The position numbers and the translations under genes were made by a program. DNA of 64,000 nt from Clostridiaceae bacterium (GTDB lineage Bacteria > Bacillota_A > Clostridia > Clostridiales > Clostridiaceae). This document shows positions 1 to 64,000 of this stretch, one piece after another; the stretch's first letter is position 1, and each line of letters begins with the position of its first letter. The stretch is from the NCBI GenBank assembly GCA_029256485.1, contig JAQSXU010000003.1, forward strand, positions 67,309 through 131,308, read 5' to 3'. The notes below the pieces were generated by a model. The model was not told where the DNA came from, ran no database searches, and saw only the letters and a program-made list of their open reading frames with translations.

Positions 1-2
1 TT

Positions 3-53
3 GCAATTATTTCCGAAGATGAATTCGTTGAATTATTTGGTGTTAAAAACTAA
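3..53 (+). CDS. 3' end of a truncated hypothetical CDS
   Basis: Sixteen codons at the left edge of the window read in one open frame to a TAA stop, giving a tail ending in ELFGVKN. A terminator hairpin follows a few bases later, which supports a true gene end. The family cannot be judged from so short a tail. Confidence 0.5.
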   Translation, partial: AIISEDEFVELFGVKN

Positions 54-58
54 TGCGA

Positions 59-84
59 AAAGAGGTAATAATACCTCTTTTTTA
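59..84 (+). terminator. intrinsic terminator
   Basis: AGAGGTA and TACCTCT pair around a short loop and are followed by a run of six or more T. It closes the truncated gene at the window edge. Confidence 0.75.
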
Positions 85-170
85 GCGTAAATAATGATTA
101 AACAGTTTGTAAAAAATAAGAAACTAAAGGATATTTTGAACTTTAAAAAATAATTATATGAGGTAATAAA

Positions 171-371
171 ATGGAAAATAAATTTATAGATAATATTGAA
201 ATTTATAATTTACCATTCGGAACAAAAATAAAAATTATATGGAGTGATGAAGAATTTTATATTGGTGTAATTGTAAATGATACGATTTATTATGAAGATG
301 GGATAAATGATAAAATAACTGTAATTGCAGAACACATGTCAAGAGAAATGTGTAAAGTACAGTTATTTTAA
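171..371 (+). CDS. hypothetical 66-aa protein
   Basis: A short acidic protein that I do not recognise. The start is supported by a GAGGTAAT ribosome site 7 bases before ATG. It stands alone, with a terminator from the truncated gene upstream and a bidirectional terminator downstream. No signal peptide, membrane segment or known motif is visible. Confidence 0.6.
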   Translation: MENKFIDNIEIYNLPFGTKIKIIWSDEEFYIGVIVNDTIYYEDGINDKITVIAEHMSREMCKVQLF

Positions 372-414
372 ATCAAAGTTTAAATTTTAAAATGGTTTAT
401 ATCTAATTATTGCA

Positions 415-444
415 AAAAAGAGGTTATATAACCTCTTTTTTATT
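415..444. terminator. bidirectional terminator
   Basis: AAGAGGTTA and TAACCTCTT form a perfect stem flanked by A-run and T-run, so it can end the rightward 66-aa gene and the leftward gene whose stop lies at its edge. Confidence 0.75.
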
Positions 445-661
445 GCTCTATATCTTCTATCTTGCTACTTTCATGAAGCTTATATGTTTCCATTTCTAAT
501 TTAAATACGCCAAAGATAGGTATACTCAATTTCGCTGTTTCTTCTCCAGTAGCAGTTCCAAAGGTACTAATTAATTTCATTAATATATCAGGACTTGTAA
601 ATATCTGAATAATGAGCACACATACTATTACTATACACAAAACACTAATCCAACTTTTCAT
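440..661 (-). CDS. small single-pass membrane protein
   Basis: A 73-residue protein with one hydrophobic segment at about residues 4-22, followed by a mildly amphipathic stretch and a charged tail ending in KIEDIEQ. It lies 15 bp downstream of a larger hypothetical gene on the same strand, so it is probably the last gene of the leftward run that includes signal peptidase I. There is no lipobox or cleavage site I can point to. Function unknown. Confidence 0.55.
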   Translation of the reverse strand: MKSWISVLCIVIVCVLIIQIFTSPDILMKLISTFGTATGEETAKLSIPIFGVFKLEMETYKLHESSKIEDIEQ

Positions 662-676
662 ATTTCTGTCAGCTTC

Positions 677-1375
677 TTAAATTTGTATTTTATTGTTATA
701 TGTTTCATCAATTGTTAAAGCTATTTCCTTTATTTTATCACACGCCTCATATAATTTTGATTTATCCTCTATTAACTCTATTGATATATCAAATGTAAAA
801 TCAATTGAATAACCGTTTTTTTCCGTATCAAAATATACAAGAGAAGTGTCACATTTTAATAAGTCTTCAGGATATGATAACTGACTTTTAATATCATTAA
901 ATATTTTTGTAAGTCTTAATACTGCAAATTTCTCAATAAAACCTCTTCTTTTCATAAGATTTAAAACATCTTCTTCTGATGCTCCAAAAAACTCCATTGT
1001 AAATTGTTCATCAATGCAAAATGTCTTAGAAGCTAAGATAATATCTTTATCAATTATACTTTCTGTTTTTAATTTCTGGAGTATTCCTAATTCTTCAAGC
1101 TTACTGTTTAATATGTTTCTTAAAATTTCAAATTCTTTTAATATTTCTTCGTCAGATTTAATAAACATATTTTTCGTGTACAAATATCCAGTAAACTCTT
1201 CAACATTAACATTATTATCTTTTATAACATAACATGTATCCAAATCTAAAACTTTGATTTCAACCATTTGGTCAATTGCAAGCAAAAGTGATTTTTTTAC
1301 TAACTCTGGGTAATCTTTTAATAATTCGCTTTTATATTGGATTAACTCTAATCCTATTTTATTTATTTTATTCAT
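677..1375 (-). CDS. hypothetical protein, 232 aa
   Basis: A soluble, charged protein without membrane segments or motifs I recognise. A TAGGAGG ribosome site precedes the ATG. It lies 16 bp downstream of the signal peptidase gene and 15 bp before the small membrane protein, so the three are probably cotranscribed with the coiled-coil protein further upstream. Function unknown. Confidence 0.6.
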   Translation of the reverse strand: MNKINKIGLELIQYKSELLKDYPELVKKSLLLAIDQMVEIKVLDLDTCYVIKDNNVNVEEFTGYLYTKNMFIKSDEEILKEFEILRNILNSKLEELGILQKLKTESIIDKDIILASKTFCIDEQFTMEFFGASEEDVLNLMKRRGFIEKFAVLRLTKIFNDIKSQLSYPEDLLKCDTSLVYFDTEKNGYSIDFTFDISIELIEDKSKLYEACDKIKEIALTIDETYNNKIQI

Positions 1376-1391
1376 TACAACCTCCTATGTT

Positions 1392-1937
1392 TTAATATAA
1401 CGTTATTTGGCTTATAGGTAGAAGTCTAATAAATACTTCCCCTATAATAGTGCTTCTATCAATAAATCCTACATTGGGATTTCTACTATCCGAACTAAAA
1501 TTTCTATTGTCCCCCATAGCAAAAACACAATTTTTAGGAACTATTTCATCAATATTACCAAGTGTTTTTGTGTCTTCCTGGTTAATAAAAGGTTCATTTT
1601 GAAGTTCTTCATTAATGTAAACACTTCCATTTTTTATAGTTATCCTATCTCCTTCTATAGCAATAACTCTTTTAATTAATATTTTTTCGCCCTTTAATTT
1701 GGAGTTAAACACAATGACATCATGGCGATTTGGCATTTCTGATTTATATGCTAATCTATTAATAAATAAGTAATCTTTATCTTTAAATGTGGGATACATT
1801 GAGCTTCCTATGACTAATGTTGGTTTAACAAAACTGGTTATTATAATTGCTACTATAAAAGCTAAAACGATTGATTTACACCATTGGAATATCTCATTTT
1901 TAATTAACTTTTTTTCTTTTGTTGAATTTAAATCCAT
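1392..1937 (-). CDS. lepB: signal peptidase I (S26 family)
   Basis: Membrane-bound serine protease that removes signal peptides from exported proteins. A single N-terminal membrane segment spans about residues 22-42. It is followed by the catalytic serine motif GSSMYPTF (residues 44-51), the lysine-bearing box KRVIAIEGDRI (about 88-98) and the late box AMGDNRNFSSDSR (about 140-152), all in the standard S26A order. The length of 181 aa fits the short Gram-positive type. A GGAGATGA site precedes the ATG. As an accessory-element copy it could serve exported proteins of this element, such as the transglutaminase-like protein of the pilus region; that link is inference. Confidence 0.93.
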   Translation of the reverse strand: MDLNSTKEKKLIKNEIFQWCKSIVLAFIVAIIITSFVKPTLVIGSSMYPTFKDKDYLFINRLAYKSEMPNRHDVIVFNSKLKGEKILIKRVIAIEGDRITIKNGSVYINEELQNEPFINQEDTKTLGNIDEIVPKNCVFAMGDNRNFSSDSRNPNVGFIDRSTIIGEVFIRLLPISQITLY

Positions 1938-1954
1938 TTAAACAATCATCTCCT

Positions 1955-2692
1955 TTAATACTTTTTTAATTTATTTAGTCCATTTATTATTTCATCCCTT
2001 ACTTGTAAAAAATTTTCTTGAGTTACGTCAATATAAAGTTTATATAATGTAGAAACACTATAAATACTATCTTGCTCATGTACTACTTTTTTATCAAGTT
2101 CATGAACTTTACTATTAAAGGAAAAACTTTTTTTAATTTCATCCTTTACATTAGGAGCATGTATCCTTATAATCTTATCTACATCTCCTATTTCATCTAA
2201 GTTATAGTATTCAAAAGTATTAAAAACTTGTATATTTAGTTCTATTTGACTATTAGGATTAGAAGAAAAACTTGTTTTGAAGGTTAAAACGTCTCTTTTA
2301 AAACTAAACAAAGAATTATCAATGGAATTTTCTATTCTGTTTTTAGCACCAACAATATTAAATTTAGCTAAAAAATTAGCATCATAAAGAGTCTCTTTCA
2401 AATTCTTTTCATTTGATTGTAATTGTTTTATTTTGTTTGTAAGTTCATAAATTTCATTGTAATGATTTTTTACATCAGTCAAAGAATCAGATACTATTTT
2501 ATCGAAATTTATTTTAGTGATACTAAGTACCTTATCTTCTGGGATACTTGCAAGTTCACCAAAATCAGTAACAAGTATTAATTCTCCATCATCAACTTGA
2601 AGCACTATCCCCTTTACATTTCTCATAGCAGTATTTTCGCTTTCGCACTCAATCTGCAGTCTATTATTAATTTTAATTTCATTAAAATCCAA
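1955..2692 (-). CDS. hypothetical coiled-coil protein
   Basis: A 245-residue soluble protein. The N-terminal part is beta-rich (NRLQIECESENTAMRNVKG, then a stretch with GELASIPEDKVL) and a helical, probably coiled-coil segment follows at about residues 75-110. The N-terminus recalls PilZ-like or SH3-like barrels but lacks a diagnostic motif. The start is TTG, chosen because AAGGAGG lies 6 bases upstream. It heads the leftward run containing signal peptidase I. Function unknown. Confidence 0.6.
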   Translation of the reverse strand: MDFNEIKINNRLQIECESENTAMRNVKGIVLQVDDGELILVTDFGELASIPEDKVLSITKINFDKIVSDSLTDVKNHYNEIYELTNKIKQLQSNEKNLKETLYDANFLAKFNIVGAKNRIENSIDNSLFSFKRDVLTFKTSFSSNPNSQIELNIQVFNTFEYYNLDEIGDVDKIIRIHAPNVKDEIKKSFSFNSKVHELDKKVVHEQDSIYSVSTLYKLYIDVTQENFLQVRDEIINGLNKLKKY

Positions 2693-2820
2693 ATCATGCC
2701 TCCTTAAATTTATTTTTTATATAATATGCAATAATTCACTAATTAAAATTTATCTATATTTCATTTATTTTACTAATTAATTATATGGTTTTAGAATAAA
2801 TTGAGATATATTAAATCTGT

Positions 2821-3384
2821 TTAATACAGTTCTATATTGTCTAATATGCTTAAATCTAAAGTCCAATTAATCTTACTTCGTTCATCAAATATATTGAAAG
2901 CTTCACATATATATTTATCCACATCTTCTTTTTTCCACTTATTAATCTTCATAATATGCTTCTTTATAACTTCTCCATTACCATTAATCATTGCTAAACC
3001 AATATGTTTTGATTGATGGCATAGCTTATCTAAAGCTAAAATGTTCTTAAGCTTTTGTATTTTATTTTTAGTGTCATATGTCCATTCTTCATGGGCTTCA
3101 ACAGGGTGTTCCTTGCCTACTCCTCCACAAATTTCACAGCGATAATTCGAGTGTCTATAAATAAGACTTCTTATATCATCCCATTTATCTTTACATACAG
3201 AACGCACATTGTTTTCCCAGTTTGATGCAGGCACAAGTTCTATAGTAAGTGGAATAAACTCATTAAAGTCAGAAATTTTTAGATTTTCTGGGACATAAAA
3301 GCTTTTCATTCTTCCATCATATTTCGCACCTTTTTCTTTAGCTATTTCTACACATTCAATAGGAACATCTATTCTTGTTTTCAT
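2821..3384 (-). CDS. DUF5710-like domain plus HNH-type nuclease domain
   Basis: Residues about 1-45 (RIDVPIECVEIAKEKGAKYD followed by SFYVP) resemble the DUF5710 module that is often attached to nucleic-acid enzymes on mobile elements. Residues about 85-150 hold a zinc-type CEICGG pair, then EAHEEW and a later LCHQSKH, the layout of an HNH nuclease in which a histidine replaces part of the second metal pair. No restriction partner lies beside it. A GGGGGAT ribosome site precedes the ATG. The catalytic assignment is by motif only; a zinc-binding, non-nuclease protein is the alternative. Confidence 0.65.
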   Translation of the reverse strand: MKTRIDVPIECVEIAKEKGAKYDGRMKSFYVPENLKISDFNEFIPLTIELVPASNWENNVRSVCKDKWDDIRSLIYRHSNYRCEICGGVGKEHPVEAHEEWTYDTKNKIQKLKNILALDKLCHQSKHIGLAMINGNGEVIKKHIMKINKWKKEDVDKYICEAFNIFDERSKINWTLDLSILDNIELY

Positions 3385-3436
3385 TTTTTTTTATCCCCCT
3401 TCTTATAATTGAGTTATATTTTATTTAGATTATTTG

Positions 3437-3442
3437 TATAAT
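3437..3442 (+). promoter_or_regulatory. candidate -10 box of the structured leader
   Basis: A perfect TATAAT about 55 bases upstream of the first structured-RNA strand. No good -35 sits at 17 bp, so this is a weak call. Confidence 0.3.
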
Positions 3443-3497
3443 ATAATAATTTAATAGAGTATATATAAGGATTATGAAATTCATAAACTTTGGTACA

Positions 3498-3619
3498 CTT
3501 GTGTATGGAAAGAAAAGTATCTTGTATAACGGTGTGGCTGACTTATATTATCTCAATAATGAGATAATAAGTGCACTCCCCGTACAATAGCAAGCATACG
3601 ATTACGCCCATAGCACAGG
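3498..3619 (+). ncRNA. structured leader RNA, unidentified
   Basis: Nested helices can be drawn by eye. An outer stem pairs CTTGTGTATGG (3498-3508) with CCATAGCACAGG (3608-3619). Inside it GTAT-CTTG (3517-3524) pairs with CAAG-C-ATAC (3591-3599) and ACGG (3529-3532) with CCGT (3580-3583). A long apical hairpin ACTTATATTATCTCA/TGAGATAATAAGT closes on ATAA. A palindromic hairpin lies 33 bases downstream, just before the ribosome site of the next gene. The RNA could be a free small RNA or a cis-regulatory element. I could not match it to 6S, SRP or a known riboswitch. Confidence 0.5.
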
Positions 3620-3651
3620 TTTTATATAAATATAATATTTTATTTAGGCTG

Positions 3652-3684
3652 AATCTCTTTAAATTTAAAGAGATTTTATTATTT
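3652..3684 (+). terminator. hairpin between leader RNA and next gene
   Basis: A perfect 24-bp palindrome centred on AAATTT is followed by TTATTATTT. The U-tract is imperfect. It lies 23 bases before an ATG, so it may be a conditional terminator or end the structured RNA. Confidence 0.45.
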
Positions 3685-3706
3685 AACTTGAAAAAGGAGA
3701 TTTTAC

Positions 3707-4489
3707 ATGAAAATTAAAGCGATTTATATTTATCAAGAGGGATATCTGCCAACTAAAAGATGCAGGAAATTAAGATACAGGGAAGCTACTGACACTATAG
3801 AGGTAGAATTAAAAGAAGTTACTGCTGAAGAAGCACCTATTGCAGTAGAGGTAACAACTCCATGTTTTGAAACTGGGAAAACTACTAAAAAAACAGAGGA
3901 ATATAGAATATTTAATGGAAGTTTCTACAAAAAAGCTTACCTTAGTGAATATGAAAGTAAGCAAAAGGGATTATATCCTTTGGAAAAGCTTATTGAATCA
4001 TTTGAGAAATTCAACTACTATAGTGATTATGGTAAAGAAGTTGAGCAGTCTAAAATATTGAAAAAAATCAATGATTATATTTTAATTGATAACGTAATTT
4101 GGGTAAAAACTGGTGAACCAAGATATTGTATTGTGACATTCGGGCTTGGAAGAAACCATGGTTCAACAGGATTTTTTTGTGAACACCATTACAATCCAAA
4201 TATAAGTAAAAACAATTATTTTAATGCTCTTGAGCGTGATAAAGCACTTGAATATGGAAGAGATGTTGCTATAAGACGTGGGGATACTGAAAGTGTAGAA
4301 CGAATGGGCAAATACTATGATATTAAAGTTTTAATCCCAGAAGCCATAAAATGCAATCCACAAGCCGAACATGGTGAAGGTAATGAATTCCTTAATATGA
4401 TGGAAAATGTTATAAATAACTCAAATTCTTCGATTGAAGCTGGACTTATGGCAGTATCTTTAACTATGGCGATGGCTAACTCTAAATAA
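3707..4489 (+). CDS. hypothetical protein, 260 aa
   Basis: A soluble protein with a beta-rich N-terminus (MKIKAIYIYQEGYLPTKR), a central segment with CIVTFGLGRNHGSTGF and EHHYNP, and a helical C-terminus rich in Met, Ala and Asn. I recognise no family. AAAGGAG precedes the ATG. It is the first gene of a two-gene rightward operon with the 209-aa protein 21 bp downstream, and its upstream region holds the structured leader RNA and palindrome, so its expression may be conditional. Confidence 0.6.
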   Translation: MKIKAIYIYQEGYLPTKRCRKLRYREATDTIEVELKEVTAEEAPIAVEVTTPCFETGKTTKKTEEYRIFNGSFYKKAYLSEYESKQKGLYPLEKLIESFEKFNYYSDYGKEVEQSKILKKINDYILIDNVIWVKTGEPRYCIVTFGLGRNHGSTGFFCEHHYNPNISKNNYFNALERDKALEYGRDVAIRRGDTESVERMGKYYDIKVLIPEAIKCNPQAEHGEGNEFLNMMENVINNSNSSIEAGLMAVSLTMAMANSK

Positions 4490-4510
4490 TATAAGGAAAG
4501 GTAAATTAAA

Positions 4511-5140
4511 ATGGAAAACAATCTAAATTTAGAACAAGTGTATGAAGTAATTTCATTATTAGACACTATAAAAATGAATATTAATAAAATTGATTTATTC
4601 AAAGAAGAAGTAGAAGAATATTTGAAAAATTCAGTTTTGGAACTTTCAGAAATCTTAAGCGAAGAAGAACTCCAAGCAGAAATCAATCGAGTTACTGAAT
4701 TATATTTATGTATAAAAGAACAAGTTATTAGCGTTAAGGATTTCTTGCTTGAAGCACCAAATATTGAGGAGTTTATTAATACTCGCACTGTTTCTTCTTT
4801 AGAAGAATTGATTAATATATTAAATGAATATATCAATTTAATACCAGCTCCATTAATAGAAGCTGTAAAAGGTTATTCTCATGGTGAGTTAGGAAGTAAT
4901 AAATATTACAATGAATTAAGTATTGAGATGATTAAGCCATTTATTGATATTTTTCATAAAATCATTAATCAACCAAAAGAGTATGAGTATGTTGCATCTC
5001 CATACGACCTTAATTATGAATTACTTGTTGCTTTTGAAACCGAAGAAAGTGCAAGGCAATTTGCACAATCAATAGCACCATCAGTTTTGTGGTTATGGAA
5101 AGATGAAGACATTTGTACAACAGCTTTAGATAGTTTTTAA
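4511..5140 (+). CDS. hypothetical protein, 209 aa
   Basis: An acidic, mostly helical protein; the first 80 residues look like coiled coil (ELSEILSEEELQAEINRV). The last third contains YVASPYDLNYELLVAFETEE. No known domain is visible. AAGGAAAGG lies upstream of the ATG. It follows the 260-aa protein closely and ends at a strong terminator, so the two form one transcription unit. Confidence 0.6.
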   Translation: MENNLNLEQVYEVISLLDTIKMNINKIDLFKEEVEEYLKNSVLELSEILSEEELQAEINRVTELYLCIKEQVISVKDFLLEAPNIEEFINTRTVSSLEELINILNEYINLIPAPLIEAVKGYSHGELGSNKYYNELSIEMIKPFIDIFHKIINQPKEYEYVASPYDLNYELLVAFETEESARQFAQSIAPSVLWLWKDEDICTTALDSF

Positions 5141-5142
5141 TG

Positions 5143-5184
5143 TTAAAGAAAAAGAACCCTAAATTAAGGTTCTTTTTCTTTAGG
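5143..5184 (+). terminator. strong intrinsic terminator
   Basis: AAAGAAAAAGAACC pairs with GGTTCTTTTTCTTT, a 14-bp stem. It ends the two-gene operon and can also work leftward. Confidence 0.8.
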
Positions 5185-5211
5185 AGGGATAATCCTTTAT
5201 TGTGGAAGGAT

Positions 5212-5763
5212 TTATTTGTTTAGCACTTTAATTACAAGGTTTTTTTGAGGTATAAAGTGATAAAAAGTACCTTCACAATCATTAACTATACCAGGCAAAT
5301 TTGTTAAATATTCTTCTTTTGATTTATATATAATTTTTTTTAATACTTTTACAGGTTTTTTGATGTTATACCCTAATGATTTTAATATATTATTTATATT
5401 CTTCCCAAGAATTTCTTTTGCCGAAATGCAATCATTCATTTCTTCAAGTTCATCAATATTTGGAAATCTTCCATTAATTTTGTAATAACAATCAATTTGC
5501 GTCTTCAAATTCTTAATAAATATATCTTTTCCACAGATACCTTTACTTGTTTCAACTAAACATAATATATCGTTAATTAAATATGTATATGAAATTTCAT
5601 TTTCTAATAAAAAATAATTAATTACACCTTCTTCTTTATATTCTCTATTATATTCTGTAATTGAAGGTATTTTCCCATAGTTATCACTGTACCGAACAAT
5701 ATTTTCTTTAATTTTGTTCAAAGTTTCGTTTTCTTTTGAATTATTTTTTTCAATCTTCGACAT
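5212..5763 (-). CDS. small repeat protein paired with DUF262 gene (copy 1)
   Basis: 183 residues. Two short motifs, YGKIPSITEYNREY (about 30-43) and NGRFPNIDELEE (about 96-107), share the pattern GxxPxxxEx that is seen in the DNA-binding repeats associated with homing and HNH endonucleases. The C-terminus has FIPQKNLVIKVLNK. A clear paralogue, with KGKIPTIQQYNRTF and NGKLPNMEQLEKL, lies about 1.2 kb to the right. Each is divergent from a DUF262 gene. A DNA-binding or regulatory partner role is inference. GGAG precedes the ATG. Confidence 0.6.
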   Translation of the reverse strand: MSKIEKNNSKENETLNKIKENIVRYSDNYGKIPSITEYNREYKEEGVINYFLLENEISYTYLINDILCLVETSKGICGKDIFIKNLKTQIDCYYKINGRFPNIDELEEMNDCISAKEILGKNINNILKSLGYNIKKPVKVLKKIIYKSKEEYLTNLPGIVNDCEGTFYHFIPQKNLVIKVLNK

Positions 5764-5881
5764 TTCTAACTGTACTCCTTTCTAAATATATGCTTTTTAA
5801 ATAGTATATGAAATCTTTTGGTATTTATTAACAATTTCTTCATATACTATAAAAAATATAAAATTTACAAGGGAGCAAAGT

Positions 5882-6973
5882 ATGGATAAAATAAAATTAC
5901 ATGAACAGAACTACATAATGAGACTTTCTGTGCAGGAACTAACTGTTTTATATGACAGAGGGTTATTATCAGTTAATTTATTTGTTGGAGATTCAGATGT
6001 TCAAAGAAATTTTGTATGGACACCTAAAAAAAGTGCGAGATTAATTGATTCATTGCTTAATCAGAAAAATGGTTTTATTATTCCTGCATTAATAGGAATA
6101 GATAAACAGGGAATTATTTATATCGCAGATGGTCAACAACGTCTATTAACACTCATTAATTTCGTGCAAAATAATATCAAATTTCCAAAAGAAACTAAAA
6201 TAGAAAACAAAGACGTTTCAAACTTAACATTTAATAAACTTCCAGAAGAAATGCAAAAAAGAATTTTAAAAGAAACTGTAAATATATCAGTAGTAGAATA
6301 CATATCAGACGAACAAGTAAAAGAAATATTTTTAAGATTAAATTCAGGACTTAATTTGCAAACAATTGAGGCAATAAGACCTTATTTAGCACCAAAATTA
6401 AAAGATTTAAAAATTATTACTGGAAGTAAATTTTTTAATGAAGTAATAAAATTTGGAAAGCAAAGAAGTCTTCATTTTGCTGATTTAGATTTAGCATTAG
6501 GATTTTTAATGGAACATTTATACCCAAATAGCGACCAAAATAAACGTACAAGAGAAATTTTTGCTATGAATACTATTAAGAGTATTACTTTTAATAATGA
6601 GCTAAAAGAATCTGTATTAGGAAGACTTAATTATCTATATAAGGTATTTGATAAAGACGATATAGGTAAAGAAAACTTTGCTATTGCTAAATCGAAAATA
6701 CTTAAAAATGCAAACTTTATTATTCTTTATAAAATGGCAGGATATTTAGTTGAAGAAGATGTGAATGCGGAAAAAGCTTTTAACTTCTTCAATTGGTACT
6801 TTGTAGATAATGATTTTAACTACAAGGTTGTAGCAGGAACAACCTCAACTTCAAATAAGTCTTCTATCGAAGTAAGATATGAACATATTCTGAAAGAATT
6901 TAAAAAATTCAACAAAAGAAAAAACAGTAATAAAGTGAAAAATGTAATCAAAAATGTATTGGCTACTTCGTAA
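5882..6973 (+). CDS. DUF262 (GmrSD N-terminal-like) protein, copy 1
   Basis: DUF262 proteins share a ParB-like nuclease/NTPase fold with the modification-dependent GmrSD system. Here the signature VQRNFVW (about 41-47) is followed by ADGQQRLLTLINF (about 83-95), which holds the DGQQR box, then EIFLRLNSG. At 363 aa the protein has no DUF1524/HNH second half, so it is a stand-alone form. It is transcribed divergently from the small repeat protein, and the whole pair is duplicated next door. GGGAGC lies 6 bases before ATG. Whether it acts on DNA (defence) or is regulatory cannot be told. Confidence 0.8.
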   Translation: MDKIKLHEQNYIMRLSVQELTVLYDRGLLSVNLFVGDSDVQRNFVWTPKKSARLIDSLLNQKNGFIIPALIGIDKQGIIYIADGQQRLLTLINFVQNNIKFPKETKIENKDVSNLTFNKLPEEMQKRILKETVNISVVEYISDEQVKEIFLRLNSGLNLQTIEAIRPYLAPKLKDLKIITGSKFFNEVIKFGKQRSLHFADLDLALGFLMEHLYPNSDQNKRTREIFAMNTIKSITFNNELKESVLGRLNYLYKVFDKDDIGKENFAIAKSKILKNANFIILYKMAGYLVEEDVNAEKAFNFFNWYFVDNDFNYKVVAGTTSTSNKSSIEVRYEHILKEFKKFNKRKNSNKVKNVIKNVLATS

Positions 6974-6982
6974 GATTTAAAG

Positions 6983-7023
6983 CAAAAAGAAAGTATGTTA
7001 TGCACATACTTTCTTTTCTTTTT
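6983..7023. terminator. bidirectional terminator
   Basis: AAAGAAAGTATGT pairs with ACATACTTTCTTT. It separates the converging DUF262 gene and the leftward repeat-protein gene, whose final codons overlap the stem. Confidence 0.75.
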
Positions 7024-7594
7024 TATTTAAAACTTTTACAACAATATTTTGTTTTGGAAGAAAGTTTTGAAATAATCCATCTTCTTCAGATATTAAAGAA
7101 GGCAATGCCTTGCAATAATCTTCTACAGTATTAAATGTAACTCGTTTTATAGATGGTTTATTACTTTTTTTAGGAACATTATATCCTAATTGGGTATATA
7201 TTTTATTTAAATTCCCCCCTAACACTTCTTTCATTAGTACGTCATCATCCTCTGAACAGTTTATCTTGCTTAATTTTTCAAGTTGTTCCATATTTGGCAA
7301 TTTACCATTACATCTAAAAAAACTGTCAACTTCTTTTTTTAATGCTTTTATGTAAATTGGTTTACCAATAACACCTTTTGTAGTTTTTACTAATTCTAAT
7401 ACATCGTTAATTAAATAAGAATAAGAAATATCATTCTCTATTAAAAAATAATTAATTAATTTATCTGAAAATGTACGATTATATTGTTGTATTGTTGGTA
7501 TCTTACCTTTTTTATCACAATACAATAATATATTTGCTTTCACCTCTTTAAAAGTAGCACTATCTAAAAAGTAAATTAAATTTTCTTGCTTCAT
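6998..7594 (-). CDS. small repeat protein paired with DUF262 gene (copy 2)
   Basis: Paralogue of the 183-aa protein to the left: same order of motifs (KGKIPTIQQYNRTF, then DISYSYLINDVLELV, then NGKLPNMEQLEKL) and same ending (FLPKQNIVVKVLNK). I place the start at the internal ATG that has CGGAGG 7 bases upstream, giving 198 aa. An upstream in-frame ATG would add 17 residues without a ribosome site. It is divergent from the second DUF262 gene. Confidence 0.6.
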   Translation of the reverse strand: MKQENLIYFLDSATFKEVKANILLYCDKKGKIPTIQQYNRTFSDKLINYFLIENDISYSYLINDVLELVKTTKGVIGKPIYIKALKKEVDSFFRCNGKLPNMEQLEKLSKINCSEDDDVLMKEVLGGNLNKIYTQLGYNVPKKSNKPSIKRVTFNTVEDYCKALPSLISEEDGLFQNFLPKQNIVVKVLNKKEKKVCA

Positions 7595-7761
7595 AGCAAT
7601 CCTCCGTAAATATTTAAGTAAATACCTTTTATAATAAAAGTTCATTTAATATTATATGAACTTTGTAAGTAATTAATTATTGCGATTTACAATATAATAT
7701 TCTATTGATTAGAAAAAAGGAATTTTTATAAAAAATAATTTTACTTAGGAGAGAAATAAAA

Positions 7762-8814
7762 ATGGAAAAATTTAAATTAAACAACATAACATCATTAGTT
7801 AAGTTATCAGTTAGAGAGGCAATTGAATTATATGACAAAGGAATACTATCTGTAAATTTGATTGTTGATGGTGTAGATATTCAAAGAAACTTTGTTTGGT
7901 CAGCTAAAAAAAGCTTTTATTTTATCGAATCTTTATTAGACCAAAAAAATGGCATAGTAATTCCGTCATTAATAGGAGTTGAGCAAAATGGGTCTATTCA
8001 ATTAGCAGATGGGCATCAAAGATTTATGTCTATTATAAAGTTAGTACAGAATAATCTTAGATTCCCTAAAAAAGCAATGTTAGAAGGAAAAGATGTTTCT
8101 CAACTTAAATTCAGCAAATTGTCTGAAAAAGTCCAAGAAGAAATTCTTAATGCAACTTTTTCTATACAAGTAACAGAATATATTAGTGATAAACAAAAAA
8201 AAGAAATTTTTATAAGATTAAATTCTGGTGAAGGCTTAAAGAATATTGAATCTACAAGACCTTTTTTAGCTCCACAGTTAAGAGAGTTAGAAAGCATTAC
8301 TGAAACAAAATTCTTTAAAGAAATTTTGAAAATTCGCAATAAAAATTTTGCTGATTTAAACTTAGCATTAGGATTCGTAATTGAACAGCATTTTCCAAAT
8401 CATGACCAAAATCCAGCATCAAGAAAATTTTTTGCAGAAGAAACACTTGAATCTACTAAAATAAATACAGCATTTTTAAATAAAATGAATGTAAAATTAG
8501 ATTATTTATATGATTTGTTTCATGAAAATAATATTGGTAAAGGTAATTTAACTGCAACTAAAAAAACTATTTTAAAAAATTCAAATTATATTATTCTTTA
8601 TAAAATGGCAGGATATTTTGTACAAGAAGATATTAATGTTGATGTAGCTTGGGCTTTTTTAAATTGGTATTTTGTTGATAATGGTTTCGATTATATAAAA
8701 GTTGCTGGAACTACTTCAACTAACAATAAACCATCTATTGAAAAAAGACATGAGCATATTGTAAATGAATTTAAGAAATTTGCAAAACTAAGTAAAAAAG
8801 GAAAAAGAATATAA
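7762..8814 (+). CDS. DUF262 (GmrSD N-terminal-like) protein, copy 2
   Basis: 350 residues and clearly homologous over the full length to the first copy, sharing VDIQRNFVWSAKKS, EIFIRLNSG, and a C-terminal VAGTTSTNNKPSIEKRHEH. The signature box reads ADGHQRFMSI, so the second Gln of DGQQR is replaced by His, an active-site-level difference from copy 1. GGAGAG precedes the ATG. A divergent small repeat protein accompanies it, as in copy 1. Divergence between copies points to an old duplication with possible specificity change. Confidence 0.8.
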   Translation: MEKFKLNNITSLVKLSVREAIELYDKGILSVNLIVDGVDIQRNFVWSAKKSFYFIESLLDQKNGIVIPSLIGVEQNGSIQLADGHQRFMSIIKLVQNNLRFPKKAMLEGKDVSQLKFSKLSEKVQEEILNATFSIQVTEYISDKQKKEIFIRLNSGEGLKNIESTRPFLAPQLRELESITETKFFKEILKIRNKNFADLNLALGFVIEQHFPNHDQNPASRKFFAEETLESTKINTAFLNKMNVKLDYLYDLFHENNIGKGNLTATKKTILKNSNYIILYKMAGYFVQEDINVDVAWAFLNWYFVDNGFDYIKVAGTTSTNNKPSIEKRHEHIVNEFKKFAKLSKKGKRI

Positions 8815-8815
8815 A

Positions 8816-8848
8816 TAAAAAAAGTATGCATTATAGCATACTTTTTAT
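8816..8848. terminator. bidirectional terminator
   Basis: AAAAAGTATGC and GCATACTTTTT pair around TTATA between two converging genes. Confidence 0.7.
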
Positions 8849-8851
8849 TTT

Positions 8852-9130
8852 CTAATAAACTTCATATAAAACAGTTAGTCTATCTACTACATGCTTTTTT
8901 AAAGTATTTATTTTATACTCCACTTCTTCATCTTCTACTTCCTGTTCTTGAAGTTGATTTTTTATTTCTGCATAAATTGATAAACTAATCATATCAATCA
9001 ACAATTCATCACATTCAACACCGTTATATATTTTATCTATATCAACCTTATCTTTCAAATGACTTAAATTCTCATTTAACTCAACCTCTATTTCAGCTCT
9101 TATTGAAAAATCCCTATCTTTTCTTTCCAT
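8852..9130 (-). CDS. hypothetical acidic protein, 92 aa
   Basis: A small acidic protein with a run of Glu/Asp near residue 70 (EQEVEDEEVE). No motif recognised. TAGGAGG precedes the ATG. It converges on the second DUF262 gene and is separated from it by a terminator. It could be an antitoxin-like or phage-type small regulator, but nothing shows this. Confidence 0.5.
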   Translation of the reverse strand: MERKDRDFSIRAEIEVELNENLSHLKDKVDIDKIYNGVECDELLIDMISLSIYAEIKNQLQEQEVEDEEVEYKINTLKKHVVDRLTVLYEVY

Positions 9131-9300
9131 CTTATCTTATCCTCCTAATGTGTTCATTGTTTTATGAACTCCTATTTTTATATTAACTCTACATTATACT
9201 TATAGATTATTTTAATTATTACATAGTATTAAAAAGTATTAAATCTATTAAAGTTATAAACAAAACCCTAATGCATTATAATTTTTTTAAGGAGGTAAAT

Positions 9301-10020
9301 ATGATAAATTTAAAAGAATTCATAAAATCATTGAGAGATATAAATATTAATAATAAATTAGTAAATGCAAACAAAATAGACTTTTATTTAGCTAATGAAC
9401 TAATTAATTTTACTGAAAATATAATTATATCTGAAATTAGTAATCCGTTAAATAATCAAGAAGATATTCAAATTTCAATAAATAACACAATGCTTCTTAT
9501 GATAGTTCAAGCTGTTAAATCTTATAAAAGCTGTCTACTTTTGTGTATTGATGGTTATTATACAACAGCTATTATTATTTTAAGAAATATACTTGATATT
9601 ATATTTAATATTAAATTCATAATTGAAGAAACACCAGAAAAAAGTTTACAAAGAGCTGAGGATTATTTAAATAACCCTTCCAGATGGACTTCTGAAACAA
9701 TAAAAAACAGAGCGTATTTATCTCAAAGTTCTACTTTATATAACATATATAGGGATATTAGTGATTTTTCTCATGCAAACTACATTTCTACAGCAAAAAA
9801 TATAACTAAAGAAGGGTACTTATCACCTTATTCTTCTTGTGAAAATATAAAAGAAGCAATAACTTTAATTAATACAGTTTTTTATTATTTAGTTGAAATG
9901 GTATGTAATATTTATAGCATAAATAAAAAAAGCTTAGACAGTATAGAAAAAACTACTGAATTTGATAATAAATATAAAACATACAAAATGTTTAATTTTT
10001 CTAAAAAATATTATAATTAA
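9301..10020 (+). CDS. DUF5677-like helical protein
   Basis: 239 residues when started at the ATG with AAGGAGG 6 bases upstream; an in-frame ATG ten codons earlier lacks a site. The centre (AVKSYKSCLLLCIDGYY followed by TTAIIILRNILDIIFNIKF) matches the helical core with R-N in a repeated helix found in DUF5677-type and AbiV-like proteins. DYLNNPSRW follows. Some relatives are linked to abortive infection, but function here is not shown. It stands alone. Confidence 0.5.
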   Translation: MINLKEFIKSLRDININNKLVNANKIDFYLANELINFTENIIISEISNPLNNQEDIQISINNTMLLMIVQAVKSYKSCLLLCIDGYYTTAIIILRNILDIIFNIKFIIEETPEKSLQRAEDYLNNPSRWTSETIKNRAYLSQSSTLYNIYRDISDFSHANYISTAKNITKEGYLSPYSSCENIKEAITLINTVFYYLVEMVCNIYSINKKSLDSIEKTTEFDNKYKTYKMFNFSKKYYN

Positions 10021-10163
10021 AATAACCCTTAGAATCACTTATTCACATTCTATTTCATTGTTATTTTTTAAAGGTATTTGATACTATAATAATAGTATTA
10101 ATAATAGACAAGGTGTTCATCTATTGGTGAATAAAATGCGAATTTTAAGGGAGTTGAAAAGAA

Positions 10164-10463
10164 GTGAATGATATTAATAGAGGTCAAAAAGTATATGTAT
10201 CATTAAAAAATGAAATAAAAGAAACTACAGTAAAATCAGTAGGTTCTAAATATGTAACTTTAGAATGTGATAGTAGTATACTATTTGATAGAAGAACATT
10301 AAGAAAAGCAGGTAGTGGTCATTCTAAATACTTTATAATTACAGATATAAAGAAGTACGAAGAATACTACAAGGAATTAATTGATAGAATCAAGGATTTT
10401 AAATGGGACAAAGTAAATAAAGAAGATTTGGAGAAAGTTGCTGATATTTTAAAAAAATATTAA
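10164..10463 (+). CDS. hypothetical protein, 99 aa
   Basis: The N-terminal half is a small beta barrel-like stretch (GQKVYVSLKNEIKETTVKSV) followed by a helical tail (DLEKVADILKKY). The GTG start is chosen because AAGGGAG lies 11 bases upstream and no ATG fits. It resembles short phage regulatory proteins but I recognise no family. A strong terminator follows. Confidence 0.5.
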   Translation: MNDINRGQKVYVSLKNEIKETTVKSVGSKYVTLECDSSILFDRRTLRKAGSGHSKYFIITDIKKYEEYYKELIDRIKDFKWDKVNKEDLEKVADILKKY

Positions 10464-10488
10464 TTCTTGATTCATGATTATCTTACAT

Positions 10489-10520
10489 TAAAAAAAGCAG
10501 ACTATATTCTGCTTTTTTTG
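10489..10520. terminator. bidirectional terminator
   Basis: AAAAAAGCAGA pairs with TCTGCTTTTTT between the converging 99-aa and 172-aa genes. Confidence 0.75.
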
Positions 10521-10526
10521 TATATT

Positions 10527-11045
10527 CTATGATGCTTTACGCAATTCATAAACCATGCACTTCTTACCTTTAATTTGATTATCATATACCATTCCTGTAT
10601 TACCATCATATTTTTTGCCTTGCTTAGTATTATGACCTAATAAATACTCAAACCCATTATCAATAAAATAATATTTTTTTTGCCAGTACGTACTTGAACC
10701 GTCAGTATACAAATCTACTGTTGCCCTACTTTCATAATCAGTTTTTTTCTTTTCTTCTTCCCATTTTGCTAAAAATGTCTTTTCTTCTTCATTTAATTCC
10801 CTAAGACCTGGATTATAAAGTATAAGTTCATTGTCAGTATACTCTATTAAACTACTGCAAGGTATATCTAATGCACTTTTTTTATTTTTGTTATTTAAAA
10901 ATGTAATGCTAACTGTATTTGAATCTACAATTTTTCTCCAACCTTTTAAAGTATCAGGTATATCAGAATCCCCATTTCTTAAAACCATTTGTCCTTCCAA
11001 TAATCCTGCTTTTGCATCTCTTTTTAATTGTGCTAATGTCTTCAT
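10527..11045 (-). CDS. hypothetical protein, 172 aa
   Basis: A soluble protein beginning MKTLAQLKRDAKAGLLEGQM, with a charged middle (EEEKTFLAKWEEEKKKTD) and a C-terminal stretch ending KKCMVYELRKAS. The pattern of an N-terminal helix followed by short strands is common in plasmid and phage hypotheticals. No domain recognised. AAGGAG precedes the ATG. It is monocistronic. Confidence 0.55.
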   Translation of the reverse strand: MKTLAQLKRDAKAGLLEGQMVLRNGDSDIPDTLKGWRKIVDSNTVSITFLNNKNKKSALDIPCSSLIEYTDNELILYNPGLRELNEEEKTFLAKWEEEKKKTDYESRATVDLYTDGSSTYWQKKYYFIDNGFEYLLGHNTKQGKKYDGNTGMVYDNQIKGKKCMVYELRKAS

Positions 11046-11156
11046 TTAAACACACTCCTTATAATATATAAAATTAATTTAAACCTTTTTAATAAGTTTA
11101 TATATTATAGATAAAAAGCAATATATAATAACATTTGAAAAATTTTTAATATATTT

Positions 11157-11197
11157 TGTAAATTATAATTGACAATATATTTTTTAAATGATATAAT
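11157..11197 (+). promoter_or_regulatory. dyad promoter (TGTAAA-N6-TTGACA type)
   Basis: TGTAAA, six A/T bases, TTGACA as -35, exactly 17 bp, then TATAAT. One of ten in-register copies in the window; it drives the 120-aa gene. Confidence 0.85.
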
Positions 11198-11252
11198 GTA
11201 TTTATAAGGTATTTAATAAAAAAATATAATAATATTTAAAAGGGGTGTTGTT

Positions 11253-11615
11253 ATGACAACTAAAAAATTTGATTTGAGATTAGAAAGAGCTAAGAAAATA
11301 TTATATGCTACAGTACAGGGAAACTTTGGTCCAGAAGATTGTAATGGATTTGTAACTGATTACAACCAAAACGTTAAATCCGTAAATGCAAAAGAATATG
11401 AATTGAAATTTGACTGCACAAAATTAGGAGTTACGGGGAAAAGTGCAACAACTGGGGTAAATATGACAGAAATGCTACAAGGTTGTTTGGATATGTACAA
11501 AAAAGATGGATTTGCAAGTGTAGTATTTGATTGCACTGGTAATGCAATAATGGCTATGCAATTAAATAGACTTGGCAAACAAGTTGGTCTTCCGAATTTT
11601 AAAGTTATAAGCTAA
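11253..11615 (+). CDS. small protein with possible SpoIIAA/STAS-like fold
   Basis: 120 residues with alternating strands and helices: KFDLRLERAKKILYATVQG, ELKFDCTKLGV, and ASVVFDCTGNAIMAMQLNRL. The order resembles the SpoIIAA-like fold, but there is no diagnostic phospho-serine motif, so the fold call is tentative. It has its own dyad promoter and an AAGGGG ribosome site, and a strong terminator follows; it is therefore a monocistronic member of the shared-promoter set. Function unknown. Confidence 0.55.
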   Translation: MTTKKFDLRLERAKKILYATVQGNFGPEDCNGFVTDYNQNVKSVNAKEYELKFDCTKLGVTGKSATTGVNMTEMLQGCLDMYKKDGFASVVFDCTGNAIMAMQLNRLGKQVGLPNFKVIS

Positions 11616-11652
11616 AAAAGAAAGTGGATAAATTATCCACTTTCTTTTTTTA
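11613..11652. terminator. bidirectional terminator
   Basis: AAAGAAAGTGGATA pairs with TATCCACTTTCTTT between the 120-aa gene and the converging KAS III-like gene. Confidence 0.8.
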
Positions 11653-12654
11653 TTAATATCTAAAAAGCACCGTACATATTGACCAATGTATTCCAACAGA
11701 CCATAAGCATATCATGTCGCCTCTTTTTATTTGACCACTTTTTATCCCTTCATATAATGCTATAAACGGACTACTTGTGCCAGTGTAGCCATATTTGTCG
11801 CCTATATAAATAAATTTATCTATACTTTGACCTAAATCGTTAGCTCCTTTATCACAAAAGCCTTTAACGAATTGTGAAAAACAATAAAAATCAATATCAT
11901 CTATTTTAAAATTATTTCTATCTAATAAAGTATGAATTGATTTAACTGCTTCATCAACAGAAAACATACCATTGAACGGAGTCCAATTTATATATTTATC
12001 GTTTTTTGATATATATTCGTTGTGTAGTTGCGACATACCGCAAGCAGGATATTTAACAAGCTCCCATGTAGTCCCATCACTTTTACACATACTATCTATA
12101 TATCCATATTGAATATCGTCTTCTACTTTCTCTAATATTAAAGCAACTGCACCATCACCAAAGTTTGCAAAAGTTAATTCATCATCATGTCTACAGTGTA
12201 TAGAAGCATAATCAGAACCTATTAATAAAGCTCTTTTTACATAAGGGTTTCCAAGCATTGCTCTTGCTGTTGTTTCTAATGATACCAATAATCCAACACA
12301 ATTAACATTAGAGTCTAAGCACATTGTATCTTCTTTACCATTTATTGCGTGTTGCACAATTAAAGCCTGACTTGGCATAGTGTATTCAGGAAACTGTGAA
12401 GAAAATATTATCATATCTATATCTTTTCCTTCTAAATCTGCAGTTTGTAGCACTCTTTTTGATGCTTCAATGCCCATGGTCAAAGTATTTTCATACTCAT
12501 TATCAATAATATATCTCTTATTTCTTCCACATGTTTCTAATAAACCTCTAATATCCTTTCCTTGTTTATCAAAAATTTCTAAAAAGAAGTCATTACCCAC
12601 TACATTTTCTGGATGATAGACTTCTATTGCTTTTAGTTTTATATTTGTCATCAT
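11653..12654 (-). CDS. KAS III (FabH)-like thiolase-fold enzyme with altered active site
   Basis: Members condense acyl-CoA starters with malonyl-ACP or transfer acyl groups. The 333-aa length and the order of motifs fit: the Cys motif SNVNCVGLLVSLE (about 114-126), then FGDGAVALILE (about 166-176). The usual late boxes are changed: the HQAN position reads SQFV (CFSQFVKGF) and the GNTSAAS position reads GYTGTSS, so catalytic His and Asn are both missing while Cys stays. This favours an acyl-transfer or acyl-carrier role over decarboxylative condensation. Two ATG codons are possible; GGAG is nearer ideal for the second. No other fatty-acid gene lies nearby. Confidence 0.75.
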   Translation of the reverse strand: MMTNIKLKAIEVYHPENVVGNDFFLEIFDKQGKDIRGLLETCGRNKRYIIDNEYENTLTMGIEASKRVLQTADLEGKDIDMIIFSSQFPEYTMPSQALIVQHAINGKEDTMCLDSNVNCVGLLVSLETTARAMLGNPYVKRALLIGSDYASIHCRHDDELTFANFGDGAVALILEKVEDDIQYGYIDSMCKSDGTTWELVKYPACGMSQLHNEYISKNDKYINWTPFNGMFSVDEAVKSIHTLLDRNNFKIDDIDFYCFSQFVKGFCDKGANDLGQSIDKFIYIGDKYGYTGTSSPFIALYEGIKSGQIKRGDMICLWSVGIHWSICTVLFRY

Positions 12655-12789
12655 GTTTCTCCTTTTGATTTAATTTTATTTTCATTTAAAAATATTTTTT
12701 AACGAAAACCGATAAGAATATCTTATTAATTAAATAACAAATTTATAACTAATAAAGGGTTGCTAATGTTCTAAAATGCTTGTTTTATC

Positions 12790-12826
12790 TGTAAAAAAAA
12801 ATAGACCATTTATGTCTACTTTTTAC
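12790..12826. terminator. hairpin with T/A runs
   Basis: TAGAC and GTCTA form a short stem flanked by an A-run on one side and T-run on the other. Weak stem. Confidence 0.4.
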
Positions 12827-13012
12827 TTCCAATTTTTAAATAATTTCACATTATCTCTTTAATATAAAACATCCTACTTTTATGTCTATTTTATAATTAG
12901 TGCTTCAATTTTTTAAATTTTTATTTAATATTGTATTTCAGAATAGATATAGGATTATTGAAATAGAGTCCCTATTATTTACTTGACTATAGCAATACAG
13001 AATTATAAACAT

Positions 13013-13042
13013 AAAAAATAGACTTTTAAAGTCTATTTTAAA
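13013..13042 (-). terminator. terminator at the end of the peptide cluster
   Basis: AAATAGACTTT and AAAGTCTATTT pair closely; read leftward it follows the flavin-type oxidoreductase gene and would end the long leftward operon. Confidence 0.7.
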
Positions 13043-13059
13043 CTAATAATTAAATTCTA

Positions 13060-13506
13060 TTATATTAGATTTTTAATATACATAGGTTCATCATTTTCAT
13101 TATACGATAATTTTTTATCTTTACAATAAATATCATGAATATGAACTAAAACAATTGCTTTAGGTATTAAACTTGATTTCCTACTTTGTACCCATGCTTT
13201 ACCTTCTTCATAAATTTCATCATTTTCATGGATTGTTACTCTTCCCTTTATCTGGTATGATTTATTGCTTTCAGGATTATAAACTGTAATTGCAATTTCA
13301 GGATTAGTTTCTAAATTTATTCTTGTTTTATAAAATTTATTGTCGGCTATTAGTATAGTTTCATCGTTATAAGGTTTAATAAAAGAAACATACACTAAGT
13401 TAGGTATTGCTAAGTTATCTTCTATAATAGTGCAAGTTGCAATAGGTATAGGTCTTTGATTTTGTAATACTGAAATTATATCTTCTGTTAATTTCACATT
13501 ATTCAC
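13060..13506 (-). CDS. pyridoxamine 5'-phosphate oxidase-like FMN-binding protein
   Basis: 148 residues of the FMN split-barrel type: IPIATCTIIEDNLAIPNLVY, DETILIADNKFYKT and a later PEIAITVYNPES, then YQIKGRVTI. Such proteins bind flavin and reduce small substrates or do unknown redox work. AAAGGAGG precedes the ATG. It is the last gene of the leftward peptide cluster, six bases after the ABC permease, so it could act on the peptide product or be a passenger. The flavin binding is family knowledge; the role is inference. Confidence 0.75.
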   Translation of the reverse strand: MNNVKLTEDIISVLQNQRPIPIATCTIIEDNLAIPNLVYVSFIKPYNDETILIADNKFYKTRINLETNPEIAITVYNPESNKSYQIKGRVTIHENDEIYEEGKAWVQSRKSSLIPKAIVLVHIHDIYCKDKKLSYNENDEPMYIKNLI

Positions 13507-13512
13507 CTCCTT

Positions 13513-14325
13513 TTAAAAAAATGTTAGACTTCCAGTTTTCTTTAGATGTTTTTCTGCTTTTTTACATAAAAATCCTGCAATAATAATTATTAATACCGAA
13601 TACGCAAGAGACATAATAATTTCGAACGTTATAGTTTTTAATGCCATATTAGCAATAGTAATTGTTCTTATTGCTTTGATAGAATATGTTAATGGAATGA
13701 AACAAGATAATGTTTGAATCCAATTTGGTAGAATATTTAATGGAATTTCTACTCCACTTAAAATACTTATTGGTCTTTCCATAATAGATAATATACTATT
13801 ATTATTTCTCGAAAATAACATAAGTGAATTTGTTAAAGTTCCCCAAGCTATAGAAGGAATTAAAAATAAAGGAATAATGATTATTGTTTTAATAAAATTT
13901 AAATTTAAGCTATTAGGTATAAAAATAATTATTAAAATTGAGAATATTAAAGACATCCATGAATTTTGTATAATTCCAACAAAAGCATTTCCAATTAATA
14001 ATCCTAATCTGTTAGCTGGTGTCAAATACACCAATTCTAATGTTCCCATTATTCTTTCTTTAGAGTATAGCCAGCCAGCTAAAATAACCGATTGAAAAAG
14101 CATGAATCCAATATATCCAATTAGAAAAAATGAGAAGTAATCAAAAGAAACATTATCTATAACTAAAGTTTGTACATTATCTTTAAATGGCAGGTATCTT
14201 CCATATAACAAACAAAACTCAAGTATGGGAAACAACGTCATCATTATAAACATCTTTTTTGATTTTAATAAAGCTTGATATTGTTTACGTATTTCAGTTC
14301 GAATTGTATTAAAAAAATTTTTCAT
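13513..14325 (-). CDS. ABC-2 type transporter permease
   Basis: 270 residues with about six hydrophobic segments, starting after a cytoplasmic N-terminus (RTEIRKQYQALLKSKKMFIM). The segment with RIMGTLELVYLTPANRLGLL is the conserved cytoplasmic loop of ABC-2 permeases. Its start codon overlaps the stop of the ATPase gene by one base, so translation is coupled. Together with the second permease it should form a heterodimeric exporter driven by the neighbouring ATPase, probably for the modified peptide of this cluster. Confidence 0.85.
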   Translation of the reverse strand: MKNFFNTIRTEIRKQYQALLKSKKMFIMMTLFPILEFCLLYGRYLPFKDNVQTLVIDNVSFDYFSFFLIGYIGFMLFQSVILAGWLYSKERIMGTLELVYLTPANRLGLLIGNAFVGIIQNSWMSLIFSILIIIFIPNSLNLNFIKTIIIIPLFLIPSIAWGTLTNSLMLFSRNNNSILSIMERPISILSGVEIPLNILPNWIQTLSCFIPLTYSIKAIRTITIANMALKTITFEIIMSLAYSVLIIIIAGFLCKKAEKHLKKTGSLTFF

Positions 14326-15308
14326 TATTTATCCTCCAACAATTTTGCTATTGCCTCTTCTAATGTAATAGCAATTGTAGAAAATGATACAATTTGTGTA
14401 TATTTATTTATAATATTAAAAATTTCATTTGTACAATTTTTACTTGTTTCTATTTTAAAATAGTTTCTATTATTTTCACACTCGGATATAACATTAATTG
14501 AAATTCCTTTTAAAGATTCTAAAATTATATCTATTACATCAGGTAGTAAAACTGAAGTTTCAATAACATATTTCGTTTTTTCACTATTTATGGATATAAT
14601 TATTTCTGAAGGAGTTCCTTCAAAAACAATTAATCCTTTATCTAATACATACACGTAATCGCAAAGTTCTTCAATTTCTGATATGTAATGAGTAGTTAAT
14701 AAAATTCCTTTATTTTGTTCTTTAGATAACTCCTTGACTTTAGCTCTAAGAATTTTAGCAATATTTATGTCTAATCCAACTGTTGGTTCATCCATGAAAA
14801 TATATGAGGGATTATTTATTAATCCTCTGGCAATTTGCAATCTTTGTTTCATTCCTTTAGAAAATTGTTCGATAGGTATATCTTTTTTTTCAGATAATCC
14901 CACAAAATCTAATAAAGAACTAATTCTTTCTTCTAATTCTTTTGAAGCAATACCATAAAGGCTTCCAAAATACTGAAGGTTTTCTTTTGCAGTTAATTGC
15001 CAATATAGCATTCTATCACCACTTGTAATCATATTTAGTTTTCTTTTAATTACATCTTCATTACTCTCTAATTTTAAACCATCTACATATATTTCACCTT
15101 CATCTTGTGAAATTAATGTGGAAAGAATTTTTATTATAGTAGTTTTTCCAGCCCCATTTATACCGATTAATCCTGTTATCTGCCCCTCTTTTATTTTTAA
15201 ATTAACTCCATTAACAGCATTTGTTGTTACTATTTTTTTAAAAATACCTTTACTTGATTTAACTTTATATGATTTTTTTAAATTTCTAACTTCTATCAAG
15301 ACAGTCAT
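14325..15308 (-). CDS. ABC transporter ATPase subunit
   Basis: 327 residues, NatA/DrrA-like exporter ATPase. Walker A is GINGAGKTT (about 49-57), the signature FSKGMKQRLQIARGL (about 145-159), Walker B YIFMDEPTVGLD (about 165-176), and the switch His is in LLTTHYISE. The C-terminal 90 residues are the small accessory domain common in ABC-2 exporters. GGAGGG precedes the ATG. It lies between two permease genes, so the exporter is encoded as permease-ATPase-permease. Confidence 0.93.
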   Translation of the reverse strand: MTVLIEVRNLKKSYKVKSSKGIFKKIVTTNAVNGVNLKIKEGQITGLIGINGAGKTTIIKILSTLISQDEGEIYVDGLKLESNEDVIKRKLNMITSGDRMLYWQLTAKENLQYFGSLYGIASKELEERISSLLDFVGLSEKKDIPIEQFSKGMKQRLQIARGLINNPSYIFMDEPTVGLDINIAKILRAKVKELSKEQNKGILLTTHYISEIEELCDYVYVLDKGLIVFEGTPSEIIISINSEKTKYVIETSVLLPDVIDIILESLKGISINVISECENNRNYFKIETSKNCTNEIFNIINKYTQIVSFSTIAITLEEAIAKLLEDK

Positions 15309-15316
15309 TCCCTCCT

Positions 15317-16141
15317 TTATAAAAAACTTTCATTTAGTTGTTTTTTTATTATTTTTTTTATTATGAATGATGAAATTATATAATATAAAACGCTTAATAA
15401 TGTTAATATTATTACATCCTCTACAAGACTATTAATTGAAGCATTTACAAGAATGCTTGAACGTAAAATCTTAACCGAGTAGGTTATAGGTATAAATAAT
15501 GAAATTTTTTGCACTATGATTGGCAGATATTGTATTGGAAATGTTATCCCACACAATATACTAAGTATAACAGTGAAAATGTTTAAAACATTTAATGTAT
15601 CTTTAGCCCAAACCATTATTCCCCATAGTATTACACTCATGCCATAAATTGATATAACAGTTAAACCCATGCCCAATAATAGTGTTGGAATATTTAATAT
15701 TGAAATTTTTAATCCTAATGGTATAGCAAAAATAGCTAATAAGGCGATTTGAAACAAAGCAAATATCATTTGTTCAATAATGTTTGCTAATAAATATATT
15801 TTAGAGCTAAAGTTAGCAATATAAATACTTTCAAGTGTACCCATTCTCATTTCATTAATTAAATTTCTGCTAACAGTTGTTACTGTCGATATAGTTAATA
15901 TATATATCATTGCACCCAATATTGAATATGACATATAATCAGTAGTGTTTACAAACTCCACAAAAGAATTCGATACTTGTCTTTTAAACATATATGCGTA
16001 CATTAAATATGTTATTATAATGGTAAATAAACTACTAATGATTGATTGTATAAAAAATTGAAATGGATATGCCCTTTTTTTTATTAATAAGTTTTTTTTA
16101 ATTGTAATTAAAATAATTTTTAAATTATTAATTGTAATCAT
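15317..16141 (-). CDS. ABC-2 type transporter permease
   Basis: About 274 residues with six membrane segments and the loop NEMRMGTLESIYIANFSSKI, homologous in layout to the other permease of the cluster. The ATG start lies within the end of the CPBP protease gene (17-base overlap); a TTG one codon earlier is possible. The overlap implies coupled translation from protease to exporter. Substrate is most likely the cluster's peptide. Confidence 0.85.
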   Translation of the reverse strand: MITINNLKIILITIKKNLLIKKRAYPFQFFIQSIISSLFTIIITYLMYAYMFKRQVSNSFVEFVNTTDYMSYSILGAMIYILTISTVTTVSRNLINEMRMGTLESIYIANFSSKIYLLANIIEQMIFALFQIALLAIFAIPLGLKISILNIPTLLLGMGLTVISIYGMSVILWGIMVWAKDTLNVLNIFTVILSILCGITFPIQYLPIIVQKISLFIPITYSVKILRSSILVNASINSLVEDVIILTLLSVLYYIISSFIIKKIIKKQLNESFL

Positions 16142-16844
16142 CAAATAATTTAGCCTCCTTAGCTACTTTAGTTCTTTTGTATTGTAAAATTATATGTGGT
16201 GTATTGAATAATAAATGAGCAATAATGCAGGATAATATATTTTTAAATAGTACAAATACAGTTGCACAAATTAATCCTACAATAAAATGTAATATATATA
16301 TTTTAGCATTAAAGTTGTCTTTAGCCCATCTATTTAAATAATGCATATAGACAAACAATATTGTAGATATTAATATGGAATAGTTTGTTAACATGCTTAT
16401 TTTACCTAATAAGAAAAACCTAAAAAACAATTCTTCTCCTATTACAGAAACTAAAGTTAAATATACTCTGTAGTAAAATTCCTTTTTATCAAGATAAACT
16501 GACGACATTGCATTTTTATTAGATAAATAATATAAAAAGGTTTTTATATTAATTAATATCATTATCAGCCCAAACATAATGCCTATAAAGAAAACTTTAA
16601 TATTTACTTCTATAACTTCAGGAGATAACCCTATTATAAATACTGGTATATATAAAGGCAAATAAAATATATGATTCTTAATAATTCTATTTATTTTAAA
16701 AAATGGTACAAATATTGTAAAAATAATCAGCATTAAATATGCAAGTATTGAATTTACAATAATAGATGGTAACTTTAGTTTAAAAGCTATAATTAATATC
16801 GAGATTAAAAAAAATAATGAAAACTTTTGTCTTACATTTATCAT
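16128..16844 (-). CDS. CPBP family intramembrane metalloprotease
   Basis: 238 residues, seven or eight hydrophobic segments. The family motifs are present: GEELFFRFFLLG (EExxxR, about 137-148), MHYLNRW (about 166-172) and AHLLFNTPH (HxxxN, about 209-217). Members process CAAX proteins, mature bacteriocin-type peptides or give self-immunity. In this cluster it is the only visible protease, so it is the best candidate for leader removal or immunity. It begins directly after the PqqD-like gene. Confidence 0.85.
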   Translation of the reverse strand: MINVRQKFSLFFLISILIIAFKLKLPSIIVNSILAYLMLIIFTIFVPFFKINRIIKNHIFYLPLYIPVFIIGLSPEVIEVNIKVFFIGIMFGLIMILINIKTFLYYLSNKNAMSSVYLDKKEFYYRVYLTLVSVIGEELFFRFFLLGKISMLTNYSILISTILFVYMHYLNRWAKDNFNAKIYILHFIVGLICATVFVLFKNILSCIIAHLLFNTPHIILQYKRTKVAKEAKLFDDYN

Positions 16845-17093
16845 TTATTTTTCTATTAATGACATTGCGATTAATTGATTTATAAATTTATCAATATCAT
16901 TAACTAATATCTTCTTATCAATATCGAAAATCATCCCTAATTTCTCAATAATTTGTTCTTTTGTGTTTACACCATTACATAAATCAAATATTCTTGCACC
17001 AATTTCATTTAATTCAAATAATTCACGTTCATATGTCAAAATATAAAATACTTCTTTATGCTTTATTAATGTAGCTCCAATTCTTTTTTTCAT
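16845..17093 (-). CDS. PqqD-like RiPP recognition element
   Basis: 82 residues of the PqqD fold: three strands (IGATLIKHKEVFYILTYE and ELFELNEIGARIFDLCNG) followed by helices with TKEQIIEKLG and FINQLIAMSLIEK. This domain binds leader peptides of ribosomally made peptides and hands them to modifying enzymes. GGAGG precedes the ATG. It lies between the nucleotidyltransferase and the CPBP protease, and a YxxP-bearing precursor candidate lies 0.9 kb upstream in the same operon, the motif type bound by PqqD-like proteins of lasso systems. Confidence 0.85.
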   Translation of the reverse strand: MKKRIGATLIKHKEVFYILTYERELFELNEIGARIFDLCNGVNTKEQIIEKLGMIFDIDKKILVNDIDKFINQLIAMSLIEK

Positions 17094-17108
17094 ATAAATT
17101 CCTCCTTT

Positions 17109-17861
17109 CTAATCAAACATCGATTCTGAAATCATTTCTTCTGCTAAATTTAATATTTCAATAATATACGTTGAAATATTATCTTTATTTATGTTGGGGT
17201 ATATGCAATACTTTATATATCTTTCTAAAAAATCTTGTTTATAACCTCCATTATTTAAAAATATTCTTGTTGCCCATTTTGGTTTTAAATTTAAATTTCC
17301 ATTATTAGCATTTAAAACTGATATTGAACTTTGTATAAGATAATTTGCTAATATTATTGCAGATTCATAATCTTGTGCTTTATAAAAGCTTAAACAATCA
17401 TGAATATTGGATATTACCTCAGCCTTAAATTCTTTCAAAGCTATATCATATATTATTTTTTTATCTATTAAATTTTTAATATAATTTCCGTATTTTTCAT
17501 TATAAATAATATTGGATGTGATTAATCGTTGTAGTAATTTTAAATTATTAATATCAGATACATAATAATTTGATTTTAACTTTTCCATGAGCAATAAAAT
17601 ATCACTCTCTGCCCAAAATTCAACATCTAATTCGATATTCTTAATATTTAAAGAAATTTTTTTAGTACCATTATATAAATTATCATACAAAATATAAATA
17701 TCAAAATCCGAATCTTTATTTCCTAAATTATCTATCTGTGAACAATATAAAAATATTGAGTAACTTTTAGTATTTAATTTATCTAAGCTAATAGCACTTA
17801 ATATATCTGAAATGTTTAAATCTATTTCAATTAATCTATTCACAACTTCTTTATTAAGCAT
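17109..17861 (-). CDS. nucleotidyltransferase-like protein
   Basis: About 250 residues from the ATG with AAAGGAGG upstream; a longer reading frame to the right runs through a hairpin and the precursor gene and is not the real start. The N-terminal region has SQIDNLGNKDSDFDIYILYD, i.e. a GN...DSDFDIY motif, followed by ELDVEFWAESD, matching the Pol beta-type nucleotidyltransferase core with two metal Asp and a third acidic strand. It may nucleotidylate the peptide or another small molecule. The helical C-terminus resembles HEPN/substrate-binding domains. Confidence 0.65.
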   Translation of the reverse strand: MLNKEVVNRLIEIDLNISDILSAISLDKLNTKSYSIFLYCSQIDNLGNKDSDFDIYILYDNLYNGTKKISLNIKNIELDVEFWAESDILLLMEKLKSNYYVSDINNLKLLQRLITSNIIYNEKYGNYIKNLIDKKIIYDIALKEFKAEVISNIHDCLSFYKAQDYESAIILANYLIQSSISVLNANNGNLNLKPKWATRIFLNNGGYKQDFLERYIKYCIYPNINKDNISTYIIEILNLAEEMISESMFD

Positions 17862-17907
17862 ATTGATTGTTCCTCCTTTGTTTTTGAATTTAAATATAAT
17901 AATCAAT

Positions 17908-17945
17908 AATTTTGCAAGAGAAACTTCTCTTGCAAAATTATTAAA
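17908..17945 (-). promoter_or_regulatory. attenuator-like hairpin after precursor gene
   Basis: AATTTTGCAAGAGAA pairs with TTCTCTTGCAAAATT, a 15-bp stem, read leftward right after the 27-codon precursor candidate and before the nucleotidyltransferase. Downstream T content is moderate. Such stems commonly raise precursor mRNA relative to enzyme mRNA. Confidence 0.6.
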
Positions 17946-17958
17946 ACTATTCTTTAAT

Positions 17959-18042
17959 TTATGGAGCATGTTCTGCTTTAACTTCAGCAATAAATTGAGA
18001 ATCTACTACTTGGTTAATTACTGGTGCGTCATATTTTTTCAC
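17959..18042 (-). CDS. candidate RiPP precursor peptide, 27 aa
   Basis: A short frame with a near-perfect AAAGGAGGTGAT site and a GTG start encodes a 27-residue peptide. It begins MKKYDAPVINQVV and ends VKAEHAP, with DSQFIAE in between. The YDAP element near the N-terminus has the YxxP pattern that PqqD-like domains recognise in lasso-type leaders. It sits inside the operon between the kinase-like gene and the nucleotidyltransferase, followed by a strong hairpin. It lacks Cys, Ser-rich or Gly-rich core features, so lanthionine and thiazole chemistry are unlikely. Modification by the cobalamin radical SAM enzymes is the working idea. Confidence 0.65.
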   Translation of the reverse strand: MKKYDAPVINQVVDSQFIAEVKAEHAP

Positions 18043-18079
18043 TATAATCACCTCCTTTCTAAGAAAACGATATTTTTTA

Positions 18080-19351
18080 TTATAAGTACATTTTAATATA
18101 TTTATAACTTGAACCAAGATAATTTTTTGAAATTTTTTCTAATTCTTCAGGTTTTAAAGTATCTTTATTTATGGTATTAGAATTAATCTTTAAGAACTTT
18201 GGATAAATTAAATTCAAACAAAGAATATAAAATATATCAGTGTCAAATTTAAATGATTTTCTTATTTCTTTAGGAATATCACTAAGTTTATCCTCATTCT
18301 TTTTCATAATCATAAAATAAGGCATAAAGAATAACCATATCTTTTGCGACATTTCTTCAAGTTCACTATCACTAATTTCTGGCAGATATCCTTTTAGTAA
18401 ATAATATAAAACATTGTGCTCTAATAAAATTTCAGGATTGTAAATTTTTATTGCTTTAGGGAAATATATTTTATTAATATATCTATAAATATTGCTAACA
18501 AAGTCTCTTAATGCAATAATCGCCTTCATTTCGTTTTTAACTTGGTTAAGCTGTCTACTGCTATCTAAGTCGGTTAGAAAAATATGTTTTCTTTCTCTGT
18601 CGTATTGAATATTCTCCCAACCACCAGAATGAATATATAATCCTGCCTCCGATAATCTTCTAACACTATCTCCGAATTGTTGAGCGATAATCTTTGATAT
18701 TTCCAACTTAACATTAACATTTCGTATATCACCATTTATGTTTAAACCTTTTTTAATAGCGTCATAATACTCTAATATCTCAACATCAAGATAATCATTG
18801 TCCCACCCAAGAAACAATAGACGGTGTGGCATATCTTCTGTACTAAAACAAAAAACAGCTCCCATTTGTTTATCGTCAAAGAATAAATCATTATAGGATA
18901 TAACCATAAATGGGATAATGGTTGGAACATTATTTTCAAATAAAATACGTGCATTATCATATTCTCTTACTGCCCTATCATGGCAAATGCCACCATAAGG
19001 TGCATGGTCTGAATGAATCTTTATTATTTGATTATTTTTGTCAAATCCAAAATGAGGTTCGTCTCTTTTGTATATCTTATTTGTGGGAGGAATTGGTTTT
19101 TCACTTTTTTCTGAAGCATGTCTACCTTCTGGGTTATATACTCCCACTCCTTTCATTTTTACAGCTTTTAATTTGTGTTTTATGCCATTAAATTCAATTT
19201 CAATGGGTTCTGGTAACTTGTACCAGGCAGTTCTTCCATTGGTTAAAAAAGTGGGTTCTATTACCCATGAAGCTCTGTCTATAACCTCTCTTATAACTTT
19301 TTCTGGTACGTTAATTTTTTCGTATTTATGTGTTATTTCATATTTTAACAT
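18080..19351 (-). CDS. kinase-fold-like hypothetical in peptide cluster
   Basis: 423 residues. I recognise no exact family. The segment GLYIHSGGWENIQYDRE followed by KHIFLTDLDSSRQL (about 232-262) resembles a kinase catalytic and metal-binding pair (HxGxxxxN then DxD), and an earlier SDHAPYGG..DRAV lies where a nucleotide loop could be. This would make it a phosphotransferase acting near the peptide precursor gene 37 bp downstream. Lysosomal or YrbL-like relatives are possible. The assignment is by motif spacing only. GGAG precedes the ATG. Confidence 0.45.
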   Translation of the reverse strand: MLKYEITHKYEKINVPEKVIREVIDRASWVIEPTFLTNGRTAWYKLPEPIEIEFNGIKHKLKAVKMKGVGVYNPEGRHASEKSEKPIPPTNKIYKRDEPHFGFDKNNQIIKIHSDHAPYGGICHDRAVREYDNARILFENNVPTIIPFMVISYNDLFFDDKQMGAVFCFSTEDMPHRLLFLGWDNDYLDVEILEYYDAIKKGLNINGDIRNVNVKLEISKIIAQQFGDSVRRLSEAGLYIHSGGWENIQYDRERKHIFLTDLDSSRQLNQVKNEMKAIIALRDFVSNIYRYINKIYFPKAIKIYNPEILLEHNVLYYLLKGYLPEISDSELEEMSQKIWLFFMPYFMIMKKNEDKLSDIPKEIRKSFKFDTDIFYILCLNLIYPKFLKINSNTINKDTLKPEELEKISKNYLGSSYKYIKMYL

Positions 19352-19365
19352 TTTTTCTCCTTTCT

Positions 19366-20943
19366 TTAAAAAAACATATCATTTGATTTTTTTATATTTA
19401 ATTTTTTAAAACTGTTATCTATTTTTTCTTTATTTAAGTTAATGAATCCATCTAATTCTATTATTCTTTTATTAAAAAATTTAGGAAGTTCATTTTTATA
19501 ATTTTTTTGTGATGATATTTCAATTCCTTTCATATATGTATAAAAGGCTAAATCATCTAATTTCTTTCGATTTGATAATATAAAATTATAATCATTTGTT
19601 TTGTTATTTAATTTTATAAATGCTTTTTCTAACACTCTATAGTTATCCCTTTCGTATGAATATTTATCAAAATATTCTATTAAGTATTTATAAAATTTAC
19701 CAACTCTCTTGCTTTTAAACTGATTTTCTTCTGAATATTCGGGAAATTCCTTTATTATTTTATTATAAACTGCTCTTTTATTATCAAATAATATTAATTT
19801 TTTCGATAATTTCTTATAAGTTAACCCATATTTTTTAAAGAATTTTCCTGATTCCTTTAGACCTTCCAGTGTGGACAAAGGATTGAAATTGATATATCCA
19901 TATCTAAGTCTATATTCTGCGGTTAAATCAGTTGAATAGCCAACTCTTAAAATAATGTCTAACGCATTCTCTACATCTTCTTTTATATAAGTTCTGTTAT
20001 ACAATGATAAATCTTTAGAATTAATAGATTCAAGTCCTAAAAAAAATCTTGTCATACCAGCACTTTTTAGTAATGTAAGAATGTCAAAGGATATATATTC
20101 AGGTCTGAATTGCATGAAAAATGTAATATTCAATTTTCTTTTTAATACTTCATAATTAAATTCTTTAACTCTCTTTAGTGCATTCTCTTTATCAGGTAAA
20201 AGAAAGTTGTCATCAACAAACTCAAAATCTGTAATATTATAAGTTTTATTTAAGTACTCAATTTCATTTACTATACTCACTATTGTTCTCACTCTATAAA
20301 CTTCACCCTCTTGGCACTTTAAGTAATCTGGAGTTGAGCAAAATGAACATTTCATATAACAACCTCTACTACCTTGAATTTGTGGAGATATAAACTTATT
20401 ACCATAAACTTCACACATCTTTTCATATATTTCTCTTGAAGGGTATGGTAAAGTATCTAAGTCCTTAATTAACATCTGATGCTTATTTTTTATAATATTT
20501 AACCCATCAATATAAGCAATACCTTCAACTTCTTTCCAATTTTCTTTTTCTTTTAATTTTGTAGCTAAATTATAAAAAGTAACTTCTCCCTCTCCTATTA
20601 CTACAGAGTCTGCACCCATGCTACAAAATTTCTTCCAATTAGTTGTAGGTCCATATCCACCTAATGTTATATGTCCTTTAAATCCCATAATTTTGATTAA
20701 ATCAATTGTTTGTATTATTTCTTCATGATAATAGTCACAACATGTTATTCCAATTAAAAAATAATTAGCTATCTTGTTTTCTAAATATTGAATCATCATG
20801 TTTAAATCGAATGAATAAATACGTGGGTCTAATATATCTACATCAAATCCTTTACTCTTTAAGTATGAAGAAATATAGCAAATTCCCAATGGTTCTGTAA
20901 TTTTATAGTCTTTGTAAGCAGGATGAATTAATAATATTTTCAT
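19366..20943 (-). CDS. cobalamin-binding-type radical SAM enzyme (525 aa)
   Basis: Residues about 1-150 form a B12-binding-like domain (HPAYKDYKITEPLGICYIS, then GHITLGGYGPTTN and GADSVVIGEGE). The radical SAM cluster motif is SRGCYMKCSFCSTPD (CxxxCxxC, about 194-208), followed by VDDNFLLPD and FFLGLES. The canonical DxHxxG of cobalamin enzymes is not evident, so cofactor binding is uncertain. Such enzymes methylate unactivated carbons or make ring or crosslinks. Its start overlaps the previous gene by four bases. Confidence 0.85.
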   Translation of the reverse strand: MKILLIHPAYKDYKITEPLGICYISSYLKSKGFDVDILDPRIYSFDLNMMIQYLENKIANYFLIGITCCDYYHEEIIQTIDLIKIMGFKGHITLGGYGPTTNWKKFCSMGADSVVIGEGEVTFYNLATKLKEKENWKEVEGIAYIDGLNIIKNKHQMLIKDLDTLPYPSREIYEKMCEVYGNKFISPQIQGSRGCYMKCSFCSTPDYLKCQEGEVYRVRTIVSIVNEIEYLNKTYNITDFEFVDDNFLLPDKENALKRVKEFNYEVLKRKLNITFFMQFRPEYISFDILTLLKSAGMTRFFLGLESINSKDLSLYNRTYIKEDVENALDIILRVGYSTDLTAEYRLRYGYINFNPLSTLEGLKESGKFFKKYGLTYKKLSKKLILFDNKRAVYNKIIKEFPEYSEENQFKSKRVGKFYKYLIEYFDKYSYERDNYRVLEKAFIKLNNKTNDYNFILSNRKKLDDLAFYTYMKGIEISSQKNYKNELPKFFNKRIIELDGFINLNKEKIDNSFKKLNIKKSNDMFF

Positions 20944-22259
20944 TTCTTATCACCTAAAATAAATTCTTCTTGAAGCTTCAGAGCTACATTATATGGAAAC
21001 TGTGGTTGGTCAAGTATAGGTGTATAAATAAATTCTTTCTCTATTTTTTCTTTATCAAAATAAAAATTATTATTTTCATTATATTCTTTAATCATATGCC
21101 CTCTCGAAGAAATATCATCTATCGCTGGTGCTCTAATAATTTTTATAAAATTAACTATATCATTTGGTATTTTTAATCCAGCCCAAGGCTGATAAATGTG
21201 TAAAAATGATTCGTTAGGTGATAACTCCTTAAGCATTTCAATAGTTTTAAAAGCTGTATCTAATGTTTCATAAGGTATTCCCAACATAGCGTTTAGTGAT
21301 AATTTTATATCATACTTCTTAATTAATTTTATAGATTCTACAAATTCTTCGTCTGTTTCCCCTTTAAACAACACTTTATTTCTCATATACTCCGAGCCAC
21401 TTTCAAGTCCCATCTTAATTTTTGAGCAACCTGTATCTTTTAACATAAAAGCTATATTTTCATTAAATATATCAGCTCTAACATTGCATGTATAAGGTAA
21501 ACCTATTTGTTTTTTATATAATTCTAAAAATTCTGACACCCAATCAATATCCCTGACTCCTATAAATAGTGGGTCACGTAGATGTATTTTCTTATAATCA
21601 TTTTTAGTAATCAATTTATCTAATTCTTTTATCGCTTTGGGAATACTTAGTCTTGGCTTATTATTTAATCCTGTAATTTTTCTCAAATGGTTAGAACAGC
21701 AAAAGGAACACTTAAATTCACATGTATAACTTGTCCAATAATCAAGTTTATTAGCTATTTTAAGTCCTCTTATTTTTGAACAATCAAAAAATAATTCATA
21801 ATCTATCTCATTCAACGCACAAGCATTCCATTTTTTATATTTGCCCCTTTGTCCATTATAATATACAAAATTCGTAGCAGGATGAATATTATTTATATAC
21901 TCTAATATTCCATCTGTACCCTCACCTATACACATAGCGTCTATTCCTATTATTTTTATTGCTTCATCAGGTTCAAGAATAGGAAAAATTCCACCTAATA
22001 AAATAGGAACACTTGTTATTTGTTTAAAAAATTTACCTAATTTTATTACTTGTTGTTTCGACATACTCGTTGCAGAAATACAAATAAAGTCAGGCTTATA
22101 ACATGATATCTCTGTTATTAAATCAGTTTCACTGAAATACATGTATGGATATAACTTCGTTTCATGTCCTGCTTTTTTAAGAGCAGTTGATAATACTCCA
22201 ACACCAGGATGAACTTCTATCTCTAATTTATTGTAAAACGTAATTAGTAAAATTTTCAT
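20940..22259 (-). CDS. cobalamin-binding-type radical SAM enzyme (439 aa)
   Basis: N-terminal Rossmann-type B12 domain (VHPGVGVLSTALKKAGHE; PDFICISATSMSKQQV; IDAMCIGEGTDGI), then radical SAM motif TCEFKCSFCCSNH (CxxxCxxC, about 174-186) and KIHLRDPLFIG, CSKIKMGLESGSE. It overlaps the next radical SAM gene by four bases and starts one base from the PPDK-like gene, so these are tightly coupled. Role in peptide modification is inferred from context; no SPASM domain is seen. Confidence 0.85.
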   Translation of the reverse strand: MKILLITFYNKLEIEVHPGVGVLSTALKKAGHETKLYPYMYFSETDLITEISCYKPDFICISATSMSKQQVIKLGKFFKQITSVPILLGGIFPILEPDEAIKIIGIDAMCIGEGTDGILEYINNIHPATNFVYYNGQRGKYKKWNACALNEIDYELFFDCSKIRGLKIANKLDYWTSYTCEFKCSFCCSNHLRKITGLNNKPRLSIPKAIKELDKLITKNDYKKIHLRDPLFIGVRDIDWVSEFLELYKKQIGLPYTCNVRADIFNENIAFMLKDTGCSKIKMGLESGSEYMRNKVLFKGETDEEFVESIKLIKKYDIKLSLNAMLGIPYETLDTAFKTIEMLKELSPNESFLHIYQPWAGLKIPNDIVNFIKIIRAPAIDDISSRGHMIKEYNENNNFYFDKEKIEKEFIYTPILDQPQFPYNVALKLQEEFILGDKK

Positions 22260-24196
22260 TATTTAATAATGCCTCCTTCACTTGCATTTAATTCACAAAT
22301 ATCACCATCTATAAAATCTATTTTTTGATTGTCTAAAGATATTGCTGGTATATTTCTTTCTCTTAAAATTAATGATAAGTGACATAACATTGAAGCACTA
22401 TTAAAAACAAATCCACCAATATATTTTAAAAAGGGTGCTAAGAATAAATATGGTTTATCACAATAAAGAATGATTTTACCCTCTTTAGACCATTCATTAA
22501 GAGTATTGTCTAAATAAGAATATATTTCTGATTTTTGAAAATCTAAATTATGTTCATTAACAGAGAAAGTATTTGATTTATTTATGTTATCCAACATTTT
22601 TTCATCAATCTTTGGCATATTATATATTTTCCCTTTATATACACCATTTGAAATGGTTTTGTTATTAATAGAATTATGTGAATTATTTAAAATAGATATA
22701 TCTGAAGCATATAATTTTTCATTCCAAATCCACCATTCGACAGTACATTTACCAAACTTGTTTGATATAATCTGGGTTTGTTTGAATATCTTTTGTAAAA
22801 TTCCATTATCCATTTTTAATAATTCTTTTTTTTCAGTTTGAAATATATCGGCAGTTTTTTTATCAAACTCCCATATAAACTGCTCAGTAATATTGGTATC
22901 AATAATTTCTCCATTAATACCTAAATGATAGGTAGTTGGAGTTATTATCCCAGAATTAAGATTTCTTGTTTTCCCATAAAAATATTCTACAACCATTTCG
23001 CCATCACCTTTAATTGTTGATATAGCTGAAAGAGTGTTAGGAATACTTTCTCTTAAACTTACGCAATATGAATTTTCATCCACATTATCAATAAGTTCTT
23101 GTATGTTCGATTTTATTTCATTAATATAACAACGTCTGTTGGTATTACTGTTTAGATGATAAATAATTATATCCGAATCAAAATCGAAGAATAATTTTTT
23201 ATACGAAAATTTACTTATAAGTTCTTTATTAAAAATGATAAACTTCCATTTATTATTTTCGATATTTGATTTTTCACAAAAATCAAAAAATTTAGCTTTC
23301 TTTCTCCATGAAGGATATCTACCATGCAAATAACTTAAATAAGGATAATTTTCCTCATTTAATTCTGACATTGAAAATATTTTTATTTCATTAATTATTG
23401 GCTTAGGTTTTATTGAAGTTATTGGTCTATATTGTAAAAAATAAAATCCTTCCTTTCCAACAGTCCACTCCATATCTACAGCAAACCCAACAGCTTTTTC
23501 TAAATTAATGATTTGATTTTTAACATCATAAAGAAAAGGAAATTTTGTATATTCCAATTCATCTATATCTTTGCGTATGTTAAATGTCTCAATATTTCCT
23601 AAACCATTAACAACATTTTCACATAACCCTTTATTAAATTCCACAATAATTGTAGTATTATCACCTGTTATAGGATTTGAACTAAAAGCTACACCACTAT
23701 AAATTGGCTCTACCATTTCCTGAAAAACTATACCCATAAAATAACTATTTGGATGAAAATCTTGTTGAGGAAGAAGAAAAATGTTCTTTTTTTCATATAA
23801 CGATGCTAATACTTTTCTTGTTTCATTTATTACATTATTTTTTTCAACATTAAGTGATGTAAAAAAAATTCCTGCACCTGATTTAATTGTTCCATCTTCG
23901 GCAGAAGAAGAAGAACGTATTGAAATTGGAAAATTTAAATTTTTAACTGAATTTATAATTTTAAATTCGATTTTTTTTGATATTGGATTATATAATATGG
24001 CATTCCTAATTAATTCAAATTTTGACTCAATCATTCCACTTCTATGCTCAAGTAATTGAGCTTCTTCTAATATTCCAACATCAGTTAGAAATTCATCAAA
24101 AAAGCCTTTCCCTAATAACGTAAATTCAGGCACATTATATCCAAGTTTTTTTAATTTAATTAAATTATTTCCTTTATTTCCATAGTAACTTTGCAT
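22259..24196 (-). CDS. PEP synthase/PPDK-like phosphotransferase
   Basis: 645 residues with an ATP-grasp PPDK_N-type domain: GNKGNNLIKLKKLGYNVPE, ISIRSSSSAEDG (about 110-121), YSGVAFSSNPITGDN and FYFLQYRPIT. The C-terminal mobile swivelling domain carries SMLCHLSLILRERNIPAI (about 608-625), in which the catalytic His is kept. Length is shorter than PpsA (about 790), like rifampin phosphotransferase and PigC-type enzymes that phosphorylate or condense small molecules. It may phosphorylate or activate a cluster intermediate. GGAGG precedes the ATG. Confidence 0.85.
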   Translation of the reverse strand: MQSYYGNKGNNLIKLKKLGYNVPEFTLLGKGFFDEFLTDVGILEEAQLLEHRSGMIESKFELIRNAILYNPISKKIEFKIINSVKNLNFPISIRSSSSAEDGTIKSGAGIFFTSLNVEKNNVINETRKVLASLYEKKNIFLLPQQDFHPNSYFMGIVFQEMVEPIYSGVAFSSNPITGDNTTIIVEFNKGLCENVVNGLGNIETFNIRKDIDELEYTKFPFLYDVKNQIINLEKAVGFAVDMEWTVGKEGFYFLQYRPITSIKPKPIINEIKIFSMSELNEENYPYLSYLHGRYPSWRKKAKFFDFCEKSNIENNKWKFIIFNKELISKFSYKKLFFDFDSDIIIYHLNSNTNRRCYINEIKSNIQELIDNVDENSYCVSLRESIPNTLSAISTIKGDGEMVVEYFYGKTRNLNSGIITPTTYHLGINGEIIDTNITEQFIWEFDKKTADIFQTEKKELLKMDNGILQKIFKQTQIISNKFGKCTVEWWIWNEKLYASDISILNNSHNSINNKTISNGVYKGKIYNMPKIDEKMLDNINKSNTFSVNEHNLDFQKSEIYSYLDNTLNEWSKEGKIILYCDKPYLFLAPFLKYIGGFVFNSASMLCHLSLILRERNIPAISLDNQKIDFIDGDICELNASEGGIIK

Positions 24197-24909
24197 TATA
24201 TATCCTCCTTTCTATTATAATTTCTCTCGCCAAATATGGCAGACCCTATTCTTACCATATTAGCTCCTTCTTCAATTGCTAAACTGAAATCTTTACTCAT
24301 TCCCATTGATAAATATTTAAAATCTATATTGTAAGAATTTCCATACTTTGATTGAATTGAATCATATAAGCACTTCGTTTCCCTAAATACTTTTTTAATT
24401 ACTTCTTTATCTTCTGTATTAGGTGCAATAGTCATAAGACCTTGAATTCTTATATTTTTGTAATTCTTTATTTTTTCAATCATATTAATTAATTCTTCTT
24501 TATTAATTCCGAATTTCGTTTCCTCTTGGGATATATTAATTTGAATTAGTATATTACATATTATTTCTCTTTGTTCAGCTTGTTTTTGGATTTCAGTGGC
24601 AAGTTTTATACTATCTACTGTATGAATTAAGGCTACTTTATCAATAATCTTTTTAACTTTATTACATTGTAAATGTCCAATAAAATGCCATTGAATAGAT
24701 TTAATATCATAAAGTTCTTTTGTTTTAACAGATAATTCTTGTTCTTTATTTTCCCCAAAATTCGTAACCCCAAATTTATAGGCTTCAAAAATTTTATCAG
24801 TAGGATATGTTTTACTTACAGCAATGAGTGTTATATCCTCACTATTTCTATTATTTTCTTTAGCAATTTTTCGGATTTTTTCATAAATAAGTTGAATGTT
24901 TTCTTTCAT
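24196..24909 (-). CDS. yggS: YggS/YlmE family PLP-binding protein
   Basis: 237 residues, normal for this family that binds pyridoxal phosphate and balances the PLP pool. Motifs: LIAVSKTYPTDKIFEAYKFG with the PLP lysine, WHFIGHLQCNKVKKI, QINISQEETKFGI, and the C-terminal LSMGMSKDFSLAIEEG and VRIGSAIFGER. A housekeeping-type gene inside a peptide cluster is unusual; it overlaps the PPDK-like gene by one base. It may supply PLP to a cluster enzyme not seen here or act on an amino-acid substrate. AAGGAGG precedes the ATG. Confidence 0.92.
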   Translation of the reverse strand: MKENIQLIYEKIRKIAKENNRNSEDITLIAVSKTYPTDKIFEAYKFGVTNFGENKEQELSVKTKELYDIKSIQWHFIGHLQCNKVKKIIDKVALIHTVDSIKLATEIQKQAEQREIICNILIQINISQEETKFGINKEELINMIEKIKNYKNIRIQGLMTIAPNTEDKEVIKKVFRETKCLYDSIQSKYGNSYNIDFKYLSMGMSKDFSLAIEEGANMVRIGSAIFGERNYNRKEDI

Positions 24910-24920
24910 TAGTAACCTCC

Positions 24921-26186
24921 TTATAACTTACAGTTTAACAATACTTTGTAAATATCTATTTCTGCAATTTCTTTATTTATAACCTGTATGCACTCTTTTT
25001 TATTCCAATCTTCCAAATCGAGATTATCTAATTCTTCAACAGAGTAGCTCGATAATAAATGGAAAGGAGTATATGTTGCTGGTCTAATTATCACATTATA
25101 TTTATTTAGTATATCTATAGTATATTTAACATCATCAATCATTTGGTTTTCTGTACCAAGCATAATAAATCCTTTGTATTTTATTGGATATTTAGAAAAT
25201 AATTTCATATTTCTTTCAAATTCACTTACTTTTAATTTCATTCCCATATCTTTATTTTTGTAAAATGTTTCAACTCCAAAACCAATCCCTACACATCCTG
25301 CGTCATAACATAATTTGATAATTTCTTCATCCATTGATGAAAAACATGCTGTTCCTTTCCATTTTACATTAATTTTTCTTCTAATCATTTCTTCACAAAA
25401 CTCAATAACCCATTGTCTATCTGCTAAAAAATCAGCAGAATGTAATTTGAATAACTTGAAGTTATTCTTATTTGCTTCTAAAAAGTCAATTACTTGATTT
25501 ATTGAACGCCTTCTATCTACTACCCCTTCTCTTTTTAAGCATAAACAATATTTGCATCTTTTAGAACAACCTTTAGAAATATAAATAGAACATGCATATA
25601 TTGAATTTTTAAATTCTTTTGCAAATTTTTTATATTCTTCTATCGGTAATTTATCTATTGGAGGTAACGCCCATTCTTCAGTTAAAAGTCTTAAACCATT
25701 ACTATATTTAATAATGGTTTCGCATTCACAAATGCATACTCCTCTGAGACATTCTCTATTGCCACTTAACATATATTCTACATAACTGCTTATTGATGCT
25801 TCTTGGTCTCCGTCAATGTGAAATGCATCAAAAGGACTTCTTTCAAAGAATTGAGGTATTGTCAATGTTGAATCTCCATATATAAAATTTCGGCTTTCTG
25901 GGCTTAATATTTTCAATATTTTACAGAGTTTTTTTACCATATGCGATTCAGTAATATCAGTATAAAAAACAACTAAATCATATTTTTTCGCAAATAACCT
26001 ATAAATACTTCTAATTGTTGCACAAGGAATTGACATATCATATATGTCAACAGTTACATTTTTATTCTCAAACTTATTTATTATATATTGTGCTGTTTCG
26101 CCAAAATCGGTACACCTATCGTGTAAGTTTCTATCATATACTACTCTTGGTATTGATAGAAATAAAATTTTAAAAATTTTATCCAT
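24921..26186 (-). CDS. cobalamin-binding-type radical SAM enzyme (421 aa)
   Basis: The N-terminal 150 residues resemble a B12 domain (FGETAQYIINKFENKNVTVD, YDLVVFYTDITESH, PFDAFHIDGDQEAS). The radical SAM motif is SKGCSKRCKYCLCLKR (CxxxCxxC, about 203-213), followed by LFKLHSADFLAD and CVGIGFGVETFY. It is the third such enzyme of the cluster and the first gene after the phosphatase. Three radical SAM proteins for one short peptide suggest several different C-H modifications. Confidence 0.82.
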   Translation of the reverse strand: MDKIFKILFLSIPRVVYDRNLHDRCTDFGETAQYIINKFENKNVTVDIYDMSIPCATIRSIYRLFAKKYDLVVFYTDITESHMVKKLCKILKILSPESRNFIYGDSTLTIPQFFERSPFDAFHIDGDQEASISSYVEYMLSGNRECLRGVCICECETIIKYSNGLRLLTEEWALPPIDKLPIEEYKKFAKEFKNSIYACSIYISKGCSKRCKYCLCLKREGVVDRRRSINQVIDFLEANKNNFKLFKLHSADFLADRQWVIEFCEEMIRRKINVKWKGTACFSSMDEEIIKLCYDAGCVGIGFGVETFYKNKDMGMKLKVSEFERNMKLFSKYPIKYKGFIMLGTENQMIDDVKYTIDILNKYNVIIRPATYTPFHLLSSYSVEELDNLDLEDWNKKECIQVINKEIAEIDIYKVLLNCKL

Positions 26187-26237
26187 TGTTGTTTATTTCC
26201 TCTCTTTTTTCTATATTTCTAATAAAAAACATATCAA

Positions 26238-26813
26238 TTAAATAATTTTTTTTAATACTCCATTAGCGATATAAAAAAGACTTCCATTTTGAAATTGATA
26301 ATCATTAAAATTACTAAATCCAAAACAATAAATTAACTCACGCATAAATCCTCCATGAGTTATTACTAAAATATTGTCATCTTTAATCATTTCTAATTTA
26401 TTTATAAATTTTTTTGCTCTGTCTCTCACTAATATTAAAGGTTCGCCATTAAATATTGAATAATCATAATTATTTTTATTGAGTAATTTAAATTCTTCAT
26501 TATAATACAAATCCCTATCTTTCTTTGTTATTCCTTCTAACTTTCCAAAAGAAATTTCCTCCAATAATGAGTCCGTAATTATCCTTATATTTGAACTCAA
26601 TTCATTTTTAATTACAATTGAACTTTCTATTGTTCTTTTTAACGGAGAAGTTATTATTAAATTTGGATTATATGATTTTATTTTCGTTGAGGCTTTTTTA
26701 CATTGAGATATTCCTTTTTTTGATAATCCATATTGGTCATATTTCCCTTGTATTATTTTTAATTTATTACCTTCACTTTCCCCATGTCTTAATAATAATA
26801 ATTTTTTATTCAC
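26238..26813 (-). CDS. histidine phosphatase family protein
   Basis: 191 residues with all family signatures: LLLRHGESEGN (about 5-15, catalytic His), SPLKRTIESS, EEISFGKLEG and the second His in VITHGGFMREL. These enzymes hydrolyse phosphate esters in the cytoplasm. The GTG start has TAGGAGG upstream. It appears to be the first gene of the leftward cluster and, with the PPDK-like enzyme and kinase-like protein, suggests a phosphorylated intermediate. An alternative is a cobalamin-pathway CobC-type phosphatase. Confidence 0.88.
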   Translation of the reverse strand: MNKKLLLLRHGESEGNKLKIIQGKYDQYGLSKKGISQCKKASTKIKSYNPNLIITSPLKRTIESSIVIKNELSSNIRIITDSLLEEISFGKLEGITKKDRDLYYNEEFKLLNKNNYDYSIFNGEPLILVRDRAKKFINKLEMIKDDNILVITHGGFMRELIYCFGFSNFNDYQFQNGSLFYIANGVLKKII

Positions 26814-26954
26814 ACTTAACCTCCTACTTCAGATAAAAAATTTATAAACAAATAAAATTAATCTACTATTTAATATTTGGTAATGTTTTCTTATAGATTT
26901 CTTATTATACTTAGAAAAATATTTACCTATAACCTTTAAACAAAATTTTTCAAA

Positions 26955-26982
26955 AAAAATAAGAAGGTTTAACCTTCCTACT
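26955..26982 (-). terminator. terminator after Nudix gene
   Basis: Read leftward, GAAGGTT and AACCTTC pair and are followed by a T-run, ending the Nudix gene upstream of the peptide cluster. Confidence 0.6.
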
Positions 26983-26993
26983 TTAATCATATT

Positions 26994-27434
26994 CTATAAT
27001 TCTTTTACTTTTTCTTTTATTTGCTTTAACGTTGGAAAAAACTGTGCCCTTTTTAAATGATTTGTCCATTTTAATTCATTCTTAAGTGAAATCCATGATA
27101 CTTTAGTTAATACTTTATAGCAATTTGATTCTGTTCCTACTCTTATTTTATTGTTTGTCAAAGGAACGCATAAAAAGGTTACATATCTTTCATAATCATT
27201 ATTATTTTCATTATCATCAAATAAAACACTTACAATTTCTACATCTATATTTAACTCCTCTTTTAATTCTCTTTTAATACATTCCTCTTCGGTTTCATTT
27301 GTTTCTTTTTCCCCACCTGGTAATAGCCAAAATTCTTCATTATTAATTCTATTATAATGACATAATACAAGTAGTTTATCATTTTTCATTATCACTGCTT
27401 GACAACGAACTGCCCTTTTATTTTCCATAGTCAT
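26994..27434 (-). CDS. Nudix hydrolase
   Basis: 146 residues. The Nudix box reads GGEKETNETEEECIKRELKE then ELNI, i.e. GX5EX7REUXEEXGU with the final Gly replaced by Asn. Flanking text (AVIMKNDKLLVLCHYN, WLLPGGE) is typical of 8-oxo-dGTP/NDP-sugar type Nudix proteins. Substrate cannot be predicted. The ribosome site is weak and ATG two codons later is possible. It is downstream of the tandem-HD gene. Confidence 0.88.
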   Translation of the reverse strand: MTMENKRAVRCQAVIMKNDKLLVLCHYNRINNEEFWLLPGGEKETNETEEECIKRELKEELNIDVEIVSVLFDDNENNNDYERYVTFLCVPLTNNKIRVGTESNCYKVLTKVSWISLKNELKWTNHLKRAQFFPTLKQIKEKVKEL

Positions 27435-27472
27435 TCTTTACACACATCCTATTGATTATAGTTTTTTAATTT

Positions 27473-28768
27473 TTAACAGTCCTTATTCTGTAACTCTTTA
27501 ATAAATGCAAATACTTTATCACCATAATAAGTCTTAATATCAAGACCAAAATCATTTAAAGAATACTGTAAGAAATATCTTACACTTGGTAAATCAATCT
27601 TAATTAGATTTTCAGTTACATTTTGCAATATTCCTTTAAAATACTCTTCATTTCCAAGCTTAATTTCTTCAACACTTTCAAGTATAGTATCAATAATATC
27701 TGAAGCTGAAACAATTTTTCCTTCAATTGTATCACTTTTTGGATTTAACATTTTTCTTCTAAAATCCTTATGCCAGCTTTTAGGGAGTATATTAACTATT
27801 ACCGTATCAAAAGCTTCTTCTTCTCTATTCTCTACTGATTCCAACATTCTTTGAGTTGTTCTTTTAACACCAGAAAGCACATCGCCCACTTCGTATTCTG
27901 GAGTGTCGTGGACAAGGGTTGTGGATAAAAGTTCGTAAATATCAACGTAATTGCCAAATTTATTCATTTCCCATAATGCTAACCCATGTGCTATTACACT
28001 CACTGACCATTCATGTTGAGATACATTTCTTGTAGTGTGCCTGTTAAGATTTTGATATCTTTCCGTATTCATCAAATCTCTAATATTATATAGATAGACT
28101 GCAAGTGTTTCTTCATAATCCCTGGAATTTATATTATTGTTTGTTTTGTATTCTTTAATAAAGTTATATACTTTTTCACCATAGCTTCTTTTAATATCAT
28201 ACAACCCTAAATCTTTCAAACAATAAGCTACGAACCATTTTGCAACGTCTAAATCTAACTCTATTAATCTTTCAGTTTGTTGTATTAAAACATTTTCAAA
28301 ATATCTTTTATTTCCAAGTTCTATTTCCTCAACACACTCTATAATTTTATCTATAATATTTGATGCTTGAACTAATTTTCCTTCTATGCTGTCATCTTTT
28401 GCATTTATAATATATTTTCTAAATGGTTTTTGCCAACTTTGAGGCAACATTTGTTTAAAATTAGTATCATATACAATTTCTTTTACTTCGCTAAACGCAT
28501 CAGCCATAAATTCCTTATTTTTTGGGTTTGATTGAATATCGCCCGTATACACCTTTAAAACATCATGAAGCATGGAACGGGTTAGCACATCCCCTAAATC
28601 AACCTTTTCGTTTGAACACTCTATTTGCCATAATGCAAGCCCTTGTGCAATTCTCATAGTTGCCCACTGATGGTCTGCGACTGTTCTTTTCTTATGTCTG
28701 AATTTGTTTTGATATCTCTTTATTGACATTAACCTTCTTGATTCGTAAATATATGTACCAAATGGCAT
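27473..28768 (-). CDS. tandem HD-domain hydrolase (YfbR-like duplication)
   Basis: 431 residues made of two homologous halves of about 210. Each has an RYQN..RH.....HQW or HEW entry, a later LHDVLKVYTGDI (first half) or VHDTPEYEVGDV (second half), then QSWQKPFR or KSWHKDFRRK and ASNIIDKI or ASDIIDTI. This is the layout of YfbR-type 5'-deoxynucleotidases, normally a single domain that dimerises; here the dimer seems fused. In the first half the Glu after HD is replaced by Lys, which may impair catalysis. GGAGG precedes the ATG. Confidence 0.85.
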   Translation of the reverse strand: MPFGTYIYESRRLMSIKRYQNKFRHKKRTVADHQWATMRIAQGLALWQIECSNEKVDLGDVLTRSMLHDVLKVYTGDIQSNPKNKEFMADAFSEVKEIVYDTNFKQMLPQSWQKPFRKYIINAKDDSIEGKLVQASNIIDKIIECVEEIELGNKRYFENVLIQQTERLIELDLDVAKWFVAYCLKDLGLYDIKRSYGEKVYNFIKEYKTNNNINSRDYEETLAVYLYNIRDLMNTERYQNLNRHTTRNVSQHEWSVSVIAHGLALWEMNKFGNYVDIYELLSTTLVHDTPEYEVGDVLSGVKRTTQRMLESVENREEEAFDTVIVNILPKSWHKDFRRKMLNPKSDTIEGKIVSASDIIDTILESVEEIKLGNEEYFKGILQNVTENLIKIDLPSVRYFLQYSLNDFGLDIKTYYGDKVFAFIKELQNKDC

Positions 28769-28889
28769 TTTCTTTACCTCCTAATATATGTATTTTCCTT
28801 TTGTATTTTTAATTATTATTAATGTTTGTTACTAAGTTACTAACTCCTTTTATATTTAATCTTTATATTATATAGAAGACAAGACGAAA

Positions 28890-29588
28890 TTATTTTTTTA
28901 TCTCATAATTATGTTTAGAAGAAAACCAGTTAGAAATATACTCTTGTTTTAATTCTAATGGCTTTATGAAGTTCTCCATTTTTTCTATTCTAAGAGATAG
29001 ATTTACAGTTGTTTTATCCAATTCTAAAGATTTATTAACAAGTTCCATATATTCTTTCATTATTTTCTTTTTATAACTTTTTTGCCTAAATAATATGACA
29101 AATTTTTTTAAAAATTTGTCACCCAATGACAAAATATTTTCGCTATATTTTTCAAGTATAGTCATTTTTTCATTTATCTGAATTTTCTTACATTCAACAT
29201 TTTGTAATTCTTCTTTAACTTCATCTAATTCTAAGTAAGAGTATTGAGTAAAGCTTTTTTCAAAGATATCTATGTGTCCTATGGGTAAATCATTATATAT
29301 AATTTTTATTAATGCAGGATATTTTGTTTTATCATAATTAAATACAATATCTTTAAAACTGTTTTGTAAAAATGGTAGCAGTATATTATATAATCGCTCT
29401 TGAAACTCATAAATCAATGAAATATTTTTATATTTTTCAATATAATTTAAAATATAATTTTGAACTTCCTCATTACAAAAATTAGAAAGTATTTTGCTTG
29501 GATTTTTTATAGAAGAATCAAGTATTTTATCAAATGTAATATCTGTTTCTATTTCAGTTATTTCTTCATTAATTTTTATTCTTGTCAT
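28890..29588 (-). CDS. hypothetical protein, 232 aa
   Basis: A charged, largely helical protein (TIDKTTVNLSLR-like helices near the end, KLQINEKMTI in the middle). No domain recognised. A G-rich ribosome site lies very close to the ATG. It is divergent from a small membrane protein, and a dyad operator of the shared-promoter type lies in the space between them. Confidence 0.5.
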   Translation of the reverse strand: MTRIKINEEITEIETDITFDKILDSSIKNPSKILSNFCNEEVQNYILNYIEKYKNISLIYEFQERLYNILLPFLQNSFKDIVFNYDKTKYPALIKIIYNDLPIGHIDIFEKSFTQYSYLELDEVKEELQNVECKKIQINEKMTILEKYSENILSLGDKFLKKFVILFRQKSYKKKIMKEYMELVNKSLELDKTTVNLSLRIEKMENFIKPLELKQEYISNWFSSKHNYEIKK

Positions 29589-29653
29589 CCCCCTTTTAGA
29601 ATTTCAAATTTTACATATATTATTATAACAAATGTGTAATGCTTTTGCAATAG

Positions 29654-29671
29654 AGTAAAATAAAATTTACA
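29654..29671. promoter_or_regulatory. dyad operator copy out of register
   Basis: AGTAAA-N6-TTTACA matches the shared dyad but is not followed by TATAAT at 17 bp in either direction. A leftward TTGCAA-N17-TATAAT promoter lies just beside it. Confidence 0.5.
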
Positions 29672-29783
29672 TATTATTAAAGATATTAGACGGTATAATA
29701 CCCATTAGGCATTGAATTAATGTTTAAACTGACATATATTCAATATAAAAGTATAAATAAAATATTCGAGAGGAGATGATTAA

Positions 29784-30245
29784 ATGGAATTAGAATTGGA
29801 ACAAATAGAAAATGTCATAAAAAAGAAATTAAAAACAAATCAATTATTATTAGCAATGTCTATATTAATGTCTTTAACAGTTTTCCTTACTAATACAGAT
29901 TATGTTTTTTGGGCTATTGCATTTATATCAATAGGAGCTTTAAGTTTGCCAAATATAACAAAAAGCAAAAAGGATTTAATAGATTATAAAAATTATAAAT
30001 ATTCTATGACAGAAGGTATATTGATTGACATGTTCCCAGAAAAAAAAGACGTAGAAAACGGAAATTGGATAATCTTTATACATGAAGAAAATAAGAAAAA
30101 AGATTATACCGAATTTGTCGTTATGCAAAATCCTAATATAGCTATTAATTCAAAAATAAAAATCCAACACACAAAGGAATTATCAATACCTATAAAAATT
30201 GAAGTAATTGAATTAGACAAAGAAACTCTTATTGAAGAAAATTAA
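29784..30245 (+). CDS. membrane protein, 153 aa
   Basis: An N-terminal helix (ELEQIENVIKKKLKTNQ) is followed by two close hydrophobic segments at about 23-41 and 46-62, then a soluble domain of 90 residues with beta strands (WIIFIHEENKKKDYTEFVVM). Topology would place the soluble part in the cytoplasm. No family recognised. GGAGATGA precedes the ATG. Function unknown. Confidence 0.55.
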   Translation: MELELEQIENVIKKKLKTNQLLLAMSILMSLTVFLTNTDYVFWAIAFISIGALSLPNITKSKKDLIDYKNYKYSMTEGILIDMFPEKKDVENGNWIIFIHEENKKKDYTEFVVMQNPNIAINSKIKIQHTKELSIPIKIEVIELDKETLIEEN

Positions 30246-30479
30246 CAACAAAATGACCAATCGAAAGTATAAGAGGAATTAATTTTCTCTTATAAAACTT
30301 ATTTTTAAGTATTAAACAGATTAGTAGTAATAAAATAAAATATTACTGCATATAACATTAAATAATATAAAAAGGGATTAAACAAAATTTTTTGTAAATT
30401 TTACTTGACAATTAATTTTAGATATTGTATAATGTAAATATATTAAATAAACTATAAAAGAAAGAGGAGGCAAATTGAG
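30246..30479 (+). promoter_or_regulatory. promoter region of tRNA array 1
   Basis: The space contains a TGTAAA-N6-TTGACA dyad (30393-30410), 17 bp, then TATAAT (30428-30433), 47 bp before the leader ATG. The rest is A+T-rich without features. Confidence 0.85.
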
Positions 30480-30698
30480 ATGAAAAATTTATTATCATTG
30501 TTAAACAAAGTTAATGAAACATTAGAAGCTATGAGTAGTACGTCAGTGCGAACATGGTCTATTAATGATATTCAAATTTCAGCTTGCTCTGAATCGAATT
30601 GTAGTCAATTAAATATTTATAAAAAGAACAATATCTTCATAAGGTTGTTGCGTTATATGATAAAACCATTATATTTTAACGAATACCTATGTTATTAG
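30480..30698 (+). CDS. leader peptide of tRNA array 1 (72 codons)
   Basis: A strong AGAGGAGG site precedes the ATG. I recognise no family. Codons 17-46 encode only Ala, Met, Ser, Thr, Val, Trp, Ile, Asn, Asp, Gln, Cys, Glu and Leu, plus one Arg: these 13 are exactly the amino acids of the tRNAs in the array that follows. Lys, Phe, Tyr, Pro, Gly and His are absent there despite the A+T-rich coding. Ser codons include AGT, TCA, TCT and TCG, and the Leu codon is TTA. Bases 30625-30640, right after this window, can pair with the 5' arm of the terminator at 30720-30752. A regulatory leader role by ribosome stalling is inferred; a functional small protein is not excluded. Confidence 0.8.
   Translation: MKNLLSLLNKVNETLEAMSSTSVRTWSINDIQISACSESNCSQLNIYKKNNIFIRLLRYMIKPLYFNEYLCY
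30625..30640 (+). promoter_or_regulatory. antiterminator strand of leader 1
   Basis: AGAACAAT, two unpaired bases, then CTTCAT can pair with ATGAGG-ATTGTTCT (30720-30733), 14 bp with one G-U. This would remove the 5' arm of the terminator. GATATT at 30567-30572 can instead pair with AATATC overlapping this strand. Confidence 0.7.
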
Positions 30699-30719
30699 TA
30701 TAAACTTATAACGAAATAT

Positions 30720-30752
30720 ATGAGGATTGTTCTGAAAAGACAATCCTTTTTT
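30720..30752 (+). terminator. attenuator terminator before tRNA array 1
   Basis: AGGATTGT (30723-30730) pairs with ACAATCCT (30740-30747), followed by six T. It lies 13 bp before the first tRNA, so the array is transcribed only by read-through. Confidence 0.85.
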
Positions 30753-30764
30753 ATTTACAAATTT

Positions 30765-30848
30765 GGAGAGTTCGCCTAAAGGTAGGGAAGCTGTTTGCTA
30801 AACAGTCGGGTGTGAAAGCATCTGGGGGTTCGACTCCCTCACTCTCCG
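30765..30848 (+). tRNA. tRNA-Ser(GCT)
   Basis: Acceptor GGAGAGT/ACTCTCC, anticodon loop TTGCTAA, long variable arm, G73. First gene of array 1; reads AGC/AGU. CCA not encoded. Confidence 0.93.
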
Positions 30849-30857
30849 TTTAAATAT

Positions 30858-30932
30858 TGTAGTGTAGCTCAATGGTGGAGCATTCGACTGTTAATCGAAG
30901 GGTTGTAGGTTCAAGTCCTATCACTACAGCCA
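30858..30932 (+). tRNA. tRNA-Asn(GTT), copy 1
   Basis: Acceptor TGTAGTG/CACTACA, anticodon stem TTCGA/TCGAA around CTGTTAA, CCA encoded. Confidence 0.93.
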
Positions 30933-30937
30933 ATATG

Positions 30938-31012
30938 CTGACGTAGCTCAGTCGGTAGAGCAACTGCGTGGTAAGCAGTAGGTCAGGAGTTCAATTCTCC
31001 TCGTTAGCTCCA
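30938..31012 (+). tRNA. tRNA-Thr(GGT)
   Basis: Acceptor GCTGACG/CGTTAGC with one G-U, anticodon stem ACTGC/GCAGT around GTGGTAA, CCA encoded. Confidence 0.92.
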
Positions 31013-31071
31013 ATTAAAATTAGATGTATTACTATGGTGTTACTGATAAGATGTTTAATAAAAATAAATTA

Positions 31072-31145
31072 TGGAGTGTTGGTCAAGTGGCTAAGACATG
31101 CAACTTTCTATTGCAGAGCGAGGGTTCAATTCCCTCACACTTCAT
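31072..31145 (+). tRNA. tRNA-Glu(TTC)
   Basis: Acceptor TGGAGTG/CACTTCA, anticodon stem TGCAA/TTGCA around CTTTCTA, no encoded CCA. A 59-bp A+T-rich spacer without features precedes it. Confidence 0.9.
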
Positions 31146-31150
31146 TAAAT

Positions 31151-31224
31151 GTGGGTATAGTTTAGTGGTAAAACGGTGGTCTCCAAAACCAGAGTCGTAG
31201 GTTCGATTCCTGCTACCTGTGCCA
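31151..31224 (+). tRNA. tRNA-Trp(CCA), standard-length copy with weak acceptor
   Basis: Anticodon loop CTCCAAA, encoded CCA. The acceptor GTGGGTA/TACCTGT has three consecutive wobble pairs at its end and the 27:43 pair is G-G, so this copy looks partly degenerate. A second Trp gene lies further on. Confidence 0.8.
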
Positions 31225-31227
31225 TAT

Positions 31228-31300
31228 GTTAGTGTATCCAAGCGGTTTAAGGAGCTTGACTGCAAATCAAGTATCGTGAGTTCAAATCTCGCCACTAACT
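31228..31300 (+). tRNA. tRNA-Cys(GCA)
   Basis: Acceptor GTTAGTG/CACTAAC, anticodon stem CTTGA/TCAAG around CTGCAAA, U73 as required for Cys identity. CCA not encoded. Confidence 0.93.
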
Positions 31301-31307
31301 TTAATAT

Positions 31308-31380
31308 GCTGATATAGCTCAATTGGAAGAGTGTCTGACTTGTAATCAGGATGTTATGGGTTCAACTCCCTTTGTCAGCT
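31308..31380 (+). tRNA. tRNA-Thr(TGT), copy 1
   Basis: Acceptor GCTGATA/TGTCAGC, anticodon stem TCTGA/TCAGG around CTTGTAA. CCA not encoded. Confidence 0.92.
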
Positions 31381-31387
31381 TTAATTT

Positions 31388-31462
31388 GGAGGATTAGTAT
31401 AATGGTCATTATAATTGGCTGTCTACCAATAGAAGGGGGTTCAATTCCCCTATCCTTCGCCA
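31388..31462 (+). tRNA. tRNA-Asp(GTC)
   Basis: Acceptor GGAGGAT/ATCCTTC, anticodon stem ATTGG/CCAAT around CTGTCTA, G73 and encoded CCA. Confidence 0.93.
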
Positions 31463-31488
31463 AATAAAAATTTGAGAGGAATGTTAAT

Positions 31489-31536
31489 ATGGTTATAAAA
31501 AAAACTGTATTCCTTGATATGATGCGTAGTCTGTAG
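31489..31536 (+). CDS. possible 15-codon upstream ORF
   Basis: GAGAGGA lies 8 bases before an ATG that opens a 15-residue frame (MVIKKTVFLDMMRSL). It overlaps the 5' strand of the structured RNA below, so its translation would unfold that RNA. It could control the 86-aa gene downstream. No sequence conservation can be tested here. Confidence 0.35.
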   Translation: MVIKKTVFLDMMRSL

Positions 31537-31600
31537 GGTGTTCTAATCAGAACTATCTACCTTGATTGTACTCTATGGACTAAGTAAATAAATCAAGGAA
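31510..31600 (+). ncRNA. structured RNA 1 in tRNA array 1
   Basis: An outer stem TTCCTTGAT/ATCAAGGAA (9 bp) encloses TAGTC/GACTA, GTAG/CTAC and GTTCT-AATC-AGAAC. The outer 3' strand includes part of the ribosome site of the 86-aa gene, so it may be a cis-regulatory element; it could also be a free small RNA processed with the tRNAs. Confidence 0.5.
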
Positions 31601-31610
31601 GGTGAATTAA

Positions 31611-31871
31611 TTGAAAAGAAATAAAAGTTATTACAGATACCAAAGAAACCGAGCAATTAATAGAAAGTTTAATATCCTAAGAAAAGATTGGGGAACTGAA
31701 GAAACTGAAAAATTTTACGATAAAACCAATAAAGGAAAGCTTTCAAAAGGAAAAATTCATTGTTCTTGTTGGATGTGTAGAGAAAAGTCATATATAGAGC
31801 TTAAACATACTGATAAGAAAAAAATATTAAAATGCAATCAATCTTTAAATGATTTTCACAGAGAAGATTAG
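31611..31871 (+). CDS. small Cys-rich protein inside tRNA array
   Basis: 86 residues, very basic, beginning with a TTG start 7 bases after AAGGAAGGTG. The N-terminus is KRNKSYYRYQRNRAINRKFN; a KGKIHCSCWMCREKSY segment follows at about 45-60, giving a CxCxxC zinc-type cluster, then a Lys-rich tail. The basic, aromatic, zinc-binding look suggests RNA binding, fitting its place between tRNA genes. Similar small proteins occur on phages and plasmids of Firmicutes, as far as I recall. The ribosome site lies in a predicted stem. Confidence 0.65.
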   Translation: MKRNKSYYRYQRNRAINRKFNILRKDWGTEETEKFYDKTNKGKLSKGKIHCSCWMCREKSYIELKHTDKKKILKCNQSLNDFHRED

Positions 31872-31886
31872 TTCTTCTCTTTACAT

Positions 31887-31962
31887 TGGGGAGTAGCCTA
31901 ACGGTTCAGGGCACAGGACTTTGACTCCTGTCGTAAAGGTTCAATTCCTTTCTCCTCAGCCA
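31887..31962 (+). tRNA. tRNA-Gln(TTG)
   Basis: Acceptor TGGGGAG/CTCCTCA with the U1-A72 pair typical of Gln, anticodon stem CAGGA/TCCTG around CTTTGAC, CCA encoded. Confidence 0.93.
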
Positions 31963-31965
31963 TAT

Positions 31966-32038
31966 GCTGATATAGCTCAATTGGCAGAGTGCCTGTTTTG
32001 TAATCAGGTTGTTGTGGGTTCAAGTCCCTCTATCAGCT
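31966..32038 (+). tRNA. tRNA-Thr(TGT), copy 2
   Basis: Acceptor GCTGATA/TATCAGC, loop TTTGTAA; the last anticodon-stem pair is T-T. Close relative of copy 1, so probably a duplication. Confidence 0.88.
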
Positions 32039-32094
32039 TTGTATTTACCAAATATATAAAATATATCGGTTGTTTTAAATGCAACCGATACTGT

Positions 32095-32182
32095 AAGGGT
32101 ATAGTTTAACTGGAAAAACGCTGGTCTCCAAAACCAGAGACAAGAAATGCTTGTATAGGTTCGATTCCTACTACCCTTGCCA
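32095..32182 (+). tRNA. tRNA-Trp(CCA) with class II-like variable arm
   Basis: Acceptor AAGGGTA/TACCCTT, D-stem GTTT/AAAC, anticodon stem CTGGT/ACCAG around CTCCAAA, encoded CCA. Between anticodon and T-stems are 17 bases that fold as ACAAG-AAATG-CTTGT, so the tRNA is 88 nt instead of about 74. Trp tRNAs are normally class I. Confidence 0.8.
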
Positions 32183-32187
32183 AATAT

Positions 32188-32266
32188 GGGAAGTGATTGG
32201 TCTGAGTTTCGGTTCGATTCCGAATTAAGCAAGGTGTGAGAAAGGGTTCGAATCCCTTGCTTCCCC
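32188..32266 (+). tRNA. tRNA-Ser(CGA)-like, D-arm reduced
   Basis: Acceptor GGGAAGT/GCTTCCC, T-arm AAGGG/CCCTT, anticodon stem TTCGG/CCGAA around TTCGATT (CGA). Only 13 bases lie between acceptor and anticodon stems, too few for a normal D-arm, and the variable region does not pair well. The TCG codon in leader 1 supports it being meaningful. Could be degenerate. Confidence 0.5.
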
Positions 32267-32285
32267 AAAAACCATTTTGTGTTTT

Positions 32286-32393
32286 TTCATCGGTTACTAC
32301 TTTGTCTGTCTATGTGGTAATGGACAGAATAGAAATCCTTTTTGTCCAACGGGATATTAAGATTACCACGTTTCTATGGTAGTGGTCGATGAA
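32286..32393 (+). ncRNA. structured RNA 2 in tRNA array 1
   Basis: Outer 15-bp stem TTCATCGGTTACTAC/GTAGTGGTCGATGAA (with G-U pairs), then GTGGTAAT/ATTACCAC (8 bp) and TGGACA/TGTCCA. No open frame with a ribosome site. It lies between Ser(CGA)-like and Leu tRNA genes. Not a tRNA; no family recognised. Confidence 0.6.
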
Positions 32394-32407
32394 AGAATAT
32401 TAATATG

Positions 32408-32492
32408 CAGAAGTGATGGAATGGCAGACATCTCGGACTTAAAATCCGATGCTTTTAAAAGCGTAGGGGTTCAAATCCCCTCTTCTGTACCA
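32408..32492 (+). tRNA. tRNA-Leu(TAA)
   Basis: Acceptor GCAGAAG/CTTCTGT, anticodon stem TCGGA/TCCGA around CTTAAAA, long variable arm, A73 and CCA encoded. Reads UUA/UUG, the Leu codons used in leader 1. Confidence 0.93.
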
Positions 32493-32500
32493 TGTATTTT

Positions 32501-32590
32501 GGAGAGTTAACCCTAATTGGTAAGGGAGCAGTCTTGAAAACTGCCAGTAACTGCGTAAGTGGCGTAGGAGTTCGAGTCCCCTACTCTCCG
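32501..32590 (+). tRNA. tRNA-Ser(TGA), copy 1
   Basis: Acceptor GGAGAGT/ACTCTCC, anticodon stem GCAGT/ACTGC around CTTGAAA, long variable arm, G73. Confidence 0.93.
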
Positions 32591-32614
32591 TTTTAATAAA
32601 TAATAATATTAAGT

Positions 32615-32784
32615 AATTATGTTGACATAGGCTCTGCATTATGCCTGTTCGAGTCAGGAAGGTAATTGGCGAATTATCTATAACTGGAAACCATAATTAG
32701 CATCCCATAGACCAGGGGTTCGAATCCCTTTAGTGAATAGACGTGTTTACTATTAAGCTGGATGCAGTCTATGTGAGCATAATT
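32615..32784 (+). ncRNA. structured RNA 3 in tRNA array 1, with T-loop-like arms
   Basis: A composite end stem pairs AATTATG with CATAATT, CATAG with CTATG and CTGCAT with ATGCAG, with a TTGA/TGAG internal loop able to form sheared G-A pairs. Inside are CCTG-TTCGAGT-CAGG and AGGGG-TTCGAAT-CCCTT, both with T-loop sequences, TAATT-GGCG-AATTA, and AGTGAATA-GACG-TGTTTACT. The long end stem with tRNA-like arms recalls bacterial Y RNAs, but no Ro-type gene is in the window. Not a normal tRNA or tmRNA. Confidence 0.6.
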
Positions 32785-32796
32785 GCAATATATTAT

Positions 32797-32873
32797 ACTA
32801 ATGTAGTTCAGTCGGTTAGAACGCCTGTTTCATAAGCAGAAGGTCATTGGTTCAAATCCAATCATTAGTACCA
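32797..32873 (+). tRNA. tRNA-Met(CAT) (or lysidine-type Ile)
   Basis: Acceptor ACTAATG/CATTAGT, loop TTCATAA, encoded CCA. It shares its body with the Ile(GAT) gene at the array end, so Ile2 (AUA) is possible; leader 1 has ATG but no ATA in its window, which favours elongator Met. Confidence 0.85.
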
Positions 32874-32881
32874 TATTTTTT

Positions 32882-32953
32882 GGGCTTGTAGTTCAGAGGG
32901 AGAACGCAACACTTGCAATGTTGATGTCGTGGGTTCGAGTCCCACCTTGTCCA
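32882..32953 (+). tRNA. tRNA-Ala(TGC)
   Basis: Anticodon stem CAACA/TGTTG around CTTGCAA. Acceptor GGGCTTG/CTTGTCC contains the G3-U70 identity pair of Ala tRNAs but two T-T mismatches. Confidence 0.85.
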
Positions 32954-32962
32954 TTTAAATAT

Positions 32963-33034
32963 ACTGAATTAACTCAATGGGAGAGTGCATCCCTTACAAG
33001 GATGAAGTTGTGGGTTCAAGTCCCTCATTCAGTA
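32963..33034 (+). tRNA. tRNA-Val(TAC)
   Basis: Acceptor ACTGAAT/ATTCAGT, anticodon stem CATCC/GGATG around CTTACAA, A73. CCA not encoded. Confidence 0.9.
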
Positions 33035-33044
33035 TCAAAATTTT

Positions 33045-33131
33045 GGGGAGTTGGCAGAGTTGGTTTATTGCACCAGTCTTGAAAACTGTGTAGTCGTAAA
33101 AGGCACAGGGGTTCGAATCCCTTACTCTCCG
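33045..33131 (+). tRNA. tRNA-Ser(TGA), copy 2
   Basis: Acceptor GGGGAGT/ACTCTCC, loop CTTGAAA, long variable arm. Related to copy 1; outermost anticodon-stem pair mismatched. Confidence 0.88.
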
Positions 33132-33137
33132 TTTAAT

Positions 33138-33214
33138 GCTAATGTAGTTCAGTTGGTTAGAGCACCTGCCTGATACGCAGAAAGTCATAGGTTCAAGTCC
33201 TATCATTAGTACCA
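33138..33214 (+). tRNA. tRNA-Ile(GAT)
   Basis: Acceptor GCTAATG/CATTAGT, loop CTGATAC, encoded CCA. Last gene of array 1; near-copy of the CAT tRNA gene. Confidence 0.92.
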
Positions 33215-33233
33215 TATGGTTTAAAGTTCTCCT

Positions 33234-33275
33234 AAAAAAACTTGCAGAGTTTTTAATAATCTGCAAGTTTTTTTA
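33234..33275. terminator. terminator of tRNA array 1
   Basis: ACTTGCAGA pairs with TCTGCAAGT, with A-run and T-run on the two sides. It also serves the converging 194-aa gene. Confidence 0.85.
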
Positions 33276-33860
33276 TTATAAATTGCTATTTACTTGAATT
33301 GATAATTCATTTTCAGAGTACATATATTTTATTTCATCTTCACACAGAAATATAGTGCCTGTTTCTACAGTCTCTTTAAACAAACTTAATATCAAGAATA
33401 AATCACTATATTTTTGAACATTAGTATATATAATTTCAGTTGCATCTTGATAAAAAGGATAAAGAATTTCATTCCAATAATTAGGACTTTCTTTATTTAA
33501 ATCTTGAAAATTTGAAACCATTTTTAATTTAGGTGTTTCCATTTCTCCGTTTTTAAATTTATCTACTAAATATTCCAAAACTGCCTTTTTGTAATTATCT
33601 AAACAATCATGGTCTATATCAAACTCTTCTTGCTCTTCATCCGTCATTTCTACATCAGAATCAATTACCCATCCAAGTTTATTTGCCTTTTCTTTAATGT
33701 TTTCATATGGCAAACTATTAGCTGTTTTAATATAAACTTCTACTTCCATATTCTCTATTCGGCTATCAGTACAAAGATGTACTTCACTAAATGGTTCTCC
33801 ACAAAAGTCTATGAGTTCACACTCTCCACAGCAATCCTTTTTAATATCTTTTATTTTCAT
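33276..33860 (-). CDS. hypothetical protein with Cys-rich N-terminus
   Basis: 194 residues. The N-terminus KDCCGECELIDFCGEPFSEVHLC is Cys-rich and may bind a metal; an acidic middle (MTDEEQEEFDIDHDC) and helical C-terminus follow. CGGAGG precedes the ATG. It is the last gene of a leftward run of small hypotheticals between the two tRNA arrays. Function unknown. Confidence 0.55.
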   Translation of the reverse strand: MKIKDIKKDCCGECELIDFCGEPFSEVHLCTDSRIENMEVEVYIKTANSLPYENIKEKANKLGWVIDSDVEMTDEEQEEFDIDHDCLDNYKKAVLEYLVDKFKNGEMETPKLKMVSNFQDLNKESPNYWNEILYPFYQDATEIIYTNVQKYSDLFLILSLFKETVETGTIFLCEDEIKYMYSENELSIQVNSNL

Positions 33861-33881
33861 AATCCCTCCGTATTTTTTTAT

Positions 33882-34247
33882 TTAATTCGCTAATTTTTCC
33901 CTAATATTTTTAGATATAATTTCCTTTTGAGTATTTATATCTAAATCTATCCATTCATAACAATCTTCAATTAAATCAAACATATTGCTAATGGGGATTG
34001 CTGTTCCACGCCCTGTAATTTCTGCTTCCATCCATCCAACTATAAAATTAGCAGTCAAATCATTGTCATATGATTTATATATTATTGAATAATAAAGATA
34101 TATTAACAAATCATTGTCTATAATACATGGATAATTATTAACAGCTTCTCCTAATGCTTCTAAAGACGAATCAAATGTTATAACTTCCTTCAAATCTTCA
34201 CTTCTAACCAAATAGTAACCTTTAAATTCAACTCTTTCATTATTCAT
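33882..34247 (-). CDS. hypothetical protein, 121 aa
   Basis: Begins MNNERVEFKGYYLVRSED and has an aromatic middle (CIIDNDLLIYLYYSIIYKSY) that is amphipathic rather than membrane-spanning. No domain recognised. A GGGATGTG site lies upstream. Probably cotranscribed with its neighbours. Confidence 0.5.
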   Translation of the reverse strand: MNNERVEFKGYYLVRSEDLKEVITFDSSLEALGEAVNNYPCIIDNDLLIYLYYSIIYKSYDNDLTANFIVGWMEAEITGRGTAIPISNMFDLIEDCYEWIDLDINTQKEIISKNIREKLAN

Positions 34248-34296
34248 TTTTTCACATCCCTAAGATAAACTGTGTTTATTCTTATACCTTCCTTTT

Positions 34297-34659
34297 TTAG
34301 ATTAATTCAACCTCACAATTGTAATATGCTTCAATGTCATTATATTCACCTTCAATAGCACTATCTTCTTCAGAAAGTTTATACCCCAATTCTCTTAAAA
34401 CATTAGTTAGTGATTTATAATTCTCACTGTCTGTCAACTTGTAATCATAATTAGCAAGCACTGGGGAATACTTAACTAAATCCAGAACTGTAAACTTATA
34501 ATTACTGTTAACAGATTTAAACGAATACCTGCCTGTACAACTATTATCAGAACCAGAAAAATGTCCTTCACCTATCCTTCTAACAACCTCTGATAAAGCT
34601 ATATCTATATCATCTATTGTTTCTCCCTCAACTTCAATATTAAACTTTACTGCACACAT
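34297..34659 (-). CDS. hypothetical protein, 120 aa
   Basis: An acidic protein with VEGETIDDIDIALSEVVRRI and a region SGSDNSCTGRYSFKSVN. TAGGAGG precedes the ATG. The pattern recalls small phage or plasmid proteins of the DUF-type; no family recognised. About 110 bp upstream lies the frameshifted Cys-rich gene. Confidence 0.5.
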   Translation of the reverse strand: MCAVKFNIEVEGETIDDIDIALSEVVRRIGEGHFSGSDNSCTGRYSFKSVNSNYKFTVLDLVKYSPVLANYDYKLTDSENYKSLTNVLRELGYKLSEEDSAIEGEYNDIEAYYNCEVELI

Positions 34660-34768
34660 ATCTTTTCCTCCTAATATATTTAATTATACTAAATTCCAAT
34701 TTACTTTATTTCTTATTTTATTATATTCCTTATTTAAAAATCAATAATTTTCACACTCTAACATCCTG

Positions 34769-34908
34769 TTATATGAATTTTTTTGGAGCATAACCGTTAC
34801 AGTTTCCGCAATTTTCACAGTCACTGTCTCCTGTATTGTTTTTCTTACATTCGAAGCACAGGCAATTCTCGCATTCTCACCATAATCATAAAAGTTATTA
34901 TTTTTCAC
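34769..34908 (-). pseudogene. frameshifted small Cys-rich protein gene
   Basis: A GTG with AGGGGCG upstream opens the frame VKNNNFYDYGENA, which then runs off. From about 34870 the +1 frame reads ENCLCFECKKNN, GDSDCENCGNCNGYAPKKFI and a stop. Restoring one base near 34870-34875 would join them into a 46-residue protein with eight Cys in CxCxxC/CxxCxxC patterns, a metal-binding or ferredoxin-like small protein. Either a recent mutation, a sequencing error or programmed frameshifting. Confidence 0.6.
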
Positions 34909-34922
34909 ATAAATCGCCCCTA

Positions 34923-35345
34923 CTAATTAAATGCATCAAGTAACATTTTACCTTTTTCATTATTATATACCATAATATAGGAATCATCACAAGTTTCTAT
35001 ATGTTCGGTTATATCAACAAAACCTCTTTTATTATAAAATTTAGCTAATTTATCTGATACATCTTTTCTCTTTTCTTTTATAAGTTTTTCAGAATATTCT
35101 TCATCTAATACCCCTGCTTGTAAAAAAATTAAAGATTCTTTATATGTATCACAAAAATCTTCTAATAGTTTTGTAGCTATACCCCTACCTCTATCAATTT
35201 TATCTACAAATAATTTATCAATCCATCGAATATCAATCTCATTTGGATTGTTATTTTTACTTATATAATGTTTTAAGATTAACTCCCAATATACAAGTTT
35301 TCTATTTTTGCTAAATTCAATTTTCCTATGCAATAATTCATTCAT
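34923..35345 (-). CDS. GNAT-type N-acetyltransferase-like protein
   Basis: 140 residues. The acetyl-CoA loop is DRGRGIATKLLEDF (about 52-65, RxxGxG/A type), preceded by a WIDKLFVDK strand and followed by ESLIFLQAG and a C-terminal YNKRGFVDI motif that matches GNAT strand 6. Substrate unknown; such enzymes on mobile elements can modify proteins or antibiotics or be toxins. AAGGAG precedes the ATG. Confidence 0.75.
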   Translation of the reverse strand: MNELLHRKIEFSKNRKLVYWELILKHYISKNNNPNEIDIRWIDKLFVDKIDRGRGIATKLLEDFCDTYKESLIFLQAGVLDEEYSEKLIKEKRKDVSDKLAKFYNKRGFVDITEHIETCDDSYIMVYNNEKGKMLLDAFN

Positions 35346-35372
35346 ACAATCTCTCCTTATTAATAAAATTAG

Positions 35373-35801
35373 TTAGTTAACCTTTTGGACATTTACTGCA
35401 TTAAGGTTTTTTATAACAACTTGTTTTCCAATTGGTATTCCAATTCCTTCATGACGGACAATCCAACCATCTACATTAGAATAATTCTTTTTCACAAAGT
35501 CTTCTATAATGCTTCCAAACCTTTGATAATTATTAATATTTATCTGAGGAACTTTGTAATATTCCATTCTCTTTCCTATTTCTAATACATATTTTTTCAT
35601 ATAAGTAATCAACTCTCTTAATAATTCTCTTTTTGTAAAATCAAGAAATATTGAGTTTTGATTAGGTATTAATGTATATAAAATTTCGCCATTTGAAGTA
35701 TAATAAGCCCTCATAGCATTATTTGAAGCAACATATGCATAAATGCCCACTCCTGCTTCACCACATGATTCTCTAATATCTCCACCACGCTCAAAAACCA
35801 T
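35373..35801 (-). CDS. hypothetical protein, 142 aa
   Basis: Begins MVFERGGDIRESCGEAGVGIYAYVASN and ends with an RHEGIGIPIGKQVVIKNLNA segment. The mixture of a Gly/aromatic N-terminal motif and a conserved IPxGxQVVI end resembles parts of ADP-ribosyltransferase-like folds, but no complete motif set is present, so this is only a hint. AAGGAG precedes the ATG. It lies divergent from the P-loop/RHH gene. Confidence 0.45.
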   Translation of the reverse strand: MVFERGGDIRESCGEAGVGIYAYVASNNAMRAYYTSNGEILYTLIPNQNSIFLDFTKRELLRELITYMKKYVLEIGKRMEYYKVPQININNYQRFGSIIEDFVKKNYSNVDGWIVRHEGIGIPIGKQVVIKNLNAVNVQKVN

Positions 35802-35945
35802 ATTATTTCTCCTTATAAAGTATTTATATTAAATTCCTATTTTGTATTTTTAATATTATATTTTAAAACTTCTTTATATATTAGCTTGATTGCTATAATT
35901 TAAATTCAGTGACTATAATATCAAACTATGTCAAACATCCTAATT

Positions 35946-35975
35946 ATTGACACCATTTACGGTGTCACATATAAT
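35946..35975 (+). promoter_or_regulatory. promoter with GACACC-N6-GGTGTC operator
   Basis: TTGACA, 17 bp, TATAAT, with a perfect 6-6-6 dyad GACACC/GGTGTC that covers the -35 and the spacer. It drives the P-loop/RHH gene, whose C-terminal RHH domain is the obvious candidate repressor. Confidence 0.75.
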
Positions 35976-36019
35976 AAAATTATTAAATGTGATATGTAAT
36001 AATTTGAGAGGAGATAACA

Positions 36020-36649
36020 ATGAAAAATAAAATTATATACGGAAGCACAGGTACTGGGAAAACAGTAAATTACTTTAAACCAGAAATACAAAATTGGAAA
36101 GGTAAAACAATTGCAATTTCAAATCATAATGAAGGAATTAATGACTTTAAAAAGTTTGAGTTAGGAGTTTTAAATCTTTCTTATGAGGAAATTCTTGTTT
36201 ATGATAAAATTCTTTTAACAAAAAATCCAAAGGTTGATTCTTACTTTTGTAATAAAGATTTGCTGGGTGTAATAAAGTATTTAATTGAGAATATATCGTA
36301 TTTTAAAGAACCTGTATTAGTAGCTATTGATGAATTTGCTCAATTTAATTTAACTGAAAAATTTAGTAATAACGAATCTATAATTCTGAATTTATTAAAA
36401 TCAAATGAAATTAATACGCTTTTTTTAGTTCAGTCATTAAAACAGATAAGGGAAGTTTATAAAAGTGATTATGAAAAAATAATGGAGTTAAGTGAACTTT
36501 TTTGTACTAAAGTGTACGAAGATTACTCAGGAGAATTAAGAGTAAGATTTCCCAAGAGTTTACACAAATATTTAAAAGAAAAAGCAGAAAAAGAAGGGGT
36601 AAGCTTAAATCAATATATAGTATATGAACTAACTAAAGCTATGAAATGA
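36020..36649 (+). CDS. P-loop ATPase fused to ribbon-helix-helix domain
   Basis: 209 residues. The N-terminal part starts with Walker A YGSTGTGKT (about 6-14) and has Walker B-like PVLVAIDEFAQF (about 100-111), an arrangement like a minimal VirD4/FtsK-type or zot-like ATPase. The last 40 residues, LRVRFPKSLHKYLKEKAEKE then GVSLNQYIVYELTKA, are a typical ribbon-helix-helix DNA-binding domain of the HicB/Arc type. A dyad operator lies in its promoter, suggesting autoregulation. GAGGAG precedes the ATG. The P-loop is by motif; role unknown. Confidence 0.7.
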   Translation: MKNKIIYGSTGTGKTVNYFKPEIQNWKGKTIAISNHNEGINDFKKFELGVLNLSYEEILVYDKILLTKNPKVDSYFCNKDLLGVIKYLIENISYFKEPVLVAIDEFAQFNLTEKFSNNESIILNLLKSNEINTLFLVQSLKQIREVYKSDYEKIMELSELFCTKVYEDYSGELRVRFPKSLHKYLKEKAEKEGVSLNQYIVYELTKAMK

Positions 36650-36686
36650 GAAAATTAATTATAAAACAAATATAGAACAATTATTT

Positions 36687-36727
36687 TGTAAATTATGCTT
36701 GACAAACAATTTTTATTATTATATAAT
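36687..36727 (+). promoter_or_regulatory. dyad promoter of tRNA array 2
   Basis: TGTAAA-N6-TTGACA, 17 bp, TATAAT, 61 bp before the leader 2 ATG. Confidence 0.87.
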
Positions 36728-36788
36728 GAATAATATCAAAAACATGGTAATATAATATTTAAAATACTATTGAAGGAGGAAATGAACA

Positions 36789-36974
36789 ATGAGAAACTTA
36801 ACAATTAGATTTAGAAAACTAAATAACAATAAACCTGTTAACTTTAAATTCAACGGGCTTGTTTCTTATGCTCATTTTAATCCGTATAAACCTGGATATA
36901 AACTCGGCTTCTATAAATTTATAAAACAGCTTTATAAGAATAGTATTTATTCGTGCAGTATGAGGTATACTTAA
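36789..36974 (+). CDS. leader peptide of tRNA array 2 (61 codons)
   Basis: GAAGGAGG precedes the ATG. Codons 7-44 encode Arg, Phe, Lys, Leu, Asn, Pro, Gly, Tyr and His in 34 of 38 positions; the only others are two Val, one Ser and one Ala. These nine are exactly the amino acids of the 16 tRNAs that follow. Asp, Glu, Gln, Cys, Trp, Thr, Met and Ile are absent there. Arg codons are AGA, matching Arg(TCT), and Leu codons are CTA, CTT and CTC, matching Leu(TAG)/Leu(AAG) rather than the usual TTA. Bases 36933-36944 follow the window and can pair with the terminator 5' arm. The protein is not homologous to leader 1. Confidence 0.82.
   Translation: MRNLTIRFRKLNNNKPVNFKFNGLVSYAHFNPYKPGYKLGFYKFIKQLYKNSIYSCSMRYT
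36933..36944 (+). promoter_or_regulatory. antiterminator strand of leader 2
   Basis: TATAAGAATAGT can pair over 12 bp (one G-U) with ACTGTTCTTATA at 37043-37054, which contains the 5' arm of the terminator. It repeats the first part of the terminator 3' arm (AGAATAGT), so the two compete for the same partner. Confidence 0.75.
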
Positions 36975-37038
36975 GTATTCAATTAGAAATAATTTTATCT
37001 TTTTACTTTCACGAAATTAATATAACTTTGTATATGCA

Positions 37039-37071
37039 AAGGACTGTTCTTATAGAGAATAGTCCTTTTTT
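37039..37071 (+). terminator. attenuator terminator before tRNA array 2
   Basis: AAGGACTGTTCT pairs with AGAATAGTCCTT around TATAG, followed by six T, 12 bp before the first tRNA. Confidence 0.87.
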
Positions 37072-37082
37072 ATATTTATTTT

Positions 37083-37156
37083 CAGGGTGTAGTCAAATTT
37101 GGTATGACGCTGTATTTGGGATACAGAGGTCGAAGGTTCGAATCATTTCGCTCTGA
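37083..37156 (+). tRNA. tRNA-Pro(TGG), copy 1
   Basis: Acceptor CAGGGTG/CGCTCTG, anticodon stem CTGTA/TACAG around TTTGGGA, A73. One mismatch in the T-stem. Confidence 0.88.
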
Positions 37157-37162
37157 CTTAGT

Positions 37163-37238
37163 GGTGGATATGGTGCAATGGTTAGCACATGTGACTGTGA
37201 ATCACAGAATGTAGGTTCAATTCCTAATATTCACCCCA
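37163..37238 (+). tRNA. tRNA-His(GTG)
   Basis: Acceptor GTGGATA/TATTCAC, anticodon stem TGTGA/TCACA around CTGTGAA, C73 and encoded CCA. The base at position -1 is G in the DNA, opposite C73, so the extra guanylate needed by histidyl-tRNA synthetase is genomically encoded. Confidence 0.93.
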
Positions 37239-37282
37239 ATAGAATATTCAATAATGTTTTAAAGTAAACGACAAATTAATAT

Positions 37283-37366
37283 GGGCAGGTATCCAAGAGG
37301 CTGAAGGAAGCTGACTGTAAATCAGTGACGTAAGATACAACGGGAGTTCAAATCTCTCCCTGCTCA
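37283..37366 (+). tRNA. tRNA-Tyr(GTA), copy 1
   Basis: Acceptor GGGCAGG/CCTGCTC, anticodon stem GCTGA/TCAGT around CTGTAAA, long variable arm, A73. Confidence 0.92.
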
Positions 37367-37368
37367 CT

Positions 37369-37446
37369 TAAACAATGAGGTGCTCATAAGACTACATTAA
37401 AATTTGGATTTAAAACGTGTCTTATAAATATTTTCCTTATTGTTTA
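37369..37446 (+). ncRNA. structured RNA in tRNA array 2
   Basis: TAAACAATGAGG pairs with CCTTATTGTTTA (12 bp, one G-U) and, inside, ATAAGAC with GTCTTAT (7 bp), leaving an A+T-rich loop. It fills the space between Tyr and Phe tRNA genes almost exactly. No open frame. Confidence 0.5.
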
Positions 37447-37447
37447 C

Positions 37448-37520
37448 GGGAAGGTAGCTCAAATGGTAGAGCATGGGACTGAAAATCCCAGTGTAGCGAG
37501 TTCGATACTCGCCTTTCCCA
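37448..37520 (+). tRNA. tRNA-Phe(GAA), copy 1
   Basis: Acceptor GGGAAGG/CTTTCCC, anticodon stem TGGGA/TCCCA around CTGAAAA, A73. Confidence 0.93.
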
Positions 37521-37531
37521 TCAATAATCAT

Positions 37532-37606
37532 CAGGGTATAGTCAAGTGGTATGACGCTGTATTTGGGATACAGAAACCGAAGGTTCAAATCCTTCTACTC
37601 TGACCA
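37532..37606 (+). tRNA. tRNA-Pro(TGG), copy 2
   Basis: Acceptor CAGGGTA/TACTCTG, same anticodon arm as copy 1, perfect T-stem, CCA encoded. Confidence 0.92.
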
Positions 37607-37608
37607 TT

Positions 37609-37686
37609 GGGGGATTAGCTCAGTTGGAATAGAGCAATAGACTTCTAATCTATAAGTCATAGGTTCAAATCCTATATCCCTCACCA
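37609..37686 (+). tRNA. tRNA-Arg(TCT)
   Basis: Acceptor GGGGGAT/ATCCCTC, anticodon stem ATAGA/TCTAT around CTTCTAA, CCA encoded. Reads AGA/AGG, the Arg codons of leader 2. Confidence 0.93.
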
Positions 37687-37690
37687 ATAT

Positions 37691-37764
37691 GCATATATGG
37701 TGTAATTTGGCTAACACTACTGCCTTCCAAGCAGTAATTATGGGTTCGAGTCCCATTATATGCT
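37691..37764 (+). tRNA. tRNA-Gly(TCC)
   Basis: Acceptor GCATATA/TATATGC, anticodon stem ACTGC/GCAGT around CTTCCAA. Confidence 0.92.
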
Positions 37765-37776
37765 TTTAAAAATACT

Positions 37777-37851
37777 GGGAGTATAGCTCAATGGTTGAGC
37801 AGTAGCCTGTTAAGCTACCTGATGTGGGTTCAAATCCCATTGCTCCCTCCA
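37777..37851 (+). tRNA. tRNA-Asn(GTT), copy 2
   Basis: Acceptor GGGAGTA/TGCTCCC, anticodon stem GTAGC/GCTAC around CTGTTAA, CCA encoded. Its body differs from the copy in array 1. Confidence 0.92.
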
Positions 37852-37856
37852 ATCAT

Positions 37857-37933
37857 ACGGATGTAGCCTAATGGCTGAGGCACACGACTTTTAATCGTGA
37901 TAATGTCGGGTTCAAATCCCACCATCCGTACCA
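37857..37933 (+). tRNA. tRNA-Lys(TTT)
   Basis: Acceptor ACGGATG/CATCCGT, anticodon stem CACGA/TCGTG around CTTTTAA, A73 and CCA encoded. Confidence 0.92.
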
Positions 37934-37937
37934 ATAC

Positions 37938-38010
37938 CAGGGAATAGTTCAGTTGGTAGAACGCATGTTTTGGGAACATGAGGTCGTAGGTTCGAATCCT
38001 ACTTCTCTGA
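37938..38010 (+). tRNA. tRNA-Pro(TGG), copy 3
   Basis: Acceptor CAGGGAA/TTCTCTG, anticodon stem CATGT/ACATG around TTTGGGA; a different body from the other Pro copies. Confidence 0.92.
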
Positions 38011-38017
38011 CTTTAAT

Positions 38018-38093
38018 GGTTAAATAGCTCAGTTGGTAGAGCGTTGGTCTGAAGAGCCAAGCGTCATAGGTTCAAACCCTATTTTAACCACCA
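38018..38093 (+). tRNA. tRNA-Phe(GAA), copy 2
   Basis: Acceptor GGTTAAA/TTTAACC, anticodon stem TTGGT/GCCAA around CTGAAGA, CCA encoded. G at position 37 is unusual for Phe. Confidence 0.88.
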
Positions 38094-38098
38094 TATAA

Positions 38099-38187
38099 GG
38101 GAGTATAATTCGTTAAGGAAGGCGAGGCGGTCTGTAAAACCGTTAGCATTGTGCTTCAAGTGGGTTCAATTCCCTCTACTCCCACCA
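38099..38187 (+). tRNA. tRNA-Tyr(GTA), copy 2
   Basis: Acceptor GGGAGTA/TACTCCC, anticodon stem GCGGT/ACCGT around CTGTAAA, long variable arm, CCA encoded. Confidence 0.9.
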
Positions 38188-38192
38188 AATTT

Positions 38193-38274
38193 GTCGCTGT
38201 GGTGGAATGGCATACACAAATGGCTAAGAACCATTGCTTTAAACAGCGTGAGAGTTCGAATCTCTCCAGCGATA
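38193..38274 (+). tRNA. tRNA-Leu(AAG)
   Basis: Acceptor GTCGCTG/CAGCGAT, anticodon stem AATGG/CCATT around CTAAGAA, long variable arm, A73. An A34 anticodon for Leu is uncommon in bacteria and would need deamination to read CUC well. Confidence 0.88.
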
Positions 38275-38280
38275 CTTTAT

Positions 38281-38363
38281 GTCAAAGTGATGGAATGGAT
38301 TACATGGCTGACTTAGAATCAGTTGTCCTAAAGGATTTAGGGGTTCGAATCCCCTCTTTGATA
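38281..38363 (+). tRNA. tRNA-Leu(TAG)
   Basis: Acceptor GTCAAAG/CTTTGAT, anticodon stem GCTGA/TCAGT around CTTAGAA, long variable arm, A73. Reads CUA/CUG. Confidence 0.92.
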
Positions 38364-38367
38364 CTAT

Positions 38368-38443
38368 GGGAAGGTAGCTCAAAAGGTAGAGCATGGGACT
38401 GAAAATCCCAGTGTAGTGAGTTCGATACTCACCCTTCACACCA
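38368..38443 (+). tRNA. tRNA-Phe(GAA), copy 3
   Basis: Near-copy of Phe copy 1; acceptor GGGAAGG/CCTTCAC has one G-A mismatch at pair 2:71, CCA encoded. Possibly decaying. Confidence 0.85.
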
Positions 38444-38455
38444 TATTTATAATTA

Positions 38456-38529
38456 CAGGGTGTAGTCAAGTCTGGTATGACGCTGTATTTGGGATACAGA
38501 AATCAAAGGTTCAAATCCTTTCACTCTGA
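38456..38529 (+). tRNA. tRNA-Pro(TGG), copy 4
   Basis: Acceptor CAGGGTG/CACTCTG, same anticodon arm as copies 1 and 2. Last gene of array 2. Confidence 0.92.
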
Positions 38530-38685
38530 CTTGCATATTAAAAAAATATAAAAGGGATTATTTAGCTCTTTTATTAAGACAAAATAGTTGCGACATGATG
38601 TTTATAATTGATATAGTGGATTTTACGGAGGATGACAATAAAATCAATAAACATAGCCATTCAAAGGTCTGTTCTTTATTAAAAA

Positions 38686-38731
38686 TAAAAAAACAGAGGA
38701 GCTCTCATCAAGAAAGCACTCTGCTTTTTTG
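38686..38731. terminator. terminator after tRNA array 2
   Basis: CAGAG-G-AGCT pairs with AGC-A-CTCTG, flanked by A-run and T-run; it can also end the leftward 72-aa gene. The roughly 150 bases between the last tRNA and this stem show no convincing gene. Confidence 0.65.
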
Positions 38732-38744
38732 CATTACCAGACTA

Positions 38745-38963
38745 TTATTGAATAAGCTCTGCGTTAGAAAAATATGATTCATTGCCATTAATTAAAAGTA
38801 TATTCCTTGGGTATTCAACATTCTGTTCGTGCCCAATTACTTGATATAGATTTTCTGGGTTATTCATAATAATATTCTTCTCAGCACTAAATAATCCTGA
38901 GCACTCCCAATAACTATCCATGAATCCTACATTAATTTTAACTACATTTCCTATGTTTATCAT
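38745..38963 (-). CDS. hypothetical protein, 72 aa
   Basis: Starts MINIGNVVKINVGFMDSYWE, probably a small beta-barrel type fold, with a polar second half (NPENLYQVIGHEQNVEYPRN). AAAGGAG precedes the ATG. No family recognised. Confidence 0.5.
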   Translation of the reverse strand: MINIGNVVKINVGFMDSYWECSGLFSAEKNIIMNNPENLYQVIGHEQNVEYPRNILLINGNESYFSNAELIQ

Positions 38964-39062
38964 TTTCCCATCATTCTCCTTTTTTTAATAAATTCCCTGT
39001 TTTTATTAAGCAAAACCTAACCTGTTAATTTAACTATTTTATATTATAGATTTTCGATTTGA

Positions 39063-39281
39063 TTTCATAACGCAATAATTAAATGTTATCAAAGTCAAAT
39101 ACATGGTTATCAAGGATTAATGGATTATATTAATAAAAATAGTCCTAAATATTGTTTACATGGTCATCAACATATAAATAAAATATCAAAATACAACGAA
39201 ACATATATAATCGGAGTTTACGTAGGAGTTATCTTGGATACTAAAAACGGTGAAATCTCAGCAATTATGCATATAGATTAA
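39063..39281 (+). pseudogene. metallophosphoesterase C-terminal remnant
   Basis: An open frame without a usable start follows an in-frame TGA and reads IKCYQSQIHGYQGLMDYINK, SPKYCLHGHQHINKI, then VYVGVILDTKNGEI to a stop. LHGHQH matches the last metal-binding motif (GHxH) of calcineurin-like phosphoesterases. The N-terminal two thirds, with the first metal motifs, are missing. It is a decayed remnant, perhaps of a phosphatase gene acquired earlier. Confidence 0.65.
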
Positions 39282-39368
39282 ACAAAAGATAAAGCTACTT
39301 TTAGCTTCATTTTTGTTGTCCATATATAGCGATTTTTACCTATGCAACTACTATATATAGTATGTTTT

Positions 39369-39409
39369 TGTAAATTATATTTGACACTTTTTTAAATTGA
39401 TGATATAAT
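39369..39409 (+). promoter_or_regulatory. dyad promoter
   Basis: TGTAAA-N6-TTGACA, 17 bp, TATAAT; drives the 149-aa coiled-coil gene. Confidence 0.85.
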
Positions 39410-39475
39410 GTAAATATAAAGAAATTAATACATAAAAATGATAATAAATCTAAATTGACATATAGGAGAGATAAA

Positions 39476-39925
39476 ATGAATATAGTAAAGGTTATATGTA
39501 AAGAAACTGAAATCCAGGGAGTAATAATCGGAGAAAATAAGATTGGTATAAAAATGATTACAAATGATAGAAAAAGTGTTCTTATACCAAAAGATATAAT
39601 AAAGAAGGTAGAATCTGTAAGAGATTTGAACATTAAAGAAGAAATTGAGGCTTCAACAATTATAAAAAATAGACAGCGTATTGTAGAGAAAACTAATGAA
39701 ATAAAAAGACTTCAAAATGAGCTTGAAGCTTTGAAAAAATTTAATAAAGAACAAGAAGTATATGTTGCTTCATTAATTTGTGATAAAAATAATATTGAAA
39801 AAAATAACGAAGATGATAAGTTGAATTTTGATTTCAATTCAATGGATTTTAACTTGCCCAATGATTGTATGAACGCATTAAAAGTTCTTATTGAAAATAA
39901 TATAATAAACATTAAAAATAGTTAA
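39476..39925 (+). CDS. hypothetical coiled-coil protein, 149 aa
   Basis: The ATG with AGGAG 8 bases upstream is chosen over a TTG seven codons earlier. The first 45 residues form a small barrel-like unit (MNIVKVICKETEIQGVIIG; KSVLIPKDIIKKV), followed by a coiled coil (about 65-105, KTNEIKRLQNELEALKKFNK) and an acidic tail. It belongs to the shared dyad-promoter set. Function unknown. Confidence 0.6.
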   Translation: MNIVKVICKETEIQGVIIGENKIGIKMITNDRKSVLIPKDIIKKVESVRDLNIKEEIEASTIIKNRQRIVEKTNEIKRLQNELEALKKFNKEQEVYVASLICDKNNIEKNNEDDKLNFDFNSMDFNLPNDCMNALKVLIENNIINIKNS

Positions 39926-40135
39926 TTACCATGATATATTGACAAAAAACTAAAAAGTTCTCTTTTTTATTTTGCCCAACTATAGTATTTCCAGCAATAC
40001 TGAAATTAATACTGTATAGCAGAAGAGAAGTCTCTCTTTAAAAAGAGGGAAGCTACTTCTATAATCTTTGATTTAAAAGGAGAGGTTCACATATATTTAA
40101 TTAAACTTAATACTAATGAAGAAAATCACGAAAAA

Positions 40136-40166
40136 GAAAAACACTCCAATTAAGAGTGTTTTTTTA
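40136..40166. terminator. terminator before Nudix-like gene end
   Basis: AAAACACTC and GAGTGTTTT pair around CAATTAA, flanked by A- and T-runs; converging genes use it. The 210 bases upstream hold only short hairpins. Confidence 0.7.
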
Positions 40167-40860
40167 TAATATTTTCATAAATTAGTTTTGTCCATGGTTC
40201 AAAATTTTCATAATAATCTTTTAGTTTATTTTCATGTATCCATATTCCCTGAAGTTTTTCTTCATTTGCAATTCTAACTTCATCTGTACTTATTTCAATG
40301 AGATATATGACTCCTAATTGATTATAATTATTATCATTATTCGCCTTAATTAGCCCTTTAAAATTCAAATTAACAACCATTCCATCACTTATACCTGAAC
40401 TCTCATAAATTTCTTTTTTAAGGGCATTTAAAACTGTCTTATTTAAACTATTGATATTAATATTATTTTTTCTTACATATCTACTAAATAGACCTATTCT
40501 TAGATTATTATTGTTTTCATTTATCCTAAAAAAATAGTTTCTACCATACTTTATTACAATATATGGGATAGGAAACCTATACTCAGGATTATGTTCAACA
40601 ACACTTCGTCTATTTATGCTATATCTAAAATCTGGCAATTGATTTAATTCTATAAATCCCTCAACTAAGTCAATCAAAGAATATTCATGAAAATATATTA
40701 CTTCTTCTTTCATTTCAGGGTTTTCATTTTCTAATAACTCTGCTTTTTTATTGTCTATAAATTCCCATTCAGCAGAATCTATCTCATAATCATTAAGTAG
40801 TAATAGTATTTCATTAAGCGATTTCCCTTCGATTAATTGTTCTAATTCAATATTCAGCAA
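40150..40860 (-). CDS. Nudix-like hypothetical protein
   Basis: 236 residues. The C-terminal 130 residues look Nudix-derived: IPYIVIKYGRNYFFRI and LRIGLFSRYV lead to TVLNALKKEIYESSGI, which fills the place of the Nudix helix (KE..ESSGI) although the classical REUXEE is incomplete, then LGVIYLIEI. Catalysis is doubtful. The TTG start follows AGGAGGA. It is upstream of no obvious partner. Confidence 0.5.
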   Translation of the reverse strand: MLNIELEQLIEGKSLNEILLLLNDYEIDSAEWEFIDNKKAELLENENPEMKEEVIYFHEYSLIDLVEGFIELNQLPDFRYSINRRSVVEHNPEYRFPIPYIVIKYGRNYFFRINENNNNLRIGLFSRYVRKNNININSLNKTVLNALKKEIYESSGISDGMVVNLNFKGLIKANNDNNYNQLGVIYLIEISTDEVRIANEEKLQGIWIHENKLKDYYENFEPWTKLIYENIIKKHS

Positions 40861-40889
40861 AATCTCCTCCTATAAATTAATTTTTTTAT

Positions 40890-41114
40890 TCACTCTAAAT
40901 CGCCACTTGCTATTTTTTTCAGTTTTAAATTAAATTCATCATTTATATATGAAATTAACTTTTTTCCACGAATTACATTTTCCTCAACGCTATTAATATC
41001 TCTTTGAGATGTTTCTATCTTTTTCATTTCATTAACCATTTCATCAATTTTAGGTATGTAATTCTCTAAAGCATTTTTAATTAGAATTAAATCTTTAAAA
41101 TCATTAATTTTCAT
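40890..41114 (-). CDS. small coiled-coil protein, 74 aa
   Basis: A helical protein (KNALENYIPKIDEMVNEMKK; KLISYINDEFNLKLKK). ATG is preceded by TGGAGG; a TTG one codon earlier is possible. It lies 29 bp upstream of the Nudix-like gene and is probably cotranscribed. Function unknown. Confidence 0.5.
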   Translation of the reverse strand: MKINDFKDLILIKNALENYIPKIDEMVNEMKKIETSQRDINSVEENVIRGKKLISYINDEFNLKLKKIASGDLE

Positions 41115-41340
41115 CAAAATTCCTCCATTTCTTAAAGTTTTAATTTATCTCAAATTTTATAATTATTAAATATTGCAAGTAAAATGTCATAAATACTTCC
41201 TTGAAGACATAAATTTTACCTAATGTTAATCAAATTAAACTCAAATATAGTTTAACTCATTAGAGTATTCACATCATATTTTATCTTACGCTCTCAAATT
41301 ATCCCAATTAATTATAATCATAAAATTAGGTGAATTCAAG

Positions 41341-42114
41341 TTATATATATTTTTCTATATAACTTCTTTCAGCAGTAAATAAAGGTATATCTTTATCAAC
41401 CATCCATCTACCTCTTTCAGTTTGTTGAGAATTATCTAACGTATAAGTTTCCTTTACAATACAAGCTCCTCTTTTTTCATATGTGGGAAGCATACCCCAG
41501 TTTATATTTTTCTCCTGGAATAGTTTTTCTTGCAATTGATTACAGTTTAATGATATTAATGATTTGTGTGAAAAATTAGCCCTTGCAACCATTTGTATTG
41601 AGTTTTTTGAGCAATCCCCTTGTCTCCATATAAAATAGTTAGTAACTTCTTCTTTGGGCAATGTGAATACTCTACTGTCAAAAATAGCTGTATTTTTTCT
41701 TTTAAAATATGTATCTATATAATCACTAACTTCATTCGCATCTATTTTATCAATTATCTCTGAAAATGCTTTATTAAATGCTAAAGTTGCCATACTTGCA
41801 GAAATGCTTACTATTTTTTGAACATTATTATCAAACCAAGCACATGTATCTAAATTATCATAATCAGTTAAAAATAAACTAATTTCATCAGATTGTACAT
41901 AAGCCATTTTACAACCTTGAATATTTGAACATAGATATTTAGCTGTTTCCCACATTGTTTCTATCAATATATTATCGAAAGGCTTCTTAAATCCTCTTGT
42001 GAACGTGTGAAATGACTTTCCATCGAGTCTAATGATAATAGGTGTTCTTCTTGTTAAAAATATTTTGGGCACACTTTCATATGTTTTCATTCTACTTCCT
42101 AATTTATCTTTCAT
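41341..42114 (-). CDS. thg1: Thg1-type tRNA-His guanylyltransferase
   Basis: Thg1 enzymes add nucleotides to tRNA 5' ends in the 3'-5' direction; eukaryotic members make G-1 of tRNA-His and bacterial or archaeal Thg1-like proteins repair 5'-truncated tRNAs. Residues about 28-40 (RLDGKSFHTFTRGF) carry the metal Asp motif, AYVQSDEISLFL (about 71-82) the second Asp, and NTAIFDSRVFTLP the next core strand. 257 aa is normal. ATG overlaps the upstream stop by four bases. With G-1 of the local tRNA-His already encoded, repair of damaged tRNAs is the more likely job. Confidence 0.9.
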   Translation of the reverse strand: MKDKLGSRMKTYESVPKIFLTRRTPIIIRLDGKSFHTFTRGFKKPFDNILIETMWETAKYLCSNIQGCKMAYVQSDEISLFLTDYDNLDTCAWFDNNVQKIVSISASMATLAFNKAFSEIIDKIDANEVSDYIDTYFKRKNTAIFDSRVFTLPKEEVTNYFIWRQGDCSKNSIQMVARANFSHKSLISLNCNQLQEKLFQEKNINWGMLPTYEKRGACIVKETYTLDNSQQTERGRWMVDKDIPLFTAERSYIEKYI

Positions 42115-42713
42115 ACAACTTCTCCTTCACTTTGATTTACGTTATCTTCATGCATATTAACTTTAAATTTTCCAATCTGTGCAAAAAGCCAACCTATTGC
42201 CACACCTTTACCATTTTCTGTATCTATTATATTTTTTTTAGGTTTCCACCAGCAATTGCTATCAGCTTGTAAAAAATATATAGTATTGGTTTTTAGATTG
42301 ATAATTTCAAAAAAGAAACTAAGTCTTTCTTTCCCTGCAATTTGTTTCTTTTTTATAGTCTTTGAAAATTTTATATTACTAATATTTTTAACAATTATTA
42401 CTCTTAAATGCTCTTTTTTTAAACGCATAACTTCTTTAAACATTTCAAAGTTAGCTTTAAACTTAGCTCCTTTTACATATCGAAAGTTTATTGAAAACTT
42501 TATGTCTCTTTGTACAAAGAAATTACAAATATCCCATGGAAATGCATCATTATCCCCTGTTACTAACTGAGCAAACTCTTCCTGTGTATTTTGGTCAACT
42601 ATTTTAAATTTAAATTTAAAACAACTATAACTATAGCTATTAATTTCTTTCAATTTTCCATTATGAACTTGCCAATTAAATTTTATATTGAACCTCTCTC
42701 TTCTATTCTCCAT
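42111..42713 (-). CDS. hypothetical protein cotranscribed with thg1
   Basis: 200 residues from the ATG that follows the dyad promoter; a longer frame would start inside the -10 box. It is rich in Phe, Lys and Trp (FNIKFNWQVHNGKLKEIN; LRVIIVKNISNIKFSK; SNCWWKPKKN) and has a probable beta structure. No family recognised. Its stop overlaps the thg1 start by four bases, so the two are translationally coupled and may work together on tRNA. Confidence 0.6.
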   Translation of the reverse strand: MENRRERFNIKFNWQVHNGKLKEINSYSYSCFKFKFKIVDQNTQEEFAQLVTGDNDAFPWDICNFFVQRDIKFSINFRYVKGAKFKANFEMFKEVMRLKKEHLRVIIVKNISNIKFSKTIKKKQIAGKERLSFFFEIINLKTNTIYFLQADSNCWWKPKKNIIDTENGKGVAIGWLFAQIGKFKVNMHEDNVNQSEGEVV

Positions 42714-42740
42714 ATACCTACCCTTATTAGTCTTTTTTTC

Positions 42741-42781
42741 ATTATACCACATATTTAATTACTTGTAAATTATATTTTACG
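42741..42781 (-). promoter_or_regulatory. dyad promoter of the thg1 operon
   Basis: Leftward CGTAAA-N6-TTTACA, 17 bp, TATAAT. The -35 is TTTACA here, so the dyad is closer to perfect than in the TTGACA copies. Confidence 0.85.
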
Positions 42782-42787
42782 CAAAAC

Positions 42788-42830
42788 AAAAAGCAAGTCT
42801 ATGTACTTATTAGACTTGCTTTTTGTTTTT
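42788..42830 (-). terminator. terminator after ART-HD gene
   Basis: AAGCAAGTCT and AGACTTGCTT pair with flanking A/T runs. Confidence 0.75.
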
Positions 42831-42863
42831 TATATGAATAACAAATGCTATGACACTCTTATT

Positions 42864-44249
42864 TTACCTTAGATTTGCTAATAATTGATGTGCAATTAAA
42901 ACCATTTTTTTAGCGGAATCGCTTCTTAAATATTTAATATTCAAATCGCTTATTCTTACTCTATCCAAATTATCACAATCTTTAAATAATTTTAAAAGTT
43001 TAACAGCTCTATCTTTATCTTTAATAAATTCTTCATTTAAAACATTTTCTATTCCTAAAGAATCTTTAATAGCGTGATTTTTTATAATATAATTAATTAT
43101 TAAATTATCTTCCTTCTCAAAAATAAAATCCATATTTAAACTCTTATAAAGTTTTAATTCTTCTATCTTTTTAACACTTTTAACGCCATGTTCATTATCT
43201 TTATTATCATTATCTCTACCTATGTCATGAAGTAATACTGAATAAGCTAAAATATCACTATCTAAAGAATTTAAATTCTCAAAGTATGATAATATTAATG
43301 TCAAAAATAAAGTTCTTTTGATATGCATAACGCCATGTATCCCATTAGGTCTATCAAACCATTCTTCATTTATTAAACTTTTTAAATGATTATAATAATC
43401 AATATAACCGTTAAATGTTAATTCGGTTATTAATTCTTCGTTTAAATTATAATAATCTAATTTTTCAATATTTTCTAAATCTTTTGACAATAACAAAACT
43501 TCACTTTCATTTCTTGTATCAACATAATCAATGATATTATCTATTCTAATAGAAGCTTTATAGATTTTGCTATTTAAAGAATTAAATCTTGTAGCAAAAT
43601 ATATTGCTGTATCAATATCTGTAGTCCACGAGTATGATTTATCAATATTCGTTGATTTTTCCGTCATACCTCTATAAATAGTCATATAACCATTTCTATC
43701 AGAAGTTAGTTTCTTCTTATAATTTTTATCTTTATTTAAAAGAAATATTTTCTCTATCAATTTGTAATTAATTTTATTAAAGCCATAATCACTTTTTACA
43801 TATAGTTTTCTAAATATTCTATAAAGTTTTTCTTCTGGTATTTCATTAATATGTTCAGTAAAAAAGGAAAAAGCAAATCGCTGTTCTATACGTGAAAAAA
43901 ATGAATTATAATCTTTTTCATTCCAAGCATTTGTTAAAATCCTGTTTTCTTGCTTTACTAATTTATCTATTGGGTACATATCTAAATATTCTTTAGATAA
44001 TGTTAGAATTTCTAAATATGCAAATCCGCTTATGTACCAAAAAGTTCTTAATCCTTTTTTAGAAATATATAAATTTTCAATATCTAATTTTTTAGAATTT
44101 AATAACTTTTTAATAAAATCATATGTTATATTTAAATTAGATAATTCTTTTATTTGTTCAAAATTTTCTGAAGTTATTTTTATTAAGTCTTCTTTACTCA
44201 TTGAATTGTTGTAATCCATAAAAAATTGAGAAATATCCATAGCTTTCAC
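42864..44249 (-). CDS. ADP-ribosyltransferase-like domain fused to HD domain
   Basis: 461 residues. Around 188-250 the R-S-E signature of ADP-ribosyltransferases is visible: YMTIYRGMTEK (Arg), YSWTTDIDTAIYFATRF (Ser), and NESEVLLLS (ExE). The last 170 residues hold an HD hydrolase: HGVMHIKRTLF, LLHDIGRDNDNKDNEHG and later DCDNLDRVR. One protein would then add and another site remove a nucleotide-derived group, or the HD domain would act on a product. It has its own dyad promoter and terminator. Possible defence, toxin or RNA-modifying role; unproven. Confidence 0.65.
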   Translation of the reverse strand: MKAMDISQFFMDYNNSMSKEDLIKITSENFEQIKELSNLNITYDFIKKLLNSKKLDIENLYISKKGLRTFWYISGFAYLEILTLSKEYLDMYPIDKLVKQENRILTNAWNEKDYNSFFSRIEQRFAFSFFTEHINEIPEEKLYRIFRKLYVKSDYGFNKINYKLIEKIFLLNKDKNYKKKLTSDRNGYMTIYRGMTEKSTNIDKSYSWTTDIDTAIYFATRFNSLNSKIYKASIRIDNIIDYVDTRNESEVLLLSKDLENIEKLDYYNLNEELITELTFNGYIDYYNHLKSLINEEWFDRPNGIHGVMHIKRTLFLTLILSYFENLNSLDSDILAYSVLLHDIGRDNDNKDNEHGVKSVKKIEELKLYKSLNMDFIFEKEDNLIINYIIKNHAIKDSLGIENVLNEEFIKDKDRAVKLLKLFKDCDNLDRVRISDLNIKYLRSDSAKKMVLIAHQLLANLR

Positions 44250-44269
44250 CTTTCTTTTTATTGATATTA

Positions 44270-44310
44270 ATTATATCATAAAAATATCCATTTGTAAAAT
44301 ATAATTTACA
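44270..44310 (-). promoter_or_regulatory. dyad promoter of the ART-HD gene
   Basis: Leftward perfect TGTAAA-N6-TTTACA, 17 bp, TATAAT. Confidence 0.87.
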
Positions 44311-44329
44311 CATTAAAAAACATTAAAAA

Positions 44330-44366
44330 ACAACAGAAGTCATATAAATGTCTCTGTTGTCTTATT
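44330..44366 (-). terminator. terminator after 261-aa gene
   Basis: ACAACAGA and TCTGTTGT form an 8-bp stem followed leftward by a T-run. Confidence 0.65.
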
Positions 44367-44367
44367 G

Positions 44368-45153
44368 TTATTTTATTTGAAGTTTTTCATACATACGTTT
44401 AGGAATAATATTAAACAAAAACAATTGCTTTTTTGCATACAAATCTCTTATTATATTAAATTCCACCTCAGAAACTTGTATTTCCTTTAAAAACTCTAAT
44501 CGTTCTTCTACTGAAGCATTTTCTACTAATTCATTAAGTGTTTTTACATATTCCCTATAAGAATGTAATGTAATATACCAGCACATTTCGTTAATAGTAT
44601 CATACTCTACTCTGTCAAATAATTCGTCTACTATTTCAATCCAATTATCTTTTTTTATATAACTATTAATAAAATAATTAAGCGTAAATGAGTTACAATC
44701 ATTTTCTAATATTTGTTTTTTTACAAAATCTGCTTTTAATAGTAATCTATTTATAACTTCTTGATTAGTTGACAAATTTTTATACTCAAGTACATTTTTA
44801 AACCAACCTGGGAAATAAATATCATCATATAAAATATTAAAACTATATAAATTGTTATTCTCATAATTTATCATTCTTGAAGTTTTTAGTTTTTCTATGT
44901 TATTTCCGAAATTATTTCTTATTGCATTATTAAATATACCATTAACCACAATTACGTTAAAATTATTTTTATCATTAATAGTTAAAAAATAATTAAGTTT
45001 TTTTCTAATTGCCTGCCAATCACCTTTATTAAAGCTATAATCAATAAAGGTTGCAAAATTACCCATTGTAATATCATCATTCCTTACAAAATTATTCATT
45101 ATCGCTTCATTATACAAATAGAAAAAGTCCTTTTTCATTTTATAATCAACCAT
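44368..45153 (-). CDS. hypothetical protein, 261 aa
   Basis: A helical, Asn-, Tyr- and Phe-rich protein (NNFVRNDDITMGNFATFIDY; YITLHSYREYVKTLNELVEN). The composition and repeated helix pairs hint at an alpha-solenoid, but no motif is recognised. GGGAGG precedes the ATG. It lies downstream of the 381-aa gene and before the ART-HD gene, with terminators on both sides. Confidence 0.5.
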   Translation of the reverse strand: MVDYKMKKDFFYLYNEAIMNNFVRNDDITMGNFATFIDYSFNKGDWQAIRKKLNYFLTINDKNNFNVIVVNGIFNNAIRNNFGNNIEKLKTSRMINYENNNLYSFNILYDDIYFPGWFKNVLEYKNLSTNQEVINRLLLKADFVKKQILENDCNSFTLNYFINSYIKKDNWIEIVDELFDRVEYDTINEMCWYITLHSYREYVKTLNELVENASVEERLEFLKEIQVSEVEFNIIRDLYAKKQLFLFNIIPKRMYEKLQIK

Positions 45154-45271
45154 AAAACATACCTCCCTCCTTTTATTTTTATTATTTTATTCATTATTTG
45201 ATAAAAGAATAAAATTTATTGGATTAATGTGGTTTTATAGTTAAGAAACCAAAAAGAATGTTTTTTAGTTA

Positions 45272-45309
45272 CAAAAAAAAATAGAGTAAATAATTTACTC
45301 TATTTTTTT
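45272..45309 (-). terminator. terminator after 381-aa gene
   Basis: AATAGAGTAAA and TTTACTCTATT pair, followed by T-run in the leftward direction. Confidence 0.75.
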
Positions 45310-45312
45310 ATC

Positions 45313-46458
45313 TCATGCAGATATTTTCAACAATGTTTCTGTGGTAATTTGCTCATTTTCTTGGTCAGTAACTTTAATCCCTCCAACTACTTCATAAATT
45401 TCAAGAAGTTCAGCTTCGGATAATGAACTATATCTAATGTCTATTGTAGAATCAATGTTAAGTTCCATTGCATATCCATAGATTTTAGAAAGAATTATTT
45501 CTGCTTCTTCAACCATTTCGTCTTCATCTAATGCTCCTGAAATCATGTAAAGAATAGAATCTTTAATTGAATCAATTTTTTTATTATTAAAAATATTCTT
45601 TTGTGCTATTCTCTTTGCAGATTTTTTTATCGCTCCAAGTGTCTTACCTGCGATTTTCCCACTTTGGCTTTTGTTCACAGCAATAATTATTTTATTTACA
45701 TTTTCGAAAGCATCATTTAGAGTATTACCAACAATATCATAAAGAGTAGCTATCGTTTCTTGATTTAAGCCTTCTTTTATTTGCAACTGAATATCATTTG
45801 AAAACATATCTAAGTTTTCCGTAACTGGAAATGCTTTAGCGGATATAGTCATATAGAAACTGTTTAGATATTCTTCTTTAGTTGGTAGTTTTGATATAAC
45901 ACTATGATAAACTTTGTCTTTATCTATAGTATGGAGTTCATCTAACGCTATAGATAATAGTTCTTTAAAACGTGCAATCAATAACTCCCATCTTGATACA
46001 ATATCATCTCTTACTCCAAAATATTCCTTTTTCTTGTCTTCAAACATTTCTTGAAACTCTTCGTATAAAGGCAATGTCATAAATGAATCGTCATAGCCTA
46101 TCGTATTTCTACGTTTTTGCATACGAACACTACTCTCAATATTGACTAAATTTTTTTCATCCGAATCTGGAATAAAGCTCATTTTACCCATTTTCATGTG
46201 TTCTTTGAAAAATTCCTTAACATTATTGCCTTCTTTTTCCAAATCTACACCGAAAATTTTAGGAGAAACCTCAACGTAATTTCTTTTTCTACCTATATGA
46301 ACCTTAACAATTAACCCTTGCTCTCTGATATAAGTACCTAAATCTTCAATTCCAATACTAACTCCATCCTTTGTAAGATTTGAAATTAACTCTTGTGTTT
46401 TTTCTTTATTAAATCCTAATTTATCTATTTCTTTAGCTTTTTCTGCTACTGTATTCAT
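45313..46458 (-). CDS. hypothetical protein, 381 aa (possible DUF3150 type)
   Basis: A long, charged helical protein: N-terminal KEIDKLGFNKEKTQELISNL, central RWELLIARFKELLSIALDEL and Lys-rich SAKRIAQKNIFNNKK, then an acidic C-terminus. The layout resembles DUF3150-type proteins found near phage or plasmid replication genes, which I cannot verify. GGAG precedes the ATG. It follows the YhaM-like gene and is probably cotranscribed from the dyad promoter upstream of it. Confidence 0.5.
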   Translation of the reverse strand: MNTVAEKAKEIDKLGFNKEKTQELISNLTKDGVSIGIEDLGTYIREQGLIVKVHIGRKRNYVEVSPKIFGVDLEKEGNNVKEFFKEHMKMGKMSFIPDSDEKNLVNIESSVRMQKRRNTIGYDDSFMTLPLYEEFQEMFEDKKKEYFGVRDDIVSRWELLIARFKELLSIALDELHTIDKDKVYHSVISKLPTKEEYLNSFYMTISAKAFPVTENLDMFSNDIQLQIKEGLNQETIATLYDIVGNTLNDAFENVNKIIIAVNKSQSGKIAGKTLGAIKKSAKRIAQKNIFNNKKIDSIKDSILYMISGALDEDEMVEEAEIILSKIYGYAMELNIDSTIDIRYSSLSEAELLEIYEVVGGIKVTDQENEQITTETLLKISA

Positions 46459-46530
46459 AATATTCTCCTTTTATATATAAATTATTTGGAAAGGCAATTT
46501 TTATGCCTTTCCCTTTAAAATTTGCTACAT

Positions 46531-47496
46531 TTATTCTTCTTCGTAGCCACCTAAAAATATTGTTTTCTGAAACAATTGTGCAAATATGTCTGCTTGTCCT
46601 GAATTTCTATTAAGAAATTCAAAATTAGCCATTTGAACGTCTAAATTTTCAATAAATTGAAAAGCAAGTGCTTCTTTTTGACGACCAACAAATAATGCTC
46701 CAAATGTTTGTTTTCCTTTACTTGAACCTATAACATGTTCAATTATCATCTTTTGTTCATCTGAAAGTTTGCTTTTAGCAAGTTCTTCAAGTATAATCTT
46801 TAATCCAACATAAGTATCTTCAAATAATTCACCTTGTATTGTTTTTACATATTTTTGTTTTTCTTTTATTAAAGTATGAACCTTGCCAACATCATGAAGT
46901 ATTGAAGCTGTTACAAGTAAATCTTCATTTAAATTCACTTTACTGTCATCGATATTAAACTTCCACTCAGAAAACACTTTAATAACAGCTTTTGTAAGAA
47001 ATACAAGTCTTACAGTATGAGCAAGTAATCCTCCTTCAAAACTATAAGCACTCATTTGAGAGCCAGGAGCTTTGAAAAAAGCTTTATTTACATCTTCTCT
47101 GCTAAATACAGAATTTAATAAAAACCTTAATTTTTCATCCTTTATTGATTTAAAAATAAGCTTTAGTTCCTTTGTAAGTGCTTTTATGTCAACTACTTTA
47201 TCTTCTTCTTTTTCAATTGTTTTAATTGAAATTAGGTCAAAATATGTGTATTCTCCCTTTTCTGTAATTTGAATCTCAGCCTCTACATAATCTCCATTTT
47301 CAATAGCTTGACAAAGGGGATAAGCTTCTAAATTGTTCCAGATATTCGAATATACAGCATTGCCAACAGCATCACTAATTTTAACATTTAAGTAAGGTTC
47401 TATTTTTTTATTTTCTTTTTCCTTCTTGGTGTATTCACCTTGTATTATAGCTTTTTGTCCTTTTACTAAATCTACTATTCTTACCTTATCGCTCAT
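46531..47496 (-). CDS. yhaM: YhaM-like 3'-5' exoribonuclease (OB-fold + HD)
   Basis: 321 residues with an N-terminal OB-fold (QKAIIQGEYTKKEKENKKIE; GDYVEAEIQITEKGEYTYFD) and a C-terminal HD domain: FEGGLLAHTVRL, SILHDVGKVHTL (about 196-207) and MIIEHVIGSSKG. This is the domain order of Bacillus YhaM, which trims RNA and DNA 3' ends. Length is normal (about 314). TAGGAGG precedes the ATG and the dyad promoter lies upstream. A tRNA or mRNA 3'-processing role on this element is plausible. Confidence 0.85.
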   Translation of the reverse strand: MSDKVRIVDLVKGQKAIIQGEYTKKEKENKKIEPYLNVKISDAVGNAVYSNIWNNLEAYPLCQAIENGDYVEAEIQITEKGEYTYFDLISIKTIEKEEDKVVDIKALTKELKLIFKSIKDEKLRFLLNSVFSREDVNKAFFKAPGSQMSAYSFEGGLLAHTVRLVFLTKAVIKVFSEWKFNIDDSKVNLNEDLLVTASILHDVGKVHTLIKEKQKYVKTIQGELFEDTYVGLKIILEELAKSKLSDEQKMIIEHVIGSSKGKQTFGALFVGRQKEALAFQFIENLDVQMANFEFLNRNSGQADIFAQLFQKTIFLGGYEEE

Positions 47497-47552
47497 TTTT
47501 GATTACCTCCTAAATTAATATGTCTGTCCAATGTTGTTTGTTTGTTAACTTT

Positions 47553-47593
47553 ATTATACCATATTCATAGTTTTTTGTCAATTATTTTTTACA
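47553..47593 (-). promoter_or_regulatory. dyad promoter of the yhaM-like gene
   Basis: Leftward TGTAAA-N6-TTGACA, 17 bp, TATAAT. The 18-bp dyad is identical to that of the transglutaminase-like gene at 63 kb. Confidence 0.87.
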
Positions 47594-47744
47594 AATAACT
47601 AATTGCGTGGTATATTAACAACCTATTTAAACTAAAGAATTTTTATTTTCCACCTTTCTTATGAATTTATATATTTTACTTTTTTTATATTGCTTTTATT
47701 CAATACGAAATATCTTCTACGTAAATATAAAATTAAAAAACAAA

Positions 47745-47770
47745 AAACGTAGAAAAAATCTACGTTTCTT
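47745..47770 (-). terminator. terminator after SpoT-type HD gene
   Basis: AACGTAGA and TCTACGTT pair, A-run and T-run at the sides. Confidence 0.7.
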
Positions 47771-47788
47771 AAATTTACTATTACTTCT

Positions 47789-48286
47789 TTATTTTCTTAT
47801 AGTTTCTTCTAACTTTTGAAGAGCATTTTTTATATCATTTTCAAATACAGTATCATTAGAAAGATTGATATAATATTCTTTTGTTTCTTCCACATATTTT
47901 TTTCTAAACTTTTCCTTAGCTACAAGTGAAGATTGTAAATTATGAAGTCTATCAGCTAATTTTACCATAAGTGCTAATTCATTATTTTTAATTTTTTCAA
48001 TATATTCATTCATATCGTAATTTTTTTCTTTAGTCAAAAGTTTTACTGCAGTTAATACTCTTTTATTAGTAAGTGCCAATATTTCTTCTTCTGTCGCTGA
48101 AGTATCTTCTAAAACATCATGAAGTAAAGCTGTGTTAACATAATCTTCACCAAATCCCCTATTTTTTAGTTCTTTTGCAACTGCTACTGGGTGTGTTATA
48201 TAAGGTAAACCCCCAATTCTCAATTGACCTTTGTGTTTTTTATAAGCAAAAAAACATACATTAGCATTAGATTGAACGTAATCCAT
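47789..48286 (-). CDS. SpoT-type HD-domain (p)ppGpp hydrolase-like protein
   Basis: 165 residues, only the HD domain: GLPYITHPVAVAKELK, LLHDVLEDTSATEEEI (about 54-69, HDxxED motif) and LMVKLADRLHNLQS (about 109-122). These match the hydrolase half of Rel/SpoT and small alarmone hydrolases (MESH1-like) that remove the 3'-pyrophosphate of (p)ppGpp. No synthetase domain is present. On an element that seems to sense uncharged tRNA, an alarmone hydrolase could blunt the host stringent response; that link is inference. GGAGG precedes the ATG. Confidence 0.85.
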   Translation of the reverse strand: MDYVQSNANVCFFAYKKHKGQLRIGGLPYITHPVAVAKELKNRGFGEDYVNTALLHDVLEDTSATEEEILALTNKRVLTAVKLLTKEKNYDMNEYIEKIKNNELALMVKLADRLHNLQSSLVAKEKFRKKYVEETKEYYINLSNDTVFENDIKNALQKLEETIRK

Positions 48287-48300
48287 ATTATCCTCCTAAT

Positions 48301-50451
48301 TTACAAATTGCAAGCATTTAAATATTCATTTCTTAATGTTATAATATCATTAATAGATTTTTCTACAGGTTTTGATTTTAACCATATTATAAAACCTTTT
48401 GCAGTTTCGTCTTCAATAGCATCAATATTAACTTTAACTATATTAGTTTTGACTGAACGAAGATGTTTCCATAGTTTATAGTAATGAAGTTTAATTTTAA
48501 TCATATATCCATTAGAATCTTCTAAAACAAATCCTTCTATATTATTACCCATATATTTATAATCTTCTTTAGTTACTTCTTTATACCAAGAATCAAATTC
48601 AGTCCAATCATTAATAACTTTTGCCATTTTTTTATAAGAAAACCCATATTCATTTGCAATATTTATCATATCATTATAATTTAGCTTTTCAAAACGTGGA
48701 GTTCTTTTTATAATATCAAGAAGTATTAATTCTTTATGTTGATAATCAATTATATGTGCGTCATTTACTGGGTCAATAACTTCAAACACTAATGTAGCGT
48801 TAGTATCTTTTAAATATCTTAGAAGCTTTAAACGCTGATTTAACGAACTTATTTTCTCATTGAACATATCTCTTAGCCATAACGCATAATCGTTATCTAT
48901 AGTTGATTTTGAAGCGAATACGAAGTCATTTTTTTCTTTATCATATCCTACAAGTCCCAAATACCCATTCTCTTTAACATACGCATTAACAGGAAATTCT
49001 AAATTTTCTTCAAGGCTTTCAAATTGTGTTTCAGGCATTTCACCGATATTAAAAAATTTCTCATATCCTCTTGCGACAATGTTTTTAGTTTTAGTATTAA
49101 TGAACAACCCTCTTGCTTTTATATTTTTTAATGTCCAAGTTCCATTATGAAACACACTCTTTTTAAAATTAAAAGATGAAATATTTTCATATTTCTTTTC
49201 AAGTATATCTTCACTGTTTCTTAAAATTTCTATTAATGTTTCAGTGTTCTCTTCCATTTTTAAATGCTCTGGAAGTCTGTAAACATTATTTTTTACTTCT
49301 GAAAATTCAAATCCATTTTTATCAAGTGTTACAACCCTTAAATGTCCTCCAAATTCTATATTTCCTTCCAAAGAAATGCTTTTTTGATATCTCCCAAGTG
49401 GTGCAGATTTATAATTTCTATGACCATGAATTTGATAAACATTATTGTCTTTTTCTTTATCTGAAAATATCTTGTCTATATCTATATCATAATTACCAAC
49501 TCCTCTTATAAATTGTTCTGATGATACAAAATTAAGATTTTCTGGAACACATGGAATTCCCCCATGTGAAACAATAATTGTTTTATCATTATAAGTGTAA
49601 TAAGCAATACTACTTAATTTTCTATATAACCTTCTTACATCTTTTTTATCAATAATACCTTCTATTTCTAATTTTGTATAATTCTCAAAAACCTGTGAAT
49701 GAATAGTTTCATTTTTTGACCAATTCCAGCAATGCACCTCATGATTACCTTCAAGCAAAATTACATTAGGTTTATTCATAATTGTTATAATGAAATTTAA
49801 CACCCTGGCATTTTCTATTCCTCTATCTATATAATCTCCAAGAAAAATATATAATTCATTTTCTTTAAGACCTTCTTTTAGATAATCCTTAAGCACAGTA
49901 TAACAACCATGAATATCTCCTATATGGTGAATTTTTGAATATGAAGAAAAATCTAATGGTGTTAAATTAATAACTGTATTGGCTTCTGATTCCTTCACAG
50001 TATGAATATATTTAGGAACTTCTTGTGATTTTAAAACTTCAAAAGCTTTCCTTATTTTATATTCTCCAACACGTTTATACACTTCTCTCTCATTATCCCT
50101 TTTTAATGCTTCTTCTAATGTAACTTTAAATTCAATACAGTAAACTCTATATCTATATTTTAACGCTTTTTCCTTATATCTTAGCATATCCGATGTCTTT
50201 AAATGAGTTGCGTCTATTATTATAAAATCACCATTTGCCATTCTTTGTTCCATAGCCTCATTCAACATTTTTGAAGCTTCATTAGTATACATCTGTGAAA
50301 TCATAAAATCACCGTTTTCTATAAGAATTGGTGATTTTACAAATGTTCTAAAATCATCAAGACATAATGTATATGGAATTAAGCCATTTTGTTTTATCCA
50401 TGTGCTTTTCCCAGCACCCATTACTCCTCTAAGTAAAATTAATTTTCTCAT
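48301..50451 (-). CDS. kinase-phosphatase-RNA ligase (Pnkp-type RNA repair)
   Basis: 716 residues in three domains. Kinase: LLRGVMGAGKSTW with Walker A (about 5-17) and a lid-like region to 150. Phosphatase: HIGDIHGCYTVL (about 176), GDYIDRG, LLEGNHEVHCW, VSHGG and HGH motifs of calcineurin-type enzymes, to about 400. Ligase: YVKENGYLGLVGY holds the adenylation Lys (KxxG), TLVFEVIDPVND, NIEGFVLEDSNGY and IKIKLHYYKLW. This full set heals and seals broken RNA, as T4 Pnkp/Rnl1 repair cleaved tRNA. It has its own dyad promoter, and the SpoT-type gene follows. Confidence 0.88.
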   Translation of the reverse strand: MRKLILLRGVMGAGKSTWIKQNGLIPYTLCLDDFRTFVKSPILIENGDFMISQMYTNEASKMLNEAMEQRMANGDFIIIDATHLKTSDMLRYKEKALKYRYRVYCIEFKVTLEEALKRDNEREVYKRVGEYKIRKAFEVLKSQEVPKYIHTVKESEANTVINLTPLDFSSYSKIHHIGDIHGCYTVLKDYLKEGLKENELYIFLGDYIDRGIENARVLNFIITIMNKPNVILLEGNHEVHCWNWSKNETIHSQVFENYTKLEIEGIIDKKDVRRLYRKLSSIAYYTYNDKTIIVSHGGIPCVPENLNFVSSEQFIRGVGNYDIDIDKIFSDKEKDNNVYQIHGHRNYKSAPLGRYQKSISLEGNIEFGGHLRVVTLDKNGFEFSEVKNNVYRLPEHLKMEENTETLIEILRNSEDILEKKYENISSFNFKKSVFHNGTWTLKNIKARGLFINTKTKNIVARGYEKFFNIGEMPETQFESLEENLEFPVNAYVKENGYLGLVGYDKEKNDFVFASKSTIDNDYALWLRDMFNEKISSLNQRLKLLRYLKDTNATLVFEVIDPVNDAHIIDYQHKELILLDIIKRTPRFEKLNYNDMINIANEYGFSYKKMAKVINDWTEFDSWYKEVTKEDYKYMGNNIEGFVLEDSNGYMIKIKLHYYKLWKHLRSVKTNIVKVNIDAIEDETAKGFIIWLKSKPVEKSINDIITLRNEYLNACNL

Positions 50452-50509
50452 ATATTTAAAACACCTTTCTTTTTTATCTAATATTAATCGTTAACTAAAC
50501 TATTAAAAC

Positions 50510-50550
50510 ATTATATCACATTAATATTATTTTGTAAATTTTATTTTACC
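50510..50550 (-). promoter_or_regulatory. dyad promoter of the RNA-repair gene
   Basis: Leftward GGTAAA-N6-TTTACA, 17 bp, TATAAT. Confidence 0.85.
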
Positions 50551-50580
50551 ATTAAACATTCTTATGTATATCGTTACATA

Positions 50581-50606
50581 AAAAAAAGACCATACGGTCT
50601 TTATAT
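50581..50606 (-). terminator. terminator after DUF262 gene 3
   Basis: AAAGACC and GGTCTTT pair around ATAC, with T-run leftward. Confidence 0.7.
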
Positions 50607-50610
50607 TTGT

Positions 50611-51570
50611 TTAAAAATAAATATTGTAAGAATAATTAATTTCATTCAATCTTTTTTGAACATTTTCCTTTTTTGCACTTCCACTTTGAGAAGCTATTGA
50701 ATATGGGCTATCTTTGTCAAGATTATAATAAAATTCATTTACCCAAGTAGCAAAATACTTAGCATCTACATTTAAGCTTTTCGCTTTCTTTGCAACATAA
50801 CATATCATAGGTAAATTTAATTTTTTTAGATATTTAGATTTTTTTTCAAACCCTTCATCTAAATAATCAAAAATTTCTTTTACACTATTAACCAATTCAT
50901 CAGATATTTTTTTTCCTTTAATATTTTTAACATAATTTCGTACTTCTTTACTGCTAAAACCAGTATCATTTAAATCATAGAGCATAAATATATGCAAGAT
51001 AATTTCTTGGTCATTATATCTATTTCTTGATATGTTTGCTTTATTTAATAAAAATGGGTGCATAGTTAAAGCTTCAATAATCTTCATATTTTCATTTCCA
51101 AGGAGCACTCTGGTACTTTCAATTGCTTTAAGAGTAACACCATTATTAAGCCTAAAAAAGATTTCTTCTACTTCTTCATCAGTAATGCTTTCAAATTTTG
51201 TTATAGTTAAAGTTGCATTTGTTAGTACTTTTTGCAAGTCTTCGGGCAGTTCTGAAAATTTCATGCCAATTATTTCTTTTCCTTCAACATTAGGAGTATT
51301 ATCTGATAATGCAAATTCATCATTAAGATAAGATAATATACTTGTCATTCTTTGTTTACCATCAATAAAGTAATAAATTCCTTCTAATGTTTTACAAAAG
51401 AATGGTGGCACTGGATAACCCGTAATAAGGCTATGGATTAACAGTGATTTCCTATCAATGTCCCACATGTTACTTTTTCTTTGAATCGCCATTTCAAAAT
51501 TCAACCTATCATTTTGAGACATCGATTTTAATTGTTTTACAGGCCATGGAATTGATGACTTTTTTAGCAT
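50611..51570 (-). CDS. DUF262 protein, third copy
   Basis: 319 residues. The signature box is IDGKQRMTSILSY (about 67-79, DGKQR), preceded by SNMWDIDRKSLLIHSLITG and followed by EIFFRLNNGVTLKAIESTR. It is shorter than the two copies near 6-8 kb and only remotely similar, and no small repeat protein accompanies it. No nuclease second half. GGGGGAAA precedes the ATG. Confidence 0.8.
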   Translation of the reverse strand: MLKKSSIPWPVKQLKSMSQNDRLNFEMAIQRKSNMWDIDRKSLLIHSLITGYPVPPFFCKTLEGIYYFIDGKQRMTSILSYLNDEFALSDNTPNVEGKEIIGMKFSELPEDLQKVLTNATLTITKFESITDEEVEEIFFRLNNGVTLKAIESTRVLLGNENMKIIEALTMHPFLLNKANISRNRYNDQEIILHIFMLYDLNDTGFSSKEVRNYVKNIKGKKISDELVNSVKEIFDYLDEGFEKKSKYLKKLNLPMICYVAKKAKSLNVDAKYFATWVNEFYYNLDKDSPYSIASQSGSAKKENVQKRLNEINYSYNIYF

Positions 51571-51596
51571 TTGTTTCCCCCTTGTAAGATTATTTT

Positions 51597-52049
51597 TTAA
51601 TCTAAAGATTTTAAAAAATCTTTTAATACTGGTTGAAAAATTTCAAAATTAAATTTTTTAGCATTTAAATAAGTAGTATTTTTGTCATATAAGTATAATA
51701 TAAACTCATTTTGTTCTGACAATATTTCTAAAGCCTTCTTATGAAGCTTGTTTTTTTTAAATTCTGTCTCTATATATGGAAATTCTTTACGTGTTTCTAT
51801 TGTATTAATATTATGGTTTATCAATGTTTCTGTTATATAAAATTGAAATCTTAAAATACAATTATCTTTTTCCTCATAAAAGGTAGCTTCATATTTCACA
51901 GTGCCCTCTAATTTTTTTAGTTCAATAACGTTATCTTGATAAAAGAAACATATTTGTTCATTATCAAATGAAGCAAATTTTACAGGTAAAAAGGATAATG
52001 ACGGAAAAGGATTTGAATTAAGAAATTCAATTATTTCAGACTCAAACAA
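51597..52049 (-). CDS. hypothetical protein, 150 aa
   Basis: Begins with FESEIIEFLNSNPFPSLSFL and is beta-rich through the middle (QICFFYQDNVIELKKLEGTV; NCILRFQFYITETL), with a helical end. The TTG start lies after GGGGGG. It is upstream of the DUF262 gene, 26 bp apart, so the two are probably cotranscribed. Function unknown. Confidence 0.5.
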   Translation of the reverse strand: MFESEIIEFLNSNPFPSLSFLPVKFASFDNEQICFFYQDNVIELKKLEGTVKYEATFYEEKDNCILRFQFYITETLINHNINTIETRKEFPYIETEFKKNKLHKKALEILSEQNEFILYLYDKNTTYLNAKKFNFEIFQPVLKDFLKSLD

Positions 52050-52133
52050 AATGCCAACCCCCCAACATTCTCAATATATTCATTATATTCTATAAAATAA
52101 ATAATTTCAAGTTAAAGGAAAAAAATATATAAA

Positions 52134-52168
52134 ATAAAAAACCATTTAGATAATCTAAAATGGTTTTT
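52134..52168 (-). terminator. terminator after OB-fold gene
   Basis: AACCATTTAGA and TCTAAAATGGTT pair with one bulge, T-run leftward. Confidence 0.65.
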
Positions 52169-52187
52169 GTTGAATGTTATTTCTTAT

Positions 52188-52802
52188 TTAATCATTTACA
52201 CAAGTTAATTCATGAACACCTACTTCGTATGATTTGCGTAAATTATTACACAAATCTATATATCCTTTTGAATGTATTCTTCCTCTTATAGAAATTTTAG
52301 AACCTTCTAATAATCTAACAAAATTTTCAGCTTTCTTGTCATATGCAACCAATGGTATGTAATCAAATCTTTCAGGTTGATTGTCTCTTTGAACTTTTAA
52401 TTTTAGCTCAACAACACTTCTGCCATTCGAAGTTTTCTTCATTATAGGAGATTGACAAATAACTCCTACAGCGTTGTACTTATTAGTATAATCGCATTCA
52501 TTTTTTTCTTTTACCACTTTTGGCAAAACATATAATTCGCAAATTCTTTTTTTATATTCATTACTATACTTATTGAAAGAGCAAAAAGTACCTTCAATAT
52601 TTACACAAGTAGATTTACTAAATAGTTCTATAAATTTACTATCACCCCACAATAATACCTTTACTTCGTTATTAATTCCTTGAACTGATTTATATAAAAG
52701 CTCACTCTCATATACAATTCGCTCTTTGTTGTCTTTCCCTACAAATCTATGATTTTCTCTAATTATGCCTGAAGTCATGCCTTCTAAGATTACTTTATTC
52801 AT
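52188..52802 (-). CDS. two-domain OB-fold (SSB-like) protein
   Basis: 204 residues from the ATG that follows TGAGGAG; an earlier frame start lies in the promoter. Two SSB-like units repeat: MNKVILEGMTSGIIRENHRF ... VNIEGTF and KYNAVGVICQSPIMKKTSNG ... SKISIRGRIHS, each with the N-terminal strand and the later GSKV/VxVEG strand of single-strand DNA-binding OB folds. No acidic C-terminal tail. It could bind ssDNA or RNA during replication, transfer or repair. Confidence 0.7.
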   Translation of the reverse strand: MNKVILEGMTSGIIRENHRFVGKDNKERIVYESELLYKSVQGINNEVKVLLWGDSKFIELFSKSTCVNIEGTFCSFNKYSNEYKKRICELYVLPKVVKEKNECDYTNKYNAVGVICQSPIMKKTSNGRSVVELKLKVQRDNQPERFDYIPLVAYDKKAENFVRLLEGSKISIRGRIHSKGYIDLCNNLRKSYEVGVHELTCVND

Positions 52803-52912
52803 ATAAATCTCCTCATTATTATGTAATACATAATGTATGTATCTCAATTTTTATTATTAAGTGTTAAACACATAATTTATTATATTAAAAAAAAATCAGA
52901 ATATAATATAAG

Positions 52913-52980
52913 GACAGGTCAAGGCGAAGGGATTATAACTGAGAATCGGCAAAATAAAGGTTCAAATCCCTCTCTTTTAC
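52913..52980 (+). other. tRNA-like remnant
   Basis: GGACAGG... leads to AAAGG-TTCAAAT-CCCTC, which looks like a T-arm, but acceptor and anticodon stems cannot be completed. Likely a decayed tRNA gene. Confidence 0.3.
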
Positions 52981-53095
52981 ATAAATATTTTAAATAAAAG
53001 CAAATGACCTCAATGCTTTTATTTTTTTGTCTAAATTTTTTGCTTTAAGTGTTTGCATATTGAAAATTTTTTACTCTTAAAAGGCAATTAATATG

Positions 53096-53141
53096 TTAAA
53101 AACTTAAGGACTGGTATTATAATACCAGTCCTTAAGTTTTT
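53096..53141. terminator. long palindromic bidirectional terminator
   Basis: AACTTAAGGACTGGTATT pairs perfectly with its complement across a central AT, with A-run and T-run at the sides. It ends the leftward pilus-region gene beside it. Confidence 0.85.
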
Positions 53142-53151
53142 AATGCATAAA

Positions 53152-53505
53152 TTATTTATTTTTTGTAGGCAATTTTTCCATTGCTTTTTCGATAATACTT
53201 TGCCCAATCCCTGTTTTTTCTGACATTTCTTCAATAGATACATTTTGAGCTATTAGTTGATTTAACAAATTTAAAACATTATACCCTTTATAATTTTCAA
53301 CATATGGTGCTAACTTTTCAAGTTCACTTTGGTTTTCGTAAAAATACTCAATTGCACCTCTTAAAAAACCTGAACTATCAATTACCACATTGGAAATTAA
53401 GGATGTCATATCTGTCAATTCATTTAAATGTTCCTTATTCCTGTCTAATAATAATAAATTTAACTTTATAAACAATTCTGATTCTGTTATTTGTTTAGGC
53501 CTCAT
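53152..53505 (-). CDS. small helical protein with HTH-like end
   Basis: 117 residues. Mostly helical; the last third (NVSIEEMSEKTGIGQSIIEK) has helix-turn-helix spacing. Possible DNA-binding regulator of the pilus locus, at whose downstream end it lies. GGAGAT precedes the ATG. Evidence for DNA binding is weak. Confidence 0.5.
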   Translation of the reverse strand: MRPKQITESELFIKLNLLLLDRNKEHLNELTDMTSLISNVVIDSSGFLRGAIEYFYENQSELEKLAPYVENYKGYNVLNLLNQLIAQNVSIEEMSEKTGIGQSIIEKAMEKLPTKNK

Positions 53506-53528
53506 TTATATCTCCTTTATTCACTTTT

Positions 53529-54320
53529 TTATTTTCTTGCCTTTCTTCTTATATTTGAGTTTTCATAAGATTCTTCATTGATTATTTCTTTAATACTTTC
53601 AACAGTATTTTCATTTATATTTGCTATAATTGAAGGTTGTTCCATGGTAGTATTATTAGTTATTGGTTTTACATCGCTATCCCGTTTAAAATTAGATAAC
53701 TTATTTAACCCTAATTCTCTATCTCTTAGTGTATTAAAACGTTGAAATGAAGGAATATAAGCTAAATCAGTGCTATTATAAATATCAACTACACTGTTTG
53801 ATAAATACTTTACTGTTGCATATTTATCATGATAGAATAATAAAAAGATTACCAATATAAATGCTAATATTGCAATTGGTGTTAACATCCAATCAAATCC
53901 AGACTTAATAAATATTATAATGCTACTACCAATAGGTTTGTTTTTATATATTTTTACAAATGTAAGGAGAATCTCTAATGCAATAAGGATACAACCTCTT
54001 ATTACTGCTCCAACAGTAAAGGGCAATGTATATGTTATAAATGTTGACAAATCATAGTAATTTCTTCGATAATAAGCTTCTATTTTACCAGTACGTATCA
54101 TCGGGAATATTATTCCAAAAAATATCATTGAGCATATGGCAACATCGATATCATATGCTTTTAAAGCTTTAGGATATCCCACTATAAAAAATATTGTCAA
54201 CAATATTAAATTTATTGGCATTATTGCACGTATAGCATTTTTAAGAATCTCTTTCAGCTCATAATGCACTAAGTATTTCGAATTTTTATTATAATTATTA
54301 TTATCTTTTTTCCATCTCAT
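53529..54320 (-). CDS. polytopic membrane protein of the pilus region
   Basis: 263 residues with four or five hydrophobic segments (about 35-55, 60-78, 100-125, 140-165) and a polar C-terminal tail of 80 residues. The layout, placed after the Tad genes, fits an accessory membrane component; no family recognised. GGAG precedes the ATG. Confidence 0.55.
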   Translation of the reverse strand: MRWKKDNNNYNKNSKYLVHYELKEILKNAIRAIMPINLILLTIFFIVGYPKALKAYDIDVAICSMIFFGIIFPMIRTGKIEAYYRRNYYDLSTFITYTLPFTVGAVIRGCILIALEILLTFVKIYKNKPIGSSIIIFIKSGFDWMLTPIAILAFILVIFLLFYHDKYATVKYLSNSVVDIYNSTDLAYIPSFQRFNTLRDRELGLNKLSNFKRDSDVKPITNNTTMEQPSIIANINENTVESIKEIINEESYENSNIRRKARK

Positions 54321-54395
54321 GTTTAGCTCCTGTATATTGTGAAATTACAATAATGCTTAGTATATAACACTATTGTAATTTTATATATGCTGGTA

Positions 54396-54899
54396 TTATT
54401 CAGCTACTTTGTCTTGGTTAATCATATCTTTTAATTCCTGTTCAGATACGTTATATTTTTCAAGTTCAGATTTTAAACCGTATAATGCCTCTGTTATTGT
54501 TTCTTGGTCATAATTAGCCAATTTTGAATTTAGTTCATCAATTAACTTTTGTTTATCTATATTACTTATTTCATCTTTGGCATTTTCTAAAGCATTTTCA
54601 ATTGTTGTATCTATAGTATTTTTAATATTTTCAGAATCAATAATACCTGTTTCTTCTCTTTTTTTAACAAGTCCATCATATGTGTTTTGAGCTACATTAT
54701 CATAACCATTTTTCAAAACCCCTCCTAAAGGAAGATTGCTAAAATCCTCAGAGTTCCATAAAAACCCTATATTAAACAATAAATAGATAATTCCTAAAAA
54801 AATAACAAATTTGATTAACGATTTTACAAAAAATACTGCTAAGGACAATGCAATAAATATCACTATTAATCCTATAATAAATTCATTCAATATACCCAC
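54396..54899 (-). CDS. membrane-anchored helical protein
   Basis: 167 residues. Two hydrophobic stretches (about 4-24 and 28-46) are followed by a long helical domain (DTTIENALENAKDEISNIDK; ELNSKLANYDQETITEALYG). The best ribosome spacing is for the TTG at codon 4; GTG is the first codon. It has a dyad promoter and is the first gene after the Tad platform genes. Function unknown. Confidence 0.55.
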   Translation of the reverse strand: MGILNEFIIGLIVIFIALSLAVFFVKSLIKFVIFLGIIYLLFNIGFLWNSEDFSNLPLGGVLKNGYDNVAQNTYDGLVKKREETGIIDSENIKNTIDTTIENALENAKDEISNIDKQKLIDELNSKLANYDQETITEALYGLKSELEKYNVSEQELKDMINQDKVAE

Positions 54900-54989
54900 C
54901 TCCTCTGATTTTTATATTATATGCTTGATTTAGGTTTATATATTAAAGACATTTACTTTTGTTCTAAATTTTAATTTCTTCTTTTCGTA

Positions 54990-55030
54990 ATTATATCACA
55001 TTTTAACCTATTTGTAAATAATATTTTACA
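54990..55030 (-). promoter_or_regulatory. dyad promoter in the pilus region
   Basis: Leftward perfect TGTAAA-N6-TTTACA, 17 bp, TATAAT; drives the 167-aa gene and probably the two genes after it. Confidence 0.87.
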
Positions 55031-55108
55031 TTTTTACATTAAGAACATTTTTTCGGATAGATGGTTAAAAAAAGAACTACAGTATCTAAACTAATAGTTC
55101 TTAAATCA

Positions 55109-56038
55109 CTAAAACATTCCTGAATCAGTAAGCATATTTAAACTTGTTACTACCAATGGCATTACTGTGAGAGTAATAATAACTACAAAAGGAACAACCA
55201 TTGATGCTTGTGTATATATCAATTGAGATAAGTCATTTTTTCTTTTTATTAAAGCTGTTTCTTCAACAATTGTTTTAAAATTACTCTCAAGTATCATAAT
55301 ACAATCATCTTTAGCATATTCTCCTATATCCTCTAACAGGGCGAATGTTTCAACGAATTTTTTGCTTTGAAAATTATCTTTAAGGTATTCCATTCCTTCA
55401 TGCTTATTTCTTATATAAATTCTATAACCTTGTTCAAAAGTAAATCTATGATGTGTGTTTAGTTTTGACAAAGCAAATAATATTTCTGTTATAGTTTTAC
55501 TTGAACGAAGCATCAATATTATAAACATTTGTAATATAGGAATATCTTTATTGCTAATTACTGTATACCTTTTTACTTTGCTTTTTAATATTATATTTGG
55601 AATTAATGAAATCGCAAGCCAAAACATACTTATTAATAACATTGTTCCAACTTCTAATTCTTTAGCTTCTGTTTCAATCCCTAATAAAATACCCGATAAT
55701 TGAGATGAATATTTAGCAATTAATAAATTAATACCTGCTAACAAAATACATATCATAAACACAAGTGTTTTGTAAGTCATAAAACTGCTTACCGTATATT
55801 TCTCTAATAAATTAGCAAACTTTAATTTGTTTTTCAGTTCATCGCCTTTAATTGTCAAATTATTGTCGTCTTCTACAAACCATTTAAACGGAATCACATA
55901 TGACCATTGATAAAATTTGTTGTGCCAACTTGATTCAAATTTATTAAATTCGATAGTTTGGGTTTTATTAATAAGATGGGTATTATACATTAAAACCATA
56001 ATAATTAACCATAATGTTAAAACTATACCATATATCAT
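55109..56038 (-). CDS. tadC: TadC-like type II/IV secretion platform protein
   Basis: 309 residues with N-terminal, two central and C-terminal membrane segments and a cytoplasmic T2SF-type region (KLNTHHRFTFEQGYRIYIRN; FVETFALLEDIGEYAKDDCI). In Tad systems TadB and TadC form the inner-membrane platform for the pilus. It lies 4 bp after the TadB-like gene. GGAGG precedes the ATG. Confidence 0.75.
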   Translation of the reverse strand: MIYGIVLTLWLIIMVLMYNTHLINKTQTIEFNKFESSWHNKFYQWSYVIPFKWFVEDDNNLTIKGDELKNKLKFANLLEKYTVSSFMTYKTLVFMICILLAGINLLIAKYSSQLSGILLGIETEAKELEVGTMLLISMFWLAISLIPNIILKSKVKRYTVISNKDIPILQMFIILMLRSSKTITEILFALSKLNTHHRFTFEQGYRIYIRNKHEGMEYLKDNFQSKKFVETFALLEDIGEYAKDDCIMILESNFKTIVEETALIKRKNDLSQLIYTQASMVVPFVVIITLTVMPLVVTSLNMLTDSGMF

Positions 56039-56042
56039 TTAA

Positions 56043-57029
56043 TTACCTCCTTCCGTTCTTAGCTGTAATTGTAGAATTTATTAATACTGTCCCAAAAATT
56101 GCAGAAATTCCAGCAATTAAGCATATCAGTCCCATAATACTTTCAAAGAAAAATACTTTTGCGTCAGGATTTAACATAAGGTTTCCAAAAAAACCTAAAA
56201 CTCCTACAGCACCTAAACCATAATTTATAATGACCGTTGGCACATTTTCAGTAGTTGACTTCTTTATGGCATTATTTTCTTTATCTATAATATCTGCAAG
56301 TACTCTTAGATTTGCAATGATATCTTCTTTTTTACTTTGTTCTTTATAACTTATTAAAATTGAAACAAATGAGTGAATCCATACACTATTCATTTCATCA
56401 GCAAATTCCATTAGACATTTTTCATAATTACCACTAAGCATTTTTCTTGATAAATCAAAGAAAGAACTTCTTAAAGGCTCTTCTAATATTCTACTTGTTT
56501 CATATACTACTGTTTTCAAATCACCATCTTTTGATAAAAATTTTACAAAATGTTTTATGATATAAGGCAATTGTTGTTGTACTATATTATCTATCTTTAT
56601 TGTATTAAGCTGTATCAACTTAATGGAGCAAAAATGAATTAGTAAAGGCATTAGGACTCCAAGAATTGCTTTATCTAATACAAAAAATACAATCAAAGAT
56701 ATAAATTCTAACATATATATTAGTACAGAAAGAATTTTTTCAAATCTCTTATTTTTTTTATAAAAATAATAGTCAGCGATACTTTCTTTTAAAGAATTAA
56801 TATAGAAGAAACCTTTGTTTTCCGTATCATTTTCTTTCTCAGTTCCTTCAATACTATCGCTTCCATTATATAATTTTTTAATTCTTTTATAATTTTTTGT
56901 AATTCGAATAATAGATATAGCTGTAATTACTATTAAACATAATAAAATGATATTTGTATTGTCTTTAGTGAACAATGGAGAAATTATTTTGAATATCTCC
57001 AAATTCATTATTTTATCTATATAATTCAT
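56043..57029 (-). CDS. tadB: TadB-like platform protein
   Basis: 328 residues: membrane segments at about 20-38, 108-140 and two at the C-terminus, with a T2SF-type cytoplasmic region QQQLPYIIKHFVKFLSKDGD and LKTVVYETSRILEEPLRSSF between. This order is TadB-like. The ribosome site is weak, so an ATG seven codons in is possible. A hairpin lies between it and tadA. Confidence 0.75.
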   Translation of the reverse strand: MNYIDKIMNLEIFKIISPLFTKDNTNIILLCLIVITAISIIRITKNYKRIKKLYNGSDSIEGTEKENDTENKGFFYINSLKESIADYYFYKKNKRFEKILSVLIYMLEFISLIVFFVLDKAILGVLMPLLIHFCSIKLIQLNTIKIDNIVQQQLPYIIKHFVKFLSKDGDLKTVVYETSRILEEPLRSSFFDLSRKMLSGNYEKCLMEFADEMNSVWIHSFVSILISYKEQSKKEDIIANLRVLADIIDKENNAIKKSTTENVPTVIINYGLGAVGVLGFFGNLMLNPDAKVFFFESIMGLICLIAGISAIFGTVLINSTITAKNGRR

Positions 57030-57036
57030 ATATATA

Positions 57037-57062
57037 GCAAGAATGGATTATCCATTCTTGCT
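57037..57062 (-). promoter_or_regulatory. hairpin between tadA and tadB
   Basis: GCAAGAATGGAT pairs with ATCCATTCTTGC almost without loop, and no T-run follows. It may stabilise or process the mRNA. Confidence 0.5.
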
Positions 57063-57080
57063 AAAATTTCACTTCCTTTC

Positions 57081-58685
57081 TTATAAATCTTGTAATTCTG
57101 ACATTGGTACTCCATACTCGTTAAGTCTTTGTTTAAATGTATCAGAAATTCGGTTATTAGTCCTTACATATCTACCTTTTGTAGAATCTTCTTTATCAGA
57201 TTCCCAATAATATAATAAGTTCATTTTTTCAAAGTCTTTTTTCTCGTTTAAGTAAACTTCACTTATAGATTTAATTCTTATTGAATTTCCAACTTTTCTC
57301 ATAATTATTACAATATCAACAGATTTTGCAATTTTATCTCTAACATTTTTTATATTTGAGTTTGAATTATCTCCATTATACATATCAACACACATATCAA
57401 GAAATGAATAATCATCTAATGCGTGAGCTGTAAACATGTTTCCTTTTGTCTTTAAGTTTGCTTCATAAACTTGTTTAAATTCGTCACCTCTTGATTCTGG
57501 TATGATAACTCTACTTGCAGTTGTACGAAGTGATGCTCTTATTAATTTAACAAATGAAAAACCTTTTTCATCATTAACGTTTAGTATAACAACGTCATGG
57601 TCTTTTAATACCCTCTCTACGTCAGTTTCGCTTACAGAAGCTATAACAACTTTTCTTTCTATAGGTTTAGTATAACTTAATAAATAGTTTATAAAAGTCG
57701 TTTTACCTGTACCCATTTCGCCACCTATGCCTATATTAGCTTTACCAAAAACTAATATTTTCATAAGGTTATCAATGAAAGTATCTACCGTACCGTAATT
57801 TTTCATATTTTGAAGGTCTGGAACAAAGTTTCCAAACTTTCTGATATTCAATACATAACTTTCAGAAGCGTCAGGTATAATAATGTTAACTCTATCTCTG
57901 TTTGCTCTTGTAGCTTCTATAAGTGCATTTTCTACATTGTTTAATTCCTTTTTGGCAAATGATATTGCCCTTGAATACACATTTATTAATTCATCAAGAT
58001 TTTCAAATGTTTTATTATATTTTATTTTTTCCCCATTCTTTACGTAATAAATATCACATCTGAATTTTGGATGAATAAAACCATTTACCATGATTTCTCC
58101 AACGTCAATATCGTCATCTATTTCTTGCAATATTCCCATTCCGTAAAAGTTGGCGTATATTTTTTTAGTATAATTATTTATTTGTTCTTCAGTTAATTCG
58201 TCATGATTGAATATTATTTGTCTTATTTTATTTTCAACATAACTTCTTGCATTATCATCCATTGTGCACATTTTAAGCATTAATGTATGATGTTCTACTT
58301 CTTTCTGAGTTCCCCCAGGTTCATCCATTTTATCTTTTACTTCTATTATTAGGTTTTCATAAAACTCTTTTTCACTTAAAACTCTTTGTTTCTTTAATCG
58401 TTCTGTTTCATCGATATTAAACTCTTTGCCTATATTTATAATTTTATCTTCTACTGTTTCTTTTGTAACTGGATTAATATATCTTGTAATAATGTTACAC
58501 AACGATACATCTAAAGAAATAAATGTGTCAGAGTTAACTTTACCATAAAACAAATTATCCCCATTCATTGAACATATATCTAATATAAAATCATTATCTT
58601 CAAAGTCTAAATCGAGTTCTAAAATATCTACTATTTCATTACCCTTTTTAAGAGTAATAGGATTAGAAGAAAATTTTCTATTCAT
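57081..58685 (-). CDS. tadA: TadA/CpaF-type secretion ATPase
   Basis: 534 residues, the motor of the Tad pilus. The N-terminal domain runs to about 240; Walker A is GGEMGTGKTTF (about 324-334), followed by the Asp-rich KDHDVVILNV, an RVIIPESRGDEF Walker B-like strand with the catalytic Glu, and FTAHALD with the late His. GGGAGG precedes the ATG. It is followed by TadB and TadC, the usual order. Confidence 0.92.
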   Translation of the reverse strand: MNRKFSSNPITLKKGNEIVDILELDLDFEDNDFILDICSMNGDNLFYGKVNSDTFISLDVSLCNIITRYINPVTKETVEDKIINIGKEFNIDETERLKKQRVLSEKEFYENLIIEVKDKMDEPGGTQKEVEHHTLMLKMCTMDDNARSYVENKIRQIIFNHDELTEEQINNYTKKIYANFYGMGILQEIDDDIDVGEIMVNGFIHPKFRCDIYYVKNGEKIKYNKTFENLDELINVYSRAISFAKKELNNVENALIEATRANRDRVNIIIPDASESYVLNIRKFGNFVPDLQNMKNYGTVDTFIDNLMKILVFGKANIGIGGEMGTGKTTFINYLLSYTKPIERKVVIASVSETDVERVLKDHDVVILNVNDEKGFSFVKLIRASLRTTASRVIIPESRGDEFKQVYEANLKTKGNMFTAHALDDYSFLDMCVDMYNGDNSNSNIKNVRDKIAKSVDIVIIMRKVGNSIRIKSISEVYLNEKKDFEKMNLLYYWESDKEDSTKGRYVRTNNRISDTFKQRLNEYGVPMSELQDL

Positions 58686-58710
58686 TTAATTCCCTCCCTT
58701 TCATAAATTT

Positions 58711-59445
58711 TTAATCTTCACCTAATAAGCTATTTATTTTTTGAAACTCTTTAAAATTGTTTCCCTTAGATGCAAATTTAGAAAGCTTTTTTTCAATGTC
58801 AATATTGTCAATACTTTTATCATCATAAGCCAATATTCCTGCTACTTGTGTTTTTGTAAGTTTAGAACCTACATCTGCTAATGAATTTATATTATTAAAA
58901 TTATAAACAAGAAGAAGTTCTTCATCTTTTTTATAATAAGAATTTATCATTTTAGTCATTCTTTCAATTTTTTGCATATTAGAATAATTATTTTGAGCAA
59001 CTATAGTAACTTTATCTGCATTTAATAATGAGTATACAGTTCCTGCATTATTTGATTTGCCAGAAACAACAATGTAAATAAAGTCATAAGTATCTTTTGA
59101 AATCTGAATAATTTTTTCTATTTGTTCTTTAGTGAAAACTTTAATGTTGTCTGAAAATTTTGTACCTTTTAAAACATCTACTTTTATAGTAGTTTTGATA
59201 ATATTCTCCATAAACAAGTCTTCGTTTACTGCGTCACCATTTATAATAAGATTATCTATACCATGAACCGAATCATTCTTCACATATTGATATGCAAGAG
59301 TTGGATTTTCAAAATCAAAATCAATTAAAAGAACTTTCTTTTTATCTTTAACTTTTACTTGTCTTTCAAATGCTAAATTTGTTGCTAAGTATTTAGCTCC
59401 ATTTCCAGATACGACTGATGATATGACAAAAACTTTACCATTCAT
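58711..59445 (-). CDS. tadZ: TadZ/CpaE-like ATPase with degenerate P-loop
   Basis: 244 residues of the MinD/ParA fold: the P-loop position reads SSVVSGNGAKYLATNLA, without the Gly-Lys-Ser/Thr and signature Lys, then LLIDFDFENPTLA and DFIYIVVSGKS with a later TIVAQNN. TadZ proteins localise the pilus at the cell pole. Loss of the Walker lysine suggests it no longer hydrolyses ATP. AAGGAGG precedes the ATG. Confidence 0.8.
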   Translation of the reverse strand: MNGKVFVISSVVSGNGAKYLATNLAFERQVKVKDKKKVLLIDFDFENPTLAYQYVKNDSVHGIDNLIINGDAVNEDLFMENIIKTTIKVDVLKGTKFSDNIKVFTKEQIEKIIQISKDTYDFIYIVVSGKSNNAGTVYSLLNADKVTIVAQNNYSNMQKIERMTKMINSYYKKDEELLLVYNFNNINSLADVGSKLTKTQVAGILAYDDKSIDNIDIEKKLSKFASKGNNFKEFQKINSLLGED

Positions 59446-59457
59446 TTAAACCCCTCC

Positions 59458-60333
59458 TTATTTAATCGTAATCATAATAGTGTCCCCTGGCTTAACTTCT
59501 GTAATTCCAGGATTATCTTTTAAAATTTCGTCTTTTGTGATTGCAAAGCTGGTAGCTATTGTTTCCATTGTTTCACCTGTTTTTACAGTGTAACTTATTT
59601 TAGATACTGTACTTTCAACCGATTCGGCTTCTTTCGTAGTTTCTTCTGCTAACGATTCTGTAAGTTTTTTGATTTCAGGAGAATCAATTTTGAATTGTGG
59701 AACGCTTAATTTATCTTCTTCTGTTATGTCATTATATTTTAATGCAATTATTTCTCCTAATTTCATAGCGTTATAATAGTTTAATGCTTCTTCATCTGAA
59801 ACAGTTACTTCTAAACTATCAATCAAAGTGTCTGTTCCTTTATTATTTTTCAAGATAGCAACACTTAAAACTTGTTTTTTATCAAATATCTTATATAAAG
59901 AAGTTTCTAAAGTCTTCTTATCAAAAATTTGAACATAAACTCTTATGTTGTCTTGAACTTTAATATCAGAATAAAAATCAGGTTTAACTTTTATTGTAAA
60001 CAGTTTATTTTCTGAATTTTCATTGCTTACTTTTTTATTATTTAAAATTTCATTTGTTAGTATGTCAGCAGTAGCTAATTTTCCATTAATTTTACTGAAA
60101 TCTGAAGCTAAAGTATAATCAGCAAATACAAAATCTTTATTGATTTTATATTGCCCTACATTATCTTTATTAAATTCCGTTCCTTCTGGAATATCTTTTT
60201 TCGCTATTAATACTGATACTTTATTTGATTCTACCTGTGCTTCGCTATAAACATTTTGGTACAAAAACATACCTACCGTTATAAAAAATATTAAGCACAT
60301 TCCTATGAGAAGTAATTTCTCTTTTCCTCTCAC
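59458..60333 (-). CDS. cpaB: CpaB/RcpC-like protein with LysM
   Basis: 291 residues. One membrane segment (LLLIGMCLIFFITVGMFLYQ) near the N-terminus, then a SAF-type domain (VSVLIAKKDIPEGTEFNKDN) typical of CpaB/RcpC, and a C-terminal LysM (ISYTVKTGETMETIATSFAI; NPGITEVKPGDTIMI). It would link the pilus to peptidoglycan. The fused LysM is adapted to a Gram-positive wall. GTG start after CGGAGG. Confidence 0.85.
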   Translation of the reverse strand: MRGKEKLLLIGMCLIFFITVGMFLYQNVYSEAQVESNKVSVLIAKKDIPEGTEFNKDNVGQYKINKDFVFADYTLASDFSKINGKLATADILTNEILNNKKVSNENSENKLFTIKVKPDFYSDIKVQDNIRVYVQIFDKKTLETSLYKIFDKKQVLSVAILKNNKGTDTLIDSLEVTVSDEEALNYYNAMKLGEIIALKYNDITEEDKLSVPQFKIDSPEIKKLTESLAEETTKEAESVESTVSKISYTVKTGETMETIATSFAITKDEILKDNPGITEVKPGDTIMITIK

Positions 60334-60458
60334 TACAACACCTCCGTAATTTTAGTTTTATTTATTTAATGAACAATTTTAATTTCGTCTTATTTGTTTT
60401 ATGATACCATCTTTAATCTTTTTTTCTTATCCAAAATCTGTTCTATATCGTCTTATAT

Positions 60459-60974
60459 TTAATATCTTTCTGACATTACAGGTTCAGAAAAGACATAATA
60501 ATCTTTAATATCTGATACACCAAAGACATTAGCTACTGCTTTTAGATATTTTCCATTTGCTGGCACTTGAATGTTTATTCGAATTATCTCTTTACTTCCT
60601 CTTTTTATATAATCATTTCCTATTTCACCAAGAGGAGTGACATTTGTTGCATCAGTTCCAGAAGGTTCTGCTATAGCTGTAACAATCACAGGAAATTCTG
60701 AATTTGCAACATAAGTAAAATTATTCTCTAAAGAAGATTGAAATTGAGTTATATCTTCTTCAGTTAGACCACCTTGTAATTCAGCTATATTTCCCAACAT
60801 TGATACTTCTTTTTGCAATGAAATTTGAGGATACAAATAAACAAAAAAAGCAAGTGTTAATGAAAATAATAGAAGAAAAAATGTCATTGATATAACAGCA
60901 TCTACAGAAACAGAACCGTTTTTTTCTTTTACTTTATTTTTCCCTCTCAGATATAAACTTTTTAACATTTTCAT
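60459..60974 (-). CDS. tadE: TadE-like pseudopilin
   Basis: 171 residues. A basic N-terminus (LYLRGKNKVKEKN) leads to NGSVSVDAVISMTFFLLLFS, a prepilin-type G/xxxxD site followed by a hydrophobic helix, then an extracellular domain. TadE/TadF pseudopilins help start the pilus. AAAGGAG precedes the ATG. It lies between the CpaB-like gene and the transglutaminase-like gene. Confidence 0.75.
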   Translation of the reverse strand: MKMLKSLYLRGKNKVKEKNGSVSVDAVISMTFFLLLFSLTLAFFVYLYPQISLQKEVSMLGNIAELQGGLTEEDITQFQSSLENNFTYVANSEFPVIVTAIAEPSGTDATNVTPLGEIGNDYIKRGSKEIIRINIQVPANGKYLKAVANVFGVSDIKDYYVFSEPVMSERY

Positions 60975-61231
60975 TCATCTCCTTTCTACTTATACCATCG
61001 TTTATATTATAAAACATTATGAATATATTTTAAAGTCAATATAATTGCTATAATGTTTTACATATAATAGATATTAAACTTAATGCATAAGTTATTCTAA
61101 TTTCCTTATTTGTTTTTCTTGTCCATTATTTTTATTATAGATAAAATAATAAGTTTTAATACATTAAAAGATTGCTACTTAATTTAATGCAAATAAAAAA
61201 TAACCCTATCTCTGGGGTTATTTTTTATTAT
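60975..61231. other. 257-bp A+T-rich gap
   Basis: No gene supported. The left half probably contains the promoter of the leftward Tad operon (a TTGACT box is visible, without a well-spaced -10); the right edge is the terminator of the next gene. Confidence 0.4.
61193..61226 (-). terminator. terminator after transglutaminase-like gene
   Basis: AATAACCC and GGGTTATT pair around a short loop with A/T runs. Confidence 0.75.
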
Positions 61232-63169
61232 TTATTTTAAATCGTCAAGTCTATCTTGCAAGGCTGTTTTTGTACTTGAATCTTGTAATTTATCAACATA
61301 GTTTTGTGCTACTCTAATAAAAGAAGATAATTTATACTTTTCTGCTTTTTCTACTAATGTTGTAGCTGATTGAATATCTTTTTGTGAGTTTGGTTCAACT
61401 TCACTTTCAGCTTTAGTTTCATTAGTAGGTGCAGAGGTAGTTTCTTCAACTTTTGGGGCTACTGTTTCTTTTGGAACTACTGTTTCCTTAACAGTTGGAA
61501 CTGGATTTTTAAGAGAATTTAATCTATCTACAAGTGCTTGTTTTGCAGAACCTTCTTTTAAATTATTAACGTATTTTTCTGCTAAAGTAATGTAAGAATT
61601 TGATTTATATTTTTCTGCTTTTTCAACAACGTTTGTTGCAGTATTTACGTTATCTTGCTCTATAGCTTCGTAGACATTTTCTATTCTATTTTGTAAAGCA
61701 GTTTTCTCTGTTGAATCTTTAAGATTATTAACACTTGTTTGTGCTTTATTTACATATAAATCTTTTTTATATTTTTCTGCCATTATTACATTTTTTGTAG
61801 CAATATCTATAGTTTGTTGTGAGTTTATTGTACCATTGTTATCAGGAGTATTATTCTCAATATTAGGTTTAGGGGCTTCTGGTTCAATAGGCACTTCTGG
61901 TTCAGGAACTACCACTGGCGTTGGGTTTTTAACAACATTGATTCTATTTAAAAGTGCTGTTTTCTCTACACCATCAGTTAACTCTCCAACATACTTTTCA
62001 GCTAAAGTAATATAAGCATTTGACTTATACTTTTCAAGCTTTTCTACATAAGTTGTAGCAAGTTGTACATTCTTTTGCTCATTAACAGCTTCTATATTTT
62101 TTCTTAAGTTATTAATTTTTAACTGTAAATCAGCTTTTTGTTGACCATTTGGCAATTTTTCAACATATGATTGTGCTTGGTCTAAATAAGTTTCCTTATT
62201 TAAAGTTTCAGCATAACCAATATATCTTTCAGCCATTGTCACATTAAGCTTATCCTTTGCATCTACAACAACTTCTTCTTCAACTGGCACTTCTTCTTCA
62301 ACTGGCGTGTTTTCCACTGGGGTTTCAATAACTACTGGTTTTTCATAAGTTGATGTTGCAGTCGGAAGTCCTGTTTTATTCCAAGTATAATTATATGCTT
62401 TCAAATAATCGTCTGACACCATGAAGTATTTTCCTGAATTAATATCATTATTTGTACTATCTATATGATACCAATTGCCATTTACACTTACTAAATTCCA
62501 AGCATGAAATCCTGTTGGTATATTTCCTGTTACTATTTGAGTTTGAATTCCTGCTCTTTCCAGTAATTTATCCATTAACATTGAATATCCTTGGCAAACT
62601 GCTTCACCTGTATTTAACGCAGTATATGTACTTCTTGCCTTTAACGAATAATCATAATGTAGATTATCTAAAACATATTTATGAATAGCTTCAATCTTTT
62701 CAATGTCAGACATACCATTTGTAATGATTTGAGATATGATTTGCCCTACTTCTTTATCAACGAAAACTTCTTGTTCTTTACTTGCTACATATCCAATAGT
62801 AAATGTTATATTTACATTTCCAGTTTGACCTTTTACCGATGGATTAATATTTGTCCAAGACCAACGCAAGTAATCATCAGATTCATATGCTTGTTTTATT
62901 ACTGAAGATAAATTAGATAACAACTGTTGAGTATCCCCAGTATAATTAATTATAAATGAACTTTCTCTGTTCATCATTTTTTCAATAATTTCTTCCTTTA
63001 AATCAGAAAGATTTGTAACTGGTTCACTTACTGTTCCAGTAATAGCTGACGGGGTAGTTAACTCCTGTGCAAACACCATCCCATTCATTGTAAATAATAA
63101 CATCAAAACTAACGCTAATGTCATTATACCTCTTATACTCTTATTTTTTAAAGTTAGTAGTCCTTTCAA
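61232..63169 (-). CDS. secreted transglutaminase-like protein with C-terminal repeats
   Basis: About 645 residues from the TTG that follows AAAAGGAG; a longer frame would place that site inside the coding region. A signal peptide (SIRGIMTLALVLMLLFTM, cleavage near VFAQE) precedes a transglutaminase-like domain with Cys in GEAVCQGYSML, His in GFHAWNLVSV and Asp in WYHIDSTNND. The rest has Pro/Glu-rich linkers and four or five degenerate repeats of about 60 residues (AEKYVGELTD, AEKYVNNLKE, AQNYVDKLQD). Secreted wall-associated crosslinking or protease activity is likely. Dyad promoter upstream. Confidence 0.8.
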   Translation of the reverse strand: MKGLLTLKNKSIRGIMTLALVLMLLFTMNGMVFAQELTTPSAITGTVSEPVTNLSDLKEEIIEKMMNRESSFIINYTGDTQQLLSNLSSVIKQAYESDDYLRWSWTNINPSVKGQTGNVNITFTIGYVASKEQEVFVDKEVGQIISQIITNGMSDIEKIEAIHKYVLDNLHYDYSLKARSTYTALNTGEAVCQGYSMLMDKLLERAGIQTQIVTGNIPTGFHAWNLVSVNGNWYHIDSTNNDINSGKYFMVSDDYLKAYNYTWNKTGLPTATSTYEKPVVIETPVENTPVEEEVPVEEEVVVDAKDKLNVTMAERYIGYAETLNKETYLDQAQSYVEKLPNGQQKADLQLKINNLRKNIEAVNEQKNVQLATTYVEKLEKYKSNAYITLAEKYVGELTDGVEKTALLNRINVVKNPTPVVVPEPEVPIEPEAPKPNIENNTPDNNGTINSQQTIDIATKNVIMAEKYKKDLYVNKAQTSVNNLKDSTEKTALQNRIENVYEAIEQDNVNTATNVVEKAEKYKSNSYITLAEKYVNNLKEGSAKQALVDRLNSLKNPVPTVKETVVPKETVAPKVEETTSAPTNETKAESEVEPNSQKDIQSATTLVEKAEKYKLSSFIRVAQNYVDKLQDSSTKTALQDRLDDLK

Positions 63170-63221
63170 ATTAACACTCCTTTTATACATTATTTTATAT
63201 TATTCCTTGACTATATTTATC

Positions 63222-63262
63222 ATTATATATTATCAGAGTATATTTGTCAATTATTTTTTACA
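63222..63262 (-). promoter_or_regulatory. dyad promoter of the transglutaminase-like gene
   Basis: Leftward TGTAAA-N6-TTGACA, 17 bp, TATAAT; same 18-bp dyad as at the yhaM-like gene. Confidence 0.87.
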
Positions 63263-63277
63263 AATTATTGCAAAAAT

Positions 63278-63308
63278 AAAAAAGAGTTCTTTTTAAGAAA
63301 ACTCTTTA
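63278..63308 (-). terminator. terminator after first pilin gene
   Basis: AAAGAGTT and AACTCTTT pair; T-run leftward. Confidence 0.6.
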
Positions 63309-63318
63309 ATAAATTCAT

Positions 63319-63510
63319 TTAATTTATTGGAGACACAACTTCTAAAACTTCTGTTATTCTATCATTAGCATTGTCAGAAACAATAGAGCTAACACCAAAA
63401 AGTTTATATATGATATATATTCCCAAACATATCATTAATCCAACTATAGTAATTGTTTCTATAGATATGTAACCTGCTTTATCCTTCATGTTTCTATATA
63501 TATATTTCAT
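63319..63510 (-). CDS. flp: Flp-type pilin, variant 1
   Basis: 63 residues. A short basic leader ends at the prepilin site AG/YISIE (Gly then Glu at +5), followed by a hydrophobic helix (TITIVGLMICLGIYIIYKLF) and a short tail ending in VVSPIN. This is the Flp/Fap layout: about 50-residue mature pilins polymerised by the Tad machine. It differs from the next two pilins in leader and tail. GGAGAGG precedes the ATG. Confidence 0.85.
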   Translation of the reverse strand: MKYIYRNMKDKAGYISIETITIVGLMICLGIYIIYKLFGVSSIVSDNANDRITEVLEVVSPIN

Positions 63511-63653
63511 AATTATCCCTCTCCTTTATTGTCATTACAAAAATTATACATTTTCTATAAAAAAAAGAAATACTTAATATGTACTATACTGTTTAATATT
63601 AAAACACAAATAAAAAAAGAGCCTACATATGTAAACCCTTTTTAATTTAATGA

Positions 63654-63836
63654 TTAAGCTACTACTGGAGCAACTGTCAATACTTCATTGATTCTGTCCA
63701 TAGCATCAGTTGTTACTAATGAACCAGCTTCATAAAGTTGATTTACAGCAAATACTCCTAAGCAAATCATAAGACCTGCAACTATTACAGTTTCTATTGA
63801 AATGTAACCAGCTTTTTCTTGTAATCTCTTTAACAT
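63654..63836 (-). CDS. flp: Flp-type pilin, variant 2
   Basis: 60 residues with AG/YISIETVIVAGLMICLG and a tail TEAMD-like segment ending VLTVAPVVA. Its 3' end is identical over at least 73 bases to the next, truncated copy, showing a very recent tandem duplication. AAGGAGG precedes the ATG. Major pilin candidate. Confidence 0.87.
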   Translation of the reverse strand: MLKRLQEKAGYISIETVIVAGLMICLGVFAVNQLYEAGSLVTTDAMDRINEVLTVAPVVA

Positions 63837-63925
63837 GGGATAAGTCCTCCTTATATGAATTTTTTATATAAATGAACGGGAGTTAATCCCATTCAATTAT
63901 TTGTAAGTTTATATTTCTATTTTAA

Positions 63926-64000
63926 TTAAGCTACTACTGGAGCAACTGTCAATACTTCATTGATTCTGTCCATAGCATCAGTTGTTACTAATGAACCAGC
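63926..64000 (-). CDS. flp: Flp-type pilin, third copy (truncated by window edge)
   Basis: Only the last 24 codons are in the window. They are identical in DNA to the end of the copy to the left, including silent positions. The rest lies outside the window. Confidence 0.8.
   Translation of the reverse strand, partial: AGSLVTTDAMDRINEVLTVAPVVA

Follow-up and report, generated by a model that had tools for sequence, protein, structure and literature searches.

What the large tRNA arrays of phages and plasmids are for is an old question, to which leader attenuation of such arrays would offer an answer. The question is raised in a particular form by a 64,000-nucleotide stretch of DNA from a Clostridiaceae bacterium (GenBank assembly GCA_029256485.1, contig JAQSXU010000003.1, positions 67,309 to 131,308; hereafter, the window), in which each of two tRNA arrays is preceded by a short ORF. 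An earlier note on this DNA had observed that part of the first ORF spells out the amino acids of the tRNAs that follow it, and had proposed that a ribosome stalled for lack of any of them turns on the whole array. The observation holds, and more strongly than first stated. From the sequence, it is probable that each array is under ribosome-mediated transcription attenuation, with a stall for any array-encoded tRNA leading to read-through into the array.

Leaders and tRNA arrays of the window

Leader ORF 1, its terminator, and tRNA array 1 are present as described earlier (Table 1), and codons 17-46 of the ORF use 14 amino acids, namely the 13 of the array and a single Arg (CGA). The earlier note had chosen these codons after seeing the data; among 14,810 thirty-codon windows from element ORFs of at least 100 aa, all 13 amino acids occurred in 91, at most one outsider in eight, and both together in none. 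A sequence segment referred to here as the menu removes this problem of window choice for leader 1, since its end is fixed by the start of the antiterminator, an RNA boundary, and not by eye. Menu 1 contains three outsiders (K, K, and R) in 43 codons, a match equalled in 0 of 13,970 windows from element genes and by none of 200,000 samples drawn at random according to the amino-acid usage of the element; when sets of 13 amino acids were picked at random, 0.03% of 200,000 fitted it equally well. Likewise, 36 of the 42 codons of menu 2 specify amino acids of array 2, which was equalled in 0 of 14,030 element windows and by 0.0025% of 200,000 random sets of the same size. In these and the following comparisons, the null windows overlap one another and come from ORFs of 100 aa or longer, taken from the window itself or, for its relatives, from the array loci and three additional 20-kb pieces of each.

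Table 1. Positions of leader, array, and RNA-processing features in the window
Feature	Position	Strand	Remarks
Promoter 1, TTGACA-17-TATAAT	30405..30433	+	Perfect consensus
Shine-Dalgarno AGGAGG of leader 1	30465..30470	+	From sequence; 9 nt before ATG
Leader ORF 1	30480..30698	+	72 codons
Menu 1	30483..30611	+	Codons 2-44; 13/13 array-1 amino acids, 3 outsiders/43
Antiterminator 1, inside ORF 1	30625..30641	+	AGAACAAT, 2-nt bulge, CTTCATA; pairs with 30719-30733
Intrinsic terminator 1	30723..30752	+	AGGATTGTTCT / AAGACAATCCT + T run
tRNA array 1	30764..33214	+	19 ARAGORN calls, 18 at Rfam gathering score; 13 amino acids: S N T E W C D Q L M A V I
Ser(CGA) tRNA call, array 1	32188-32266		ARAGORN only
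Terminator after array 1	33240..33275	+	ACTTGCAGA / TCTGCAAGT + T run; by eye, from sequence
Promoter 2, TTGACA-17-TATAAT	36699..36727	+
Shine-Dalgarno AGGAGG of leader 2	36774..36779	+	From sequence
Leader ORF 2	36789..36974	+	61 codons
Menu 2	36792..36917	+	Codons 2-43; 9/9 array-2 amino acids, 6 outsiders/42
Antiterminator 2, inside ORF 2	36930..36944	+	15 bp with 37043-37057
Intrinsic terminator 2	37040..37071	+	AGGACTGTTCTT / GAGAATAGTCCT + T run
tRNA array 2	37083..38530	+	16 tRNAs; P H Y F R G N K L
Thg1-like (tRNA-His guanylyltransferase family)	41341..42114	-	Pfam PF04446, E 2.2e-33
Kinase-phosphatase-RNA ligase, RNA-repair type	48301..50451	-	Pfam AAA_33 + Metallophos + RNA_lig_T4_1

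One detail of the earlier note, the match of a TCG codon to an "odd" Ser(CGA) tRNA, is not counted, because the Rfam tRNA model finds no match at this ARAGORN call up to E = 1 and its "anticodon loop", TTCGATT, resembles a T-loop. Menu codon order and tRNA order show no collinearity by eye. Perfect-consensus TTGACA-17-TATAAT sites number seven in the window, relative to 0.35 expected, and further promoters could lie inside gaps within the arrays. A T-box or other known riboswitch was considered and rejected for lack of an Rfam match at the window leaders: the leader 1 region has no T-box match up to E = 1, and tRNA alone reaches gathering score over the whole window, leader 2 included. The leader as a conserved small protein was also set aside, as leader 1 matched only itself in a protein search that needs shared 5-residue words.

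The same layout on related megaplasmids

Six related Bacillota megaplasmids share this layout, giving ten leaders on seven elements with the window (leaders 1 and 2, or W1 and W2) included. The others are labeled Pthi (P. thiaminolyticus), Ppol (P. polymyxa), Aneu (Aneurinibacillus), Brev (Brevibacillus), Alka (Alkaliphilus), and Jeot; Pthi and Ppol have two leaders each, in series. All ten stand before tRNA arrays and have a terminator with which a segment of the ORF can pair. A scan found a short ORF with a ribosome-binding site 5' of an intrinsic terminator, before tRNA genes, in seven places (W1, W2, Pthi_2, Ppol_2, Brev, Jeot, and Alka); the two tandem upstream leaders were added by hand, as was Aneu, which in our reading the scan missed owing to an over-extended stem. 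Eleven further tRNA-bearing loci gave no match (L009, L010, with 105 bases upstream of its first tRNA, L011, L019, L020, L025, L027, L028, L029, L031, and L036), among them Priestia pFDU301A (ligase in common, 42%) and a B. velezensis plasmid (Thg1 in common, 50%). One doubtful match, at L035, was dropped for its weak terminator and 144-nt gap, and the sample leaves out plasmids L032-L034 and the second P. polymyxa record, NZ_CP139199.

Among the best 150 of 172 Rfam matches at the six relatives' loci, only tRNA appeared, and in viral contigs neither leader of the window, nor the RNA ligase, nor the T2SS-type ATPase had relatives. Against genome contigs, this ATPase had two matching loci, one on the Aneurinibacillus plasmid and one in a metagenome assembly, where the stretch is 23% identical. 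Matches below E 1e-50 occurred in 1 of 398 class, 1 of 15 order, and 1 of 398 phylum genomes, always the same Aneurinibacillus, and 56 further phylum genomes matched at E 6e-39 to 1e-30.

In Aneu and Alka, the leader-controlled tRNA sets are incomplete, and the menus omit nearly the same amino acids. The Aneu menu holds 14 of 15 array amino acids with two outsiders in 34 codons, equalled in 0 of 15,427 windows and by 0.3% of 200,000 random sets of the same size; the Alka menu holds 18 of 19 with no outsider in 42 codons, equalled in 62 of 14,519 windows. When the menus of W1, W2, Aneu, and Alka were each scored against all four arrays, the highest z always fell on the leader's own array, if narrowly for Alka (1.5 vs 1.2). 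Five of the other six leaders have menus of 18-20 amino acids, the Ppol_1 menu being equalled in 17% of windows, and Brev reaches 17 of 20, as do 61% of windows. The arrays of Pthi, Ppol, Brev, and Jeot were scored as holding all 20 amino acids; by ARAGORN, Val is missing from the Ppol array, a gap separates the Trp of Pthi from the rest, and the Brev array numbers six tRNAs. The Paenibacillaceae leaders are homologous and hence not independent (of five aligned, the other four are 28-33% identical to the first), and the menu ends of four extra homologues in the random-set test were set by analogy.

The expectation that leader codons follow array content held for Aneu and Alka, as for W1 and W2, but not for Brev with its own array of only six ARAGORN tRNAs. 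At the codon level, it failed for Alka, where Arg is AGA three times and the array Arg tRNA is ACG, and for Brev, where Leu codons do not follow the array. Spearman correlations of tRNA copy number with menu enrichment vary so widely (0.83 in W1, 0.86 in W2, 0.43 in Aneu, and 0.00 in Alka) that they form no general rule.

The predicted RNA switch

Antiterminator 1 begins shortly 3' of the menu and can pair with the 5' arm of the terminator, better than expected from both dinucleotide shuffles (z -2.9, p 0.012) and synonymous shuffles (z -3.8, p 0.005); for antiterminator 2, the values are z -2.5, p 0.026 and z -2.6, p 0.050. Over all ten leaders, z was below zero in nine by either test, with p < 0.05 in seven for dinucleotide and p <= 0.05 in five for synonymous-codon shuffles; the Stouffer sums, -7.6 and -6.2, respectively, are rough because the shuffle distributions are skewed. 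A mutually exclusive antiterminator overlapping the ORF 3' of the control codons is supported in this way, the exceptions being Pthi_1, where pairing is no better than in either kind of shuffle, and Aneu and Alka, where it is not significant in either test. Antiterminator edges were placed by hand and agree with the best duplex site in eight of ten leaders. For Ppol_2, codons 63-68, top-ranked in a separate analysis and extended by eye, were used rather than codons 75-81, and for Aneu the distal codons 40-43, likewise top-ranked there, rather than 9-16; the latter site would leave a menu of few codons, yet the arm stays sequestered at 0.91 throughout codons 2-35.

With the ribosome in the menu and the 3' arm unmade, the terminator 5' arm is predicted to be sequestered at 0.86-0.98 on average in W1, W2, Pthi_2, Ppol_1, Aneu, and Brev, and at 0.60-0.75 in the other four; with the ribosome past the antiterminator, sequestration drops to 0.14-0.59. 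Equilibrium folding of W1, W2, Pthi_1, and Pthi_2 gave a clean switch in W1 only, where the terminator's probability, 0.01 at codon 44, leaps to 0.73 at codon 45. In Pthi_2, the terminator prevails as well when the ribosome stalls at codons 25-32; its arm there shares 2 nt with the stop codon of the ORF. In W2 and Pthi_1 it prevails at most or all stall positions, so a switch there would have to be kinetic. Varying the ribosome offset from 9 to 21 nt left menu coverage the same and outsiders nearly so.

What the leaders may sense

The stall-driven control of the whole array put forward in the earlier note is thus favored by the window test, the second leader/array pair, the Aneu and Alka relatives, and the position of the antiterminator. 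In such a scheme, the leader ORF would be translated while being transcribed, and a ribosome passing through the menu would mask the antiterminator, allowing the terminator to form and keeping the array off. A ribosome stalled at any menu codon would leave the antiterminator free to bind the terminator 5' arm, the array would be transcribed, and fresh tRNAs would restore the missing species, closing the loop. The most likely physiological trigger would be that tRNAs are lost or destroyed, with anticodon nucleases as one example of a cause, since additional tRNA makes up for missing tRNA but not for missing amino acid.

Of two candidate triggers, tRNA loss fits the feedback logic better than the amino-acid starvation suggested earlier. 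Starvation acting through uncharged tRNA on the same attenuator, with the array raising tRNA pools, remains a tentative alternative; classical leader attenuators respond to amino-acid supply, according to the excerpted source (PMC1183508), and the Alkaliphilus menu fits amino acids better than codons. Amino-acid shortage, however, is not cured by more tRNA, the element carries RNA-repair and Thg1-like genes, and Leu codons in the window follow isoacceptors: UUR in 6/6 for leader 1, with Leu(UAA) in array 1, and CUN in 3/4 for leader 2, with Leu(UAG)/Leu(AAG) in array 2, relative to 28% CUN in the element.

It is improbable that the leaders are a general translation-stress switch, in which the antiterminator is freed whenever a ribosome stalls or is missing, as under an antibiotic or after failed initiation, and peptide composition plays no role. 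The sequestration curves and the W1 equilibrium fold do predict antitermination for stalls anywhere 5' of the antiterminator, and uORFs that sense ribosome-targeting antibiotics are described (PMC12121999, in excerpt). Against this, leaders 1 and 2 have contrasting compositions that match contrasting arrays (array-exclusive residues 29:3 in W1 and 6:25 in W2; Fisher 6.6e-9), and a stress switch leaves unexplained the composition break at the antiterminator, beyond which the ORF fits the array less well (p = 1.6e-4 in W1, 5.6e-3 in W2, 6.1e-3 in Aneu, and 0.093 in Alka; combined 9e-7). Finally, ordinary small proteins of chance composition followed by chance terminators are very improbable, for although several full-set leaders are singly not rare (Ppol_1, Brev) and the leader proteins found have no precomputed Pfam domain, ten leaders on seven elements have a terminator and pairing ORF segment before tRNA arrays, and no window equals the menu for three of the four partial arrays.

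Returning to attenuation triggered by tRNA loss, the balance is about level on a wider proposal, that the element carries a self-referential tRNA replacement kit. Its leaders would be translated parts lists (at isoacceptor level in the window), different for different arrays and checked by the ribosome one item after another, on which any failed codon turns on the whole list; the element would thereby sense and repair destruction of the tRNA pool, and tandem lists would be an added safeguard.

Comparison with known systems

The leu and ilv operons are under ribosome-mediated transcription attenuation, leaders of biosynthetic operons carry control codons for one to three amino acids, and classical attenuators have a pause or protector hairpin (segments 1:2). 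T-box riboswitches of the Bacillota monitor the state of tRNA and act on a terminator. The leaders proposed here from sequence would do the same within that phylum; unlike T-boxes, their sensor is an ORF, one leader would serve many tRNAs, and the window leaders have no Rfam T-box.

Phage tRNAs are described as offsetting tRNA-cleaving defences (PMC10264068; PMC11555353). The elements resemble such phages in being mobile with tRNAs of their own, and RNA-repair genes lie on the same element; the excerpts of these works treat tRNA content and nuclease resistance and mention no tRNA-listing leader. If arrays stay off until a listed tRNA fails, the large arrays of phages and plasmids would be emergency replacements rather than codon-usage helpers. 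Leader ORFs that sense antibiotics in Gram-positive bacteria, described for bmrCD, vmlR, and msrD, likewise join a uORF or leader to transcription attenuation; they respond to ribosome-bound drugs, and the excerpted accounts do not mention that the composition of the peptide matches the genes under control. Among the papers searched, none was listed with such a polyvalent leader system for tRNA genes. Each leader amounts to a codon-by-codon list of directly testable predictions.

A close parallel is with biosynthetic operons such as trp and his, for which ribosome-mediated transcription attenuation is described (PMC1183508, in excerpt). Like their attenuators, the leaders combine a short ORF, control codons, an ORF-overlapping antiterminator, and an intrinsic terminator, and a stall would mean read-through; unlike them, the menus span 9-20 amino acids, and the genes controlled would be those of tRNAs, not enzymes. 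If true, this would be a one-to-many leader attenuator of tRNA genes, its sensor written in the very code that its product reads.

Leader 1 and Its Menu

The tRNA genes of array 1 are preceded, in order, by a promoter, an AGGAGG motif, a 72-codon ORF (leader 1), and a terminator, after which the array opens with tRNA-Ser (see the table below). The promoter is a perfect TTGACA-17-TATAAT, a sequence found seven times in the window relative to 0.35 expected. The earlier note had described codons 17-46 of this ORF as a list of the 13 array-1 amino acids plus a single Arg; its counts are correct, and in a formal window test, none of the 14,810 windows of 30 codons drawn from element genes matched this stretch. 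A leader's “menu” was then taken to start at codon 2 and to end at the last codon where a stalled ribosome, its front edge set 15 nt beyond the A site, would not yet cover the antiterminator. So defined, menu 1 (codons 2-44) contains 13/13 array amino acids and only three outsiders (i.e., residues without a tRNA in that array; K, K, and R) among 43 residues, a match equalled by 0/13,970 element windows. In the remainder of the ORF, outsiders account for 13 of 28 residues (p = 1.6e-4). Coverage and outsider count are unchanged at ribosome offsets from 9 to 21 nt, and among random sets of 13 amino acids, just 0.03% fit menu 1 equally well.

Antiterminator 1 lies within the ORF and pairs with TATGAGGATTGTTCT (30719-30733), which takes in the 5' arm of the terminator plus the bases directly preceding it. 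Shuffled controls pair less strongly, whether dinucleotides (z = -2.9, p = 0.012) or synonymous codons (z = -3.8, p = 0.005) are shuffled. When the RNA downstream of a ribosome parked at each codon was folded, the predicted terminator probability stayed at 0.01-0.24 over codons 1-44 and reached 0.73-0.76 once the ribosome stood at codon 45 or later; thus, the menu drawn by eye ends where the predicted switch ends.

Directly upstream of leader 1, a 153-aa protein (29784-30245) is encoded that is kept in the Aneurinibacillus (39%) and Brevibacillus (40%) plasmids; its homologue also precedes the leader in the former and lies far from the array in the latter.

Features of the element, in window coordinates
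Feature	Position	Remarks
GmrSD_N-domain genes (two)	5882-8814	one opposite-strand ORF between
Natural-product-like cluster	11653-26186	radical SAM proteins (one with B12-binding domain), ketoacyl-synthase III, PPDK-like, alanine-racemase-like
Promoter 1	30405-30433	perfect TTGACA-17-TATAAT
Leader ORF 1	30480-30698	72 codons
Antiterminator 1	30625-30641	AGAACAAT-AT-CTTCATA
Terminator 1	30723-30752	
tRNA array 1	30764-33214	19 ARAGORN calls; S N T E W C D Q L M A V I
Promoter 2	36699-36727	
Leader ORF 2	36789-36974	AGGAGG upstream
Antiterminator 2	36930-36944	15 bp with 37043-37057
Terminator 2	37040-37071	
tRNA array 2	37083-38530	16 ARAGORN calls; P H Y F R G N K L
T2SS-type ATPase	57081-58685	

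Leader 2

The same layout, absent from the earlier finding, precedes array 2. Menu 2 of this 61-codon ORF (codons 2-43) lists 9/9 array-2 amino acids with six outsiders among 42 residues, which 0/14,030 windows equalled. Residues exclusive to array 1 and array 2 number 29 and 3 in leader 1 relative to 6 and 25 in leader 2 (Fisher, 6.6e-9). The leucine codons also follow the arrays: all six in leader 1 are TTA or TTG, and array 1 carries Leu(UAA), while three of four in leader 2 are CTN (28% in the element), and array 2 carries Leu(UAG) and Leu(AAG).

A further perfect promoter (35947-35975), with an operator-like inverted repeat in its spacer (GACACC-N6-GGTGTC), precedes a HicB/TraG-type ORF (36020-36649).

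The Element and Its tRNAs

The window has a GC content of 26.6%, and the leader 1 protein cluster occurs on two contigs, the longest of 534,699 bases. Since the T2SS-type ATPase is 59-69% identical to plasmid ATPases of Paenibacillus, Brevibacillus, Aneurinibacillus, Jeotgalibacillus, and Geobacillus, the element is most likely a Bacillota megaplasmid. By ARAGORN, its two arrays jointly serve all 20 amino acids and overlap only in N and L. About half of the 35 called tRNAs (18 by reading) encode the CCA end, and the remainder lack it. The Ser(CGA) call at 32188-32266, whose “anticodon loop” (TTCGATT) resembles a T-loop, gave no hit in Rfam up to E = 1 and is probably not a normal tRNA. By eye, tRNA-like pieces between called tRNAs (window 32620-32760; 5332-5462, 6522-6581, and 8581-8732 of the Aneurinibacillus locus, L003) retain acceptor and T-arm sequence with odd or absent middles, and appear to be decayed or unusual tRNAs. 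Array 1 also contains a small basic ORF (31611-31871), and a similar-looking one is comparably placed among the Aneurinibacillus tRNAs (L003 5809-6099). Elsewhere, the region resembling a natural-product cluster additionally includes, by eye, ABC-transporter-like and PqqD-like ORFs.

Related Plasmids

Six distinct plasmids encode an ATPase more than 50% identical to that of the window, and five of these possess arrays and leaders; in the sixth, from Geobacillus, no tRNA was found. Leaders occur in tandem in P. thiaminolyticus (two, each with a terminator) and P. polymyxa pSC2 (two), and are also found in Aneurinibacillus, Brevibacillus (L016), Jeotgalibacillus (L017), and the more distant Alkaliphilus pB6464 (L018; ATPase 28%). 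In these tandem pairs (L001 2871-3481; L002 2610-3311), both leaders, each with its own terminator, stand before a single array, an arrangement that may be read as attenuators in series. Priestia pFDU301A and a B. velezensis plasmid, sharing only the ligase and only Thg1, respectively, carry some tRNAs, and the leader scan found no leader in either.

The proposal that leader composition tracks array content is supported by the two relatives with incomplete leader-controlled sets, Alkaliphilus and Aneurinibacillus, and not by Brevibacillus, where 17 amino acids are listed against an array of six ARAGORN tRNAs. In Alkaliphilus, the leader stands between a tRNA-Tyr and a gapped downstream run (~4 kb) of 26 tRNAs that serve the remaining 19 amino acids; the menu lists 18 of these 19, Met solely as the start, and lacks Tyr, which does not occur until the distal part of the ORF. 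The Aneurinibacillus array has no tRNA for Ala, Arg, Gly, Lys, or Phe; absent from its menu are Ala, Arg, Gly, and Lys, as well as Met, and two Phe are present as outsiders (equalled by 0/15,427 windows). Arg and Gly tRNAs are located elsewhere on this plasmid, where neither scan nor eye found a leader ORF. For arrays scored as complete, the menus list 20 amino acids (both P. thiaminolyticus leaders and the second of P. polymyxa), 19 (the first of P. polymyxa), 18 (Jeotgalibacillus), or 17 (Brevibacillus), and are equalled by 0.15 to 61% of windows. Four further leader homologues list 20, 20, 20, and 19. At the codon level, matching holds overall (40 covered relative to 30.4 expected; p = 0.004); it fails in Brevibacillus and in Alkaliphilus, where Arg is AGA three times and the array's Arg tRNA is ACG.

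Predicted Switching across Ten Leaders

Relative to dinucleotide shuffles, ORF-terminator pairing gave z < 0 in nine of ten leaders and p < 0.05 in seven, the first P. thiaminolyticus leader, Aneurinibacillus, and Alkaliphilus not reaching this level; relative to synonymous shuffles, p was at most 0.05 in five of ten. The Stouffer sums (-7.6 and -6.2, respectively) are rough because the shuffle distributions are skewed. With the ribosome in the menu and the 3' arm unmade, the terminator's 5' arm is predicted to be held by the ORF at 0.86-0.98 on average for six of the leaders and at 0.60-0.75 for the other four, falling to 0.14-0.59 once the ribosome is past the antiterminator. The Jeotgalibacillus antiterminator is short (seven ungapped pairs), with a predicted arm sequestration of just 0.60. 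Full equilibrium folds, covering both window leaders and both P. thiaminolyticus leaders, gave a clean switch only in leader 1. In the second P. thiaminolyticus leader, the predicted switch holds at all stalls other than those at codons 25-32. In leader 2 and the first P. thiaminolyticus leader, the terminator wins at most or all stalls; a switch there would therefore rest on the antiterminator forming first.

Proposed Mechanism

As read from sequence, the leader anatomy is that of ribosome-mediated attenuation, each step of which we infer. Fast ribosome passage would cover the antiterminator, leaving the array off, and a stall at any menu position would switch it on. Modelling of attenuators of this type puts weight on a large share of control codons if the response is to be sensitive (PMC1183508). 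With few codons per tRNA, a list would be suited more to severe loss of a tRNA than to mild starvation. Amino-acid starvation is the main rival trigger, but a lack of amino acids is not mended by extra tRNA. We favor a sensor of tRNA loss, since extra tRNA does mend such loss, since the element encodes a kinase-phosphatase-ligase and a Thg1-like gene, and since phage tRNAs have been proposed to counter tRNA-cleaving defences (PMC10264068).

Among the papers listed by full-text literature searches with few subscription journals covered, none describes leader control of tRNA arrays, as judged from titles and the starts of abstracts. Relative to known leader-peptide attenuation, the kind of switch is alike; here, however, it would be polyvalent and act on tRNA genes.
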